In this document: positions 1 through 64,000 of the stretch, piece after piece
Layout of the letters: every line of letters begins with the position of its first letter
Position numbering within the stretch: position 1 is the first letter of the stretch
From: Bolinopsis microptera
Lineage: Eukaryota; Ctenophora; Tentaculata; Lobata; Bolinopsidae
Assembly (NCBI RefSeq): GCF_026151205.1
Contig: NC_087084.1
Location: 1,898,312-1,962,311, forward strand
DNA: 64,000 bases
Direction: 5' to 3'
Made by a program: the position numbers and the translations under genes
The notes under the pieces: model-generated
Database searches by the model: none
What the model was told of the DNA's origin: nothing
Seen by the model: only the letters and a program-made list of their open reading frames with translations

Positions 1-639
1 AGGGATGTCTGCCCCCGGTGCCTGTCCGGGTCAATAAAGCAGTCAAGCATCATGTATGTTATGTTGAGCATTCTCAACCAACAAATGTGGGAACTCCCAC
101 GAAAGACCAAAACAGATCTAAAGAGACACTTAACAACATTGGAAAATAGACTTCAATTTGTTTATATAATTTATAAAGCGTATATTATTGCCCACGTTAA
201 GGGGCCTGTTAATAATTTATTAAATTATTAGCTATTTTAGATTTAATAATAATAGTATTATAAAAATATTTTTTTTTTTATTAAATACTTTTCAAATTTT
301 ACAGAGTACAGCAATAGATGAATATAAAATAGAATCGTTCAAAATATCGCCCCCATCTGTAAAATATGATGGGCACCCAAACACGGTAAACACATAGTGA
401 ACTATGTCCGCAGTAACTTGGACCCATTACATCGAATTAATCTAAATCCAAAAATTTATGAAAAACTATTTAAGAACAAACAAATCCATGGTGAATAACT
501 GTGGATATAGAGTCAAAATTGGTATTTCAATACGTCAAATTCCAGATACATTAGATACAGGTCTGAAATGGTCATTAATGTGTGAGAAGGTGTGCGGGTG
601 AAGTGTGATATGATGTTGAAAGTATAGGAAGGTAGATAA
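1..639. other. AT-rich sequence left of the LINE, no gene seen
   Basis: No ORF of note and no recognisable RNA gene. The stretch holds an A/T-rich block (about 180-310) and may include the LINE 3' untranslated tail near 560-690. The first 60 bases include an AATAAA, but nothing in the window shows a gene that it would end. Confidence 0.4.
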
Positions 640-690
640 AAAAATTAATAAAACAAAAATAATAATAATATGGGGAGCAAAGAGACTAGG

Positions 691-3600
691 CTAGACTGTT
701 GTTTCACTATCCAATAAACATTTCCATAGATGCTTAGTGACCTCAGCTTTGAAAAGACTAGTAGACACAATCTGTCTTATTTGTAAAGGGAGTCCATTCC
801 ACAGTATATGGGTTCTGTAGAAAAATGATTTTGCCAGTGGGCTATTTGAGGTACATGTGGTGTGTGAATTCTGACTTAACTTAGGTAAAATTGATGACAC
901 AATAGACAGACTGTCGAGGTGGCAACGTCTTAGTCGAGAAGTGCCCTGATATAAAGAGAGATAGTGAGGCAGCGATACAGGAATTAAATTGTTAAGAACT
1001 TTGTGGAAAAAAATAAGATCATTCAAGTCAAACTTTTGAGACAAAGGGAGAATGTCGACAAGCTTGCACTTTTTGACATATTGCTCAGGTGGATAACTGC
1101 GGCCCTCTTCAGACAGAATCCATTTAATAGCTCTCTTTTGGAGACTTTCTAATTTATCACTAAGTGATTTATTACAAGGGCGCCAGATTATGGAACAATT
1201 TTCGAATTGGCTACGAACCAGGGAGAGGTAAAGCGCCCGGCGACGTTTCTGATCAATGACAATATGGCCATCTCTTCTGACCATACCAAGTTGTTGGCAG
1301 GCCTTAGTATAAATTCTGTCGCACTGACTATTCCAACTTAGCTTAGGAGTAACATCGACTCCAAGATCTTTTTCTAACTCTACATACACAAGAGGAGAGC
1401 CATCAAGATTATATGCGAATGGAGGAGATAAAGATGGTTTTCCTGAAACAATAAGCACTTTACATTTTGCTGGATGAAATCGCATTTTGTTTCTTAGTGC
1501 CCAGTCAGAGAGATAGTCTATATCCATTTGTAAATTAGTATTATCAGAAGATGAATGTATTTTACGCCAGATTTTTGTATCATCGGCATACAAAACAATA
1601 TCAGTATTATCCGAAAGGCCAAGAGGAATATCATTGATAAACAATACAAAAAGTAAGGGACCAAGAATAGAGCCCTGGGGGACACCAGAATTAACTGAGA
1701 GGGTAGATGACATCTCATTACCAATAACCACTCTTTGGTAACGGCCTTGAAGGTAATTGGTAAGAAATTTGAGAAGTGCACCATCAATGTTATATAAGGT
1801 CTTTAGCTTATGAAGAAGGATATCATGATTTACAGAATCAAATGCCTTAGCAAAATCAAAATACACAACATGATTGATAATGTTTTCGTTAAGAGACAAT
1901 GCCAGGCTATCACAAAAGTCAACCATATTGGTTGTGCATGACTTGTGCTCTAGAAAACCATGCTGCCTGGGATCAAGAAGGGTACTTGTCAAAGAAAGCA
2001 GTTTACGTTTAACAATGCGCTCAAAAACTTTCATGACTAAACAAGTAAGGGATATTGGTCTATAGTTTTCAACCTCACTTTTCTTACCTTTCTTAAATAT
2101 TGGGACAACATTTGCAAGTTTCCATTCTTGTGGAATGTAGCCGCTGTTGTAAGATCCACGAAAAATGCATGTTAGAGGGTAAGCTAAACCTACGGAACAA
2201 TTTTTGAGAATTTTACCGTGTATGCCATCTGGTCCCTGGGCTTTATTTGAATTAATATTTGAAAGAAGCTTACGAACATCCCGATGATCGAAGTCAATAT
2301 CAAAATCAACATCATTGACATAGGAGATGTCAGTGTCATAAAGTGAAGGATCCGAAAACTGGTTATAAAAGAAAGAATTGAAAAGTTCAGCTTGAGCTTT
2401 GGGTTTGAACCGAAGCTGTCCAGAATAACTAACACAATTAGGAATACGGCAGGAGTTAGATTTATACTTAACATGTGACCAAAACTTCTTAGTTATAAGC
2501 GCTGGATCATCACTATTGAAAAGATTGTCTCTTATTTTGGCTGATGAAAGCCTCTTAAAATCTTTACGGCTAGTAACAAACTTTAACTCATCAGAAATAG
2601 AACCAGAAATTTTAAATTTAGCTCTGAGTCTATCTTTTTTACGGCATGAAGAAAAAAGTTCACTGTCGAACCACGGGGGTTGAAACTCTGATTTAATAGT
2701 TACTTTAGGAATATGTATATCAACTAAATTCATAATGCAGTCTTTAACTAACTTCCAAGACGAATCAGGATCTAGGCATTCTAGGACTTGCCAATTAATC
2801 GAGCATAATTCACGATTAATCATGTCCCAGTTTGCTTTCTTATAATTATAGATTTTACGTTTAGGAGTTTTCTTGCGGGAAAAGGAGCTTTTAATTGAAA
2901 AAGTGACAGGAAAATGATCAGATTTGCACACGGAATGAGGATCACAGACATTCAAGTTATCGATTGTGTTATCATAATTACTGAGAAGAATGTCTAATGT
3001 ATTACCACTTTTATGGGTGGGTGGTGTGATCAACTGGGAGAGAGAAAGATCACTGAAAGAATCTATGAAGGATTGCTCAATAGGTACGGTACTGGATGAA
3101 GATAGCCAGTCTGTATGGGGGAGATTAAAATCACCAATAACATAGATTTTAGGGGGATTCTTTTTGGAAACTAGCTTGCGAATATAGCTAACTATGACAT
3201 CATGATTAGGTAACCCAAGAGTTCCTACTCTATAACAAGTACAGATTACAATACTCTCTTTGTTAGGAAAAGCAATTTTAACGGCAAGCATTTCTGCACC
3301 TAGGCTAACTGGTAGTCGGGTTGTAGTGGCATCGAGATCAGACCGAACAGCCAAAAGAACACCACCTCCATTTTCCCTAAACTTTTTAGGGTTATTAGGA
3401 TCTTGAGGATGAGTCTTTCTCGTGCGGTCATTGCGGAAGATTTCATATTGAGAAGAAGGAAAGATTTCGTTGCTAGAAATAGATTTTTTGAGCCAAGTCT
3501 CATTTAGGGCAATTATGTCAGGCTGCTCTATGTTAGCAAAGGATTGAAGTTCGGAAATCTTATTACCATCAAGAAGGGGATGGGAGGAGCTTAGGTTACT

Positions 3601-4206
3601 GAAAGGAATAAGACCTTGGACATTTTGGTAGAGTACAGATAGGGAGTTGGGACCTGGATTAAGCATAGAAGGATTAACAAGAGTTATCAAAAGAAAGTTA
3701 AGAGAGAAAACCCAAAGAATGAATAAAGATACTAGACGCCTGAGGCGGCTGGAATACTTGACTCTATTCATCTTACCAGGGAGAAGAACATTTCTTATAA
3801 ACCATGAGGAGATAATTACAAAGAAAAGTTTGATGTGGGAGCAAGCAAGAAATGGTATAAGATAACGTGGGCTGTCAAGGAGTAGAGAGGAATGAATATT
3901 AGAATCTAGGGGGAATACGGTGTTCATGGACCTAGTTGTGGAGAGAAGAATTGGGAGAAGGTAAGTCATGATGAGGGAATAGAAAAGAAACATATGATCA
4001 TGAGAATTGTGGTTGATGTGTGGAGTGTATGGGGACTTGAATGTGTAAATTTTGTTAGGTATAAACGTGTTGATATGTATATGTGCATTTCTTGACTGTG
4101 TACGAGGCCTTTTGCATGCAAAAAGACCTATTCTAAGTCTAAACGATTCATTGTCTAACATATGGGAAAATGGGCAGTGACCGAATGTACCTGAAATAGG
4201 AGGCAT
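691..4206 (-). CDS. LINE ORF2: endonuclease and reverse transcriptase
   Basis: The 1171-residue product has an apurinic-type endonuclease/exonuclease/phosphatase domain from about residue 188 to 440 (starts at VLYQNVQGL; catalytic-type motifs LNETWL near 234, IGDFN and SDHFPV) and a reverse transcriptase of the CR1/Jockey kind (RPISLTCLVMKVFERIV, AFDSVNHDILL, SGVPQGSILGPLLF, and the catalytic YADD at about residue 872). No stop or frameshift interrupts it. It would nick target DNA and prime reverse transcription of its own RNA. The first ~180 residues match nothing I recognise and contain three hydrophobic stretches (about 72-90, 115-142, 158-177); translation may really start at an internal Met such as M146 or M181. 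No RNase H domain is evident. Confidence 0.9.
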   Translation of the reverse strand: MPPISGTFGHCPFSHMLDNESFRLRIGLFACKRPRTQSRNAHIHINTFIPNKIYTFKSPYTPHINHNSHDHMFLFYSLIMTYLLPILLSTTRSMNTVFPLDSNIHSSLLLDSPRYLIPFLACSHIKLFFVIISSWFIRNVLLPGKMNRVKYSSRLRRLVSLFILWVFSLNFLLITLVNPSMLNPGPNSLSVLYQNVQGLIPFSNLSSSHPLLDGNKISELQSFANIEQPDIIALNETWLKKSISSNEIFPSSQYEIFRNDRTRKTHPQDPNNPKKFRENGGGVLLAVRSDLDATTTRLPVSLGAEMLAVKIAFPNKESIVICTCYRVGTLGLPNHDVIVSYIRKLVSKKNPPKIYVIGDFNLPHTDWLSSSSTVPIEQSFIDSFSDLSLSQLITPPTHKSGNTLDILLSNYDNTIDNLNVCDPHSVCKSDHFPVTFSIKSSFSRKKTPKRKIYNYKKANWDMINRELCSINWQVLECLDPDSSWKLVKDCIMNLVDIHIPKVTIKSEFQPPWFDSELFSSCRKKDRLRAKFKISGSISDELKFVTSRKDFKRLSSAKIRDNLFNSDDPALITKKFWSHVKYKSNSCRIPNCVSYSGQLRFKPKAQAELFNSFFYNQFSDPSLYDTDISYVNDVDFDIDFDHRDVRKLLSNINSNKAQGPDGIHGKILKNCSVGLAYPLTCIFRGSYNSGYIPQEWKLANVVPIFKKGKKSEVENYRPISLTCLVMKVFERIVKRKLLSLTSTLLDPRQHGFLEHKSCTTNMVDFCDSLALSLNENIINHVVYFDFAKAFDSVNHDILLHKLKTLYNIDGALLKFLTNYLQGRYQRVVIGNEMSSTLSVNSGVPQGSILGPLLFVLFINDIPLGLSDNTDIVLYADDTKIWRKIHSSSDNTNLQMDIDYLSDWALRNKMRFHPAKCKVLIVSGKPSLSPPFAYNLDGSPLVYVELEKDLGVDVTPKLSWNSQCDRIYTKACQQLGMVRRDGHIVIDQKRRRALYLSLVRSQFENCSIIWRPCNKSLSDKLESLQKRAIKWILSEEGRSYPPEQYVKKCKLVDILPLSQKFDLNDLIFFHKVLNNLIPVSLPHYLSLYQGTSRLRRCHLDSLSIVSSILPKLSQNSHTTCTSNSPLAKSFFYRTHILWNGLPLQIRQIVSTSLFKAEVTKHLWKCLLDSETTV

Positions 4207-4303
4207 AAAATTGAGAAAAAGATTAAATCAGAGATTTGTTTGAGTTTTAATTTTAGGCGCAACGTCTTAATCAGAATATTAAATGAAAGAAAAGATCAAA
4301 GAT

Positions 4304-5686
4304 TTAAATTCCCAGAAAATTATTTACAACCCTGTCAAAACTGTGTTCGTTTACAACAAACTTAAGCCAAGTGGACAATAAACCTACTCCTCTCATGTTG
4401 AGATGAAGCCAATCATGGTATAGAAGTTCATTACAGGATCTAAAGTCTCGAGTTAAAAAGTCTGAGAAACAGTCTAAGAACACGCAATTATTATTTAGGC
4501 ATAAGTCTTTAAGTAGATTATTAAAATCTAGAACATTCTTTGCTATGTAGGAATATAAACACTTAATAGGAAGACAACATTGGATAATTATAATTGCAGC
4601 GGGAAATAACTGCTTAGTGGTGTCAATTAAGTCATTAAGATACTTCCTAAGGAACTGAACCCCATACTTAGAATGTTTTATGTCATTTGTACCAACACTC
4701 AATATAATCTTTTCAATATCGTCAGCTTCTGCAGCTGCATGAGTTTTATGAAAATGCTGAATATTTTCAGTGATATCTCTAATTTTTGCACCACTTTGGG
4801 ACACATTGATTACTTTCCTTCCCCGGAATCCCAACTTATTTGTCCGTACGAGTTTTGTCATTGACGTACCAAACAGGACAGTGGTTTTTCTGCTCTTCGG
4901 TTTTCTTGGAGCATTTCGGTAGTAAAGGGTCGGTATTGAGGTGGTGGTGGGCGGCATAGGAATTGTAGTGAGGACATTCTGCTCTCTGACTACATTTGTA
5001 TCTGTCTTCGGTATCTGGCAGCGAAAAGATAAGCTATACCGAGTCTCCTTAGCTGATCTCTCTGCACGAACCTTGTGAAGACAATATTCCTGACACCCCG
5101 GTTTCATAATATACAAACTACAGTCCTTTGGGGTGATATGGCATTTACTGTTACATCGCCTATCCCCATTTTCTGGAATTATGTCGAGGGTCCTCTCAGC
5201 TCCAAATGAAACTACATAAATACCTTGCGACTGGTCAAGAGACACCTCGTCGTCGTTGTGGTACCTAGTTGCACAAGCACCAGACTTGTACATGCTTGCT
5301 AGGCATGAGTTTAGCTTGCAGCCAAACTTGGAGTTGATATCATGCATAAGCTCTGATATCCCAGGATAATTTAAAATATCGATTGGCTCCTTAGTCGTGG
5401 TGTGTCCATTTGAGGAAGACCATACATATTCTTCTCCAGTGGAAGTGAGCCACTTTGTGGCAGTTTTCACAGCAGTTTGCTTGGCCATAAGTGTTTCAAG
5501 TTCAGACATCAACGTGCCATGTTGAACACTCTTGTTTTGAACAAAATCTGAATGCAACTCCAAGAAGTCCTCGCATTTAACAGAATCCCTCTTAAGTTTC
5601 ATGACATTCTCAACACTGGCCTTAAGAGCTTTCAGCTCTTTTAATGAAAACGAGTTTAAAACATTGGCAACAGAATTCAGATCCAT
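4304..5686 (-). CDS. LINE ORF1: AlkB-like 2OG-Fe(II) dioxygenase fused to SGNH/GDSL hydrolase
   Basis: The 460-residue ORF lies directly upstream of ORF2 on the same strand. Residues ~107-225 look like an AlkB-family 2-oxoglutarate/Fe(II) dioxygenase: RYHNDDE gives the HxD pair (H143, D145), LHKV the distal His (H204), and RYSLSFR the 2OG-binding arginines (R216, R222); the strand VVSFGAERTLDI precedes them as in AlkB proteins. Residues ~266-445 look like an SGNH hydrolase: LFGTSM (Ser275), VGTND (332-335) and DWLHLN (Asp425, His428). SGNH esterase domains are known in ORF1 proteins of CR1-like LINEs; the added dioxygenase is less usual. The N-terminal ~75 residues are charged and probably helical. 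The domain calls are from motif reading only; activity is inferred. Confidence 0.8.
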   Translation of the reverse strand: MDLNSVANVLNSFSLKELKALKASVENVMKLKRDSVKCEDFLELHSDFVQNKSVQHGTLMSELETLMAKQTAVKTATKWLTSTGEEYVWSSSNGHTTTKEPIDILNYPGISELMHDINSKFGCKLNSCLASMYKSGACATRYHNDDEVSLDQSQGIYVVSFGAERTLDIIPENGDRRCNSKCHITPKDCSLYIMKPGCQEYCLHKVRAERSAKETRYSLSFRCQIPKTDTNVVREQNVLTTIPMPPTTTSIPTLYYRNAPRKPKSRKTTVLFGTSMTKLVRTNKLGFRGRKVINVSQSGAKIRDITENIQHFHKTHAAAEADDIEKIILSVGTNDIKHSKYGVQFLRKYLNDLIDTTKQLFPAAIIIIQCCLPIKCLYSYIAKNVLDFNNLLKDLCLNNNCVFLDCFSDFLTRDFRSCNELLYHDWLHLNMRGVGLLSTWLKFVVNEHSFDRVVNNFLGI

Positions 5687-5942
5687 AGTGAAGGAAAGAG
5701 GGAGGAGAAGATGGCGGTGAGGGAGGAGAAAATGGCGAAGTCAATACTGTAGCCCAGGAAGTAGATGCGTTGCTTAGGATACAAACGGTCACGTCATAGT
5801 CTCTTCTATCGCTTTGACATTGGGACCTCAAATTATTTGTTATATAGTAGTGTTGAAAGTATTAAAAAGTATTTTTCTATATAGAAAAATTTGAAATTTT
5901 TGTTTGATTGCAATGTTTTGTTGATTTAAACATATAACCAGG

Positions 5943-6954
5943 ATGCTATATAGGTCACCAAGGCCTAGATATGCAAGACCACCTCCATATTCTCCTAAGC
6001 CGCTACATGACGGCTATCAGTGGGATACAGCACATTGTGATGGCAATCAAAACAGTTTTCCTATTCACCCCTCACGAAATGGAAATAGTCACCATCCTCT
6101 CAGGGGACTCAGACCTACAGCAGGATCTTATCCAAGGCACAGCATACAACAACCTCCAATAAGAGCTCCAATGAGAGCTCCAACTCGAGTGCAGAGACCT
6201 CCTTTTCACACACAGAGACCTCCATTTCAAGACCACAGACTTTCGCTTGATGGACAGAGTCGTCCACCACAATTTTATTATTATATTAGACCTCAACAGC
6301 ATCAGCTTCCTCCCCAGTTAAATTCTAGTTATGGTTATTACAGAGATGCTTATTGGACTGAGGAATCTGAGTATGATCCTTACAACATAGAAACGGGACA
6401 GAGTCAAGACCTCTACGATCCATACAATTTAGAATCAGGTAAGATATTTTATTTATTAATCTATTAAAAATGTATTTTACCGCATTTTTGGAGTAATTGT
6501 TATAAGTGTCATTTCGGGGGAAGGGGGGGGGGGGGGGGGGGGATCTTAAGGTCTGAATCGTCGTATTTTCTTCCAAAAGGGGGTGTCCAACCCCAAAAAA
6601 ACCATTTTACCTCAAATTTCAATTTTGAAATTTTAAAATTTTTTGTAATTTTTTATATAATTCGATTACATTAAAAACAATACCCCTACTAAATAGTGGG
6701 TATAATTTGCCAATTTCCCTAGTTTAATGAGTTGTTTAAAGCAATTTATGGGTGGATATCTTATTTTATATACCAAGACACAGTTAGTACCGTGATTTCT
6801 CAACAGTTAGTACCGCAAAAGCCAGCAAAAAGGGTGGGTGTCTTAATTATTATTCGAAAAAACAGTTAGTACCGCGATGGGGGTGGGTGGGTCTTTCGAA
6901 AAATTCCAAAATTGCACTTAGTCGACGTCACGTACAGCAATTGGTACCTGATCA

Positions 6955-6985
<31 letters not shown>

Positions 6986-9900
6986 ATATTTGAATGAAAA
7001 TGATTAAGATCGATGATAAAATCCTCTTCAAAGGAAAGTTTGTAGTCTTATCTTTTATAATACAAGGTTTGTCATTTTCTCTCACAGCTACAGTAATACC
7101 ACTTTTTCAGATGTTGTGCCATATAATACAACACAAACCAACGACTTGACACTGGTAACAAACAAATCAGAACCAGTGGTTAACGCCTGGACCAACTCGT
7201 CCTCAGAACCAGTGGTCAGGAATAAAGAGTTGGATGATTGGGTGCCATCATCAGCCGAGACCAGGGTTACCCCGGCAGCTGGGGATAAAGAGGGTTTGTT
7301 TTATTTAACATAATTTAATATTTAGGGTAAACAAGTATAAGCTCGCCTTTGTAGTCATTAATCAGTTTGCTAATCAGGCCTGTACTGGTAAAGATTAAAA
7401 TTTGATTATCATGTTTAAATGATTTAATTGTTTTCTCAACCATTTGACTGTTTGAAGTTTAAAAGGTGCAGCAAAAATTGACTCTTTATTTTACTGTCAA
7501 AATCATAAATTTTTCACTAACATTAATGAGTCAAAATTTCTTACAAGCTTGACAAATATCCCATCTCAGTGTCATATGAAGAGTATGAGAAATGGAGGCA
7601 TGATAAAGGGGTTGGGTTTAAGGGAGGTGTTGGTATAAAGAGGAAGATGCACAAAGCTCCTAAGGGGGTGTTTACTGCAGCTGGTAAACATCCTATTGGT
7701 GCTCTCAAGGAGAAAATACCCACTTGTGAATTTACCGAGGCAAGTTTGCTGAACCACGGATGGTTTTTATGAAATTAAGTATAGGCCTAGGAGGGCCGGG
7801 GGGAATGCAATGTCAATTAATGTCAGTATTCCATAAAAACCCCAAACTGACATTGACATTAATTGACATTAATTGACATTAATTGACATTAATTGACATT
7901 AATTGACATTAATTGACATTAATTGACATTAATTGACATTAATTGACATTGATATGTCTTGAAATTTGAGATTATCATTATTCGATAAATATTCAAGATA
8001 TTCACGTCTATGTAATCTAGGTAAACTATAGGTAAAAATATAATATTAATCATAAGCTAAAATGTACTAAACTTTGTATTCTAAATGGGGAAAAAGAAGA
8101 AACATTGTCAGTCAGTCGAGAAAATTGTCAGTCAGGCTATATGGCAGCTTTGTAGATGTTGTGACTATGCTAGTAGTGGTCCCAGGCTTGCGACTGGAAT
8201 TGCGGTGTTAAGTTAGACCGGTTCATAAAAACAAAATGTCCTTGAATAATTATGAGTATGTTCTTATCTGTTGATCCTTAGGTTCAAAGACCACCAAAAA
8301 AAATTTCAGCTTCCAACTCTTCCATCTTCGGTCCCCACCGGCCACGCCCATATTTTATTGGTTTCTTATACAGGTAAAATATCTAGAATCGGCTTTTTTA
8401 GTATGAAGGAGTAATGTTAGCTGTTTAAGATTCGTTATTCAAATATAAATGTCATGAAGGCATTTCGTTTAATGTGGGTTTTAAGTTCTGATGATGTTTA
8501 GAACCACGCCCTTGGATGGCTAAAATGTACTAATCTTTGTATTCTAAATGGGGAAAAAGAAGAAACATTGTCAGTCAGTCGAGAAAATTGTCAGTCAGGC
8601 TATATGGCAGCTTTGTAGATGTTGTGACTATGCTAGTAGTGGTCCCAGGCTTGCGACTGGAATTGCGGTGTTAAGTTAGACCGGTTCATAAAAACAAAAT
8701 GTCCTTGAATAATTATGAGTATGTTCTTATCTGTTGATCCTTAGGTTCAAAGACCACCAAAAAAAATTTCAGCTTCCAACTCTTCCATCTTCGGTCCCCA
8801 CCGGCCACGCCCATATTTTATTGGTTTCTTATACAGGTAAAATATCTAGAATCGGCTTTTTTAGTATGAAGGAGTAATGTTAGCTGTTTAAGATTCGTTA
8901 TTCAAATATAAATGTCATGAAGGCATTTCGTTTAATGTGGGTTTTAAGTTCTGATGATGTTTAGAACCACGCCCTTGGATGGCCACGCCCATTTAAGAAA
9001 ATTAAATTTCGGGAAACCGTATTATTTTAGTTTTATTGTTTAATGATCTGAATTTTTTTCACATTTCACATTTCCATATGTGATAGTAGTGAATAAATTG
9101 ATGATATAAACGTTCTAAAGTGCTAACAAGAAATGCGGCCGCTTTTCTTTTGTGGATGGCCGCTCAATTTCCCGATCCGTGATGGCGTATTTATCATATT
9201 CCATACAACCTGAGCTGGGGACGGCCCAGTCTTTACTGTTTATATAAACATGCAAATATGGCGAAGTGACATGCCGACTGCCGAGCGCCGCCCAGTTAAT
9301 ATAATTCTATATTGAATTTGAAAATCGTGTATATTTCTATGTAACCATATGTTTATTGTTTATGCAACCTGACACGGATCTGTGCAAAATAGTAATACTA
9401 ACTCAAAATAATAATAATATGCTATCAATTAGTGCCTAGTGGGATACATACATGATGAAATTAATAATGTACTTGGTTGGTTCAGCGCCGCGCGCCAACA
9501 ATTATATAATTCAGATTATCACGCAAAATAACTTTGCGCAGGTAGTCACGTGGGCGATAACAGTGCTCGCAGGCACGTACGGTCGCACGCTCGCAGGCAC
9601 GGTCGCAAAGCTACCATATACAAAAAAAAACCTCGATCGCTAACCCTTGTCCTTGACTCTTTTGTGCCTTCGGCACGAGTCATGGATCGGGAAAAAATAT
9701 GGTAGAATTACATAATCTCTGGTCGAAAAATATCGTGTCAATTAATGTCAGTATTCCAAAATTTTGCAAAACTGACATTGACATTAATTGACATTAATTG
9801 ACATTAATTGACATTAATTGACATTAATTGACGTTGCATTCCCCCCGGAGGGCCCCATAATTGAATAATTATGTAATGCCATGAAGATATTCATGTAATA

Positions 9901-12900
9901 TAATGGTAATTGTCGGTAAACAATTAATACTGGAATACCTGTAAATTAAAAAATACATGTTTTCAAACTTTTCTCAGGAATGCCGGGAGAGGAATGACGA
10001 GCTGAAGTATTGGAAGCTAACAGCCTCTGTCAAGTTCTCTGGCTACAAGTTCCTGGGGTACGGTGTTACGATGAAGATTGCTAAAGCTGAAGCTGCTATT
10101 AAAGCTCTGACTTACCTTGATGTTCTCGGTTAGTGACAGCTCACACATTTCCAATTGCCCGGTTTTTTTTTGTACTGTGGTCTGTGGGGCAGCTGGTCAG
10201 CCGGCACAACTTATAGAATACTTTGTCGGCAAGCAACTCACTGATTACATGGAAGAGAACAAACTTTTCATCCGGCATCAATATGGCTTTCGGAAAAATC
10301 ACTCCACAACTTATTTGATGTACGATCTGATGGACGAAATATATATGAGTAAATCTAAGTCTTATAAACCAGGAATCATCTTTCTTGATCTTAAGAAGGC
10401 CTTTGACACAGTGAATCATGAAATATTGCTTCAAAAATTGGCATATTATGGAATTGGTGGCATTGCTTTAACCTGGTTTAAGAACTTCTTATCTTGTAGA
10501 TATCAATGCACTAGGATCAATGGCAAACTAAGTTCATTTTTAGAAGTTCTGAGTGGTGTACCACAAGGAAGCATCATTGGGCCTATATTATTTAGTATCT
10601 TCATAAATGACATCATTTATGCCTGTAACCTATCTAAGCCCTTTCTATTTGCAGATGATGGTGCACTATTCTTTGATCAAACCTGCAGAAGCACATTTAT
10701 AAACATGAAAATAGAACTTATGACAATCTTTAAATGGCTCAGTGTAAATAAATTATCACTCAATGAAACGAAGACTGAATTCCTATTGTTTGATTCTGTT
10801 GATCAACATGATGAATTAACCATTGAATGTAATGAGGTAACTTTCACAATCAAGGAGTGCAAAGAGACAAAATATCTTGGCCTCATTCTAGATAGTAAAT
10901 TAAACTTCAAAAGCCATGTAGATTATATTATTAAGAAGGTCATGAAGAGAATTGGTGCCATGTATAGAAGTAAAGCACTGCTACCCATTAAATATAGGAA
11001 AATGTTTGCCAATGCACTCATGTTGCCACAATTCGATTATTTAGACACGATCTATTGTAGAGCTGGCAAGACAAAACTTGCTGAACTTGACACTCTGTAC
11101 AAAAAGGTAGCCAAAATAGCTCTCAACGTTCCACAAACAGAGAGCAGCCTTAATGTTTATAGAGACATGAAATGGTTACCACTCCATCTTAGACGACAAC
11201 TCCATCTGTCAAATTATATGTTTAGAATCATCCATGACAATTGTCCTACAAACTTTATGAACAAATTTAGTTACATATCAGGAGGTAGTAGGAGCGGCGA
11301 AAGCTGCAACCTATATGTTAATAGATCAACATCACATAAAAACTTTCAATACTTGGGGGCAAAATGTTGGAATAATGTTCCAACAGATCTACGAAATCTG
11401 CCCGATGTTAAAAGCTTAAGTGATTCGTATAAGAAACAGCTACTCTCATCTATAACAACAGACCCTAATTATACCGTCGACAATTCATATGACAAATTTT
11501 ACACTGCAATCATAGTCGACGATAACTAAGTATCTTCTAATTCTTTTAAATCTGAGGCATATATAATTGATGTATCGAAAGGATTTTCCCTTTTTTACCA
11601 CCTTACCATTTTGATTGATTTTGCACATGACTGACATGTTTTAACTGGAGGAAGGGTTCGCACAGTGGTAGTTTTATAAACCACTTTTAATTTATTGACC
11701 TATTATACCTAGTGGTAGTTTTATAGACCACATTTAATTTATTTACTTATTATACTTAGTATTTATTTTTGGTGACTGTATCACCCAGTTTTAACATTTG
11801 ATAATTGTACAGTTTATTGACGACACATTGACTGAATGTTATTTTATATTCTAATTTATATTCTAGATATTTTATTTATTTTTCAACAGACGACAACTTC
11901 CTGTTTTTTCTTCTATATTAGTTACTCATATCTCTTTTACAGACTTTTTTACAAGGACATTGACAGATGATACTCACATTAGGCATTCATTATTGCATCT
12001 AAATTATTTCACTTGCATTAGGTTTAGAAATTTATTCTCTGGTTAACAGATTTCAAATGTTCAATTAATTTGTAGTATGACAGTAAGGTATATAAGAAGT
12101 TATTTAATTTTGCTTGGGCTATTATATTGACTATTGAGGTTTAATGATGATATGGAATTTGAATTCTATATAAATTTACACTATGTGGTTGGGGCATTTT
12201 GCATAGTAAATATGGTTACTACTCCTATATATCATATTATTTGATTGGTATTCGATTTCTGATTATTTCTCTAGGAATATGATTATTATATCTCAATTTG
12301 GCTTTAGGTAGGGTGCCCCGCTAAAAGAACTGGATTCTTCCAGGAAGCATCCCGTGCACAGACCTTGGTCTACATATATATTAAATTATTAACCATTCAT
12401 TCTGTATGTGCACGAAAATTTATTTCAATCAATGTCACTCCTCTTAAACGACATTATTAGGTAATAAACGACATTATAATCTCTTAGCGACAATATTACA
12501 AGATAAACGACATTATATTCTGTTAATGACAATATTACGAGATAAACGACATTATATTCTGTTAATGACAATATTACAAGATAAACGACATTATATTCTG
12601 TTAATGACAATATTACGAGATAAACGACATTATATTCTGTTAATGACAATATTACAAGATAAACGACATTATATTCTGTTAATGACAATATTACGAGATA
12701 AACGACATTATATTCTGTTAATGACAATATTACAAGATAAACGACATTATATTCTGTTAATGACAATATTACAAGATAAATGACATTATATTCTGTTAAT
12801 GACAATATTACAAGATAAACGACATTATATTCTGTTAATGACAATATTACGAGATAAACGACATTATATTCTGTTAATGACAATATTACAAGATAAATGA

Positions 12901-14940
12901 CATTATATTCTGTTAATGACAATATTACAAGATAAACGACATTATATTCTGTTAATGACAATATTACGAGATAAACGACATAGTAATCTCTTATCAAAAT
13001 TTAAACGACATTATTGCCAAAAGCGACGATATTGCGCCGGCTGACCAGCTGCCCCTGTGAACGGTTCACTCATATCATGTAAAATGTCACTCCCGAGTGT
13101 GTGTATATTAGTGTGTATATTAGTGTGTATATTAGTGTGTGTATTAGTGTGTGTATTAGTGTGTATATTAGTGTGTATATATAACTCCCCCCCCCCCCCC
13201 AGGTATCCCTAATATGATGGATCACATTGTGAGTGAGGACTATCTGGTGAAACAGAAACTGATGGAAAGTGTACTGAGGGAGGAGCAGGAGCAGGAGGGT
13301 GTTGAGGAACCCTGGTATATCAAGGTGGACGATCAAGCGGAGTCCAGTGTCCCTGTTTTCAGACCTCGAGGTTATTTTGGTTGGGTGTTTTATTTTGTTT
13401 CGAGTCATAGCATAGTTTTAAGAATTAAAAATCACATTCAGTCTTCTTATATCTGAACATCCCAGAGGTATCTTCTTTAATGGGGCACCTAGGTTCAGCC
13501 TTAGTTTTAATTATAATTTTCTGATTTAATTTGACCGTTATCTTTATTAGGTACTGAAGATGTCCGAAAATATTTTATACCAATGATGTTATACAAATTT
13601 TGTTGGAACTTTTTAACTCATTCGTTGTCTGACTGTGGGAACTCTTGATTTTAGGTTCAGCCTCTCTAAAAAATTAATTACTAAAATATTGATCTTCCTC
13701 CACTGCAGAGTTGCCGACCCCGGAGACGCACCCCACAATGTTCTTAAACCAGTGGTTTGGGCCAGAGGTCAGGTGTGAGTACGAGATAGAGAACCCCGGT
13801 TTCAAACCACAGATATTTTCCTGTACCATGACTGTTCAGGACAGGTCCTTCCAGGGCTCTGGACCCTCTAAGAAGGAAGGTAGGTCTACAATATTATATA
13901 TGATATAGTATATATACTAGTAGTATATACTAGTAGTATATACTAGTATTTTGTTTATTTTAGCGTTTATTTTGTAACTATTGGATAATTAGTACTTCGT
14001 GTGACTGTAATGATAGATTGAAATTTCTATATCAAATTATTCGTGTGTTATCGAAAGTGAACCTCTTATTTTTAGTGACTCCCCCACGTAACTTCCCCAC
14101 GTTTCAGCTCAAAGAATCACAGCTGCTCTGACACTCCGCAGACTAGAAAAGGACCCGCCTCCAATAGACAACAGAAAGTTATCCAAGAGAAAAGGGAAAA
14201 AACCGAAGAAACCTAAAACTATGTCGGGGGTTGCTGATTTTCCTACACTTCCCAGCAAAATACCACGTTCAGGACTACGGACTGAAGATACGGTTCCTGT
14301 TGGGGATAGTTCATCAGGAGGAGCTGTAACGGGTTTTATACCTGCTGAGAGTAACTCTGTGACGTCACTAGATGTGACGTCATCAGATATGACGTCATCA
14401 AAAAATGTTGCATCTTCAGAAAATGTCGCGCCACCATCTGTTGCTTCAACCACGATCACAACCACTGAGAAAGTGGTTGGAGGCTCCACAAGTAACACGT
14501 CCGCTCCTATACAAATTCTGAAGAAGCCAATAGAAATCAGCAACAACAATAAAACCAGTAAGCCTAATTTTAGTGGGAACAAACAGACTTGGAAGATCGG
14601 AGGAAAGAGAACAGATCAACCCACTGGCAACTACAATTCTAACAACTTTTCAGCCGATAGAAACAATTACATCTCCTCGAATAACTACTCTCATCCTAAC
14701 AATAACTGGTCCATTAATTCTGACAACAATAATTACAACAATAATTACAACAATAATTACAACAATAGTTACAACAATGATAGTGGGTACAGTGCACAGG
14801 GATATCAGGGACAGTACCCGCAAGTACCCGCACCAAGCTATCAGTACCCGCAGGCGGGCTACACCCACACTTCTTACAATGGGTACAACCCGCCGTTACC
14901 TAATTTCACCCCTCCTCCTCCTCCTCCTCCTCCTTCGTAA
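5943..14940 (+). CDS. Double-stranded-RNA-binding protein, seven coding exons
   Basis: Exons 5943-6438, 7111-7293, 7570-7739, 9978-10128, 13203-13370, 13709-13879 and 14108-14940 join in phase to 723 codons plus TAA. Residues 1-225 are low-complexity and rich in Pro, Arg and Tyr. A first dsRBD (about 266-333) is split between exons 3 and 4 (KHPIGALKEK ... KIAKAEAAIKALTYL); a second (about 396-470) is split between exons 6 and 7 (THPTMFLNQWF ... FQGSGPSKKEAQRITAALTL). The tail is Ser/Thr-rich, then Asn/Tyr-rich (NNYNNNYNNNY) and ends in polyproline, like prion-type tails of RNA-granule proteins. The two-dsRBD layout recalls ILF3-type proteins, but no DZF domain is seen, so I give no symbol. 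The start is the ATG at 5943; it sits just after an AG that could also be an acceptor, so an upstream exon is possible. Intron 3 uses a GC donor. Confidence 0.75.
6439..7110 (+). other. Intron 1 of the dsRBD gene with homopolymer tracts
   Basis: Donor gtaaga at 6439 and acceptor ttttcag ending at 7110. It holds a G run of about 20 at 6523-6542 and a C run of about 24 at 6957-6980, plus repeated 'cagttagtaccg' motifs near 6783-6875. No gene seen. Confidence 0.7.
7797..9847. mobile_element. Non-autonomous TIR DNA element with subterminal 10-bp repeats
   Basis: The ends form a terminal inverted repeat (CGGGGGGAATGCAA then C/T then GTCAATT; left 7797-7818, right 9826-9847) flanked by a possible 6-bp target duplication GAGGGC (7791-7796 and 9848-9853). 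Inside each end lies a tandem array of AATTGACATT (about 7855-7950 and 9775-9835). The interior has a direct duplication of 463 bp (8056-8518 and 8519-8981). No transposase ORF is visible. It lies in the GC-AG intron 3 of the dsRBD gene, which would otherwise be only about 190 bp long. Confidence 0.7.
8056..8981. repeat. 463-bp direct tandem duplication
   Basis: The segment beginning gctaaaatgtact at 8056 recurs at 8519 with only isolated differences (for example aaact versus aatct shortly after the start). It lies inside the TIR element at 7797-9847. Confidence 0.9.
10207..11529 (+). pseudogene. 5'-truncated LINE reverse transcriptase
   Basis: An open frame of about 440 codons shows the RT core of a CR1/Jockey-type LINE: KQLTDYMEENKLF, YGFRKNHST, LKKAFDTVNHEILL, SGVPQGSIIGPILF and FADD as the catalytic box (around 10650), followed by a normal thumb region and a stop at 11527-11529. 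The endonuclease and the first RT block are missing, so it cannot be autonomous. The open frame runs upstream to 10117, but those codons belong to exon 4, the donor and the TIR, not to the RT. It differs clearly from the LINE at 640-5830. Confidence 0.8.
12470..12990. repeat. 39-bp minisatellite, about 13 copies
   Basis: The unit contains gataaacgacattatattc followed by tgttaatgacaatattac and repeats with g/a and c/t variants. Because 39 is a multiple of three, it leaves long open frames on both strands that are not genes. It is subterminal to the right arm of the TIR element at 10186-13055. Confidence 0.9.
13088..13202. repeat. 10-bp GT/AT repeat and poly-C tract next to an acceptor
   Basis: Repeats of gtgtatatta (about 13098-13180) run into a C run of 13 at 13187-13200 that serves as the pyrimidine tract of the exon 5 acceptor of the dsRBD gene. 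Confidence 0.8.
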
Positions 14941-15320
14941 CCATGCAGTGTGGCTAATGCAGTTTAATGCTTCATATTGAATCTGTTATTTTGCTGTAAG
15001 TCGTAATTTATATGGTTTCAAAACGTTGGAATTTGAATTAAAACTTTGGAATTTGAATTAAAACTCTGAGGTTAATTGTTGTTACAATATTATTTGGAAA
15101 TAGTCCTTGTGGTCGAATTTCTTGATTCCTGCATTCATTGTTTTATGGATATTTTTGTTTTTGTGATCATAATAATATAATATATTTGGGAATACAGCTC
15201 GTCTGAAATGATTCTCTCATTTATGGATCTTGTCAGCAAAACATTCAATTGATTTAAAAATTACAATACGATTACAATACGATTTGCTAACTTAAAATAT
15301 GAAATACAATTAGCTAGAAA

Positions 15321-16594
15321 ATGGGAAAGATAAAGAAGGGCAAGGGCTCCAGAATCTCACATCCTTACGTTGCTAAAGTGCAAAATGATTCCAATCTAAA
15401 TGCTTTAGATGGGTAAGCCCTTAAATGATACGTAATATTTGCTTATTGAAATTCTAATGTCTACAACAAACCATTTTCTTTTGAGATCTTGTTTTTATTG
15501 GTTTTTATTCCATTTGTTGTTGACCAAAATCCGAACACTTTTTTGTGATGTTTCCCGGAGTTGATTCTATTTTCAAAACTTTACCTCTAAGTAAGTAAGT
15601 AAGTAAAAAAATTTTAAAAGAAAAAAAAAACTGTAACCTCTAATCAGCCCACCAAAGAAAAGTGTGGAAAAGTCAGAAAAGAAAGACGCTATCACGTGTC
15701 TGAAGAACGAACTGAAACCTAAAACTAAGAAAAAGAGGATGAAAGAAAAGAGTCAGAAATGGAAGGAGAAATTGGAAAATATTAAAAAAGGTAACGTCTT
15801 GTTCTTTTCACTGAAATGTTTTTTTGTTCACAAAACTTTAACCGTGTGTTAACCGTGTATTTACCGTACGCGTAGGCTGTGTTTCTGTCAACAGATTACC
15901 GGATTTCAAAATCTGATGATACCAAATCATTTTCTCCTAAATATAATACTTCACTTCCGGTAAACTATAAGTATTATATAAGTATAAGTATAAAGCAGTG
16001 GTGATTTTATTATTCATTGATGAGCAATCACAACTGTAACCTTTATTTTAATATTTCAGCTAAAGATGAAGAGATAGCTAAAGCTAAGCGGGAGAAGACT
16101 AAGATAACTGGGGACATGCAGCCCTTATCAAACGAACTAACATCAATATTTAGCAGTATAATGGCCGATAAGAAAATTAATCTCAATATTCGGCCAACTG
16201 CTAAGCAAGATGACACTCCTTATAATCCATTCCAGTAAGTTTTAATTGACCTTTTTTATTCCGAATGTGACAGAACATTAAATTAAATAAAGGAACCTAA
16301 GCTGTGAAATAACGCGACATGTTTATAAGTTTTAAACGAAAAATATAATACGATTTTAATGATTTTACTCTGTTTAAACTAACTTAATCTATTTGTATCA
16401 CGTGACTAGAATACAGCTCTCTGATTGGTTAGTTTGTGTCACGTGGTGTGAATACTGTGCTCTAATCGGCTATCTATTTCAGATCAAACGTGGACCACTT
16501 CAAATCAGTTTTATCCAACAAGAACTTCAAAGATAATCCCTTGTCAGCTGTAAAAGCACACATCCTAAGAACTAATGCTATGCATAGGACTTGA
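15321..16594 (+). CDS. SLX9: SLX9/FAM207-family ribosome biogenesis factor, four exons
   Basis: Exons 15321-15412, 15648-15790, 16060-16234 and 16483-16594 join in phase to a basic protein of about 173 residues. It begins MGKIKKGKG and has a Lys-rich central helix (KKKRMKEKSQKWKEKLENI). The family signature follows: GDMQPLSNEL, corresponding to the GDLHPL motif of human FAM207A, and a C-terminal KNFKDNPLSAVKAHI, corresponding to its P-L-x-A-I block. SLX9 acts in the nucleolus in small-subunit rRNA maturation and pre-40S export. Donors are gtaagc, gtaacg and gtaagt, and all acceptors end in AG after pyrimidines. The gene begins 380 bp after the dsRBD gene stop and ends 337 bp before the SF3B1 start. 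Identification rests on two short motifs plus length and charge. Confidence 0.8.
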
Positions 16595-16931
16595 ATACGA
16601 CTTTTTTAAAGGATTCCTTTCATTTTGGAATGGTTATATATTCTGATAGTTTACATGTTTTAGATTTCTCAGATGAATTAAAGAAGCTGGATTTGTTAAC
16701 CTGTCAATCTCCATCTGAAGGTGTAAAATCCATTTAAATGTTCTGCTCCGTTCATATGAGATGCAGTAGTAGTAGTAGTATCATTGCTTACTTACCATTA
16801 TTAGATTAGTCCTCCTCTTGATAACGTTACAATTAATTGTATTGATTTATTTTACTTATTCTCATTATGTTTTTATAGTTTTCTTTACTGCTTTTTATTT
16901 ACTCTATTCTAACTATTCAATCTCCGAAGCT

Positions 16932-16956
16932 ATGTCTGCTCCAAAGACTCACGAGG
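16932..16956 (+). CDS. SF3B1: SF3B1 exon 1 (start codon)
   Basis: Encodes MSAPKTHE plus one base; donor gtaagc. It corresponds to human MAKIAKTHE. The ATG is preceded within 2 bases by an AG after a pyrimidine-rich stretch containing ctaac (16900-16931), which looks like a 3' splice site, so a 5'UTR intron or a trans-splice acceptor is possible. Confidence 0.9.
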
Positions 16957-19900
16957 GTAAGCTAAAACATATTTCTCTTTCGCCACTTCAATTAACTAAT
17001 TAATTAATTAGCGCTTCAATTAACTGTATAGCTAATAATTAACAATTAACTAATTAACTGTATCGCGCGCGGCAGGGCCGGTTAGCATTGTACATTATTT
17101 ACTGGCCGAGCACCGGAGAATTTAACATTAAGGTTGGAGTTGACCGCACTCCAGGATCATCAGCCGGGTAAGATCCGCGGCAGTGGGACCCCACAGTTCT
17201 GTTTCACTTGTTATTTGTCAGGTTTTAACAGAACTGTAAGGCTGGCACGAAGAGCAGATAGTTCTATCTTGCTCCCCCCACTGAGACCACAAGCACGACG
17301 TGTTGCTTGGGCCTTTTAAAATCGTAAAATGTGGTCGTTAAAATCCGTGTAGTGGTAGGTAAAATGTCGTAGTTTTGGTTGAAGTCGTAGATGAGGTCAC
17401 ACTTCACTCATCAGGGATCGAGATGATGAAGTCGCCTTGGGCTGGCCCGACCATTATTTGTCGGGTTGGAGTGCTCTGACACCCCACTGCTGTCTTTCCT
17501 TCTTCCATCTCCATAACAGTCGACGTTTCTTTGACCAGATGCTGTCTGGGAATGTTGGCTGCTCCTCTTTGTAGCTGGACGGCTACGTGGTTGATTAGAA
17601 CGGCGAAGTCCCTGTATCGGTCCGTGGTTCGTCGGTCTAAATCGCCGAGTTCATCGTAGAGTTCACGAACAGAGAGGAAAGGGAGGCCTCTCTCAAATCC
17701 GTGGCAACAGAAAACCATAGTTCCCCCTCCCATTATGGCAACGCCGAGGAGAACAATGGCAATAAGGATCAAGATTGAACTTGGTTCCATTGAAATAGAG
17801 TTTATTATATTCGCGTAAGAGAGATGAAGTAATAAACACTGACCGTATGCGTGCACGTTGTCATGGTTGATAGTAGATGGCACGTGCAATTTGCGCGTCC
17901 GGATTCAACAAAAATTATTCGTATTTGGATGGGTGCCATCATATCTTTCTTAAAAGTCGCCAAATTTCTCATCGCCTATTGTCACTTTTGCCACTTCGCC
18001 GTCACAATAAAATAATATCATTTTTGTAACGCGCTTCGCATCTTTCATGATTTCCTTTATCCCTTGAGCGCGCACTTCATGCGCGCGTTTTGAATGATAA
18101 ATTAAATCGAGCTCTCGCGCGTAAGTAGCCTGCTTATGTTCACATGTTAGGACTATTCGACGAAAACCGCGGGACTTTCTTGTCCTGGGCGTGGACAGAA
18201 TTGAAGCGGTAATTTCGATTAAACATTGGGAACACTAACAATCAAGCTGTTCCCATATGAATAGGAGTCACCGTGTGATATTGTGCCTCTTAAATATCCT
18301 AACCCACTAACAAAAGTGTATGTTGCAGAGATAGAGGCGAGAGTTAAAGCCTTGCAAGCCAAGGGATCAGAAGAGAAAGATAAAGATGCCGGCACTAGCA
18401 AGGTACGATTTGAGAATATTACTGACTATTTTGTAGTAGTGATGAGATCTGAACGATTTTGGAGTTTGCTGGTATTATAAATCAAGAGGCTTGCATATAA
18501 TGAACATATTGACACGGGTGCAGAGTTGAGTCTGTACGGAACCTAGTAGTTTCAGATCCTTGTTTTACTTGCCGTACAGCAAGGTCATCCACTACTTTAG
18601 CCCGGCGAGGCACATAACTCCCTCTACAACTCCATGACAAATGTTTCATATATACTAGCCGAGTTCACACGAATATATCCTTGTATATAACATATATGGA
18701 GGAACGAGCTGAGAGGCTCTCTTTCCAGGATATGAGAGAACAGATATTCGCCTTAAAATTTCGTAAATCGGATCACAAACCAAATAATAATGACACAAAC
18801 ATCACCACACGTCATCATAAATATCCCTACAAACAATAAAGAATAAAATGTTCAGTACAATGTACACTTTTCTCAATGCTCACTATCACGTGACGTTATT
18901 AGATGTTAGGAGTACCATCAAGTGACGTCACGTATTTGACAACGTTGTTCTTCTTCGTGACGTTGAACGACAAAATGGATATGCCTCAAACATGTCACCT
19001 CATATTAGACTAATTGGTCTTCTCTATAAAATTATACTCTTTAGTCTATAGAGTTATAGTATTGTAATAAGAGCTTTAAACAAACAAAAGAGCGGCACTT
19101 TTGTTTATGTAAGGCTCCCAGTAAAGCTCTGTACCAGATTCGCTTCCTTTTAACTGACCGCTTTCTCTTTTTACTGGTAACCGTCATCAAGAACGCTGTG
19201 AAGTATTTTTTAAATTTCATTATATTTTATAGATGAATCCATACATAACTTAAACTGCTGAATTCCGTCTGATGTTACTCATTACCCTGGTAGAGTTACC
19301 TCCTAATAAGGGCATCACGTGGTAGAAGTTTAGAGGGTCGAACTCTGATAACGGGATGTTATCCTGCTCAAGTTTTGTTAAAATGGCCCCCTCTCTCACG
19401 TCTTTGTAGTTGAGTTTTGTGCAGATAGGTATCTAAAGGTACGTTGTTAAGAATATCTGATATATTTATCTTACATAACCAAAATTTGGTGAATACGGGC
19501 CCAATATAGTCACGTTGTTGTTAGGGTTTCAATAATGTAATCTGGGTATTAAATCCGTCATTTGTAAACGTGATTGTAAACGTGGTTACTATATCCGCTA
19601 ATGTACCACAAGGTAGTAGATTATGATATTTCGGGCTTTTAGAGTAATCGTATTGCAATTTCGTGCTTTTAGCGGGTAGCTTTGCGCAACCGTTTTTCAT
19701 TTTCAATGACGGTATCAAAGGTAAGGTAAGATTGAGTTCGTTCATCTTCCTCTCCATATTTCGATCTTTATAACCAGTTTTATACGAGAATTCGTTCGTA
19801 GCACTCTTCTGACACCGTTGTTGAAATTTGAAATAGCTTTGATTTTCTCTAACAGGTCTCATCAACCTTCCTATGTTGAGGTTCGTTAACGTTAACTAAG

Positions 19901-22900
19901 CCATCACATGACTACCTATTAGAGAGACATCTAACAGTTGAGGGATATTGAGGGGTACTGACTCTATTGAGGGGTACTGGCTCAATTGAGGGGTACTGAC
20001 TCTATTGAGGGGTACTGATTCAATTGAGGGGTACTGACTCTATTGAGGGGTACTGACTCAATTGAGGGGTACTGACTCAATTGAGGGGTACTGACTCTAT
20101 TGAGGGGTACTGGCTCAATTGAGGGGTACTGACTCTATTGAGGGGTACTGATTCAATTGAGGGGTACTGACTCTATTGCGGGGTACTGGCTCAATTGAGG
20201 GGTACTGACTTTATTGAGGGGTACTGACTCTATTGAGGGGTACTGACTCTATTGAGGGGTACTGACTCTATTGAGGGGTACTGACTCTATTGAGGGCCAG
20301 GGGTACTGACTCTATTGAGGGGTACTGACTCTATTGAGGGGTACTGTCTCAATTGAGGGGTACTGACTCTATTGAGGGGTACTGGCTCATTTGAGGGGTA
20401 CTGGCTCTATTGAGGGGTACTGACTCTATTGAGGGGTATTGATAACATCAACAGCGCGGAATATTTACCGTTAATTAATTTACCTTTAATAACGGGGTGT
20501 TTATCGTTAAATATTCTTATTTCAGGTCACACATTCAATTGTAAATGCCACCTTTGCCACCAAGTCAGTTTTACTGTTCAAATTGTCGTTCAGCAAACTT
20601 CTCCAACAGTTCAGTTCTCCGACGGGGATAGTTTTATTAGCTGGTATTTTCCATCAATGTAGGTGCAATTTCACACTCTCAGCCCACATTATTACTCCAA
20701 ATAGTCCTCAACACATTTTAATGTGCTGCATAACATCGTCTGGTTCTACCTTACAAGGCGATGATATGACGCCTTGACAATTGTACTCTTGTCTCTTGTC
20801 CAGTACCTTCGCTGTGCAGTGTGCTTCAGTTTTGTGCTGCAGCGTTGTACTATCTATTAGTTTATATCGTTCAATATTTATTCTATTCGAGGATAAGGTT
20901 GAGAGAAAACTGAATTTATCTTTTAATCTTAAGTCCGTGATAAAGTGATGGATCACACTGATTTGTTAGTCCTTTTGCTGACTTTTATATTGTTCACATG
21001 TGAAGCAGGCATTCCATTGAAGCACGCATTGTGTGCTATTTATTAATTGATATTGTACTCAATAAGCTGCTCTATTGTATTGTTTAATGTATAGCAACTG
21101 ACGTCAGCTAACAAGAGACAATAGGTATACGATAGACAAGTGGTTCTGTGGTTCATAGCTGTCACTTCTATGTCAGAGTTGTATCGTGTTGTCACAGTTC
21201 CAATTTTCATTCAAGAGCACATTTCTCAACGTTTTTGATTTAATCGAACAGCTTACAGCGTTCAAGAAAGTTCTTGTTGCCCGTTGCCGCCTATACCCCC
21301 CCCCCCCCGCCTATAATACCGAACGCCAAATAACTCCAGCGAAATTTTCTGAGTATTGTCCGTTATAGAATCCACATATTCCTTCCGCTTTATAAAATAG
21401 ACTGGACACGTTACCTCCTAATAAGGGCATCATCTGGTAAGATAAAAGTGCTATGTCGAGAAAGTCTCTGGTAAGATAAAAGTGCCCACGTGCATGAAAT
21501 ACTAGTCAAGTGACCTGCTCTAAGGAGCCCCACTCCACCTCGTGGATTCTAAGGTCGCAAGGGAATAAGTTATTATTATAGTCCGGGTTTTTACCACGTC
21601 ACTTTATTAATGTCAAAACATGCTTTATTACATTGCGTCGTCATGGGAAAACCGTTCACTGACACGCGCTTATCGATCACGTGACTTCTGTAGCATAAGC
21701 ACGTGACTGGTGTGGTTGGTGTTTAACTCTGGTCACGTGTCTGTGAGCGTGTCACGTGTCTGTGCGCGTGTCACGTGATTTATAAACGCTTCACTCAGAC
21801 ACCCGCACATAAATCCCGCGTCGCGTGGTCCATCTAAAATATATAGGTTTAGTTTGCGTTTATATAACTTTTTGGAACGTTGCCCTAAATCAACCAAGTT
21901 ATGAGATTTTCATAACGTTACGTTTAATAATAATTACATTAGTTCTACAGCACTACTCAAAGTCACGTTTAACCCAGTAACATTAGCCGCATTACAGAGT
22001 AACTACCTGCGGGTTAAGTTACCCGTTAAGCTGTTTAACCCATTAGAGAATACATGTGTTGTAATGTGTTGCTTGTAGTTGTACATCTTCTCTCTCCCAC
22101 ACCATGTACAGTTACACGGTACAGGTACACTGTGTTTCACAGTTACACTGTGTTTCTGTTACACTGTGTTTCACAGTTACACTGTGTTTCTGTTACACTG
22201 TGTTTCGCAGTTACTCTGTGTTTCTGTTACACTGTGTTTCACAGTTACACTGTGTTTCTGTTACACTGTGTTTCACAGTTACACTGTGTTTCTGTTACAC
22301 TGTGTTTCACAGTTACACTGTGTTTCTGTTACACTGTGTTTCGCAGTTACTCTGTGTTTCTGTTACACTGTGTTTCACAGTTACACTGTGTTTCTGTTAC
22401 ACTGTGTTTCACAGTTACACTGTGTTTCTGTTACACTGTGTTTCACAGTTACACTGTGTTTCGCAGTAACACTGTGTTTCACAGTTACACCGTGTTTCTG
22501 TTTCACTGTGTTTCACAGTTACACTGTGTTTCACAGTTACTCTGTGTTTCACAGTTAAACTGTGTTTCTGTTACACTGTGTTTCACAGTTACACTGTGTT
22601 TCACAGTTACTCTGTGTTTCACAGTTACACTGTGTTTCTGTTACACTGTGTTTCGCAGTTACTCTGTGTTTCTGTTACACTGTGTTTCACAGTTACACCG
22701 TGTTTCTGTTTCACTGTGTTTCACAGTTACACTGTGTTTCACAGTTACACTGTGTTTCACAGTTACACTGTGTTTCACAGTTACACTGTGTTTCACAGTT
22801 ACACTGTGTTTCTGTTACACTGTGTTTCACAGTTACACTGTGTTTCGCAGTAACACTGTGTTTCACAGTTACACCGTGTTTCTGTTTCACTGTGTTTCAC

Positions 22901-25900
22901 AGTTACACTGTGTTTCACAGTTACACTGTGTTTCACAGTTAAACTGTGTTTCTGTTACACTGTGTTTCACAGTTACACTGTGTTTCACAGTTACTCTGTG
23001 TTTCACAGTTACACTGTGTTTCTGTTACACTGTGTTTCGCAGTTACTCTGTGTTTCTGTTACACTGTGTTTCACAGTTACACCGTGTTTCTGTTTCACTG
23101 TGTTTCACAGTTACACTGTGTTTCACAGTTACACTGTGTTTCACAGTTACACTGTGTTTCACAGTTACACTGTGTTTCACAGTTACACTGTGTTTCTGTT
23201 ACACTGTGTTTCACAGTTACTCTGTGTTTCACAGTTACTCTGTGTTTCACAGTTACACTGTGTTTCTGTTACACTGTGTTTCACAGTTACACTGTGTTTC
23301 GCAGTTACACTGTGTTTCACAGTTACACTGTGTTTCGCAGTTACACTGTGTTTCGCAGTTACACTGTGTTTCGCAGTAACACTGTGTTTCACAGTTACAC
23401 TGTGTTTCGCAGTTACACTGTGTTTCACGTTATGTTCTGTAATAGTCACTGTTTGCCTCCCAATACCCATCAAACAAATTGTCATGGTCAGAAATTCGTA
23501 CTTTTCACTTTTGAGGAAATGTTTTTGTTTCTTTGGAGGATGACACTGTATTAAGGAAAACATGGTCATAACTGCTAGCTCCAATTAACAACATAGTAAT
23601 TATATTATATTTGAAACCGGATGTTTTCTGACGACTAACAAAATACAGTATGTGTGAATATTTCGTCAGCTCTGCTACATCGCTATTGCTGCATTCTCCC
23701 TGTGTCTTGTGACCATCGTGTTGCTTTCAAACCTGCTCGAATCTTCCCTCACTCATTAAGAGTTAAACCATTTCCAATCAATACAGAGCTTACAGTTACA
23801 TAGCTTATCTGACCGATATCAATTTGACTGAACGTCTTTGTCAAAGCGTTAGTTAAGCGGTGTGTCCAACTCACGTCACTGATAAAATCCTATATATTGT
23901 ACTGCTGCCAGCTGCTAATGTATAGTTGTATAATGCTTATTGGTATTTTGTACTGCTGCCAGCTGCTAATGTATAGTTGTATAATGCTTATTGGTATTTT
24001 GTACTGCTGCCAGCTCCTAATGTATAGTTGTATAATGCTTATTGGTATTTTGTACTGCTGCCAGCTCCTAATGTATAGTTGTATAATGCTTATTGGTATT
24101 TTGTACTGCTGCCAGCTCCTAATGTATAGTTGTATAATGCTTATTGGTATTTTGTACTGCTGCCAGCTGCTAATGTATAGTTGTATAATGCTTATTGGTA
24201 TTTTGTACTGCTGCCAGCTGCTAATGTATAGTTGTATACTGCTTATTGGTATTTTGTACTGCTGCCAGCTGCTAATGTATAGTTGTATAATGCTTATCGG
24301 TATTTTGTACTGCTGCCAGCTCCTAATGTATAGTTGTATAATGCTTATTGGTATTTTGTACTGCTGCCAGCTCCTAATGTATAGTTGTATAATGCTTATT
24401 GGTATTTTGTACTGCTGCCAGCTGCTAATGTATAGTTGTATAATGCTTATTGGTATTTTGTACTGCTGCCAGCTGCTAATGTATAGTTGTATAATGCTTA
24501 TTGGTATTTTGTACTGCTGCCAGCTCCTAATGTATAGTTGTATAATGCTTATTGGTATTTTGTACTGCTGCCAGCTCCTAATGTATAGTTGTATAATGCT
24601 TATTGGTATTTTGTACTGCTGCCAGCTGCTAATGTATAGTTGTATAATGCTTATTGGTATTTTGTACTGCTGCCAGCTGCTAATGTATAGTTGTATAATG
24701 CTTATTGGTATTTTGTACTGCTGCCAGCTGCTAATGTATAGTTGTATAATGCTTATTGGTATTTTGTACTGCTGCCAGCTGCTAATGTATAGTTGTATAA
24801 TGCTTATTGGTATTTTGTACTGCTGCCAGCTGCTAATGTATAGTTGTATACTGCTTATTGGTATTTTGTACTGCTGCCAGCTGCTAATGTATAGTTGTAT
24901 AATGCTTATTGGTATTTTGTACTGCTGCCAGCTGCTAATGTATAGTTGTATAATGCTTATCGGTATTTTGTACTGCTGCCAGCTGCTAATGTATAGTTGT
25001 ATAATGCTTATCGGTATTTTGTACTGCTGCCAGCTGCTAATGTATAGTTGTATAATGCTTATTGGTATTTTGTACTGCTGCCAGCTGCTAATGTATAGTT
25101 GTATACTGCTTATTGGTATTTTGTACTGCTGCCAGCTGCTAATGTATAGTTGTATAATGCTTATTGGTATTTTGTACTGCTGCCAGCTGCTAATGTATAG
25201 TTGTATACTGCTTATTGGTATTTTGTACTGCTGCCAGCTGCTAATGTATAGTTGTATAATGCTTATTGGTATTTTGTACTGCTGCCAGCTGCTAATGTAT
25301 AGTTGTATACTGCTTATTGGTATTTTGTACTGCTGCCAGCTGCTAATGTATAGTTGTATACTGCTTATTGGTATTTTGTACTGCTGCCAGCTGCTAATGT
25401 ATAGTTGTATAATGCTTATTGGTATTTTGTACTGCTGCCAGTTGCTAATGTATAGTTGTATACTGCTTATTGGTATTTTGTACTGCTGCCAGCTGCTAAT
25501 GTATAGTTGTATACTGCTTATTGGTATTTTGTACTGCTGCCAGCTGCTAATGTATAGTTGTATACTGCTTATTGGTATTTTGTACTGCTGCCAGCTGCTA
25601 ATGTATAGTTGTATACTGCTTATTGGTATTTTGTACTGCTGCCAGCTGCTAATGTATAGTTGTATAATGCTTATTGGTATTTTGCCAGCATTCTGTAATA
25701 TTGATAACTAAAAGCTGCTGTAAGTGATTTGCCACAGTATAGTAAGCAACAATCTGGTTTCTGTCTGGCTCTATTTCCTGAGTACTGGTTTGTTATCCTC
25801 CGATAGTTTTATAGATTAAACTCGTTATGTCGCTGATATAATACTCTAGACTGCAGCTCAGCTGATTTATATAGTACTTGTATACTGTATAGTAGTCAGT

Positions 25901-28900
25901 TGATCATGCTTAGTGGTATTTTGCAAAGTATTATATGTGGTAGCGAGCAGCTGTGTGGTGATATTCCGCCGCTGTAGGTAGCAATCTGGACTGTTCTCTA
26001 GTACGCTACTTGCTTCTTGTCTGTGTTTCCTGTGTGTGGCCATCCATAAATTAGGTCGCTCTTCCCCAATTCCCCTCCCGGCATCGTCCATTTGAGTTGC
26101 AAAATTGAAAAAACCCCTCCCTATCCGATGGACGTGTTTATGGATGGTCCCTTAAGTTATTGTAAAACTACAGTATTGTAAAACTACAGGTCCCTTAAGT
26201 TATTGTAAAACTACAGTATTGTAAAACTACAGGTCCCTTTAAGTTATTGTAAAACTACAGTATTGTAAAACTACAGGTCCCTTAAGTTATTGTAAAACTA
26301 CAGTATTGTAAAACTACAGGTCCCTTTAAGTTATTGTAAAACTACAGTATTGTAAAACTACCGGTCCCTTAAGTTATTGTAAAACTACAGGTCTCTTAAG
26401 TTATTGTAAAACTACAGGTCCCTTAAGTTATTGTAAAACTACAGTATTGTAAAACTACAGGTCCCATTATAAGTTATTGTAAAACTACAGTGCAGTGCGA
26501 GTACCGACCGTCTGACTTAACGTACAGCTTTTTATGTAATTTGATTTGCAATTACTTTATTCAATTTTTGTTTGACAAATGCAAACATTTAAAAACTATT
26601 GTAAATGCTCTCCCAACAGGCAACCTTTACCGGGTACCAATCTTTATCGGGTACCAAGACTTCTGTTAACATAATTTATCAGTGTCAAATGATTACCAGT
26701 TATATTGTAAATTATTGCCAAGCTGTTCGATAGATACCGACGGCTCCAGTGGCAGGAGCTATATTGATGAAGGAGCAATACATAGTAAACGAGATTAATA
26801 AAGGGAAATATCCGGTGATAGATTAAATTAAGGAACCATGGGGTGTAGTGGGGTGTAGTGCTCAAATTTATTTTAATTTTCTCCGATTTCCGTTAGGCTT
26901 GTGGATTTATCTCAGCGATTGTACTCTGTGGCATAACCGACGACCGAATACTATCCGCTGATGGACTTTCCTTAACTTCATTCCGTTTTATCATCCCTTG
27001 CCATCTTACATCTGTAGACTGTACATCAGTACAATCAATTTAAATAGTCGATACAATCAGCCAGCTGGCTAATACAATGTGATTGCAATAGAAGTTGAGC
27101 TTTTAATCTCCCTCTAAAGTCTAATAGTATTCTAATAGTATTCTAATAGTATTCCAATACAGGACCCGTGTTGTCTTAAATTTCATCTTAGAGTCTGCTA
27201 TAGTTGCTGTATTACGTATGGCCTAGGGCGAGGACCCTGCTGTATTTATATTTGGGTCGTGTTCTTGTATCCGGTCAGTTTTACCTTAGCACCGTGCTTC
27301 ATTGATGTTTGTAAGGAGTCTCTAGATAATTTCATCATGAACAGAAGACACATTTGGAGAGTTGTTTGTTCGGTGCAGTCGTGCAGATTCTTTTGAAAGT
27401 TATAATGTAAGTCGTGTCTCGTGATTAATATGTAACTGAATTTTCCAAGATTTAATTTCACAAATTGTCATGCATGCTTACTTTAAAAGACTGGAATGCC
27501 TGCTTGCGATTATTCAATAACCTATGCAGTATGCATTATAACGCAACTTTCTCTGCCAATAGCATATCTCTGCCAATAGCATATGAGATACATGCTGTTC
27601 CTCTTTGATGTTCCTCGGGAACCTTTTACCGACAAGATTTTACATTGAGGCATTTATTTATCATATCAAAAAAGTTCAAAGCTTTGCTTGATGCCTTGAT
27701 ATTATGATATAATATTCCTTTACTTGTATTTTCCTATAATAAATTTCGTATGAAACGTCAGTTTTACAGTGATGCTAAGAGTTAACAATGTACTGAGATC
27801 AACAAGTTTGGGGGCTCTCCCCCGATACGGACGTCTGCAAGCTCTACCCCAACTTCAGCACAGCACTCCAGCCCGTCACAAACGCTCTGACGCACAAACT
27901 GACAGTCACGTTGTTCCGCCCGTTCTGCTGAACTTCCAGGATGCGAAAGCAGCATATGAGTCGAAAAACACGTTTGAACTGTTTAGATCCCGTATTGTGC
28001 TGCGTCTGTGTGGTATTGATTCCATCGTCAATAACAACGAGAAACTCTTGAAGTTCTCCAAAATAATGCTGCCGAAAAAGATGTTTGATTCTGTTATGAG
28101 GATGACGTTTTATGGTCAGTTTGTCGGTGGAGCTGATGTAAATGATCTCCGACCAAAACTCTCAAAAATGCAGGAGTACGGGGTGAAGCCCATCCTGGAT
28201 TACTCAGTTGAAGCAGATCTAAAGGAGGATGAAACAGATGAGATTCCCGAGATTGCTGTTACAGAAGTGCAGTTTAAACAAGATTCCATATCCTCCAAAC
28301 GTAACACCCACCAAGCCGTAGCTCGAGCTTATCCTTACAAAGGAGAAGACAGTTGTGAGGAGAACTTGAACATATTCCTGGAATGTTTGGAGACAGCGAG
28401 CCAAGTTTGTGATAAAAACGCATTCTCCGCGATCAAGGTCACAGGTCTGGGTAAACCCAACGCACTGCTTGAAGGCTCTCATTTTTTGCATCGGATCCAG
28501 GAATTGTATATCAAACATTCCCAAACATTTGAAGGTACGCTGCCCTCCTATATCAATATCAAGTACCTGCCTAAAGATGTACTAGGACCCAAGGAACTTC
28601 TTGCAGAACTAAGAATGACGCTCGATAATTTCCGAGCTATGTTAACCAGTCTGGGCGCTGATTTAAGCGAAAGTGAAATCACAGATTTGTTTAATTCAAT
28701 GTCTCCGGATGAAATGGGCCATATTAAATACCACAGATTCCGCGAATCTTGCATGCCTGGTCCACCAGAGAAACCACTCTACACCGTGTTAACACATCTC
28801 AATCTTCCTGATGGTAAAATTAAAATGAGCGCCGACCACTTAGAAGCACTTAATAGAGTCGAAGAAAGACTGATTGTGCTGTGCGACCGCGCAGTTGAGT

Positions 28901-31900
28901 TGGACGCCAAGATACTCATCGACGCTGAACAGACCTACTTCCAACCTATGATAGACTACTTTGCGAACAAGATGATGTCCCGATATAACAAGGAAAACGT
29001 TTACGTGTTCAACACTTATCAGTGTTATCTCAAGTCCACCCCGTCCCAGCTTATCTATGATGCAGATAAAGCGAACGTGCTGGGTTACAAACTCGGCGCA
29101 AAGCTTGTCCGTGGCGCGTACATGGAACAAGAACGCCAACGCGCGCTCGACCTTAACTACGAGGACCCTATATACCCCGATAAAGCACACACGAACTCAT
29201 GCTACCACAATATGGTTGAAATCGTCCTGAAGCAGATCGAAAGACAGAAATGTCAGGTGATGATAGCATCCCACAACGAATTCACCATCCAGTACGTTGT
29301 GGAGCGAATGAGACAGTCCGGTATTTGTCCGGCAAACGGGGGCATCTTTTTCGGGCAGCTGCTTGGAATGTGTGATCAAGTCACGTACTTGTTAGGCGCA
29401 GGTGGGTACTGCAGCTATAAGTACGTACCGTACGGACCCATTGAGGCGGTGTTACCGTATCTGTCCCGGCGTGCGTACGAGAATAAGGGAATGTTGAAGG
29501 GGAGTCAGAAGGAAATTGAGCTGCTGAAAGGAGAGCTGAAGAGAAGGAGATGGAGTGTGTTCAGTACTGCTAATTAGGGGTCATTGTATGGTTAATTAGG
29601 AACGCTTTATTTAAACAGTGACCCAGGTTGAATTTGCTAGATTTATATCTAGAAACCCAGGCCCTTTGTAATCATTGTACAATGTACATTGTACATCGTA
29701 CATTGGATTTAACTAAATGTGTGTTGCTAGAATGCGTATTGTTTTTTATCGAAAATCTTTCAAAGCGACATACAGAATTAAACTTAGTCGAATTAAAATT
29801 GTATACCTTTATCGGTAAATTGAATTACTCGAAAATTAAAATTACTAGGTAAGTTATATCATAATATATAGGATAGGATGTTTTTACATTTTGTATCAGC
29901 TGCAGCGTATGTTAAGATTTAAGAACTACTCGACAGTCGACAATTAACAATGGATTTCGTCCCCATATGCATATGGAAATGTATTTTATTCAGTTTAAGA
30001 GGGTTCACCCTAATGTTTTTGTGATACTCGTTTTTGAAATAGCAGTTCAGGTGACCAGCAAACTAGACCCGTGACATAAATTTTGAGGGGGTCACGGACC
30101 CAAGCGTCAACTGAACTGCTATCTCGAAAACAAGTTTCACAAAAAATCAGGGTGAAAGCTATTTTCAACCCAGATTTATTCAGTTATTCAATTTTTAAAT
30201 GCGAGATGCTAGTATTATTCTGATTCTCAAAAGCAAAAATAAATTAAAATTAAACAAAAAGTTAATGACTGCAATGATTCGTCAAACTGCAAATTCAACA
30301 AAAGTGAAACTTTAAACTGGTCGTTTTAAAACTGCCAGTCCTTAATGATCCACCAACCATCATCATTTCCACAGTTCATTTATTTTTCATCGTCACACCC
30401 AAAAAGAGGAAAGGGAGAGTTTGATGGATCAAGAGTTTGATGTGGATTTCAGTGGAGGCTTAAATTAGATTCAACAATTCAATTCTTGATACTCATTACT
30501 CAAGTGAAGAAAAAGATTTATCTTACAACATGAATATCATAAGCAATAATTATATGAGTTCTAATACCTATACCTTGAATTCGAAGCAGCCTAGATTCAA
30601 TAAAATTACACAATTTATCATAATACGATCACGTGAAATTAAATCTACATGCAGATGTAAAAAGTAACAAGTTTGTTCTCAGGCTTCATTCGGAGGAAAG
30701 GGTCAATACGATTCTGACATCTACGGTACCCCAGGAATGTAAGTAATTACAACTATTTCCGTCAGTCTTTCCGTCAATTCTTCAGATCTGGTCAGTCACC
30801 ACTCACTGCACCGGACTAATATTTGCACTCAGTTGATATTTGCAGCGTTCATAATTTAATATGATAAGTATTCAGAGAACAATATGACTGCAATACATTC
30901 TTTGTCTTGACATAATCGGTAGTATGCCGTGTTGCGCTCTGAGGCACATGTTGAGTATCTAATATTGATAAGTAATCGTTGACAACACTGACCAAAGTTC
31001 CCTTTTTGTATGGGACGAAACGAAATGAAATGATGTGCTTGTTAATGCTCTTATGAACAGCAACTGACGCAAGTATTAAAATATTTTGATGATAGTTGAT
31101 TAGTTATCATCAAAATATATGATCGACCCACTCATAAGAGCGAAGAAAGATTACCAATTAGTATTAAAACGTTGAAATGAATGATATGTTTATTGTTTAA
31201 AAGGAATACTGAAATGTAAGAATCATCTCTATTCCTAAATTAAAAACATAAAAATCAAAAGTAAGGTCGTTTGTCCGTCCGTCTGTTCGTCCGTCTGTCT
31301 GTCAATAGACGTATCTCCTGAGTTCCTGACACAGCGAGGACGTCTGATGACGTCACAATGAGTCTATCCCAGGGGTGAGGGAGGTTACAACACGTCACTA
31401 GAGAAGACACCAGCCGCTCACCATGTGGACGAGGACGACTACGGTAAAACACCGGAACACATGGGAAAGTATAGTTCCATAGCCAAGTACAAGGACGACG
31501 CTGCTAAGGCTGGAGATGTAAGTCGTGTTTGGGATTATTTTATGGAAATTAAACCTTGCAAGAAAATGTCAGATCACATTGAAATTTGAATGTATTCTTC
31601 TCTTTGTTCGCATTCAACATGAATTTCTGTTGAATAGGCAAGCTAAAAAATGAACAGCAAGTAAATAGGATTTAATATAAAATCCCTTCATAATCTTCAC
31701 ATCGCATCGTTCCCAGGGAGCTACAGACGACCCCTTTGCAGAGACCCGACGTAAACGAATAGTAGACCGACAGAATGAGTACCAACAGAGGTTTAGGAAC
31801 ATGTTGATATCTCCCGCACGTGCTGATGTGTTCGCGGACGGAGGCAAGACTCCGGACCCTTCACAGAGAACTTACTCTGATGTCATGAGGGAGAAACGGC

Positions 31901-34900
31901 TAGCTAAGGAGGGGGTCAGTACTTGCGGAATATATAAAAATTATACTTTATTATTTATTTTTGTTCGAAAGAAAGAGACATTGTCAATGGTCCACTCCAC
32001 CCAATTTTGGGTTTTGGGTTTTTAATTCATTATTTTTACTAAACAATTCTCAGAACGCTATAAGATCCCAAGTATCTGAGAAGAGAAAGGAAGGTACGTT
32101 AACTGTACAACCCGATCAACCAGCCCCTGCCAAGAAGAAGCGAAGGTACGTGACCGGTATTTTAGTCTTTTTAATTAAATAAAGGGATTTAATGAAAGAA
32201 AGGGATCGTAGCGAACATTCTTTGAAATGATTGGGTCATGGGGCGGCAAGAATACTATTTTTGTTTCCAACTAAAAGTTCATTTTAGTACGAGTAGTAAA
32301 ATCAAGATCAATAAAACTCAAACTAAAACTAAAACTCAAACTAAACACGTGACCTCACTAAAACACGTGACGTCACTAAAACACGTGACGTCACTAAAAC
32401 ACGTGACGTCACTAAAACACGTGACGTCACTAAAACACGTGACGTCACTAAAACACGTGACGTATTCCAGGTGGGACGTGAGCACTCCTTCAGAACTAGA
32501 GAACCAGAAAGCTAAAACCCCAACAACTGCTAGTGCTCCAGCCCCAGGCCTGACCCCATCATCCACCTGGGACCCTGAGGTAGGCACAACACTTTCAAAC
32601 CACTTATAAATCATTTTAAGATCAATATTTGTTAACGTTTTTTACACTGTTTTAGCGGTTCTGCGATTTTCAAGAAATGCTTTAGTGCTTGGAATTTCAC
32701 CCTTAACCACGCACCAAAGCTTCCTCCAAAAGTTGCTAAAACATTTCTAAGTTTGGCGTAAAGCTGTCAAATCTCAACCGCTTGCACCATTTTAAGTAAC
32801 GGTCAGCTACTACAATTTAGATATCTGACGTTAAGAAATGTTCATTAAAGAAGGTAGTGCTCTCATGCTTTTAATTCGGAAGGACAGGGTAGGGGGTTGA
32901 AGGAATGTCCGCGAAGTAACACTAGATAAGTCGACGAGTGATTTTAACCCTGTTTTAAAACCGCGCAGTCTAAAACTAGAAGAAAAAAGTGCAGCAAGAG
33001 GTTTAGCGGTTGTTCGCATGATGAGAGGAGAATGAGGGCTGTTAAAATATTTGTATTCATCATATCTGAGAATGTCAATTTACTAAATAAATACCAATTG
33101 CGGAAGCAAGGAACACGTCGTCCCAATGTGTGCAGCCAGTAGAGTCCACCAGCGCTGAGCAGCCACCCCAACCTGATCCTCTACACACCAGCTGCTGTAT
33201 CTTTATCCCGTAGTTCTCTTGTATCTCCCAACGGTTCCCCATCTCCCACCTCATTAGACCCGTGTTACCGAGCTTGTTCCAGACTATGTTGGCTGTGGTG
33301 TCGTCAAAACCTTTACCTGTTTTGGAATACATACGAGGATTGGTGACAAGAGCTAGAGACCTGGCGAAAATGTACGAAAAATAAGTAAGGATATTTCCCT
33401 TCCCAGAAATCACTATATTGAAGTTGACGGTGATTCAGCACTGGTGAAAGCAGTTTATACACTATGTTATATAACATACCACAGACAGTTCCACCGTTGT
33501 AGAGAAGGAGACCGGGCCGTCCGGCTGAGGCAGTGTTTCCACCTGAATCTACTCGCGTGAAACCTTTGTTATCTGAGAAAAAGTATGGACTATGATGGGC
33601 TATGACTGCAGAGTGCAGATATGGACAATTTTATACATGATTTGACCTTGTTCAATTTTGTTCAATTTATAGATCTTATTCTAAGGAATTTAATTACATA
33701 TTTTAAAAACTTGTCTGGAGTTAACTCAGTGAGAAGCAATGTTAGGAATAAGTAAAAGCGGATTGTTTTACGAACTGTTCCAGTGAGCCACTCCGGCCAT
33801 ATTATATGTATACTTTTATATATTTGTTTTACATAGTACTAGTGTTTAGTTTGGTTGTTCCTGACCCTATAGAGCGACTAATAAGATATGATCTCTAGTT
33901 ATTTGAACAGTTAATGGTAAATTAAACCACCCTAGTGTTTACTGTATTAAAAGCTCACCAACAACGCTAGTAAAGAAAAGATCCAGTCTATGCTCACAGT
34001 CCACAGGATCTTTATAAGTACAGGACTCCCACTCTGCTCTCTGGCAGTTCAGGTTCCTTACTTTGATACCGTAACTCTGTTGTATAGTCCACTTGTCACC
34101 GTACGAATACTCAATCTGACCTGGTTGAAGGGGATGTTAAAAAATAGGGTCTCAGTATTTTCAGGGAACACTGGAGTTTTTATGTAGCTGTTTCATATAG
34201 AACCATGCCTTGAGAGTTGAGAAACGTTTTGTGCAGATAGGATTCGTATCAGTTTGTTCACAAAAAATGTGGATCTGCAGTTAGAATTGCTCTTTTGGAA
34301 GCAACAAGGTTACCAGGTTAAGGTTTCCAAAAACTAGTTTACTCACCTGTGTGACCCATGATATCCATGATAAAATCGGAGGTTTTCCGCCCGAACCCAT
34401 GTGCACACACCGTCCCTCCATCCAGGAGAAGTAAACCTGTGTTTTCTGTTGTGACAGGTTCTCCAATGGAGTTTACTAGCTTTAACTCTGGTATATCTGA
34501 GGAGGAATGTGTAGGATGTGTAGGATGTGTAGAATATTTAGGAATGTGTAGGATGTGTAGAATATTTAGGAATGTGTAGAATGTGTAGGATATTTAGGAA
34601 TGTGTAGGATGTGTAGGATGTGTAGAATATTTAGGAATGTGTAAGATGTGTAGAATATTTAGGAATGTGTAGGATGTGTAGAATATTTAGGAATGTGTAG
34701 AATGTGTAGGATGTGTAGAATATTTAGGAATGTGTAGAATGTGTAGGATGTGTAGAATATTTAGGAATGTGTAGGATGTGTAGAATATTTAGGAATGTGT
34801 AGTATGTGTAGAATATTTAGGAATGTGTAGGATGTGTAGAATATTTAGGAATGTGTAGAATGTGTAGAATGTGTAGAATGTGTAGAATGAGTAGGATATA

Positions 34901-37900
34901 ATGTAGACATAATAACAAGTTCGGGACTTTTATAACTCGAAATTGAAGACAATATTTAAACATTTTGCATCAAATTGTACTTATTTGTATTAAAACTTTG
35001 TGTTGAAGGTTACATTTTATAGCAGCTTATTTGACTAACCTGAACTTGAGAGATGTAAAAGAAGTGGCAGAACAAAGAGAACAACCATACTTTTTCCGGA
35101 TCTGTTTTCTCTGATCTTAAAGCATTTAGTGGAGTCCTTAATGGAGGTGCGGGTGGTATATTGAGAAAAAAGACAATTACGAACAAAGAAAAGAAAGTGC
35201 TAGTGAAAGGCGGCTGAAAAAATAACAAATTTTAATAATAAATAAAAGTCAACAAACTGTCCAATAAAGATTAAAGCTATTCATTAATTTCAACTTAATT
35301 TAAAACAACCAGGAGAGTTATGAGTCATAAGTTATGACCGACGAATATCATCGTCAGCGAGGTAGATAACAACTCTTACAAATATAAGGATAAAGCTAGC
35401 TACATATAATATGCATATCTAGACAACTCATAATTATATACCTGAACAAAGTTGATAATCATAAATGATAATGATCTAGAATATTCAAAACAAACAACAC
35501 AATTGTCAAGATCCGTTATTTATAGTGTTAACATGCCGCCCAACCAACTACTACCTTAACAATTGACAATGCCACCCCCCTCTTACCCACTATTACCTTA
35601 TTGTATTGTGAAGAGGGGTTATTAAATAAAGAAATATATATATTATATATTAAATAAAGAAAGTTTTTTGTTGAGTTCGACACAAAGACAGATTAAATTG
35701 TCCGTCGCAAGGGTGGAGCATTAACGGATATTTTAAGCTTAGACGTGAAATGGAGTACCTGACTTATTCCCTGAGACAAGAAGCAACATTAAGTGTAGAT
35801 TGTAGAGGTTACTAAGCTCCATTCTCTGTACAAAATCTTTTGCTAATCGTTTCCTGCCCCTAGTGTTTGTGAACAGCAATGTTTTTCTTGTATAACACAC
35901 ATAACGCAAGCAAGGACAGGGACTATGCTTCGACTTATCTAGCGGCGCCCAGGGGGTCCTTTCCGAAACGGTACTTAAGTCAAAAATGGTACTTAAGTAA
36001 AAAGTTAAGCAAAAAGTATTTTCGAAATGAGACTTAAGTGCAAAAACTTAAGTCATATTTCGCACTTAAGTATTTTTACTCAAGTAGAGAATTTTACCTA
36101 AGTACGTACTTAAGTGCGGTATTTTTCACTTAAAATGTAAGTATGGTCTAGAGGTTACTTAAGTGCCTAAATTGTAACTCTAACTCAAAATATTAAAAGT
36201 AAAACAAGTTTTTGAAAGGTTGCAAACTAATAGTATAATTACAGAATTATTTTCTCCCTAAGCGGATAACCACTGTCGCCTATCAGCCATCCGGTGTAGC
36301 CGCGGTCGGCGGTTTAACTGGGAGCAAATTGTGCTATTGTTCCATATCGTGCTGTCGTGTACCGAACCGGGCCACTTCACTGTGCATGACGTGATTTCCT
36401 GATTCATCGAGCATATCAGCTGTACGTTAATCGAATGATATCCTTTGCAATTCACATAAATCTCCTCGTTTGATTCTTATTTGAGTTCCATCAATTGCAC
36501 CAAGACAACTTGGGAATTGACCATAGTCCCAGAAACCATCCTTAATAAGACGTAGTCTGCTCGAATCGTCAACTGACAGAACCAAAGAAACTAAGCGCTA
36601 CTTTTTCAGCACAACAAGAGACGCGTTCAATAAACTGTAAAATCTCAAACAGAACGCGCATCAGGATTGTACAAATGGTCAGAGTTTTAGTGCGAGTCTT
36701 AGTGCGGCTTTCGCACGTGCACTCAAGTTGCACTTAAGTTGATTTTTGAACGCGATTTAAGTACATTTTTGTATTTAAGTCTCAAACTTGAAACAGAATA
36801 AGTAAACTTTGGGAAATACATAAGTAGAGTTTCGGAAACACTTTCACTAATTCTACTTAAGTCGACCATATACTATACTTAAGTGCCACTTAAGCGTTTT
36901 TTCGGAAAGGACCCCCAGGACTAGTGGATAGCGATCCCGGGGTTGGGAGCGGACCTTAACACCTTTTAAAAAACCTTTTAAAAAACCTTTAAAATCGTGA
37001 AATTGCCAAAAAAAAACCTTGAAAAGAGCGGTTTTAGCTTTAAAAAAACCTTAAAAAAGGAGAACAAAACCTTAAAACCTTAAAAAAAGAGAGAACCTTA
37101 AATCACAACCCTGAGCAATCTAGATTCCAGAGTGCGAGGAATCGTTATGAAGATAACCCCGATGTGCGTAGCAGAAGGGGTTATTTTAATTATAATATAC
37201 AGCTGGATTCGTGGGAATCAAGATAATTTAAATTATCAACACCGCTCTTGTGTGCTAGCGTTCTTCCGAAACTCGTGGATAATTAAAGCATAAGCCGCCA
37301 AACACGTGCACACACAACCAACTAGGCTCAACTGCAAGTTTGATTATAATTTGTATCTAATTGTAGGTGCTTAACTGCACTTATGATATAAATCTCCATA
37401 CCCACTACCCATCAGTCAGAGTGTTACTAAAGTATATTACTACAGTATTTTACTGCAGTAACTTCGAAAAAAAGAAAATGTTCATTCTGAGCCTCTAGTC
37501 TGTTATGCTACTTTGTAAGAAACATAATATCGAGATAAAGGGAATTCAAGCAGCCTGAATAAAGGAAAAAGGAAAATGTTCATTCTGAGCCAGGTTACTT
37601 CGTAAGGAACATAATATCGAGATAAAGGGAATTCAAGCAGCCTGAATAAAGGAAAAAGGAAAATGTTCATTCTGAGCCAGGTTACTTCGTAAGAAACATA
37701 ATATCGAGATAAAGGGAATTCAAGCAGCCTGAATAAAGGAAAAAGGAAAATGTTCATTCTGAACCAGGCTACTTCGTACAAGGAACATAATATCGAGATA
37801 AAGGGAATTCAAGCAGCCTGAATAAAGGAAAAAGGAAAATGTTCATTCTGAACCAGGCTACTTCGTACAAGGAACATAATATCGAGATAAAGGGAATTCA

Positions 37901-40900
37901 AGCAGCCTGAATAAAGGAAAAAGGAAAATGTTCATTCTGAACCAGGCTACTTCGTACAAGGAACATAATATCGAGATAAAGGGAATTCAAGCAGCCTGAA
38001 TAAAGGAAAAAGGAAAATGTTCATTCTGAACCAGGCTACTTCGTACAAGGAACATAATATCGAGATAGAGGGAATTCAAGCAGCCTGAATAAAGGTAAAA
38101 GGAAAATGTTCATTCTGAACCAGGCTACTTCGTACAAGGAACATAATATCGAGATAAAGGGAATTCAAGCAGCCTGAATAACCACCTTACTACTCTACAG
38201 ATCTAGACTTGCTAACAGCTAACAGAAGCTACAAATCATATGTGTAAAGATATTGCGACTAATGTGAACACTATAACTAAAATAGTGTCTCGATGATTAA
38301 CATAACCGTCTCAAAATCGAACCTTATCGAAATCCTGAAAATAAACATAAAATTTATAAACTCTTGCCCTAGTTCCTGATCTTCCACTGCAATTATGTGT
38401 CTAGATTCTGAAGCCCCCTAATATGATATGCAACAGCACCCGGGCCTGTATAAGACTGATCACTGAATTATAGCACACCTGCATACTATGCAGTGCATAG
38501 TGAGGTATGCAGTGCATAGCGAGGTATGTGCTGATCTCACACGTGCACAACACGTGCACAACACGTGCACACACAACACGTACAACCCAGGCCTGTATAT
38601 GAGACTGATCACTGGATTATAGCACAATCTGCATAGTAAGGTATGTGTTGATCTCACACGTGCACAACACGTGCACAACACGTGCACACACAACACGTAC
38701 AACCCGGGGTTGTACAAGAGACTGATCACTGAATAATAGCACACCTGCATAGTGAGGTATGTGCTGATCTCACACGTGCACAACACGTGCACAACACGTG
38801 CACACACAACACGTACAACCCAGGCCTGTATATGAGACTGATCACTGGATTATAGCACAATCTGCATAGTAAGGTATGTGTTGATCTCACACGTGCACAA
38901 CACGTGCACAACACGTGCACAACACGTGCACACACAACACGTACAACCCGGGCCTGTATATGAGACTGATCACGGAATTATAGCACACCTGCATAGTGAG
39001 GTATGTGCTGGTTTGTACTGTACTCCCACTGTGTTTCATACATTTAACATGATTAATAGTTATAGTGGAGAGGGGGTTATAAGAAAACCGTCTGAGCTCT
39101 TAGCTGAATGTATTACTACTGAATACTCAATACTGAATAATGGATACTCAATACTCAATACTCAATACTCAATACTCAATACTCAATACTCAATACTGAC
39201 TACTGACTACTGAATACTGAATACTGAGTACTGAATACTGAATACTGAATACTGAATACTGAATGAATACTGAATACTGAATACTGAATACTGAACACTG
39301 AATACTGAACACTGAACACTGAACACTGGACACTGGATACTGAATACTGAATACTGAATGAATACTGAACACTGAATACTGAATACTGAATACTGAGTAC
39401 TGAATACTGAACACTGAACACTGAACGCTAAATACTGAATATTGAATACTGATCATGTGCATATCTTGCTTGCATTCAGACCAGTAAATCATGAACGTGC
39501 AACAAAATCTTTGGTGGTTTTGGATAATGCACGAAGATTAAGATCTAGCAATGTTTAGACCCAAATATCTTTGCCTAAACGATGAAACATCCTACCTGAA
39601 CGCGGGTAATGTCAAACGAACGGGTTTAGGCAATTGTTCATTGACAGCGTCTTTTGGTTTTCCCTATGAATCATAGGGAAAACCAAAAGTCACTGCCGCT
39701 TATTTAGCATATACTTAAAGGGCATAATTAAAAGATACCTGCAAACAGTGTACGACCTTTGGGCTTTGGGACATCAGGCCGTTAAAGAAAGAGGCTTACA
39801 AAACATAATAACATTAGTACTATGCTCTCACTGTGTAGGAAACACTTTGCTACTGAAGGAAGTTGGGACAAACTCTAAAGAGGAAATGCGAACCCTGATG
39901 CGGGACAGGGATATATGGAGGGGGTTATCTGGCGTAGATCGGACTTAGTTCCGACATAGTAGTAGTAGTGTGTAGGATACCTCCTCGGTGGTAGAGCGGG
40001 TGATTCCAGACAAAGTTACAACGTGACGTCACACCACGTGTCATGACGTCACACCACGTGTCATGACGTCACACCACGTGTCATGACGTCACACCACATA
40101 GTAGTAGTAGTGTGTAGGACACCCCCGAGGTGGTAGAGCGGGTGATTCCAGACAAAGTTACAACGTGCACACAAAACGCTAAGAAGCTAGTGCCTCGTGG
40201 GCGTGTTGTTATTGTTTCAGCTACATTCCACTTAGCCCTTTCATTGTGCCCTAGATTTAACTTTGCATACATTAATGTTCAATTCGTGAGTCTGTCGCTT
40301 ACATTCAGAAGGGTTAATTAAGCGAGGTATGTTGATTTGTTGCGGAGATCAAGATGTTGCAGTTGCTGATGATGACAGAATTAGGGAGGTCCGTCAACAG
40401 GAAGACATCTAGGAAAATGTATTGGTCTGTTATAAAGCAAGAGAGAACTTGAAAAGCAGCCCAAGAGAGCTTTTGAGTATCCAATTCTATCCCATGTCCG
40501 TGCAATTATGTCGTTACAAGGCTACACCTCCCCCACATTATATGAGAAGCATGTCTCGCAGCAACAACCCTATTGTTCAACTACAAAGATGTGTCATTGT
40601 GTCCTAAATTGACCTTTCCGTGGTACATTCAGCATTCAGCGGTATCACGCCTGCAGTTCTTGGAGCTGAAAGGGTACATGTCATAAGATGGCCTGTACAA
40701 TTAGGTGTTTCGTTTGTGTCTGGCACAGCCAAGGGATGCTAGGTAACTGTTGGCAATGTTTCAACTTAGCAACGGTAGTTCAACGCAGATAGCCTGTACA
40801 TAACAGGACACAGGGTAGGTCTGTCAAAGTGAAAGTGAAAAAGTGAGAACTAGTTTTTTATCATCACCAGTACTGTAAGATATGGCAGCAAAACCTCGAA

Positions 40901-43686
40901 CAATTTTCAGTGATGTTTTGGCTTATACACGATGTAAGTGAACTGATTACTAATCATAAACATTTAAACATCTTTAAGTTCTGTTTCAATGAAAATATGA
41001 TTATTCATTTTAAAGTAAGAACCTCAAAGTGCAATAAAATAATAAACCTTAAGCTACAGATGCAAATAACGCAGTTTATCATACGGAATACTATCAACAG
41101 TAAAACCTTCCTTCAACAAACCGAACAATAATTTACATTGCGATTCAACAGAATACAAGTCCCAAAATCTTATCCGTTGGTTCTTCAAGTCTTTCCAGGC
41201 ATTCACAGTTTCTGTAGAGTTTTTGAAGGTATCCAACCCATCATGCCTGTTTTCATTTGATTGATCGTCAGCGTTTGCCATTTTAAATATGTATTCCTTG
41301 ATTTCGTCAGTAAGCGTTTCTTCGACAAAATTGTAAATTCTCTCTGTTGTTTTTAGTGGTTCTAAGCTCATTTCCCGATGTGTAACTGTCATAAAAACCC
41401 TCCCTAACCACGGATTACTAGCAGCAAATCTAACAGACTCCAAATTATAAGCACAATAGTTGTAAGTCTCCCAGGATGATTTAACACGTCTGCCCCACAA
41501 GTCATGCCCATTCTCTACCTGAGTCCGTCTATCCCAGCCAAAATACTTCCCACCTGTTCCTCTGGACATCATGAGAGGAATAGGGTGCCTCAACAGGTGG
41601 ATAATCTTAATGTTTGCAGTTCTGATCTGGGCTATCTTCAGGATGTCTGATAAATGCTGCTGTCGGATCACTTTCAATACGATTATTTTCCGGAGTTTGC
41701 AGATCTCCTTCGGGGTTTTATTTGGCCTGTAAAACTTTTTTTCACATTCGGTGGAGTTGTATCTGATGAGATTCTCCTCTGGTGACCCACACCACTCGTA
41801 TTTTTCCGGAAACCAACTTTTGTACACCGTACAATTATGTAAGATCTGCTGGAGATACAACATCCTTAAATCAGCTTCAGTGTGATCAGCTCTCGCCCCT
41901 AAAATCTGGCCCCGACTGTATAATTCACGCACAGCTACATCATAAAATGGCTCGAAAAGATATTGCATCGCCGGGTTAGTATCGAATATCCTCCCCAAAA
42001 ATGTAGAACCCCCACGATACGGTGTGAGAAGTAGGATTAGCTTCATATCAGGATCCAACTTCAGGTTGAATGCTGGATCTAATGGTTTTGGGGGTGAAGT
42101 GTAGAGTGACCTCACAAACAAGATGCAAAACAAGACTAGAAAACAGCGTACCAACCACTTTGTGAGGGAGGGGACAATGATAGGCTGTTTGTTAACGTAG
42201 TGTAACTTCTGTTGGAACCATGGGGACATGTTTAAAATTCCTTTCATTCCGAGCCGACGAAAAGTTAGCAAAATACGCGTTCGTAAAACACGAGTTTTAC
42301 AACACTGCATTTTACTGACGTTAGTTTACAATCGCAATGATGAATACTCAATGTAGATTAACGGAGATAGTCTAAGGAAATATGTTTGTTTATTATCATT
42401 GCGTGTAATTGTATAGACTATAATCCTGTGTGAATTGTTATCCTGTGAGGAAGGAGTATTACATCTAGCTTGGGGGTCGTTCACACTTCACATACTACAT
42501 AATCAGCCGAGGGGGCTTCTGAATGATTACGGCTGATTAAGGGGGGGGGGGGGGGGGTGGGGGCCGGTTACGTGGTTGTTGATTACGTTATCAACATTTT
42601 CTTTTTTACCCTCTAGAATAATAACAATTTGACAGTATTTTAATTCAAATTCCACTCAATTTCACTCTGATAGTGATAAAATTTAGAAATTGATCTGTCT
42701 ATAGTAAGTAGTTTAGAAGGTGCTTAGCCGGATATCAATCAGAAATTTCGTTAATTTCCAGAAAAAAATCTCGAGGGCTAGGTCCTGAGAAATATTTTCG
42801 GCTCATAATGATCAGGGTAGAGAAAAGTAGTTTCCAGGAATACTTTTTAAATTTTTGACTTAGTCATTCTTGATACGTACATTTAAAGGCAAACTCCCCA
42901 CTTCTCGTATTGCATAGGGGGGGAGGCCTGCCCTCCCTCCGATATCACATTAAAAAGGGGGAGCCTCGACTCCAAGATCGTATATCGAGGGTGAGGTGGG
43001 GATCGGGATAGAATACACGATAACTTATAAATTTCAGAAAATTATAAATTTCGGAAATATTTTTACCGGGTTGTTTTCAGCTTTTACAAAATGTATACAA
43101 GGGAGACCCTTGTGTTCGAGCTGGAAAATTCTTGAAGGTCGAAATACGATAAAAGGGCAAAAAATTATCTTCTAGGTGTTCAAAATGATATTTAGATTAT
43201 AGACGAATATTTGTGTTCCTCTATTTCCAGGGAAAAAAGTCAAAAGGGGAGGGGGGTCAGGCCATGATTACGTTATATTGCTGTCAGGAGGGGGGGGGGT
43301 TGGGGTCAGGCCATGATTATGTAATATTGCTGTCAGGAGGGGGGGGGGGGGGTTGGGGTCAGGCCATGATTACGTAATATTGCTGTCAGGAGGGGGAAAT
43401 TACTAAAACATTGATTACGTAATATGTGAACGACCCCTAAGAGTATACTGCCTACACCAAGACGGCCCAGGTCAGTATCATGACATATTTCGCATTAATA
43501 TAATATAGGCCACAGCTTTCAGGACAAAGTCACGACAAAACTAAGTACTGCATTGTCTCGTCAGAAACTAATTTAATCTCTAAACAAATTTATTATACAT
43601 TTCTGTTTGAAGTATTATATATCGAAATAGTAAAGGATTTGTCAATAAGTTTTCCCAGGACTCGCCTGCAGCGGGCTTTGCCCCCT

Positions 43687-43732
<46 letters not shown>

Positions 43733-46700
43733 TGAATCGGGTTCTGCCCCCTTCGAATCATTGTGGGACCCAAAGATGCACCATCGGGTGATAAAAACAT
43801 GTTTCATCCAGGTATACGACATTTTTTAATGATATTGACCTGGGAGGCTTCAATGTTTTCAAATGCTTTGATGGCTGATATAGTTGGAACAGATTTACTG
43901 GTCCCACTGTTTGAGGTTAAGGAACGCCAATCGGAAAACCTTTCAGTCTTGCCTATTTCTCCAGTTCTTATAATTCGGTCTCTTCGGTAGCAGCTGCTAG
44001 TGGATTTGGAGTTACGCTGATGTTCTGAGCGACATTGTTCTCACATTCTTCTTCTACTTGGCGGACATTACTTGTAGATCTTGTGACTTCTCTGATAAGA
44101 GTCGATATCCTCCTGATACTTGACAGAGTACCTTCTTTCAGACGAGGCATTCTCCAAAAGTAAAGGATGGGGTTAGCTGCAGAGTTAGCAGCTAAGAGTA
44201 GAGTTTGCACGGCGTTATTGTAGTAGTACTGTGTATCAAACTGATACAAACTGTCGTACCATTCATTGTCATAAGTAATCCTTATGTATGTTTTGAAGAT
44301 ATAATGCATAGCTAGGGGTATGTTGCAGACTCCATAGAGCAGAGCAAACATTAGAATGGTTACTGTCGCTCTATTCCTGGAACGTTGAAGCTCTTCTTGT
44401 TGCACTTGTACGCCACTTCTTCTGAGTAACACTGCTGATATGATGCAGCTCATAGCAACAACAAAAGCCGGGGCAATGTAGGTTAAGTTTCCAATAATTA
44501 ACAAGGTAAAGAACTCAGTCCCTATAATTAAATCACTAGTTGCAGATATGTTACAGCGTAAGTAGTCAGAGTCATAAGACATGCCTAAAAACTCATACAT
44601 ATACATTCTTATATTCTGGGCTAATCTCAGGACTGAATACGTTATCACTGATATAATGAGATATTTAATATTTTGTTGTTTAAAGGGTCTGAGCAGTGCA
44701 ATTGTCCTGCTTATACTTAGACACATTACAAGAAATATGCTCAATGACACTGATATATTCCATAAGAACACCCAAGCCACGCAACCGTATTCACTTGCAA
44801 ACCAGGGACCTGGTTGTCTGTTTGATAGGGATGAGATTCCTACTGGAAGAATTGCTATGCTGATCAAGATGTCATTTCCAGTTATAACCATGTAAATGAC
44901 ATTAGAGATGTCCCTTTTCTTAGACTTAAAGTATATGAAACTGATTAGGTTTCCAACTGTTCCTATGAAGAAGAAAAGACAACAGATAGATCCGTAGGTC
45001 ATATCTGCCTCTTCATTGTAGGCTGGTTTTGTCACTACTGCATACGAAGATGTTGAATTCACCATCGTCATTCTGTTAAAAAGCTGTGCAGTATTTATAA
45101 GTTGACAAAACTGAAAATGTTAACATGAAAAAAGAGCTAAGAATACTCGCAGCCCGCAGGTGAATAATTGAATTGAATTTTGATTGTCAGTGTAACTTTT
45201 GTTTGCGTGATAGCCCGACCAAAAGCACGTGTACTTTATACAGAGTATAGAGTATAGTGTATATAGTATAGAGTATAGAGTATAGAGTATAGAGTATAGA
45301 GTATAGAGTTTAGAATATAGCGTATAGCATATAGAGTATAGAGTATAGAGTATATAGAGTATACTCACGGTTTTTCTTAGAACTTTAGAAGCCATAATAA
45401 ACCCCAATCGATATATTTTAGATAAATATTGGTGAGCTTGGGCCCAAACTCGCCTATATCAGGGAGATTAATATATACATATTAAATCGGTAACGGACTA
45501 TAACTGCGAATTGATTTAATAACACGTGCACTTGAACAAAAAGCAGAAATTTGAACTTTTGTTCAAATGTCTCCACTAAGAATGCAAATGCCGATGTCTT
45601 TGAAACCAATTCGAATACAAATGTTTGTTAGTCCAAGAGTTGAAAGTTGAACATCAGGTCACAGACTGTATGGACTACGGGTGGAATATGAATAACTAAA
45701 ATTCCAACAGCATCTTGTTCCCTTCATTGTGCTGATTCCGGGAACCATTCTCTTAACACCCTCATCATACTGGTAACGTGCCATTCGGTCCTATCACGTG
45801 ACCGCTAATCTTATCACGTGACCTTGATTATTTTCTCAGCACCTGTGACTGTCACAGGTGCTGAGAAAATGATCTCCTGTAGAGCACAATTCTAGGAGTG
45901 AGGTGAGAAACTAAGCGAGTTAATTGTCCGAGCCTCGACTTGAAAAATCGTAATCGACAATTTTCTCTCCTTTTTGCCGTAATTATTGTCATTGATAATC
46001 ATGTCTTTAGCCACAAAAGTACCATTGCCGAAGCATAGAGCTGGCGATCATTTTCCAAAAACCGTTCATAGATGAAAATTGTTCCCAATTTTCGACTAAT
46101 GATTACTTTTAGATTTTTGAAAAATTGATTTTCATGATCGTAATTTATATGAAGAAGCCACTATTGTAAGCAGTCACCACTTGCTTCAGATTCTTAGATT
46201 ATTTGTAGTAAATTAGGTTACGAACAACGAAAACGAGAATAATAACTATAAAACAATACAATGCCTAATTCGACAACCTCATACTTTAAATTCTAATTAA
46301 CCAGACTTATATCGCCCAAAAACGCCCAAAGATCTAAGTCTCTTAATCAGAAAACAACATAGTACGGTAAACTCGCGTAAAACCCAGCCTCCATGCCAGT
46401 TAGAAATAGAGCTGGGAACTTTTCTCGGGAGGTCGAGAATTGGTTTGTAACAAGCTACTGGTGGTTGGTTAACATTGTCTAGTAATGTGCAAGTAAAGTT
46501 ATAGTTTTTTATAAAGCTGGTAGACCTCTGGTGAGGATTAAAGTGCAGGACAAATGAGTCGTTAAAGAATAAACTGGGTAGTATTCTGGTGAGGCTCGTT
46601 GATCCAAGGAGATGCGCGGCTCAGCAAAGACTTCTCAAATAAGACGTGCTCCTTCATAAACTAACTCGATCCAAGGAGTTAATTGAGTAACACCTGGGGT

Positions 46701-49700
46701 AAGGGAAGGTTCTGGAGACAAAAACTTTCTCGAGGGAGGTAACCAGGAACGGGACATTATATATTTAAAGTGACGGTACATTAGAACTAGACAGAAACAA
46801 AGTGTGAAGGGCCTGAACGGAACCCCTCGGTTTCAGTTCCTTGTTTAACACTGCCGTACAGCAAAGACATTCGCCGGGTTCTCCAAGGATGGGCACATAG
46901 CTCACTCCACACAATGCTCTGTCAAATGTTGCTTATATACCAAGGATCTACAGGAAATATTTCCTTGTAAGTTTTTAGAGGGCGATCTGTGAACAGACAA
47001 CTACCTCATTAGTCATTCCCAACTATATAAGGTCCGGTGGAAAGGTCAGAGAGGTCAGATTGAGTTACGCATCGGTGGTTGAGTCACATCTTTGCTGGCT
47101 TCCAACACAATTATTCCATCAATTGCTAAGATTATATATCTATATTATAAAACTTAACTTATCTTCATCAATAATACTACAAATATTCACTGCTTACACT
47201 ATTATGAAAATTATTAAAGAACTCAGCCTTATATATATCAGTTACAAATATGGTAGAGCATAAGATCCTTTCCTGGGGTCCTTTCCGAAACGGTACTTAA
47301 GTCAACAATGGTACTTAAGTAAAAAGTTAAGCAAAAAGTATTTTCGAAATGAGACTTAAGTGCGAAAACTTAAGTTATATTTCGCACTAAAGTCTTTTTA
47401 CTTAAGTCGAGAATTTTGCCCCCAGGGCAAGACGGTACCTTGGAATTTAACCAAAGGTTTTTCCATTTTATCTATAGAAATTTTCTTGACTTTGTGCCAC
47501 TGTGGAATTTAAAAATTAAACAAAACCAATCTTTTACAAACTTGAATATCTTTAATTAAGTTATGTTCTAATGAAAATATAATCATTTATTTTAAAGTAA
47601 GAACCTCAAAGTGCAATAAAATAATAAACATCAAGCTACAGATGCAAATAACGCAGTTTCTCATACGGAATACTATCAACAGTAAAACCCTCCTTTAGCA
47701 CACCGAACAATAATTTACATTGAGACTCAACTGTATACAAGTCCCAAAATTTTACCCAATGGTTCTTCAACTCTTTCCAGGCATTCACAGTTTCTGTAGA
47801 GTTTTTGAATGTATCCAACCCATCATGCCTGTTTTCATTTGATTGATCGTCAGCGTTTGCCATTTTAAATATGTATTCCTTGATTTCGTCAGTAAGCGTT
47901 TCTTCGACAAAATTGTAAATTCTCTCTGTTGTTTTTAGTGGTTCTAAGCTCATTTCCCGATGTGTAACTGTCATGAAAGCCCTCCTTAACCACGGATCAC
48001 TAGCGGCTAATCTAACAGACTCCAAATTATAAGCACAATAGTTGTAAGTCTCCCAGGATGATTTAACACGTCTGCCCCACAAGTCATGCCCATTCTCTAC
48101 CTGAGTCCGTCTATCCCAGCCAAAATACTTCCCTCCTGTTCCTCTGGACATCATGAGAGGAATAGGATGCCTCAACAGGTGGATAATCTTAATGTTTGCA
48201 GTTCTGATCTGGGCTATCTTCAGGATGTCAGATAAATGCTGCTGTCGGATCACTTTCAGTACGATTATTTTCCGGAGTTTGCAGATCTCCTTCGGGGTTT
48301 TATTTGGCCTGTAAAACTTTTTTTCACATTCGGTGGAGTTGTATCTGATAAGATTCTCTTCTGGTGACCCACACCACTCGTATTTTTCCGGAAACCAACT
48401 TTTGTACACCGTACAATTATGTAAGATCTGCTGGAGATACAACATTCTCAAATCAGCTTCAGTGTGATCAGCTCTCGCCCCTAAAATCTGGCCCCGACTG
48501 TACAATTCACGCAAAGCAACATCATAAAATGGCTCGAAAAGGTATTGCACCGCCGGGTTAATATCGAATATCCTCCCCAAAAACGTAGAACCACCACGAA
48601 ATGAAGTTAGAAGTAGGATAAGCTTCACATCGGGATCCATCGTAAGATTGAATGCTGGATCTATTGGTTTTGGTGGTTCTGATGATGAACTGTTACTAAG
48701 TTTGTAGAAACAGATGCAAAACAAGGCTAGAAAACAGCGTATTACCCACTTTGTAAGCGAGGGGACATTCATGGTAGTCTGTTCGTTTACGTAGTTAAAC
48801 CGCTGGTGGAAGAAATGTTTAAAAGATTGTATTTAATATATTGAATAAATTGTGGTATTGTTTAAATAGTGCTACAACTAAATCTGTAGTCGAACAAAGC
48901 AAGAGTGTTTAGATTTGATCTAACGGCACAAAGTGAGTTAGATAGTTAAACTCAATACTCAGTAGTTGATAGTACTATTTACAGTGCACTACAATGTAGA
49001 TGTTCTGAAGGAGTATCATATATTATATAAACATATCATATTATATGAAGACTAGTGTAACCCGGCGGCCTTCGGCCGGGATTTCACTGCCGCAGTTAAA
49101 AAGGGTAGGAGTATATTTGTAAACATGCATTACATGTCGTATGAAAGTATGAACTCTCTCTACAGTCCAAACAGACCGCTATGAGCTCTCCCTACCCTAA
49201 TAAGTTTATAGTATTACATGACCGTGTAATTAAATATATACCGTGTAATTAAATATATACCAACGCTACATAATATGCAGTAATGGGAGAGCGAGCGTGG
49301 AGGGAGAAAATATGAGCTATCATTCGGCTGATTCGACCGAGGAGATTGCATACATCCAATGGATCCTTAGCTAGTCCCTAGACAAGGAAGAGGTTACTTA
49401 GAGGTTCATTCTAAAATAGGTTGTCTATTCAAAAACAGTGAAATCATCTGAATTAAGTTCAATAAAACTACCCGGCCATATTAACAGACCTGAGTTTTTC
49501 AAGCACCCTATACACTTCTCTGCTTCTCATATAATATACATAATATTACTAATATACATAATATTACTAATACTACTAATATACATAATATTACTAATAT
49601 ACATAATATTACTAATACTACTACTAATACATAATATTACTAATACTACTAATATACATAATATTACTAATACTACTGATACATAATATTACTAATACTA

Positions 49701-52700
49701 CTAATATGCATAATATTACTAATACTACTAATATACATAATACTACTAATACTACTAATATACATAATATTACTAATACTACTAATATACATAATATTAC
49801 TAATACTACTAATATACATAATATTACAGCTGTGCTGGGGGTTATCCTATGTGATTTAGGCGGTCTATGATAAGTGATAGGACTGGTTCTTGTTTAAACA
49901 TATTATCGTACAGAGGACAAACGACAAACAAACATAATTTTTCAAATTATAATAATGATGTCACAACGTGACTAACAGTTCAGAGGCTAAAATAGTCTCC
50001 GCATTAAAACCATTATAAACATATAGTCTGCATGGAGTTTGAACAAATCGTTTGATCATATTAACAAAATTAAAGCCTGTGCTCCAAACTTAGTACACCA
50101 TTTTTCTCTGAAATACATTCAGCTTGGATAAAGTACTGTATTACAATACTGACAGTCATTCCATGAGGTTCAATTGAGCTGACGTATGGAGACGTAGCTA
50201 ATTAAACTTCACATAAGATTAAGTTTAGAAGATTATTAATATAAGTTAAGAACCTTATTAATATAAGTTGATAACTTTAATATAAGTTAAGAACCTTATT
50301 AATATAACTTGATAACTTTATTAAGATATATAAAGAACCTTATTAATATAAGTTGATAACTTTATTAATATGATTTAAGAACCTTATTAATATAACTTAA
50401 TAACTTTATTAATATAAGTTAAGAGCGTTATTAAAATAACTTAATAACTTTATTAATATAAGTTAAGAACCTTATTAATTATAATATTTATCACCTCACT
50501 AACCCCCTTCCCTCAACAGACACCTAGCAGTGCAAGCAAATGGGAAGAAACCCCCGGCCGACAGAAGGGCTGGGAAGAAACCCCGGGCAGGCCGAAAGGA
50601 AGTGAAACTCCTGGAGTTACTCCTTCTGCTAGAGCTTGGGAGGCGACACCCAGTTACGCTACAGCCATGACACCCGGACACGCTACTCCCGGAGCTATGA
50701 CACCAGGATCAACAGCTAGGAGACACAGGTTTATTAATTAATTTAGTTAATTAATTAATCAGCTAGGAGACACAGGTTAATTAATTAAATTAATTAATTA
50801 ATTAATTAATCAGCTAGGAGACACAGGTTAATTAATTAAATTAATCAATTAATTAATTAATCAGCTAGGAGACACAGGTTAATTAATTAAATTTATTAAT
50901 TAATTAATTAATCAGCTAGGAGACACAGGTTAATTAATTTAATTAGTTAATTAATTAATCAGCTAGGAGACACAGGTTTAACATTGAGATTAAAAGGATC
51001 GCTGAAAATGTTAACTCAACTAAGTCTTATTGAAATGTGACACTTTACTTTAAATCCTTACATAGATTTGATTTGAAACTGTCAAAATTATAACATTGAC
51101 AGCACATAATTTAGATGAAATATATCGAAAATATAGATCCATATTGCATCAATAGTACAAATAACAGACCTACCACACGTATAATATAGATCCATATTGC
51201 ATCAATAGTACAATTAACACACGTATAGGATAAACCCATCTGGTGTAATACCAATATTGTCATTGGTGGCTCAGTCCACTTAATAAGTCCACTTAATAAT
51301 TATAACTATCATTGGTCGCTCAGTCAGTAATAAAATATATTATTTTTACCGCTTGAAATTAGCCTAACTCATTCCAATTAAACAAAGCTTATCTTACTCT
51401 GTCTTAATATTGGATTGAAAACCACTAACCACTCCAACTAACCTCTTACCACCCCAACTACCCCCCCCCCCCCCCCCCCCCAACTAACCACCCCAACTAA
51501 CCCCTACAGATGGGACGAAACACCCCGAGCAGACATCTCAGAGACCCCCGGTCACGCTAGTGGTTGGTTGGAGACACCCCGCACTGACCGTGGAGGTGAT
51601 GGTGGTATGACCCCTGGAGCGCAGGGACAGACCCCTTCTGGAGCAACCCCCGCTGGGGGCACCAGTAAGAGGAAGAGTCGGTGGGATGAGACTCCTTCTG
51701 CTCAGGTGGGTGATATTGCACGTGTGGGGTATATTGCACGTGTGGGGTATATTGCACGTGGTATTGCACGTGTGGGGTATATTGCACGTGTGGGTATATT
51801 GCATATTTAGGAGTTCGGTTTGCCATATTTTGTTTGATTATTTTAATTGATTATTTTAATTAATCTGTTGACCCACGAGATACACAAAATCAGACTAGTT
51901 TATGTTTCAGACTCCTGCTGGGGGCGCCACCCCTTCAGTAACCACCCCCGTAGGATTGGGGGTGGGGGTTACCCCCGCTGGTATGATGGCTATGGGCATG
52001 GCAACTCCAACACCGGGACATCTTGCTGCTATGACGCCCGAGCAGATGCAGGCTTACAGGTCTGTGTTTATTTTGTAATTTAATTTAATTAATAATACAA
52101 AATAATAATAATGAACTAAGTACTGTGGTATTTAAGGTATTTTTAGCTGTTGAAACGCTCCAAACTAAACTAAATAAATTTTTAAATAAATAAGTTTCTA
52201 CCTTAAACAGATGGGAACGTGAAATAGATGAAAGAAACAGACCTCTAACAGACGACGAACTGGACGGACTGTTCCCTTCAGAGGGTTACAAGATCCAGGA
52301 GCCCCCAGCTAACTACGCCCCTGTCCGCACCCCTATCCGCAGGCTCACTCAGACTCCAACTCCTATGGTGCAGACTGGGTTCAGGATCCAGGTAAAGTGT
52401 GGTTGTAACCTAGCAATTAGTAGAGGTTGCATAGTAACCAGTAGAGTTTAGAGTTGGTTAGGATCCAGGTAAAGTGTGGTTGTAACCTAGCAATTAGTAG
52501 TGGTTGCATAGTAACCAGTAGAGTTTAGAGTTGGTTATCAGAAGAGGTTGCATAGTAACCAGTAGAGGTTGCATAGTAACCAGTAGAGTTTAGAGTTGGT
52601 TATCAGTAGATGTTGCATAGTAACCAGTAGAGGTTGCATAGTAAAGTAGTAACCAGTAGAGGTTGCATAGTAACCAGTAGAGTTTAGAGTTGGTTATCAG

Positions 52701-55700
52701 TAGAGGTTGCATAGTAACCAGTAGAGGTTGCATAGCAACCAGTAGAGGTTGCATAGTAACCAGTAGAGGTTGCATAGTAACCGGTAGAGGTTGCGTAGTA
52801 ACCAGTAGAGTTTAGAGTTGGTTATCAGTAGATGTTGCATAGTAACCAGTAGAGGTTGCATAGTAAAGTAGTAACCAGTAGAGGTTGCATAGTAACCAGT
52901 AGAGTTTAGAGTTGGTTATCAGTAGAGGTTGCATAGTAACCAGTAGAGGTTGCATAGCAACCAGTAGAGGTTGCATAGTAACCAGTAGAGGTTGCATAGC
53001 AACCAGTAGAGGTTGCATAGTAACCAGTAGAGGTTGCATAGTAACCAGTAGAGGTTGCATAGTAACCAGTAGAGGTTGCATAGTAACCAGTAGAGGTTGC
53101 ATAGTAACCAGTAGAGGTTGCATAGTAACCGGTAGAGGTTGCATAGTAACCAGTAGAGGTTGCATAGTAACCAGTAGAGGTTGCATAGTAACCAGTAGAG
53201 TTTAGAGTTGGTTAAGATTTTTAGAGTTTGCCGTGAGAGCTGGATTAAGTTAAAATCTTTGAAGAAAGGCTTCTAATAGATAACGTTACATTCATCATTT
53301 CCGAATCTACTTATTTTCATGTCAGTCCACTAACCTTCACCACCTTTAGATTGAAGACAAGTCAGTGAAGTCGTTCAACGACCAGCCTCAGGGAGGGAAC
53401 CTGCCTTTTCTCAAACAGGAGGATATCCAGTACTTTGACAAGCTCCTCACAGAGGTGGACGAGTCTACTCTCACACCAGAGGAACTCAAGGTACAGTTAA
53501 ACTAGGATTTACAGGGTTTATAGGTATTGTAGGGAATGTGGGGATTTATAGGGAATGTAGGGAATGTCCTCACAGAGGTGGACGAGTCTACCCTCACACC
53601 AGAGGAACTCAAGGTACAGTTAAACTAGGATTTACAGGGTTTACTCTCACACCAGAGGAACTCAAGGTACAGTTAAACTAGGATTTACAGGGTTTACTCT
53701 CACACCAGAGGAACTCAAGGTACAGTTAAACTAGGATTTACAGGGTTTACTCTCACACCAGAGGAACTCAAGGTACAGTTAAACTAGGATTTACAGGGTT
53801 TACTCTCACACCAGAGGAACTCAAGGTACAGTTAAACTAGGATTTACAGGGTTTACTCTCACACCAGAGGAACTCAAGGTACAGTTAAACTAGGATTTAC
53901 AGGGTTTACTCTCACACCAGAGGAACTCAAGGTACAGTTAAACTAGGATTTACAGGGTTTACTCTCACACCAGAGGAACTCAAGGTACAGTTAAACTAGG
54001 ATTTACAGGGTTTACTCTCACACCAGAGGAACTCAAGGTACAGTTAAACTAGGATTTACAGGGTTTACTCTCACACCAGAGGAACTCAAGGTACAGTTAA
54101 ACTAGGATTTACAGGGTTTACTCTCACACCAGAGGAACTCAAGGTACAGTTAAACTAGGATTTACAGGGTTTACTCTCACACCAGAGGAACTCAAGGTAC
54201 AGTTAAACTAGGATTTACAGGGTTTACTCTCACACCAGAGGAACTCAAGGTACAGTTAAACTAGGATTTACAGGGTTTACTCTCACACCAGAGGAACTCA
54301 AGGTACAGTTAAACTAGGATTTACAGGGTTTACTCTCACACCAGAGGAACTCAAGGTACAGTTAAACTAGGATTTACAGGGTTTACTCTCACACCAGAGG
54401 AACTCAAGGTACAGTTAAACTAGGATTTACAGGGTTTACTCTCACACCAGAGGAACTCAAGGTACAGTTAAACTAGGATTTACAGGGTTTACTCTCACAC
54501 CAGAGGAACTCAAGGTACAGTTAAACTAGGATTTACAGGGTTTACTCTCACACCAGAGGAACTCAAGGTACAGTTAAACTAGGATTTACAGGGTTTACTC
54601 TCACACCAGAGGAACTCAAGGTACAGTTAAACTAGGATTTACAGGGTTTACTCTCACACCAGAGGAACTCAAGGTACAGTTAAACTAGGATTTACAGGGT
54701 TTACTCTCACACCAGAGGAACTCAAGGTACAGTTAAACTAGGATTTACAGGGTTTACTCTCACACCAGAGGAACTCAAGGTACAGTTAAACTAGGATTTA
54801 CAGGGTTTACTCTCACACCAGAGGAACTCAAGGTACAGTTAAACTAGGATTTACAGGGTTTACTCTCACACCAGAGGAACTCAAGGTACAGTTAAACTAG
54901 GATTTACAGGGTTTACTCTCACACCAGAGGAACTCAAGGTACAGTTAAACTAGGATTTACAGGGTTTACTCTCACACCAGAGGAACTCAAGGTACAGTTA
55001 AACTAGGATTTACAGGGTTTACTCTCACACCAGAGGAACTCAAGGTACAGTTAAACTAGGATTTACAGGGTTTACTCTCACACCAGAGGAACTCAAGGTA
55101 CAGTTAAACTAGGATTTACAGGGTTTACTCTCACACCAGAGGAACTCAAGGTACAGTTAAACTAGGATTTACAGGGTTTACTCTCACACCAGAGGAACTC
55201 AAGGTACAGTTAAACTAGGATTTACAGGGTTTACTCTCACACCAGAGGAACTCAAGGTACAGTTAAACTAGGATTTACAGGGTTTACTCTCACACCAGAG
55301 GAACTCAAGGTACAGTTAAACTAGGATTTACAGGGTTTACTCTCACACCAGAGGAACTCAAGGTACAGTTAAACTAGGATTTACAGGGTTTACTCTCACA
55401 CCAGAGGAACTCAAGGTACAGTTAAACTAGGATTTACAGGGTTTACTCTCACACCAGAGGAACTCAAGGTACAGTTAAACTAGGATTTACAGGGTTTACT
55501 CTCACACCAGAGGAACTCAAGGTACAGTTAAACTAGGATTTACAGGGTTTACTCTCACACCAGAGGAACTCAAGGTACAGTTAAACTAGGATTTACAGGG
55601 TTTACTCTCACACCAGAGGAACTCAAGGTACAGTTAAACTAGGATTTACAGGGTTTACTCTCACACCAGAGGAACTCAAGGTACAGTTAAACTAGGATTT

Positions 55701-58700
55701 ACAGGGTTTACTCTCACACCAGAGGAACTCAAGGTACAGTTAAACTAGGATTTACAGGGTTTACTCTCACACCAGAGGAACTCAAGGTACAGTTAAACTA
55801 GGATTTACAGGGTTTACTCTCACACCAGAGGAACTCAAGGTACAGTTAAACTAGGATTTACAGGGTTTACTCTCACACCAGAGGAACTCAAGGTACAGTT
55901 AAACTAGGATTTACAGGGTTTACTCTCACACCAGAGGAACTCAAGGTACAGTTAAACTAGGATTTACAGGGTTTACTCTCACACCAGAGGAACTCAAGGT
56001 ACAGTTAAACTAGGATTTACAGGGTTTACTCTCACACCAGAGGAACTCAAGGTACAGTTAAACTAGGATTTACAGGGTTTACTCTCACACCAGAGGAACT
56101 CAAGGTACAGTTAAACTAGGATTTACAGGGTTTACTCTCACACCAGAGGAACTCAAGGTACAGTTAAACTAGGATTTACAGGGTTTACTCTCACACCAGA
56201 GGAACTCAAGGTACAGTTAAACTAGGATTTACAGGGTTTACTCTCACACCAGAGGAACTCAAGGTACAGTTAAACTAGGATTTACAGGGTTTACTCTCAC
56301 ACCAGAGGAACTCAAGGTACAGTTAAACTAGGATTTACAGGGTTTACTCTCACACCAGAGGAACTCAAGGTACAGTTAAACTAGGATTTACAGGGTTTAC
56401 TCTCACACCAGAGGAACTCAAGGTACAGTTAAACTAGGATTTACAGGGTTTACTCTCACACCAGAGGAACTCAAGGTACAGTTAAACTAGGATTTACAGG
56501 GTTTACTCTCACACCAGAGGAACTCAAGGTACAGTTAAACTAGGATTTACAGGGTTTACTCTCACACCAGAGGAACTCAAGGTACAGTTAAACTAGGATT
56601 TACAGGGTTTACTCTCACACCAGAGGAACTCAAGGTACAGTTAAACTAGGATTTACAGGGTTTACTCTCACACCAGAGGAACTCAAGGTACAGTTAAACT
56701 AGGATTTACAGGGTTTACTCTCACACCAGAGGAACTCAAGGTACAGTTAAACTAGGATTTACAGGGTTTACTCTCACACCAGAGGAACTCAAGGTACAGT
56801 TAAACTAGGATTTACAGGGTTTACTCTCACACCAGAGGAACTCAAGGTACAGTTAAACTAGGATTTACAGGGTTTACTCTCACACCAGAGGAACTCAAGG
56901 TACAGTTAAACTAGGATTTACAGGGTTTACTCTCACACCAGAGGAACTCAAGGTACAGTTAAACTAGGATTTACAGGGTTTACTCTCACACCAGAGGAAC
57001 TCAAGGTACAGTTAAACTAGGATTTACAGGGTTTACTCTCACACCAGAGGAACTCAAGGTACAGTTAAACTAGGATTTACAGGGTTTACTCTCACACCAG
57101 AGGAACTCAAGGTACAGTTAAACTAGGATTTACAGGGTTTACTCTCACACCAGAGGAACTCAAGGTACAGTTAAACTAGGATTTACAGGGTTTACTCTCA
57201 CACCAGAGGAACTCAAGGTACAGTTAAACTAGGATTTACAGGGTTTACTCTCACACCAGAGGAACTCAAGGTACAGTTAAACTAGGATTTACAGGGTTTA
57301 CTCTCACACCAGAGGAACTCAAGGTACAGTTAAACTAGGATTTACAGGGTTTACTCTCACACCAGAGGAACTCAAGGTACAGTTAAACTAGGATTTACAG
57401 GGTTTACTCTCACACCAGAGGAACTCAAGGTACAGTTAAACTAGGATTTACAGGGTTTACTCTCACACCAGAGGAACTCAAGGTACAGTTAAACTAGGAT
57501 TTACAGGGTTTACTCTCACACCAGAGGAACTCAAGGTACAGTTAAACTAGGATTTACAGGGTTTACTCTCACACCAGAGGAACTCAAGGTACAGTTAAAC
57601 TAGGATTTACAGGGTTTACTCTCACACCAGAGGAACTCAAGGTACAGTTAAACTAGGATTTACAGGGTTTACTCTCACACCAGAGGAACTCAAGGTACAG
57701 TTAAACTAGGATTTACAGGGTTTACTCTCACACCAGAGGAACTCAAGGTACAGTTAAACTAGGATTTACAGGGTTTACTCTCACACCAGAGGAACTCAAG
57801 GTACAGTTAAACTAGGATTTACAGGGTTTACTCTCACACCAGAGGAACTCAAGGTACAGTTAAACTAGGATTTACAGGGTTTACTCTCACACCAGAGGAA
57901 CTCAAGGTACAGTTAAACTAGGATTTACAGGGTTTACTCTCACACCAGAGGAACTCAAGGTACAGTTAAACTAGGATTTACAGGGTTTACTCTCACACCA
58001 GAGGAACTCAAGGTACAGTTAAACTAGGATTTACAGGGTTTACTCTCACACCAGAGGAACTCAAGGTACAGTTAAACTAGGATTTACAGGGTTTACTCTC
58101 ACACCAGAGGAACTCAAGGTACAATTAAACTAGGATTTACAGGGTTTATAGGTATTGTAGGGAATGTAGGGAATGTAGGAAATGTAGGGAATGTAGATTA
58201 AATTAGGACCAGATTAAGACATAAAACCATCTCACGCTTTAACAACCTCCCTCCAGGAAAGGAAGATTATGAAACTGCTCCTTAAAATCAAGAACGGAAC
58301 CCCGCCCATGCGTAAAGCAGCCATGAGACAAATAACGGACAAAGCAAGGGAGTTCGGAGCAGCAGCTCTGTTTAACCAGATTCTACCTCTTCTGATGTCT
58401 CCTACTCTTGAGGATCAGGTTAGTAACCATTAGAGGTTAGTAACCATTAGAGGTCGCTTAGTAACCAGTATAGGTTGCTTAGTTACCAATATAGGTTGCT
58501 TAGTAACCAGCACTAGTAGAGGTTACTTAGTTACAACCAACATCAAGCCAGTCCACCGGATGTTTTAACTGCTTAGTGACAATAGTTTTGTTTGGTTTGA
58601 TATTGTGCTTATAAGTTACCAATCTAAAGATACAGTTATCCCCTGACCCAGCGCAAATGACAATCACCACAATATTGAACCCTTTCAATAGCTTTCATTG

Positions 58701-61700
58701 TTCCTGATATCGAACAAAATTACAACTACACTTTACACCATTTAGTAACACCAACTAAAACTTCCTCCCCAACAGGAGCGACATTTGCTGGTAAAAGTAA
58801 TCGACAGGATCCTTTACAAACTGGACGATCTGGTCCGACCCTTCGTTCATAAGATCCTGGTTGTTATTGAGCCTCTACTGATTGATGAGGATTACTATGC
58901 GAGAGTTGAGGGCAGGGAGATTATCTCCAATCTTGCTAAAGCTGCTGGTGGGTTTTTAGAGAGTTTTGTGTTGTTGGTTAAATCACATTTCAAATGATCA
59001 ACGATAGGATCTTATTGATCATTGTACATTTCCCTTTTTAATCGAACAAGAAAATATGGCTGATTGGCTGAGTTTCATTTCCAATTTAACAGCTTTTTCT
59101 CATACCCACTTGAGGACCTTCAATCGTCAATTAACTAATTAACTAATTAACCAATTCACTTAATCACCAACCTTCCCCCTTGACCAGGTCTCGCTACCAT
59201 GATCTCAACAATGAGGCCCGATATCGACAACATGGACGAGTACGTGCGTAACACGACAGCACGTGCGTTTGCTGTGGTCGCGAGCGCGCTCGGTATTCCC
59301 TCTCTCCTTCCCTTCCTTAAGGCTGTGTGTAGGAGTAAGAAGTCATGGCAAGCGCGGCATACTGGTATCAAGATCGTTCAGCAGGTAGGCTACAGTTAAA
59401 CTAATTCTAGGGGTGTTAACTGTAAATTACAAGTTTTTTCTTGGATATTTTGTAAAAATTAGGTCCAAACCAGAGGGACAGAGAGTGTAGTTGTGTATGT
59501 ACTTCTATGTGTACAATTTTTACCACACAGGGTCCTTCATTCATAATACTAAAATTCAGGTTGCTATCTTGATGGGTTGTGCCACATTATTATTATTCAG
59601 GTTGCTATCTTGTTGGGTTGTGCCACATTACAATTATTCAGGTTGCTATCTTGTTGGGTTGTGCCACATTACAATTATTCAGGTTGCTATCCTAATGGGT
59701 TGTGCCACATTACAATTCAGGTTGCTATCTTGATGGGTTGTGCCACATTACAATTCAGGTTGCTATCTTGATGGGTTGTGCCACATTACAATTCAGGTTG
59801 CTATCTTGATGGGTTGTGCCACATTACAATTCAGGTTGCTATCTTGATGGGTTGTGCCACATTACAATTCAGGTTGCTATCTTGATGGGTTGTGCCATCC
59901 TGCCCCATCTCCGGAACCTGGTGGAGATTATAGAACACGGTCTGGTAGACGAGCAGCAGAAAGTGAGAACCATTACAGCTCTAGCTATAGCTGCCCTGGC
60001 TGAGGCGGCTACTCCCTACGGTATTGAGAGCTTTGATTCTGTGCTTAAACCTCTCTGGAAGGGTATTAGGTGAGCAACCAGTATAGGTTACTTAGTAACC
60101 AGTATAGGTACTTAGTAACCAGTATAGGTTACTTAGTAACCAGTATAGGTTACTTAGTAACCAGTATAGGTTACTTAGTAACCAGTATAGGTTACTTAGT
60201 AACCAGTATAGGTTACCTAGTAACCAGTATAGGTTACCTAGTAACCAGTATAGGTTACTTAGTAACCAGTATAGGTTACTTAGTAACCAGTATAGGTACT
60301 TAGTAACCAGTATAGGTTACTTAGTAACCAGTATAGGTTACTTAGTAACCAGTATAGGTTACTTAGTAACCAGTATAGGTTACTTAGTCACCAGTATAGG
60401 TTACCTAGTAACCAGTATAGGTTACTTAGTAACCATTAGAGGTTACCTAGTAACCAGTATAGGTTATTTAGTAACCATTCGAGGTTACTTAGTAACCTGC
60501 TTTACTTTTATCTTCTGAAAAGTGCAATTAAACTACCGATAAAGAACAATTAATAGTCCCCACGTTAATATTGGAAACATTCTCACCTAATTTTAACCTA
60601 AAATTAACCTTCATGATTTTAATTTCAATCATACATAATATTTATTAATTAGCAACAATTATGTACAATCTTTCGCGTCCTCGAACACCCACCTGACACA
60701 CTAATCTCTGTCAGGATGCACCGAGGTAAGGGTCTAGCTGCCTTCCTCTAGTAATGTTACCATGGTAACACTACCATATAAGGTAATGTTACCATGGTAA
60801 CCATGCTATCTAACACCCACCTGACACACTAATCTCTGTCAGGATGCACCGAGGTAAGGGTCTAGCTGCCTTCCTCAAGTAATGTTACCATGGTAACACT
60901 ACCATATAAGGTAATGTTACCATGGTAACCATGCTATCTAACACCCACCTGACACACTAATCTCTGTCAGGATGCACCGAGGTAAGGGTCTAGCTGCCTT
61001 CCTCAAGTAATGTTACCATGGTAACACTACCATATAAGGTAATGTTACCATGGTAACCATGCTATCTAACACCCACCTGACACACTAATCTCTGTCAGGA
61101 TGCACCGAGGTAAGGGTCTAGCTGCCTTCCTCAAGTAATGTTACCATGGTAACACTACCATATAAGGTAATGTTACCATGGTAACCATGCTATCTAACAC
61201 CCACCTGACACACTAATCTCTGTCAGGATGCACCGAGGTAAGGGTCTAGCTGCCTTCCTCAAGTAATGTTACCATGGTAACACTACCATATAAGGTAATG
61301 TTACCATGGTAACCATGCTATCTAACACCCACCTGACACACTAATCTCTGTCAGGATGCACCGAGGTAAGGGTCTAGCTGCCTTCCTCAAGTAATGTTAC
61401 CATGGTAACACTACCATATAAGGTAATGTTACCATGGTAACCATGCTATCTAACACCCACCTGACACACTAATCTCTGTCAGGATGCACCGAGGTAAGGG
61501 TCTAGCTGCCTTCCTCAAGTAATGTTACCATGGTAACACTACCATATAAGGTAATGTTACCATGGTAACCATGCTATCTAACACCCACCTGACACACTAA
61601 TCTCTGTCAGGATGCACCGAGGTAAGGGTCTAGCTGCCTTCCTCAAGTAATGTTACCATGGTAACACTACCATATAAGGTAATGTTACCATGGTAACCAT

Positions 61701-63864
61701 GCTATCTAACACCTACCTGACACACTAATCTCTGTCAGGATGCACCGAGGTAAGGGTCTAGCTGCCTTCCTCAAGTAATGTTACCATGGTAACACTACCA
61801 TATAAGGTAATGTTACCATGGTAACCATGCTATCTAACACCCACCTGACACACTAATCTCTGTCAGGATGCACCGAGGTAAGGGTTTAGCTGCCTTCCTC
61901 TAGTAATGTTACCATGGTAACACTACCATATAAGGTAATGTTACCATGGTAACCATGCTATCTAACACCCACCTGACACACTAATCTCTGTCAGGATGCA
62001 CCGAGGTAAGGGTCTAGCTGCCTTCCTCAAGTAATGTTACCATGGTAACACTACCATATAAGGTAATGTTACCATGGTAACCATGCTATCTAACACCCAC
62101 CTGACACACTAATCTCTGTCAGGATGCACCGAGGTAAGGGTTTAGCTGCCTTCCTCAAGTAATGTTACCATGGTAACACTACCATATAAGGTAATGTTAC
62201 CATGGTAACACTACCATATAACGTAATGTTACCATGGTAACCATGCTATCTAACACCCACCTGACACACTAATCTCTGTCAGGATGCACCGAGGTAAGGG
62301 TTTAGCTGCCTTCCTCAAGTAATGTTACCATGGTAACACTACCATATAAGGTAATGTTACCATGGTAACACTACCATATAACGTAATGTTACCATGGTAA
62401 CCATGCTATCTAACACCCACCTGACACACTAATCTCTGTCAGGATGCACCGAGGTAAGGGTCTAGCTGCCTTCCTCAAGTAATGTTACCATGGTAACACT
62501 ACCATATAAGGTAATGTTACCATGGTAACCATGCTATCTAACACCCACCTGACACACTAATCTCTGTCAGGATGCACCGAGGTAAGGGTTTAGCTGCCTT
62601 CCTCAAGTAATGTTACCATGGTAACACTACCATATAAGGTAATGTTACCATGGTAACACTACCATATAAGGTAATGTTACCATGGTAACCATGCTATCTA
62701 ACACCCACCTGACACACTAATCTCTGTCAGGATGCACCGAGGTAAGGGTCTAGCTGCCTTCCTCTAGTAATGTTACCATGGTAACACTACCATATAAGGT
62801 AATGTTACCATGGTAACCATGCTATCTAACACCCACCTGACACACTAATCTCTGTCAGGATGCACCGAGGTAAGGGTCTAGCTGCCTTCCTCAAGTAATG
62901 TTACCATGGTAACACTACCATATAACGTAATGTTACCATGGTAACACTACCATATAACGTAATGTTACCATGGTAACACTACCATATAAGGTAATGTTAC
63001 CATGGTAACCATGCTATCTAACACCCACCTGACACACTAATCTGTCAGGATGCACCGAGGTAAGGGTCTAGCTGCCTTCCTCAAGTAATGTTACCATGGT
63101 AACACTACCATATAAGGTAATGTTACCATGGTAACCATGCTATCGAACACCTACCTGACACACTAATCTCTGTCAGGATGCACCGAGGTAAGGGTCTAGC
63201 TGCCTTCCTCAAGGCTATTGGTTATCTTATCCCGCTTATGGACGCAGAATACGCCAGATACTACACTCAGGAGGTGATGTTGATTCTGATTCGAGAGTTC
63301 CAGTCCCCTGACGAGGAGATGAAGAAGATCGTGTTGAAGGTACGTGTAGTCAACAGCTACATAGCAACAGCTACATAGCGACAGCTACATAGCAACAGCT
63401 ACATAGCAACAGCTACATAGCAACAGCTACATAGCAACAGCTACATAGCAACAGCTACATAGCAACAGCTACATAGCAACAGCTACATAGCAACAGCTAC
63501 ATAGCAACAGCTACATAGCAACAGCTACATAGCAACAGCTACATAGCAACAGCTACATAGCAACAGCTACATAGCAACATCTACATAGCAACAGCTACAT
63601 AGCAATTAGCAACATAGCAATTAGCAACAGCTACATAGCAGCAGCTAACGTAGCTCTCATCATTTGAAAATGTTATTTGACACATTTCTGTAAGGGGATT
63701 TCAAAAAGGTGGATGGCTAATATTTTGATGAATTGATATTTTGATGAATTATATTAAAGGAAAGGCGACTATTAAGATATTGTTCAGGTAGTAAAGCAGT
63801 GTTGTGGTACTGATGGTGTAGAGAGTCAGTACATCAGGGAGGAAATACTTCCAGAGTTCTTCAG
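16932..63864 (+). CDS. SF3B1: Splicing factor 3B subunit 1 (SF3b155), 18 exons, continues past the right edge
   Basis: Coding exons: 16932-16956, 18329-18402, 30683-30738, 31373-31517, 31717-31914, 32054-32145, 32471-32579, 50520-50728, 51510-51705, 51911-52059, 52211-52391, 53350-53490, 58257-58418, 58776-58947, 59188-59384, 59873-60069, 63177-63339, 63788-63864. They total 2543 nt (847 codons plus 2 nt) and every junction agrees in phase. The product follows human SF3B1 closely: MSAPKTHEE start, [12 protein letters not shown], repeated W(D/E)xTP ULM/phospho motifs, the SF3B6-binding [12 protein letters not shown] segment, then HEAT repeats. SF3B1 holds the branch-site adenosine in the U2 snRNP. 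Residues equal to the cancer hotspots are wild type: E654, R657, H694, K698, K732 (human E622, R625, H662, K666, K700). The remaining ~460 residues lie beyond the window. Confidence 0.97.
17404..17889 (-). CDS. Possible single-pass membrane protein nested in SF3B1 intron 1
   Basis: This open frame of 161 codons lies in a comparatively GC-rich block. The likely start is the internal Met34 (17790), giving [20 protein letters not shown], a short lumenal end plus one membrane helix, then a charged ~100-residue tail ([19 protein letters not shown]...). The base composition and absence of internal repeats argue that it is more than chance, but I recognise no family. It could be a nested gene or a piece of a mobile element. 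No splice evidence was found. Confidence 0.35.
   Translation of the reverse strand: MHVPSTINHDNVHAYGQCLLLHLSYANIINSISMEPSSILILIAIVLLGVAIMGGGTMVFCCHGFERGLPFLSVRELYDELGDLDRRTTDRYRDFAVLINHVAVQLQRGAANIPRQHLVKETSTVMEMEEGKTAVGCQSTPTRQIMVGPAQGDFIISIPDE
18329..18402 (+). CDS. SF3B1: SF3B1 exon 2
   Basis: Acceptor gttgcag, donor gtacga, ends in phase 0. It encodes [13 protein letters not shown]..., matching the human DIEAQIREIQGKK helix after KTHE. The following intron is 12.3 kb and contains the PRODH gene. Confidence 0.9.
18526..18700. repeat. Dispersed repeat, copy A
   Basis: The block with ccttgttttacttgccgtac, then tacagcaaggtcat, is a diverged copy of the block at 46811-46975 (ccttgtttaacactgccgta). 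Both share ggaacc, gccgtacagcaa, ggcacata and tatccttgta-like landmarks in the same order. It is probably a mobile-element fragment of unknown class. Confidence 0.55.
19940..20445. repeat. 19-bp minisatellite in SF3B1 intron 2
   Basis: The unit is tattgaggggtactgactc, about 25 copies. Variants (ctcaattg / ctctattg; gactc / ggctc / gattc) recur in blocks, so part of the array was duplicated as a longer unit. Confidence 0.95.
21677..21778. promoter_or_regulatory. Cluster of five CACGTG E-boxes
   Basis: Five CACGTG hexamers, mostly in the context (T)CACGTG(AC/TC), fall within about 100 bp, followed by TATA-like AT-rich sequence near 21835-21870. bHLH-Zip factors (USF, MITF, MYC type) bind such sites in animals. 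No gene start is adjacent; PRODH begins 6 kb downstream. The cluster may also be repeat-derived. Confidence 0.3.
22125..23430. repeat. 16/18-bp minisatellite with 384-bp higher-order repeat
   Basis: Units of acactgtgtttcacagtt (18) and acactgtgtttctgtt (16) alternate over 1.3 kb. A block starting near 22562 recurs 384 bp later near 22946 with the same order of variants. Long open frames here reflect lack of stop codons in the unit, not coding. Confidence 0.95.
23897..25690. repeat. 51-bp tandem array, about 35 copies
   Basis: The unit, containing tgtactgctgccagctgcta and gttgtataatgcttattgg, repeats with exact 51-bp spacing, leaving a 604-codon open frame with a 17-residue period. Three variable positions (cagctCc/cagctGc, tataAtgc/tataCtgc, ttatTgg/ttatCgg) are distributed unevenly: the CTCC variant only in copies 3-14, the CTGC variant mostly in the last third. 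Confidence 0.97.
26150..26490. repeat. About 43-bp tandem repeat
   Basis: The unit is ttaagttattgtaaaactac, then agtattgtaaaactacaggtccc, with truncated copies. It is itself built from an internal 15-bp duplication (tattgtaaaactaca). Confidence 0.9.
26491..27768. other. Sequence upstream of PRODH, no gene seen
   Basis: AT-rich with a short tcta-atagtat repeat near 27120-27155. TATA-like strings (tatgatataatattcc at 27702-27717) lie about 50 bp before the PRODH ATG and could belong to its promoter. Confidence 0.35.
27769..29577 (+). CDS. PRODH: Proline dehydrogenase, mitochondrial, intronless
   Basis: The 602-residue product equals the animal PRODH length. It oxidises proline to pyrroline-5-carboxylate with FAD in mitochondria. 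Visible family motifs in order: [13 protein letters not shown] (109-121), an EF-hand-like insert (about 281-328), DAEQTYFQP (385-393), [12 protein letters not shown] (414-425), [12 protein letters not shown] (445-456), ASHNE (500-504), QLLGMCDQ (530-537), YKYVPYGP (550-557) and [11 protein letters not shown] (562-572). The N-terminus (Arg, Leu, Ser-rich, no acid before residue 41) fits a mitochondrial presequence. The gene has no introns and lies in intron 2 of SF3B1 on the same strand, which suggests a retrocopy, although the frame is fully intact. MM at the start leaves either Met possible. Confidence 0.93.
   Translation: MMLRVNNVLRSTSLGALPRYGRLQALPQLQHSTPARHKRSDAQTDSHVVPPVLLNFQDAKAAYESKNTFELFRSRIVLRLCGIDSIVNNNEKLLKFSKIMLPKKMFDSVMRMTFYGQFVGGADVNDLRPKLSKMQEYGVKPILDYSVEADLKEDETDEIPEIAVTEVQFKQDSISSKRNTHQAVARAYPYKGEDSCEENLNIFLECLETASQVCDKNAFSAIKVTGLGKPNALLEGSHFLHRIQELYIKHSQTFEGTLPSYINIKYLPKDVLGPKELLAELRMTLDNFRAMLTSLGADLSESEITDLFNSMSPDEMGHIKYHRFRESCMPGPPEKPLYTVLTHLNLPDGKIKMSADHLEALNRVEERLIVLCDRAVELDAKILIDAEQTYFQPMIDYFANKMMSRYNKENVYVFNTYQCYLKSTPSQLIYDADKANVLGYKLGAKLVRGAYMEQERQRALDLNYEDPIYPDKAHTNSCYHNMVEIVLKQIERQKCQVMIASHNEFTIQYVVERMRQSGICPANGGIFFGQLLGMCDQVTYLLGAGGYCSYKYVPYGPIEAVLPYLSRRAYENKGMLKGSQKEIELLKGELKRRRWSVFSTAN
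29578..30682. other. Remainder of SF3B1 intron 2, foldback element only
   Basis: AT-rich sequence with one inverted-repeat element (30004-30156). No gene seen. Confidence 0.4.
30004..30156. mobile_element. Foldback/MITE-like inverted repeat
   Basis: The arm beginning ttcaccctaatgtttttgtg (30004-30050) is matched in reverse complement by the arm ending cacaaaaaatcagggtgaa (30111-30156), imperfect over about 46 bp. A second short inverted pair (gtgac / gtcac) lies inside. Confidence 0.6.
30683..30738 (+). CDS. SF3B1: SF3B1 exon 3
   Basis: Acceptor ttctcag, donor gtaagt. It encodes [19 protein letters not shown] (last codon completed by exon 4), equivalent to the human YYDQEIYGG segment. Confidence 0.88.
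31081..31118. repeat. Short perfect inverted repeat
   Basis: atattttgatgata and tatcatcaaaatat form 14-bp perfect arms around a 10-bp loop in SF3B1 intron 3. Confidence 0.8.
31373..31517 (+). CDS. SF3B1: SF3B1 exon 4
   Basis: Acceptor tatcccag, donor gtaagt. It encodes an acidic, poorly conserved stretch ([18 protein letters not shown]...), replacing the human DDDDDY / TSLLGQKKPGYH region. Phase supports the assignment. Confidence 0.8.
31717..31914 (+). CDS. SF3B1: SF3B1 exon 5
   Basis: Acceptor gttcccag, donor gtcagt. It encodes [19 protein letters not shown], then [18 protein letters not shown] and [16 protein letters not shown], which match the human [16 protein letters not shown] and RTYMDVMREQHLTKEE. 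Confidence 0.95.
32054..32145 (+). CDS. SF3B1: SF3B1 exon 6
   Basis: Acceptor ttctcag, donor gtacgt. It encodes [18 protein letters not shown] and ends in PAKKKRR, corresponding to the human basic PSKRKRR nuclear-localisation segment just before the first W-D motif. Confidence 0.9.
32341..32468. repeat. 18-bp array of CACGTGACGTCACT abutting the exon 7 acceptor
   Basis: About seven copies of aaaacacgtgacgtcact run to within a few bases of the authentic acceptor tattccag. Each unit joins an E-box (CACGTG) and a CRE core (TGACGTCA). Confidence 0.95.
32471..32579 (+). CDS. SF3B1: SF3B1 exon 7
   Basis: Acceptor tattccag, donor gtaggc. It begins RWDVSTP and ends STWDPE, two U2AF-ligand-motif-like tryptophans. 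It is preceded directly by an 18-bp CACGTGACGTCACT array and followed by the 17.9-kb intron 7 with four nested genes. Confidence 0.9.
32580..33074. other. Start of SF3B1 intron 7 up to the SRCR-like gene, no gene seen
   Basis: On the minus strand an open frame (33065 down to 32944, hydrophobic) follows an AG only 29 bases beyond the possible donor of the SRCR-like gene's last exon. A 29-base intron is implausible, so this is treated as 3' flank. Confidence 0.4.
33075..35088 (-). CDS. Secreted protein with two SRCR-like domains, five exons, nested in SF3B1 intron 7
   Basis: Minus-strand exons 35088-35040, 34496-34347, 34120-33959, 33572-33480 and 33316-33075 all join in phase 1 to 231 residues plus stop. 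Exon 1 encodes a signal peptide ([16 protein letters not shown]). Exons 2-3 form domain 1 ([15 protein letters not shown] ... [32 protein letters not shown]); exons 4-5 form domain 2 ([20 protein letters not shown] ... [29 protein letters not shown]). This is the short SRCR-like type common in cnidarian proteins. The final cysteine of each domain is missing (FFTS, FLAS). The two-exon-per-domain plan with constant phase implies domain duplication. The stop falls in exon 5 at 33075; a further exon cannot be excluded. Donors are gttagt, gtgagt, gtgagc and gtatgt. Confidence 0.72.
34505..34895. repeat. Minisatellite of gtgtaggat/gtgtagaat/atttaggaat
   Basis: Units of 9-10 bp combine into blocks of about 28 bp (gaatgtgtaggatgtgtag then aatatttag). 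It lies in intron 1 of the nested SRCR-like gene, adjoining its exon 2 acceptor. Confidence 0.9.
35953..36915 (-). mobile_element. Decayed PIF/Harbinger transposon
   Basis: TIRs GGGGTCCTTTCCGAAA (35953-35968) and its reverse complement at 36900-36915 are flanked by the 3-bp duplication CAG (35950-35952 and 36916-36918). Inside, the minus strand encodes a DDE_Tnp_4-type transposase fragment in two frames: [20 protein letters not shown], then [17 protein letters not shown] and [15 protein letters not shown] one-base frame change separates them and the rest is missing, so it is inactive. Subterminal ACTTAAGT-type motifs recur at both ends. Confidence 0.8.
36258..36540 (-). pseudogene. Harbinger transposase fragment, frameshifted
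   Basis: Read on the minus strand, [11 protein letters not shown] (first catalytic Asp region of the DDE_Tnp_4 family) ends in a frameshift, and the next frame continues [19 protein letters not shown] then [11 protein letters not shown] (second Asp region). The third catalytic region is not found. Confidence 0.75.
37530..38185. repeat. 87-89-bp tandem repeat, eight copies
   Basis: The unit includes cataatatcgagataaaggg, aattcaagcagcctgaataa and aggaaaatgttcattctga. The first copies are 87 bp, later ones 89 bp with an extra 'ca' in cgtacaagg. Confidence 0.95.
38480..39010. repeat. About 120-bp repeat with CACGTG-rich core
   Basis: Four to five copies of gaggtatgtgctgatctcac followed by runs of acgtgcacaac and gagactgatcactg. 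Alternate copies resemble each other, indicating a roughly 240-bp higher-order unit. Confidence 0.9.
39121..39450. repeat. 7-bp (tactgaa)n array
   Basis: Runs of aatactg/aatactc with occasional insertion of gaatgaatactg. Not a telomere repeat. Confidence 0.95.
39651..39689. repeat. Perfect 19-bp inverted repeat, 1-base centre
   Basis: cttttggttttccctatga, then a, then tcatagggaaaaccaaaag: exact reverse complements, able to extrude a near-loopless hairpin. Confidence 0.95.
39748..39948 (+). pseudogene. Possible C-terminal remnant of a LINE polyprotein
   Basis: A 66-codon frame ends [20 protein letters not shown], resembling the common RDRxxWR ending of LINE ORF2 proteins, and is followed after the stop by a (TAG)n microsatellite as in LINE/SINE tails. 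Too short to be sure. Confidence 0.3.
39957..40170. repeat. Duplicated ~65-bp tRNA-like segment around a CACGTG/GACGTC array
   Basis: tagtagtagtgtgtagga begins two copies (39959 and 40101), each containing gtggtagagcgggtgattcc, which resembles a tRNA D-arm / A-box, and ending at acaaagttacaacgtg. Between them lies a 20-bp array (catgacgtcacaccacgtgt, three to four copies). It may be a tRNA-derived SINE head; no complete tRNA fold is present. Confidence 0.45.
41054..42310 (-). CDS. Carbohydrate sulfotransferase 1 of 2, intronless
   Basis: The 418-residue type II Golgi protein has a short cytosolic end, a membrane anchor (about 52-69, [19 protein letters not shown]), then a Pro-rich stem. PAPS-binding motifs are intact: the 5'-phosphosulfate loop [15 protein letters not shown] (96-110) and the 3'-phosphate motif [15 protein letters not shown] (236-250, Arg241 and Ser249). 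The fold is that of GlcNAc/Gal/keratan sulfate sulfotransferases (CHST1-7 class), which transfer sulfate from PAPS to glycans. The acceptor sugar cannot be told. The first ~28 residues may be non-coding; M22 or M28 are alternative starts. It is paralogous to 47636-48772. Confidence 0.88.
   Translation of the reverse strand: MQCCKTRVLRTRILLTFRRLGMKGILNMSPWFQQKLHYVNKQPIIVPSLTKWLVRCFLVLFCILFVRSLYTSPPKPLDPAFNLKLDPDMKLILLLTPYRGGSTFLGRIFDTNPAMQYLFEPFYDVAVRELYSRGQILGARADHTEADLRMLYLQQILHNCTVYKSWFPEKYEWCGSPEENLIRYNSTECEKKFYRPNKTPKEICKLRKIIVLKVIRQQHLSDILKIAQIRTANIKIIHLLRHPIPLMMSRGTGGKYFGWDRRTQVENGHDLWGRRVKSSWETYNYCAYNLESVRFAASNPWLGRVFMTVTHREMSLEPLKTTERIYNFVEETLTDEIKEYIFKMANADDQSNENRHDGLDTFKNSTETVNAWKDLKNQRIRFWDLYSVESQCKLLFGLLKEGFTVDSIPYDKLRYLHL
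42473..43437. mobile_element. Non-autonomous TIR element, G-rich
   Basis: Perfect 13-bp terminal inverted repeats GGGGTCGTTCACA (42473-42485) and its complement (43425-43437); no clear target duplication. The interior carries G runs and three copies of gtcaggccatgattacgt followed by attgctgtcagg (43255-43395). No ORF. Confidence 0.6.
43690..43732. repeat. Poly-C tract of about 43
   Basis: Near-uninterrupted C run. The open frame through it on the minus strand is poly-Gly and not a gene. Confidence 0.95.
43968..45071 (-). CDS. Class-A (rhodopsin-like) GPCR, intronless, without DRY motif
   Basis: The 367-residue protein has seven hydrophobic helices. TM1 carries GTVGNLISF (Asn41), TM2 carries TGNDILIS (Asp67), Cys97 and Cys173 can form the TM3-ECL2 disulfide, and TM7 ends in [11 protein letters not shown] (NPxxY at 300-304). 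At the end of TM3 the usual DRY is replaced by SRT (121-123, [12 protein letters not shown]). An N-glycosylation site lies at Asn5, and the tail is Ser/Thr-rich with an acidic cluster. Ligand unknown; cnidarian and other invertebrate genomes carry many such orphan receptors. It lies between the two sulfotransferases on the same strand. Confidence 0.85.
   Translation of the reverse strand: MTMVNSTSSYAVVTKPAYNEEADMTYGSICCLFFFIGTVGNLISFIYFKSKKRDISNVIYMVITGNDILISIAILPVGISSLSNRQPGPWFASEYGCVAWVFLWNISVSLSIFLVMCLSISRTIALLRPFKQQNIKYLIISVITYSVLRLAQNIRMYMYEFLGMSYDSDYLRCNISATSDLIIGTEFFTLLIIGNLTYIAPAFVVAMSCIISAVLLRRSGVQVQQEELQRSRNRATVTILMFALLYGVCNIPLAMHYIFKTYIRITYDNEWYDSLYQFDTQYYYNNAVQTLLLAANSAANPILYFWRMPRLKEGTLSSIRRISTLIREVTRSTSNVRQVEEECENNVAQNISVTPNPLAAATEETEL
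45236..45362. repeat. 9-bp (agagtatag)n array
   Basis: Direct repeats of gagtataga with minor interruptions. Confidence 0.95.
45830..45870. repeat. Perfect 20-bp inverted repeat, 1-base centre
   Basis: attttctcagcacctgtgac, then t, then gtcacaggtgctgagaaaat: exact reverse complements. The arm contains CAGGTG E-boxes. Confidence 0.97.
46811..46975. repeat. Dispersed repeat, copy B
   Basis: Diverged counterpart of 18526-18700; see that entry for shared landmarks. Confidence 0.55.
47275..47415. mobile_element. Solo end of the PIF/Harbinger element
   Basis: Closely matches the left 140 bp of the element at 35953-36915, beginning GGGGTCCTTTCCGAAA and including ACTTAAGT motifs, then stops. The right end is absent. 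Confidence 0.85.
47636..48772 (-). CDS. Carbohydrate sulfotransferase 2 of 2, intronless
   Basis: The 378-residue paralogue of the 41054-42310 gene has a membrane anchor near 9-24 ([17 protein letters not shown]), PAPS loop [15 protein letters not shown] and 3'-phosphate motif [15 protein letters not shown]. The central ~170 residues (ELYSRGQ to NLESVR) are identical to the paralogue, while the N-terminal stem and the C-terminal [19 protein letters not shown] region differ. Upstream in-frame codons ([13 protein letters not shown]) align with the longer N-terminus of the paralogue but lack a Met, supporting the start used here. The 3' flank is also shared. Confidence 0.9.
   Translation of the reverse strand: MNVPSLTKWVIRCFLALFCICFYKLSNSSSSEPPKPIDPAFNLTMDPDVKLILLLTSFRGGSTFLGRIFDINPAVQYLFEPFYDVALRELYSRGQILGARADHTEADLRMLYLQQILHNCTVYKSWFPEKYEWCGSPEENLIRYNSTECEKKFYRPNKTPKEICKLRKIIVLKVIRQQHLSDILKIAQIRTANIKIIHLLRHPIPLMMSRGTGGKYFGWDRRTQVENGHDLWGRRVKSSWETYNYCAYNLESVRLAASDPWLRRAFMTVTHREMSLEPLKTTERIYNFVEETLTDEIKEYIFKMANADDQSNENRHDGLDTFKNSTETVNAWKELKNHWVKFWDLYTVESQCKLLFGVLKEGFTVDSIPYEKLRYLHL
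49055..49085. other. GC-rich hairpin cccggcggccttcggccggg
   Basis: A short self-complementary block in otherwise AT-rich DNA, upstream (in minus sense) of the second sulfotransferase. Function unknown; possibly the end of an unrecognised repeat. Confidence 0.4.
49525..49830. repeat. Array of aatactactaatatacataatatt units
   Basis: Units of about 24-27 bp (tactactaatatacataat then attactaa) repeat with deletions. Confidence 0.9.
50220..50485. repeat. About 38-40-bp repeat ending close to the exon 8 acceptor
   Basis: Units of gaaccttattaatataagtt and gataactttattaatata repeat up to about 30 bp before the exon 8 acceptor. Confidence 0.85.
50520..50728 (+). CDS. SF3B1: SF3B1 exon 8, donor copied downstream
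   Basis: Acceptor ctcaacag, donor gtttat. It encodes [34 protein letters not shown] and [16 protein letters not shown], the Thr-Pro-rich region that is phosphorylated during splicing in other animals. The last 17 nt (CAGCTAGGAGACACAG region) are repeated five times in intron 8. The authentic donor is weak (gtttat); the choice rests on reading phase into exon 9. Confidence 0.9.
50712..50978 (+). repeat. Exon 8 donor-junction array (five decoys)
   Basis: The exon end CAGCTAGGAGACACAG followed by gtt is authentic at 50728 and recurs with pseudo-exon ends at 50775, 50826, 50877, 50928 and 50975, separated by (ttaa)n spacers of about 30 bp. Unit 47-51 bp. Confidence 0.95.
51510..51705 (+). CDS. 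SF3B1: SF3B1 exon 9
   Basis: Acceptor ccctacag, donor gtgggt. It encodes [33 protein letters not shown] and [11 protein letters not shown], nearly identical to the human [15 protein letters not shown] and [11 protein letters not shown]. Confidence 0.95.
51706..51805 (+). repeat. Repeat beginning at the exon 9 donor
   Basis: Units of gtggggtatattgcacgt (18 bp), about five copies, begin within 10 bases of the donor gtgggt. They contain gtgggg-like weak donor strings but no exon sequence. Confidence 0.85.
51911..52059 (+). CDS. SF3B1: SF3B1 exon 10
   Basis: Acceptor tgtttcag, donor gtctgt. It encodes a Gly/Val-rich TP segment, then [20 protein letters not shown], matching human [20 protein letters not shown]. 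Confidence 0.95.
52211..52391 (+). CDS. SF3B1: SF3B1 exon 11, SF3B6-binding segment
   Basis: Acceptor cttaaacag, donor gtaaag. It encodes [20 protein letters not shown], then FPSEGYKI and [17 protein letters not shown]; this region binds p14/SF3B6 in human SF3B1. Its last 8 nt and the donor are copied once at 52461-52468. Confidence 0.95.
52384..53215 (+). repeat. Exon 11 junction duplication plus 21-bp intronic minisatellite
   Basis: The exon end ggatccag with gtaaagtgtggttgtaacc (authentic at 52391) recurs at 52468. The rest of the array is aggttgcatagtaaccagtag (21 bp) in more than 30 copies, interspersed with agtttagagttggttatc, and includes a duplicated block of about 230 bp (52600-52830 and 52810-53040 regions). 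Confidence 0.95.
53350..53490 (+). CDS. SF3B1: SF3B1 exon 12, donor copied 86 times downstream
   Basis: Acceptor cctttag, donor gtacag. It encodes [33 protein letters not shown] and [11 protein letters not shown], matching human [23 protein letters not shown]. The authentic donor is inferred to be the first AAG|gtacag because only it follows the full exon. Confidence 0.95.
53491..58160 (+). repeat. Exon 12 donor-junction array: 86 decoy donors, 53-bp unit
   Basis: After the authentic donor (53491) a longer copy of the exon end (53567-53613) is followed by a donor at 53614, and then the same junction recurs every 53 bp to 58119: exactly 85 further steps with no length change. Each unit contains ctctcacaccagaggaact, caag, then gtacagttaaactaggattt and acagggttta. 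Copies are essentially identical; only the last has gtacaatt. Each unit also supplies tttacag, a potential acceptor, 29 nt before the donor. The sequences that follow the first and last donors (acagggtttataggtattgt) match, so the array expanded inside one original intron start. Confidence 0.98.
58257..58418 (+). CDS. SF3B1: SF3B1 exon 13, start of HEAT domain
   Basis: Acceptor ccctccag, donor gttagt; 54 codons, phase 0 at both ends. It encodes [20 protein letters not shown] and [16 protein letters not shown], almost identical to human. Confidence 0.97.
58419..58535 (+). repeat. Exon 13 donor-side repeat
   Basis: Begins at the donor: gttagtaaccattagag occurs twice in tandem, then ttgcttagtaaccagtatag-like units follow. 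The second gttagt (58436) is a donor-like copy. It is related to the intron 11 and 16 minisatellites by the GTAACCAnTA core. Confidence 0.85.
58776..58947 (+). CDS. SF3B1: SF3B1 exon 14
   Basis: Acceptor ccaacag, donor gtgggt. It encodes [20 protein letters not shown] ... [12 protein letters not shown], nearly identical to human. Confidence 0.97.
59188..59384 (+). CDS. SF3B1: SF3B1 exon 15 with E654/R657/H694/K698
   Basis: Acceptor tgaccag, donor gtaggc. It encodes [20 protein letters not shown] ... [14 protein letters not shown]. The residues equal to human E622, R625, H662 and K666 are unchanged. The exon is notably GC-rich compared with its neighbours. Confidence 0.97.
59547..59872 (+). 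repeat. Exon 16 acceptor-junction array (eight decoys)
   Basis: attcag followed by the first 24 nt of the exon (GTTGCTATCTTGATGGGTTG then TGCC) occurs with AG at 59559, 59600, 59641, 59682, 59720, 59758, 59796 and 59834 before the authentic 59872. The unit is 41 bp in the first half and 38 bp in the second. Early copies carry substitutions in the exon part (ttgttggg, ctaatggg). Confidence 0.97.
59873..60069 (+). CDS. SF3B1: SF3B1 exon 16 with K732 (human K700)
   Basis: The authentic acceptor is the last of nine near-identical AG sites because only there does VAILMGCA continue into [15 protein letters not shown]. It contains [15 protein letters not shown] with the K700-equivalent lysine. Donor gtgagc. 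Confidence 0.95.
60070..60500 (+). repeat. 20-bp palindromic minisatellite starting at the exon 16 donor
   Basis: Units of agtaaccagtataggttact then t, about 21 copies. The junction of adjacent units reads GGTTACT-T-AGTAACC, a perfect inverted repeat with one central base, so the array can form a series of hairpins. Confidence 0.95.
60690..63176 (+). repeat. Exon 17 acceptor-junction array (18 decoys), 128-bp unit
   Basis: Acceptor ctctgtcag plus the first 37 nt of the exon (GATGCACCGAGGTAAGGGTC to CTCAAG) recur with AG starting at 60713, 60841 and then every 128 bp to 62121, with later steps of 160, 160, 128, 160, 128 and 190 to 63047, before the authentic one at 63175. The remainder of the unit is acccacctgacacactaat and the palindrome GTTACCATGGTAAC, two to four times; extra palindrome copies explain the longer steps. 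Each unit also carries the internal donor CCGAG|gtaagg. Confidence 0.98.
63177..63339 (+). CDS. SF3B1: SF3B1 exon 17, acceptor copied 18 times upstream
   Basis: The last of 19 tgtcag acceptors is authentic, since only it continues through [19 protein letters not shown]. It encodes MHRGKG where human has QHRGKG. The exon itself contains a strong-looking internal donor, CCGAG|gtaagg, 11 nt after the acceptor. Donor gtacgt. Confidence 0.95.
63345..63640 (+). repeat. 14-bp (caacagctacatag)n starting at the exon 17 donor
   Basis: About 19 copies begin within 12 bases of the donor gtacgt and end in gcaattagcaacatag variants. No exon sequence is included. Confidence 0.95.
63788..63864 (+). CDS. SF3B1: SF3B1 exon 18, last exon in window
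   Basis: Acceptor ttgttcag, donor gttagt. It encodes [20 protein letters not shown] then LPEFFR, equivalent to human [20 protein letters not shown]. The rest of the HEAT domain lies to the right of the window. Confidence 0.95.
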
Positions 63865-64000
63865 GTTAGTCGTTACTATGGTTACTATTTACTGTATTTA
63901 CTGTATATTTTAATACTATTTACTGTATTTTGGTAGGGACTATTTACTGTATTTTGATCTCAATATCTCCCAGCCTCTATTTTAATTAACATTCTGTTTA

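Follow-up and report, generated by a model that had tools for sequence, protein, structure and literature searches.

Tandem duplications of intron/exon borders, termed mirages, have been described in the amphioxus Adh3, troponin C and globin genes, the globin cases being BflGb6 and BflGb9, and PGBD5 carries similar, imperfect boundary repeats (PMC3087553, PMC3902484). According to the accessible portions of these papers, the Adh3 and globin data point to regular splicing, and the Adh and TnC mirages occur without aberrant mRNAs (PMC3087553, PMC3902484). Tandem duplication of AG|GT is also the step by which introns are created in the model of Rogers (cited in PMC3087553), and two further papers deal with human gene structure altered by internal tandem repeats (PMC2812944) and with intronic minisatellites and splicing in C. 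elegans (PMC4039745). In the accessible parts of the mainly open-access literature on ctenophore introns, tandem repeats and splice sites, we found nothing bearing on junction copies.

The product of SF3B1 is a splicing factor that chooses branch sites as part of the U2 snRNP. Decoy exons in intron 4 of human SF3B1 are reportedly responsible for retention of that intron, a result that others ascribe to Parra 2018. In the available parts of later papers, these decoy exons are said to promote retention (PMC8706089, PMC6117862) and to be highly conserved cryptic exons (PMC6117862), and hot-spot mutants of SF3B1 are found to use a cryptic acceptor in the gene's own intron 12, 24 bases upstream of the normal exon 13 acceptor (PMC7139785).

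Junction copies in the SF3B1 gene of Bolinopsis microptera

The window analysed here is the whole 64,000-nucleotide stretch C13:1898312-1962311 of the 264.65-Mb assembly, to which we added 40 kb beyond its end (500 bases overlap). The spliced translation of 15 window exons, joined across AG/GT borders, matches at E=0 the PDB chain 5ife_C (Splicing factor 3B subunit 1), and its best public relative among the matches listed (the best 120 of 8,000 scored), P0001, shows 84% identity across the entire query, which bears out the identification of the gene as SF3B1 in the initial annotation. The model built from the window and the added 40 kb has 26 exons and 25 introns; it covers exons 3 to 28 in the earlier numbering, and from exon 3 its joined frame runs uninterrupted for 1,303 residues up to the stop codon at window coordinate 74110 (C13:1972421). 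Between these two points there are 46 array clusters, and arrays of any period make up 42% of the intron bases.

A search of the genome with P0001 returned 27 matches, of which 24 lie at the SF3B1 locus and three, on C6 and C3, are exon 8 fragments. The latter are dispersed copies of much of exon 8 together with its donor (C6:6168700-6169800, C3:12622600-12623700 and C6:19931000-19932000), 82-86% identical, and sit within repeated sequence that is 92-98% alike across 0.5-1.1 kb. A multi-copy sequence has picked up exon 8. Other genes also lie in the window. The 17.9-kb intron 7 (32580-50519) bears three single-frame genes on the opposite strand, namely, a sulfotransferase gene (Pfam; 41054-42310), a close look-alike of it judged by translation alone (47636-48772), and a rhodopsin-type receptor gene (Pfam; 43968-45071), and a proline dehydrogenase gene at 27769-29577 forms one 602-codon frame, apparently without introns.

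We searched each of the 25 SF3B1 introns for its own donor or acceptor 16-mer (8 exonic plus 8 intronic bases) with at most 2 mismatches, for which a chance match is expected at about 3e-7 per position by hand arithmetic with equal base frequencies, and ran a second scan with the 20 terminal exonic bases and at most 3 mismatches. The 16-mer scan identified 5, 1, 86, 8 and 18 junction copies in introns 8, 11, 12, 15 and 16, respectively, exactly the numbers given in the initial annotation. Its total of about 118 decoy sites holds inside the window and falls short for the whole gene, which has 161, as introns 19, 20 and 22 past the window edge add 43 (1, 1 and 41 copies, corresponding to both ends of exon 20 and the acceptor of exon 23). 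Copies are thus harbored by 8 of the 25 introns, in agreement with the earlier proposal that junctions were captured repeatedly within this one gene. The copied junctions comprise four donors and four acceptors, and the exonic stretch common to junction and copy ranges from 9 to 71 bases. In all eight cases an intact exon-proximal junction is kept, with all copies on its intron side. The GT or AG is preserved in each of the 161 decoys, and each of them leads to a premature stop when it singly replaces the real site, so that splicing must be mostly correct if SF3B1 works.

The arrays in the window, all on the forward strand, differ in size and regularity. Behind exon 8 (50520..50728, authentic donor 50728/50729), the intron 8 array (50713..50978) contains 5 decoy donors in 51- or 47-bp units with 16 exonic bases plus GT. 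The intron 11 array (52378..53200) begins with a 77-bp unit that copies the exon 11 donor once, with 9 exonic bases, and includes the 21-bp TAGTAACC...GGTTGC repeat, after which the array consists of this 21-bp family. By eye, the arrays without junctions in introns 11, 13 and 16 apparently all belong to the same family; hence the statement that the arrays are unrelated in sequence holds only in part. Exon 12 (53350..53490, authentic donor 53490/53491) is followed by the largest array (53567..58148), with 86 decoy donors in 53-bp units that hold 25 exonic bases each. The 53-bp units follow a larger, outer copy that includes 47 exonic bases, so the duplication was nested. All 85 spacings are exactly 53 bp with one sequence throughout, so that the array is either very recent or was smoothed during assembly.

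On the acceptor side, the intron 15 array running into exon 16 (59553..59897) has 8 decoy acceptors in 38- or 41-bp units, with 25 exonic bases and AG|GT, and the intron 16 array running into exon 17 (60684..63213; exon 17 at 63177..63339, authentic acceptor 63176/63177) has 18 in units of 128, 160 or 190 bp, with 37 exonic bases in common with exon 17. The intron 16 units also bear repeated GTTACCATGGTAAC palindromes, which we take to resemble the RFX X-box. Intron 22 contains the 41 acceptor copies of exon 23. Exon 20 has its 48 starting bases copied upstream and its 71 final bases copied downstream, each copy kept apart from the exon by a spacer of 7-bp repeats; since these copies are single and spaced by 7-bp repeats, they are duplications rather than arrays, and the donor copy in intron 20 was detected by the exonic-base scan only. 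The array units carry one copied site each, and AG dinucleotides also occur upstream, for example ATCAG before the exon 8 copies.

Control genes and random placement of arrays

As controls from the same genome, we used family searches that gave 35 matches for chaperonin TCP1, 73 for the myosin head and 72 for dynein DHC_N2. Nine genes with at least 2 matches were taken, i.e., five chaperonin genes (L013-L016 and L020), two myosin genes (L033 and L035) and two dynein genes (L034 and L036); chaperonin loci L017-L019, with one match each, contributed no gap, and the set leaves out most clusters of myosin and dynein as well as one several-match chaperonin cluster (C3, 16.43 Mb). Copies of junctions with exonic bases were found in none of the 46 gaps between consecutive matches in these nine genes, searched with 60 bases on each side of the match ends in eight loci and 20 in L036, where match ends are inexact as exon ends, unmatched exons may hide in some gaps and word lengths differ somewhat from those of the SF3B1 scans. 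The difference between 8 of 25 SF3B1 introns and 0 of 46 control gaps is significant (Fisher P 1e-4), as is that among introns longer than 750 bp (6 of 7 versus 0 of 11 hand-counted gaps, P 4e-4), with the reservation that the sample is small, that a gene's introns are not independent observations and that SF3B1 was preselected as striking. Against these nine sampled genes, SF3B1 is an outlier.

Several control introns contain arrays of their own. One dynein intron in L034 has a 19-bp unit in more than 200 copies that starts about 7 bases inside the intron, and one in L036 has a 26-bp unit in about 86 copies that extends up to the acceptor. We rejected the exon-touching arrays of L013, L034 and L036 as junction copies because they contain no exonic bases; by eye, the L036 array reaches the AG and the others end some 7 to 16 bases into the intron. 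Within one L013 intron, its first 16 bases are repeated once, again without exonic bases. Two neighbouring myosin matches on C3 were likewise rejected as a junction array, as they represent two diverged exon copies. The 26-bp array that ends the L036 intron (5102-7334) has TACTAAT-like branch-point words and CACAG in its near-acceptor units, which places many branch-point/AG pairs ahead of the real acceptor, and a 25-bp intronic array on the reverse strand of L034 (2254-2496) has units with GTAAGT-type donor-like words.

Arrays of period at least 9 cover 13% of 12 further 10-kb stretches, three of which adjoin the window on its upstream side, versus 29% of the window. To see how often arrays would meet a junction by chance, we reduced each of 38 SF3B1 arrays of period at least 9, taken from a hand-copied list that does not contain the exon 20 copies, to one unit and placed it randomly. 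Outside intron 7, at least 8 exonic bases are present in 6 of 25 arrays versus 3.4 expected (P 0.10). Among those with units of at least 30 bp, 6 of 6 contain a junction versus 2.0 expected (P 0.001), a value to be read in the light of the twelve cut-off pairs tried, which gave P from 0.001 to 0.18 and were chosen after seeing the data, and of the intron 12 array, which was entered as a hit by hand since its units rather than its edge hold the exon bases. The excess over random placement is thus modest, and short starting introns account for a good part of the junction-containing arrays, perhaps not for all.

Comparison of decoys with the real sites

The decoys range from exact copies of the real sites to clearly diverged ones. 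Donor bases -3 to +6 are the same as in the real site in the single copy of exon 11 and in 85 of the 86 copies of exon 12, and in none of the five copies of exon 8 or the one of exon 20. Over the 21 acceptor bases -20 to +1, identity with the real site is found in 17 of 18 copies of exon 17 and in 4 of 8 of exon 16; at exon 23, 34 of the 41 copies are of one form, which is unlike the real acceptor upstream of -10. Unit variants occur in mixed order at exon 23 (14 kinds in 40 intervals) and exon 17 (7 kinds in 17 intervals), an arrangement that would fit turnover by exchange.

When the exonic parts of the decoys were compared with the exons, 12 distinct differences were found, 9 synonymous, 2 missense and 1 nonsense. 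The synonymous share exceeds the expected 26% (P 6e-4, rising to P 0.02 when half of the changes are assigned to the exon); of the nine, two affect a single codon in one copy, and one is common to all 41 exon 23 copies. On the plain reading, several of these changes would postdate the copying and have arisen under selection in the real exon; a bolder reading is that exchange may have taken place between the array and the exon end. The border sequence AG|GT is found at all four copied donors and three of the four copied acceptors, compared with 16 of 21 donors and 5 of 21 acceptors among the uncopied SF3B1 sites (acceptor contrast P 0.08), and it is present in 143 of the 161 decoys by hand count.

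Origin of the arrays and comparison with known systems

We favor the explanation, to which we give a probability of about 0.7, that the SF3B1 arrays are mirage-type repeats, i.e., neutral tandem duplications spanning junctions that were expanded as minisatellites and tolerated. A short segment that by chance spanned an exon-intron junction would have been duplicated in tandem, through slippage or template-switching repair, and the duplicates at exons 8, 11, 12, 16, 17 and 23, six of the eight junctions, would then have grown into, or joined, a minisatellite array, much as arrays have grown in many plainly intronic stretches of the gene. Such a duplication can be tolerated because a complete splice site stays against the exon and the extra copies fall inside the intron. 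If the spliceosome pairs sites across the exon (exon definition), it would pick the exon-proximal copy and leave the mRNA unaltered, and we infer that SF3B1 is spliced correctly in the living animal; exon definition is thus a prediction of the neutral account for these introns. This account is supported by the array-rich genome, the intact exon-proximal sites, the open frame and the mixed order of the unit variants, and the amphioxus cases, which combine the same anatomy with regular splicing in the published data accessible, also argue for it. On the other hand, two results fit poorly with a flat neutral picture, namely, the absence of junction copies from the 46 control gaps and the 9 synonymous differences among 12, which plain drift of the decoys would not give; and random placement explains the junction arrays only in part, given 6 of 6 observed versus 2.0 expected for units of at least 30 bp.

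These departures bear on the alternatives. The long-unit arrays outside intron 7, the copying of exon 20 at both ends with a 7-bp repeat spacer each, and the empty control gaps would all suit a mutational hotspot at SF3B1 splice junctions, where transcription-coupled breaks, R-loops or template switching might seed boundary duplications preferentially. We nevertheless consider this unlikely: the cut-offs were post hoc and others gave P up to 0.18, the case rests on one gene in which the mechanism is not visible, and short starting introns together with selection against duplications inside exons would also cluster the survivors near junctions. A sensor function, in which the decoys slow or divert SF3B1 splicing so that U2 snRNP activity sets the share of productive mRNA, by autoregulation through retention or nonsense-mediated decay, is in our opinion quite improbable. 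SF3B1 is indeed the outlier of the 10 genes examined, and every one of the 161 decoys retains its GT or AG and would by itself bring in a premature stop; however, SF3B1 was picked for being striking, and the stops are weak evidence and were rejected as proof of regulation, as intronic sequence tends to yield stops anyway. Precedents exist in the decoy exons that promote retention of human intron 4 (PMC8706089, PMC6117862) and in the cryptic acceptor used by mutant SF3B1 in its own intron 12 (PMC7139785), but the human decoys, as far as the available text describes them, are highly conserved cryptic exons, whereas the present ones are boundary copies, many of them near-identical and therefore probably recent.

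A further thought, which we regard as very doubtful, is that SF3B1 exon termini are rewritten by unequal exchange from the decoy arrays, with a decoy load that ties output to U2 snRNP fidelity. Array copies would then keep replacing the real exon terminus, with only functional ones surviving at the edge, and decoys with AG|GT could in principle serve as splicing ratchet points. We see little chance that the assembler created or inflated the copy numbers, chiefly the 86 of intron 12. Assembly with wtdbg followed by polishing is, in our judgement, able to smooth arrays, and the 85 identical 53-bp intervals count in favor of such an artefact. According to the accessible part of its description, the B. 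microptera assembly was made in this way (PMC10232365). Nevertheless, one collapse or expansion error would not yield eight copied junctions with differing units, ordered unit variants at exons 16, 17 and 23, and the diverged single copies at exon 20. Least credible of all is intron birth as modelled by Rogers, in which tandem duplication of an AG|GT exon segment made the introns and the arrays are leftovers. The AG|GT at four of four copied donors and three of four copied acceptors would suit it, but this word also marks 16 of the 21 donors and 5 of the 21 acceptors that were not copied (acceptors P 0.08), and each intron has one end copied, its opposite end having given no copies.

Returning to neutral mirage-type duplication, the SF3B1 arrays would take mirages to an extreme, probably outside chordates, and in the gene of the branch-site selector. 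The 86 donors of intron 12 and the 41 acceptor copies of intron 22 offer a natural experiment on how the spliceosome chooses among near-equals, since under exon definition only the exon-proximal copy is predicted to be used, and under intron definition the opposite.

Compared with known systems, the arrays share with the SF3B1 intron 4 and OGT decoy exons of humans the presence of extra intronic splice sites able to compete with terminal sites; those decoys, in the parts of the reports available, are conserved cryptic exons sufficient for retention, whereas the sites here are copies of authentic boundaries. With the Rogers model the arrays share AG|GT at the border of a tandem duplication but differ in that the introns have one boundary copied; in none of the eight introns are both ends copies of one exon segment. 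The amphioxus mirages have the same structure, so the initial annotation was wrong in kind in knowing of no described case. As in amphioxus, minisatellite-like units span the exon-intron boundary while the authentic boundary stays, copies occur at either intron end, and AG/GT signals persist in many copies. A boundary-spanning repeat unit is found at all eight SF3B1 junctions, that of exon 11 as a single copy within a larger array; 5' and 3' boundaries are equally affected (four donors and four acceptors), and the splice signals are kept in 161 of 161 copies. Boundary-spanning repeats are already known singly from amphioxus genes, and here many occur within one gene. The amphioxus units, as given in the accessible text, are 10-160 bp long and few in number, two BflGb6 haplotypes having 6 and 3, whereas in SF3B1 eight introns of a single gene are affected, one of them by as many as 86 copies.
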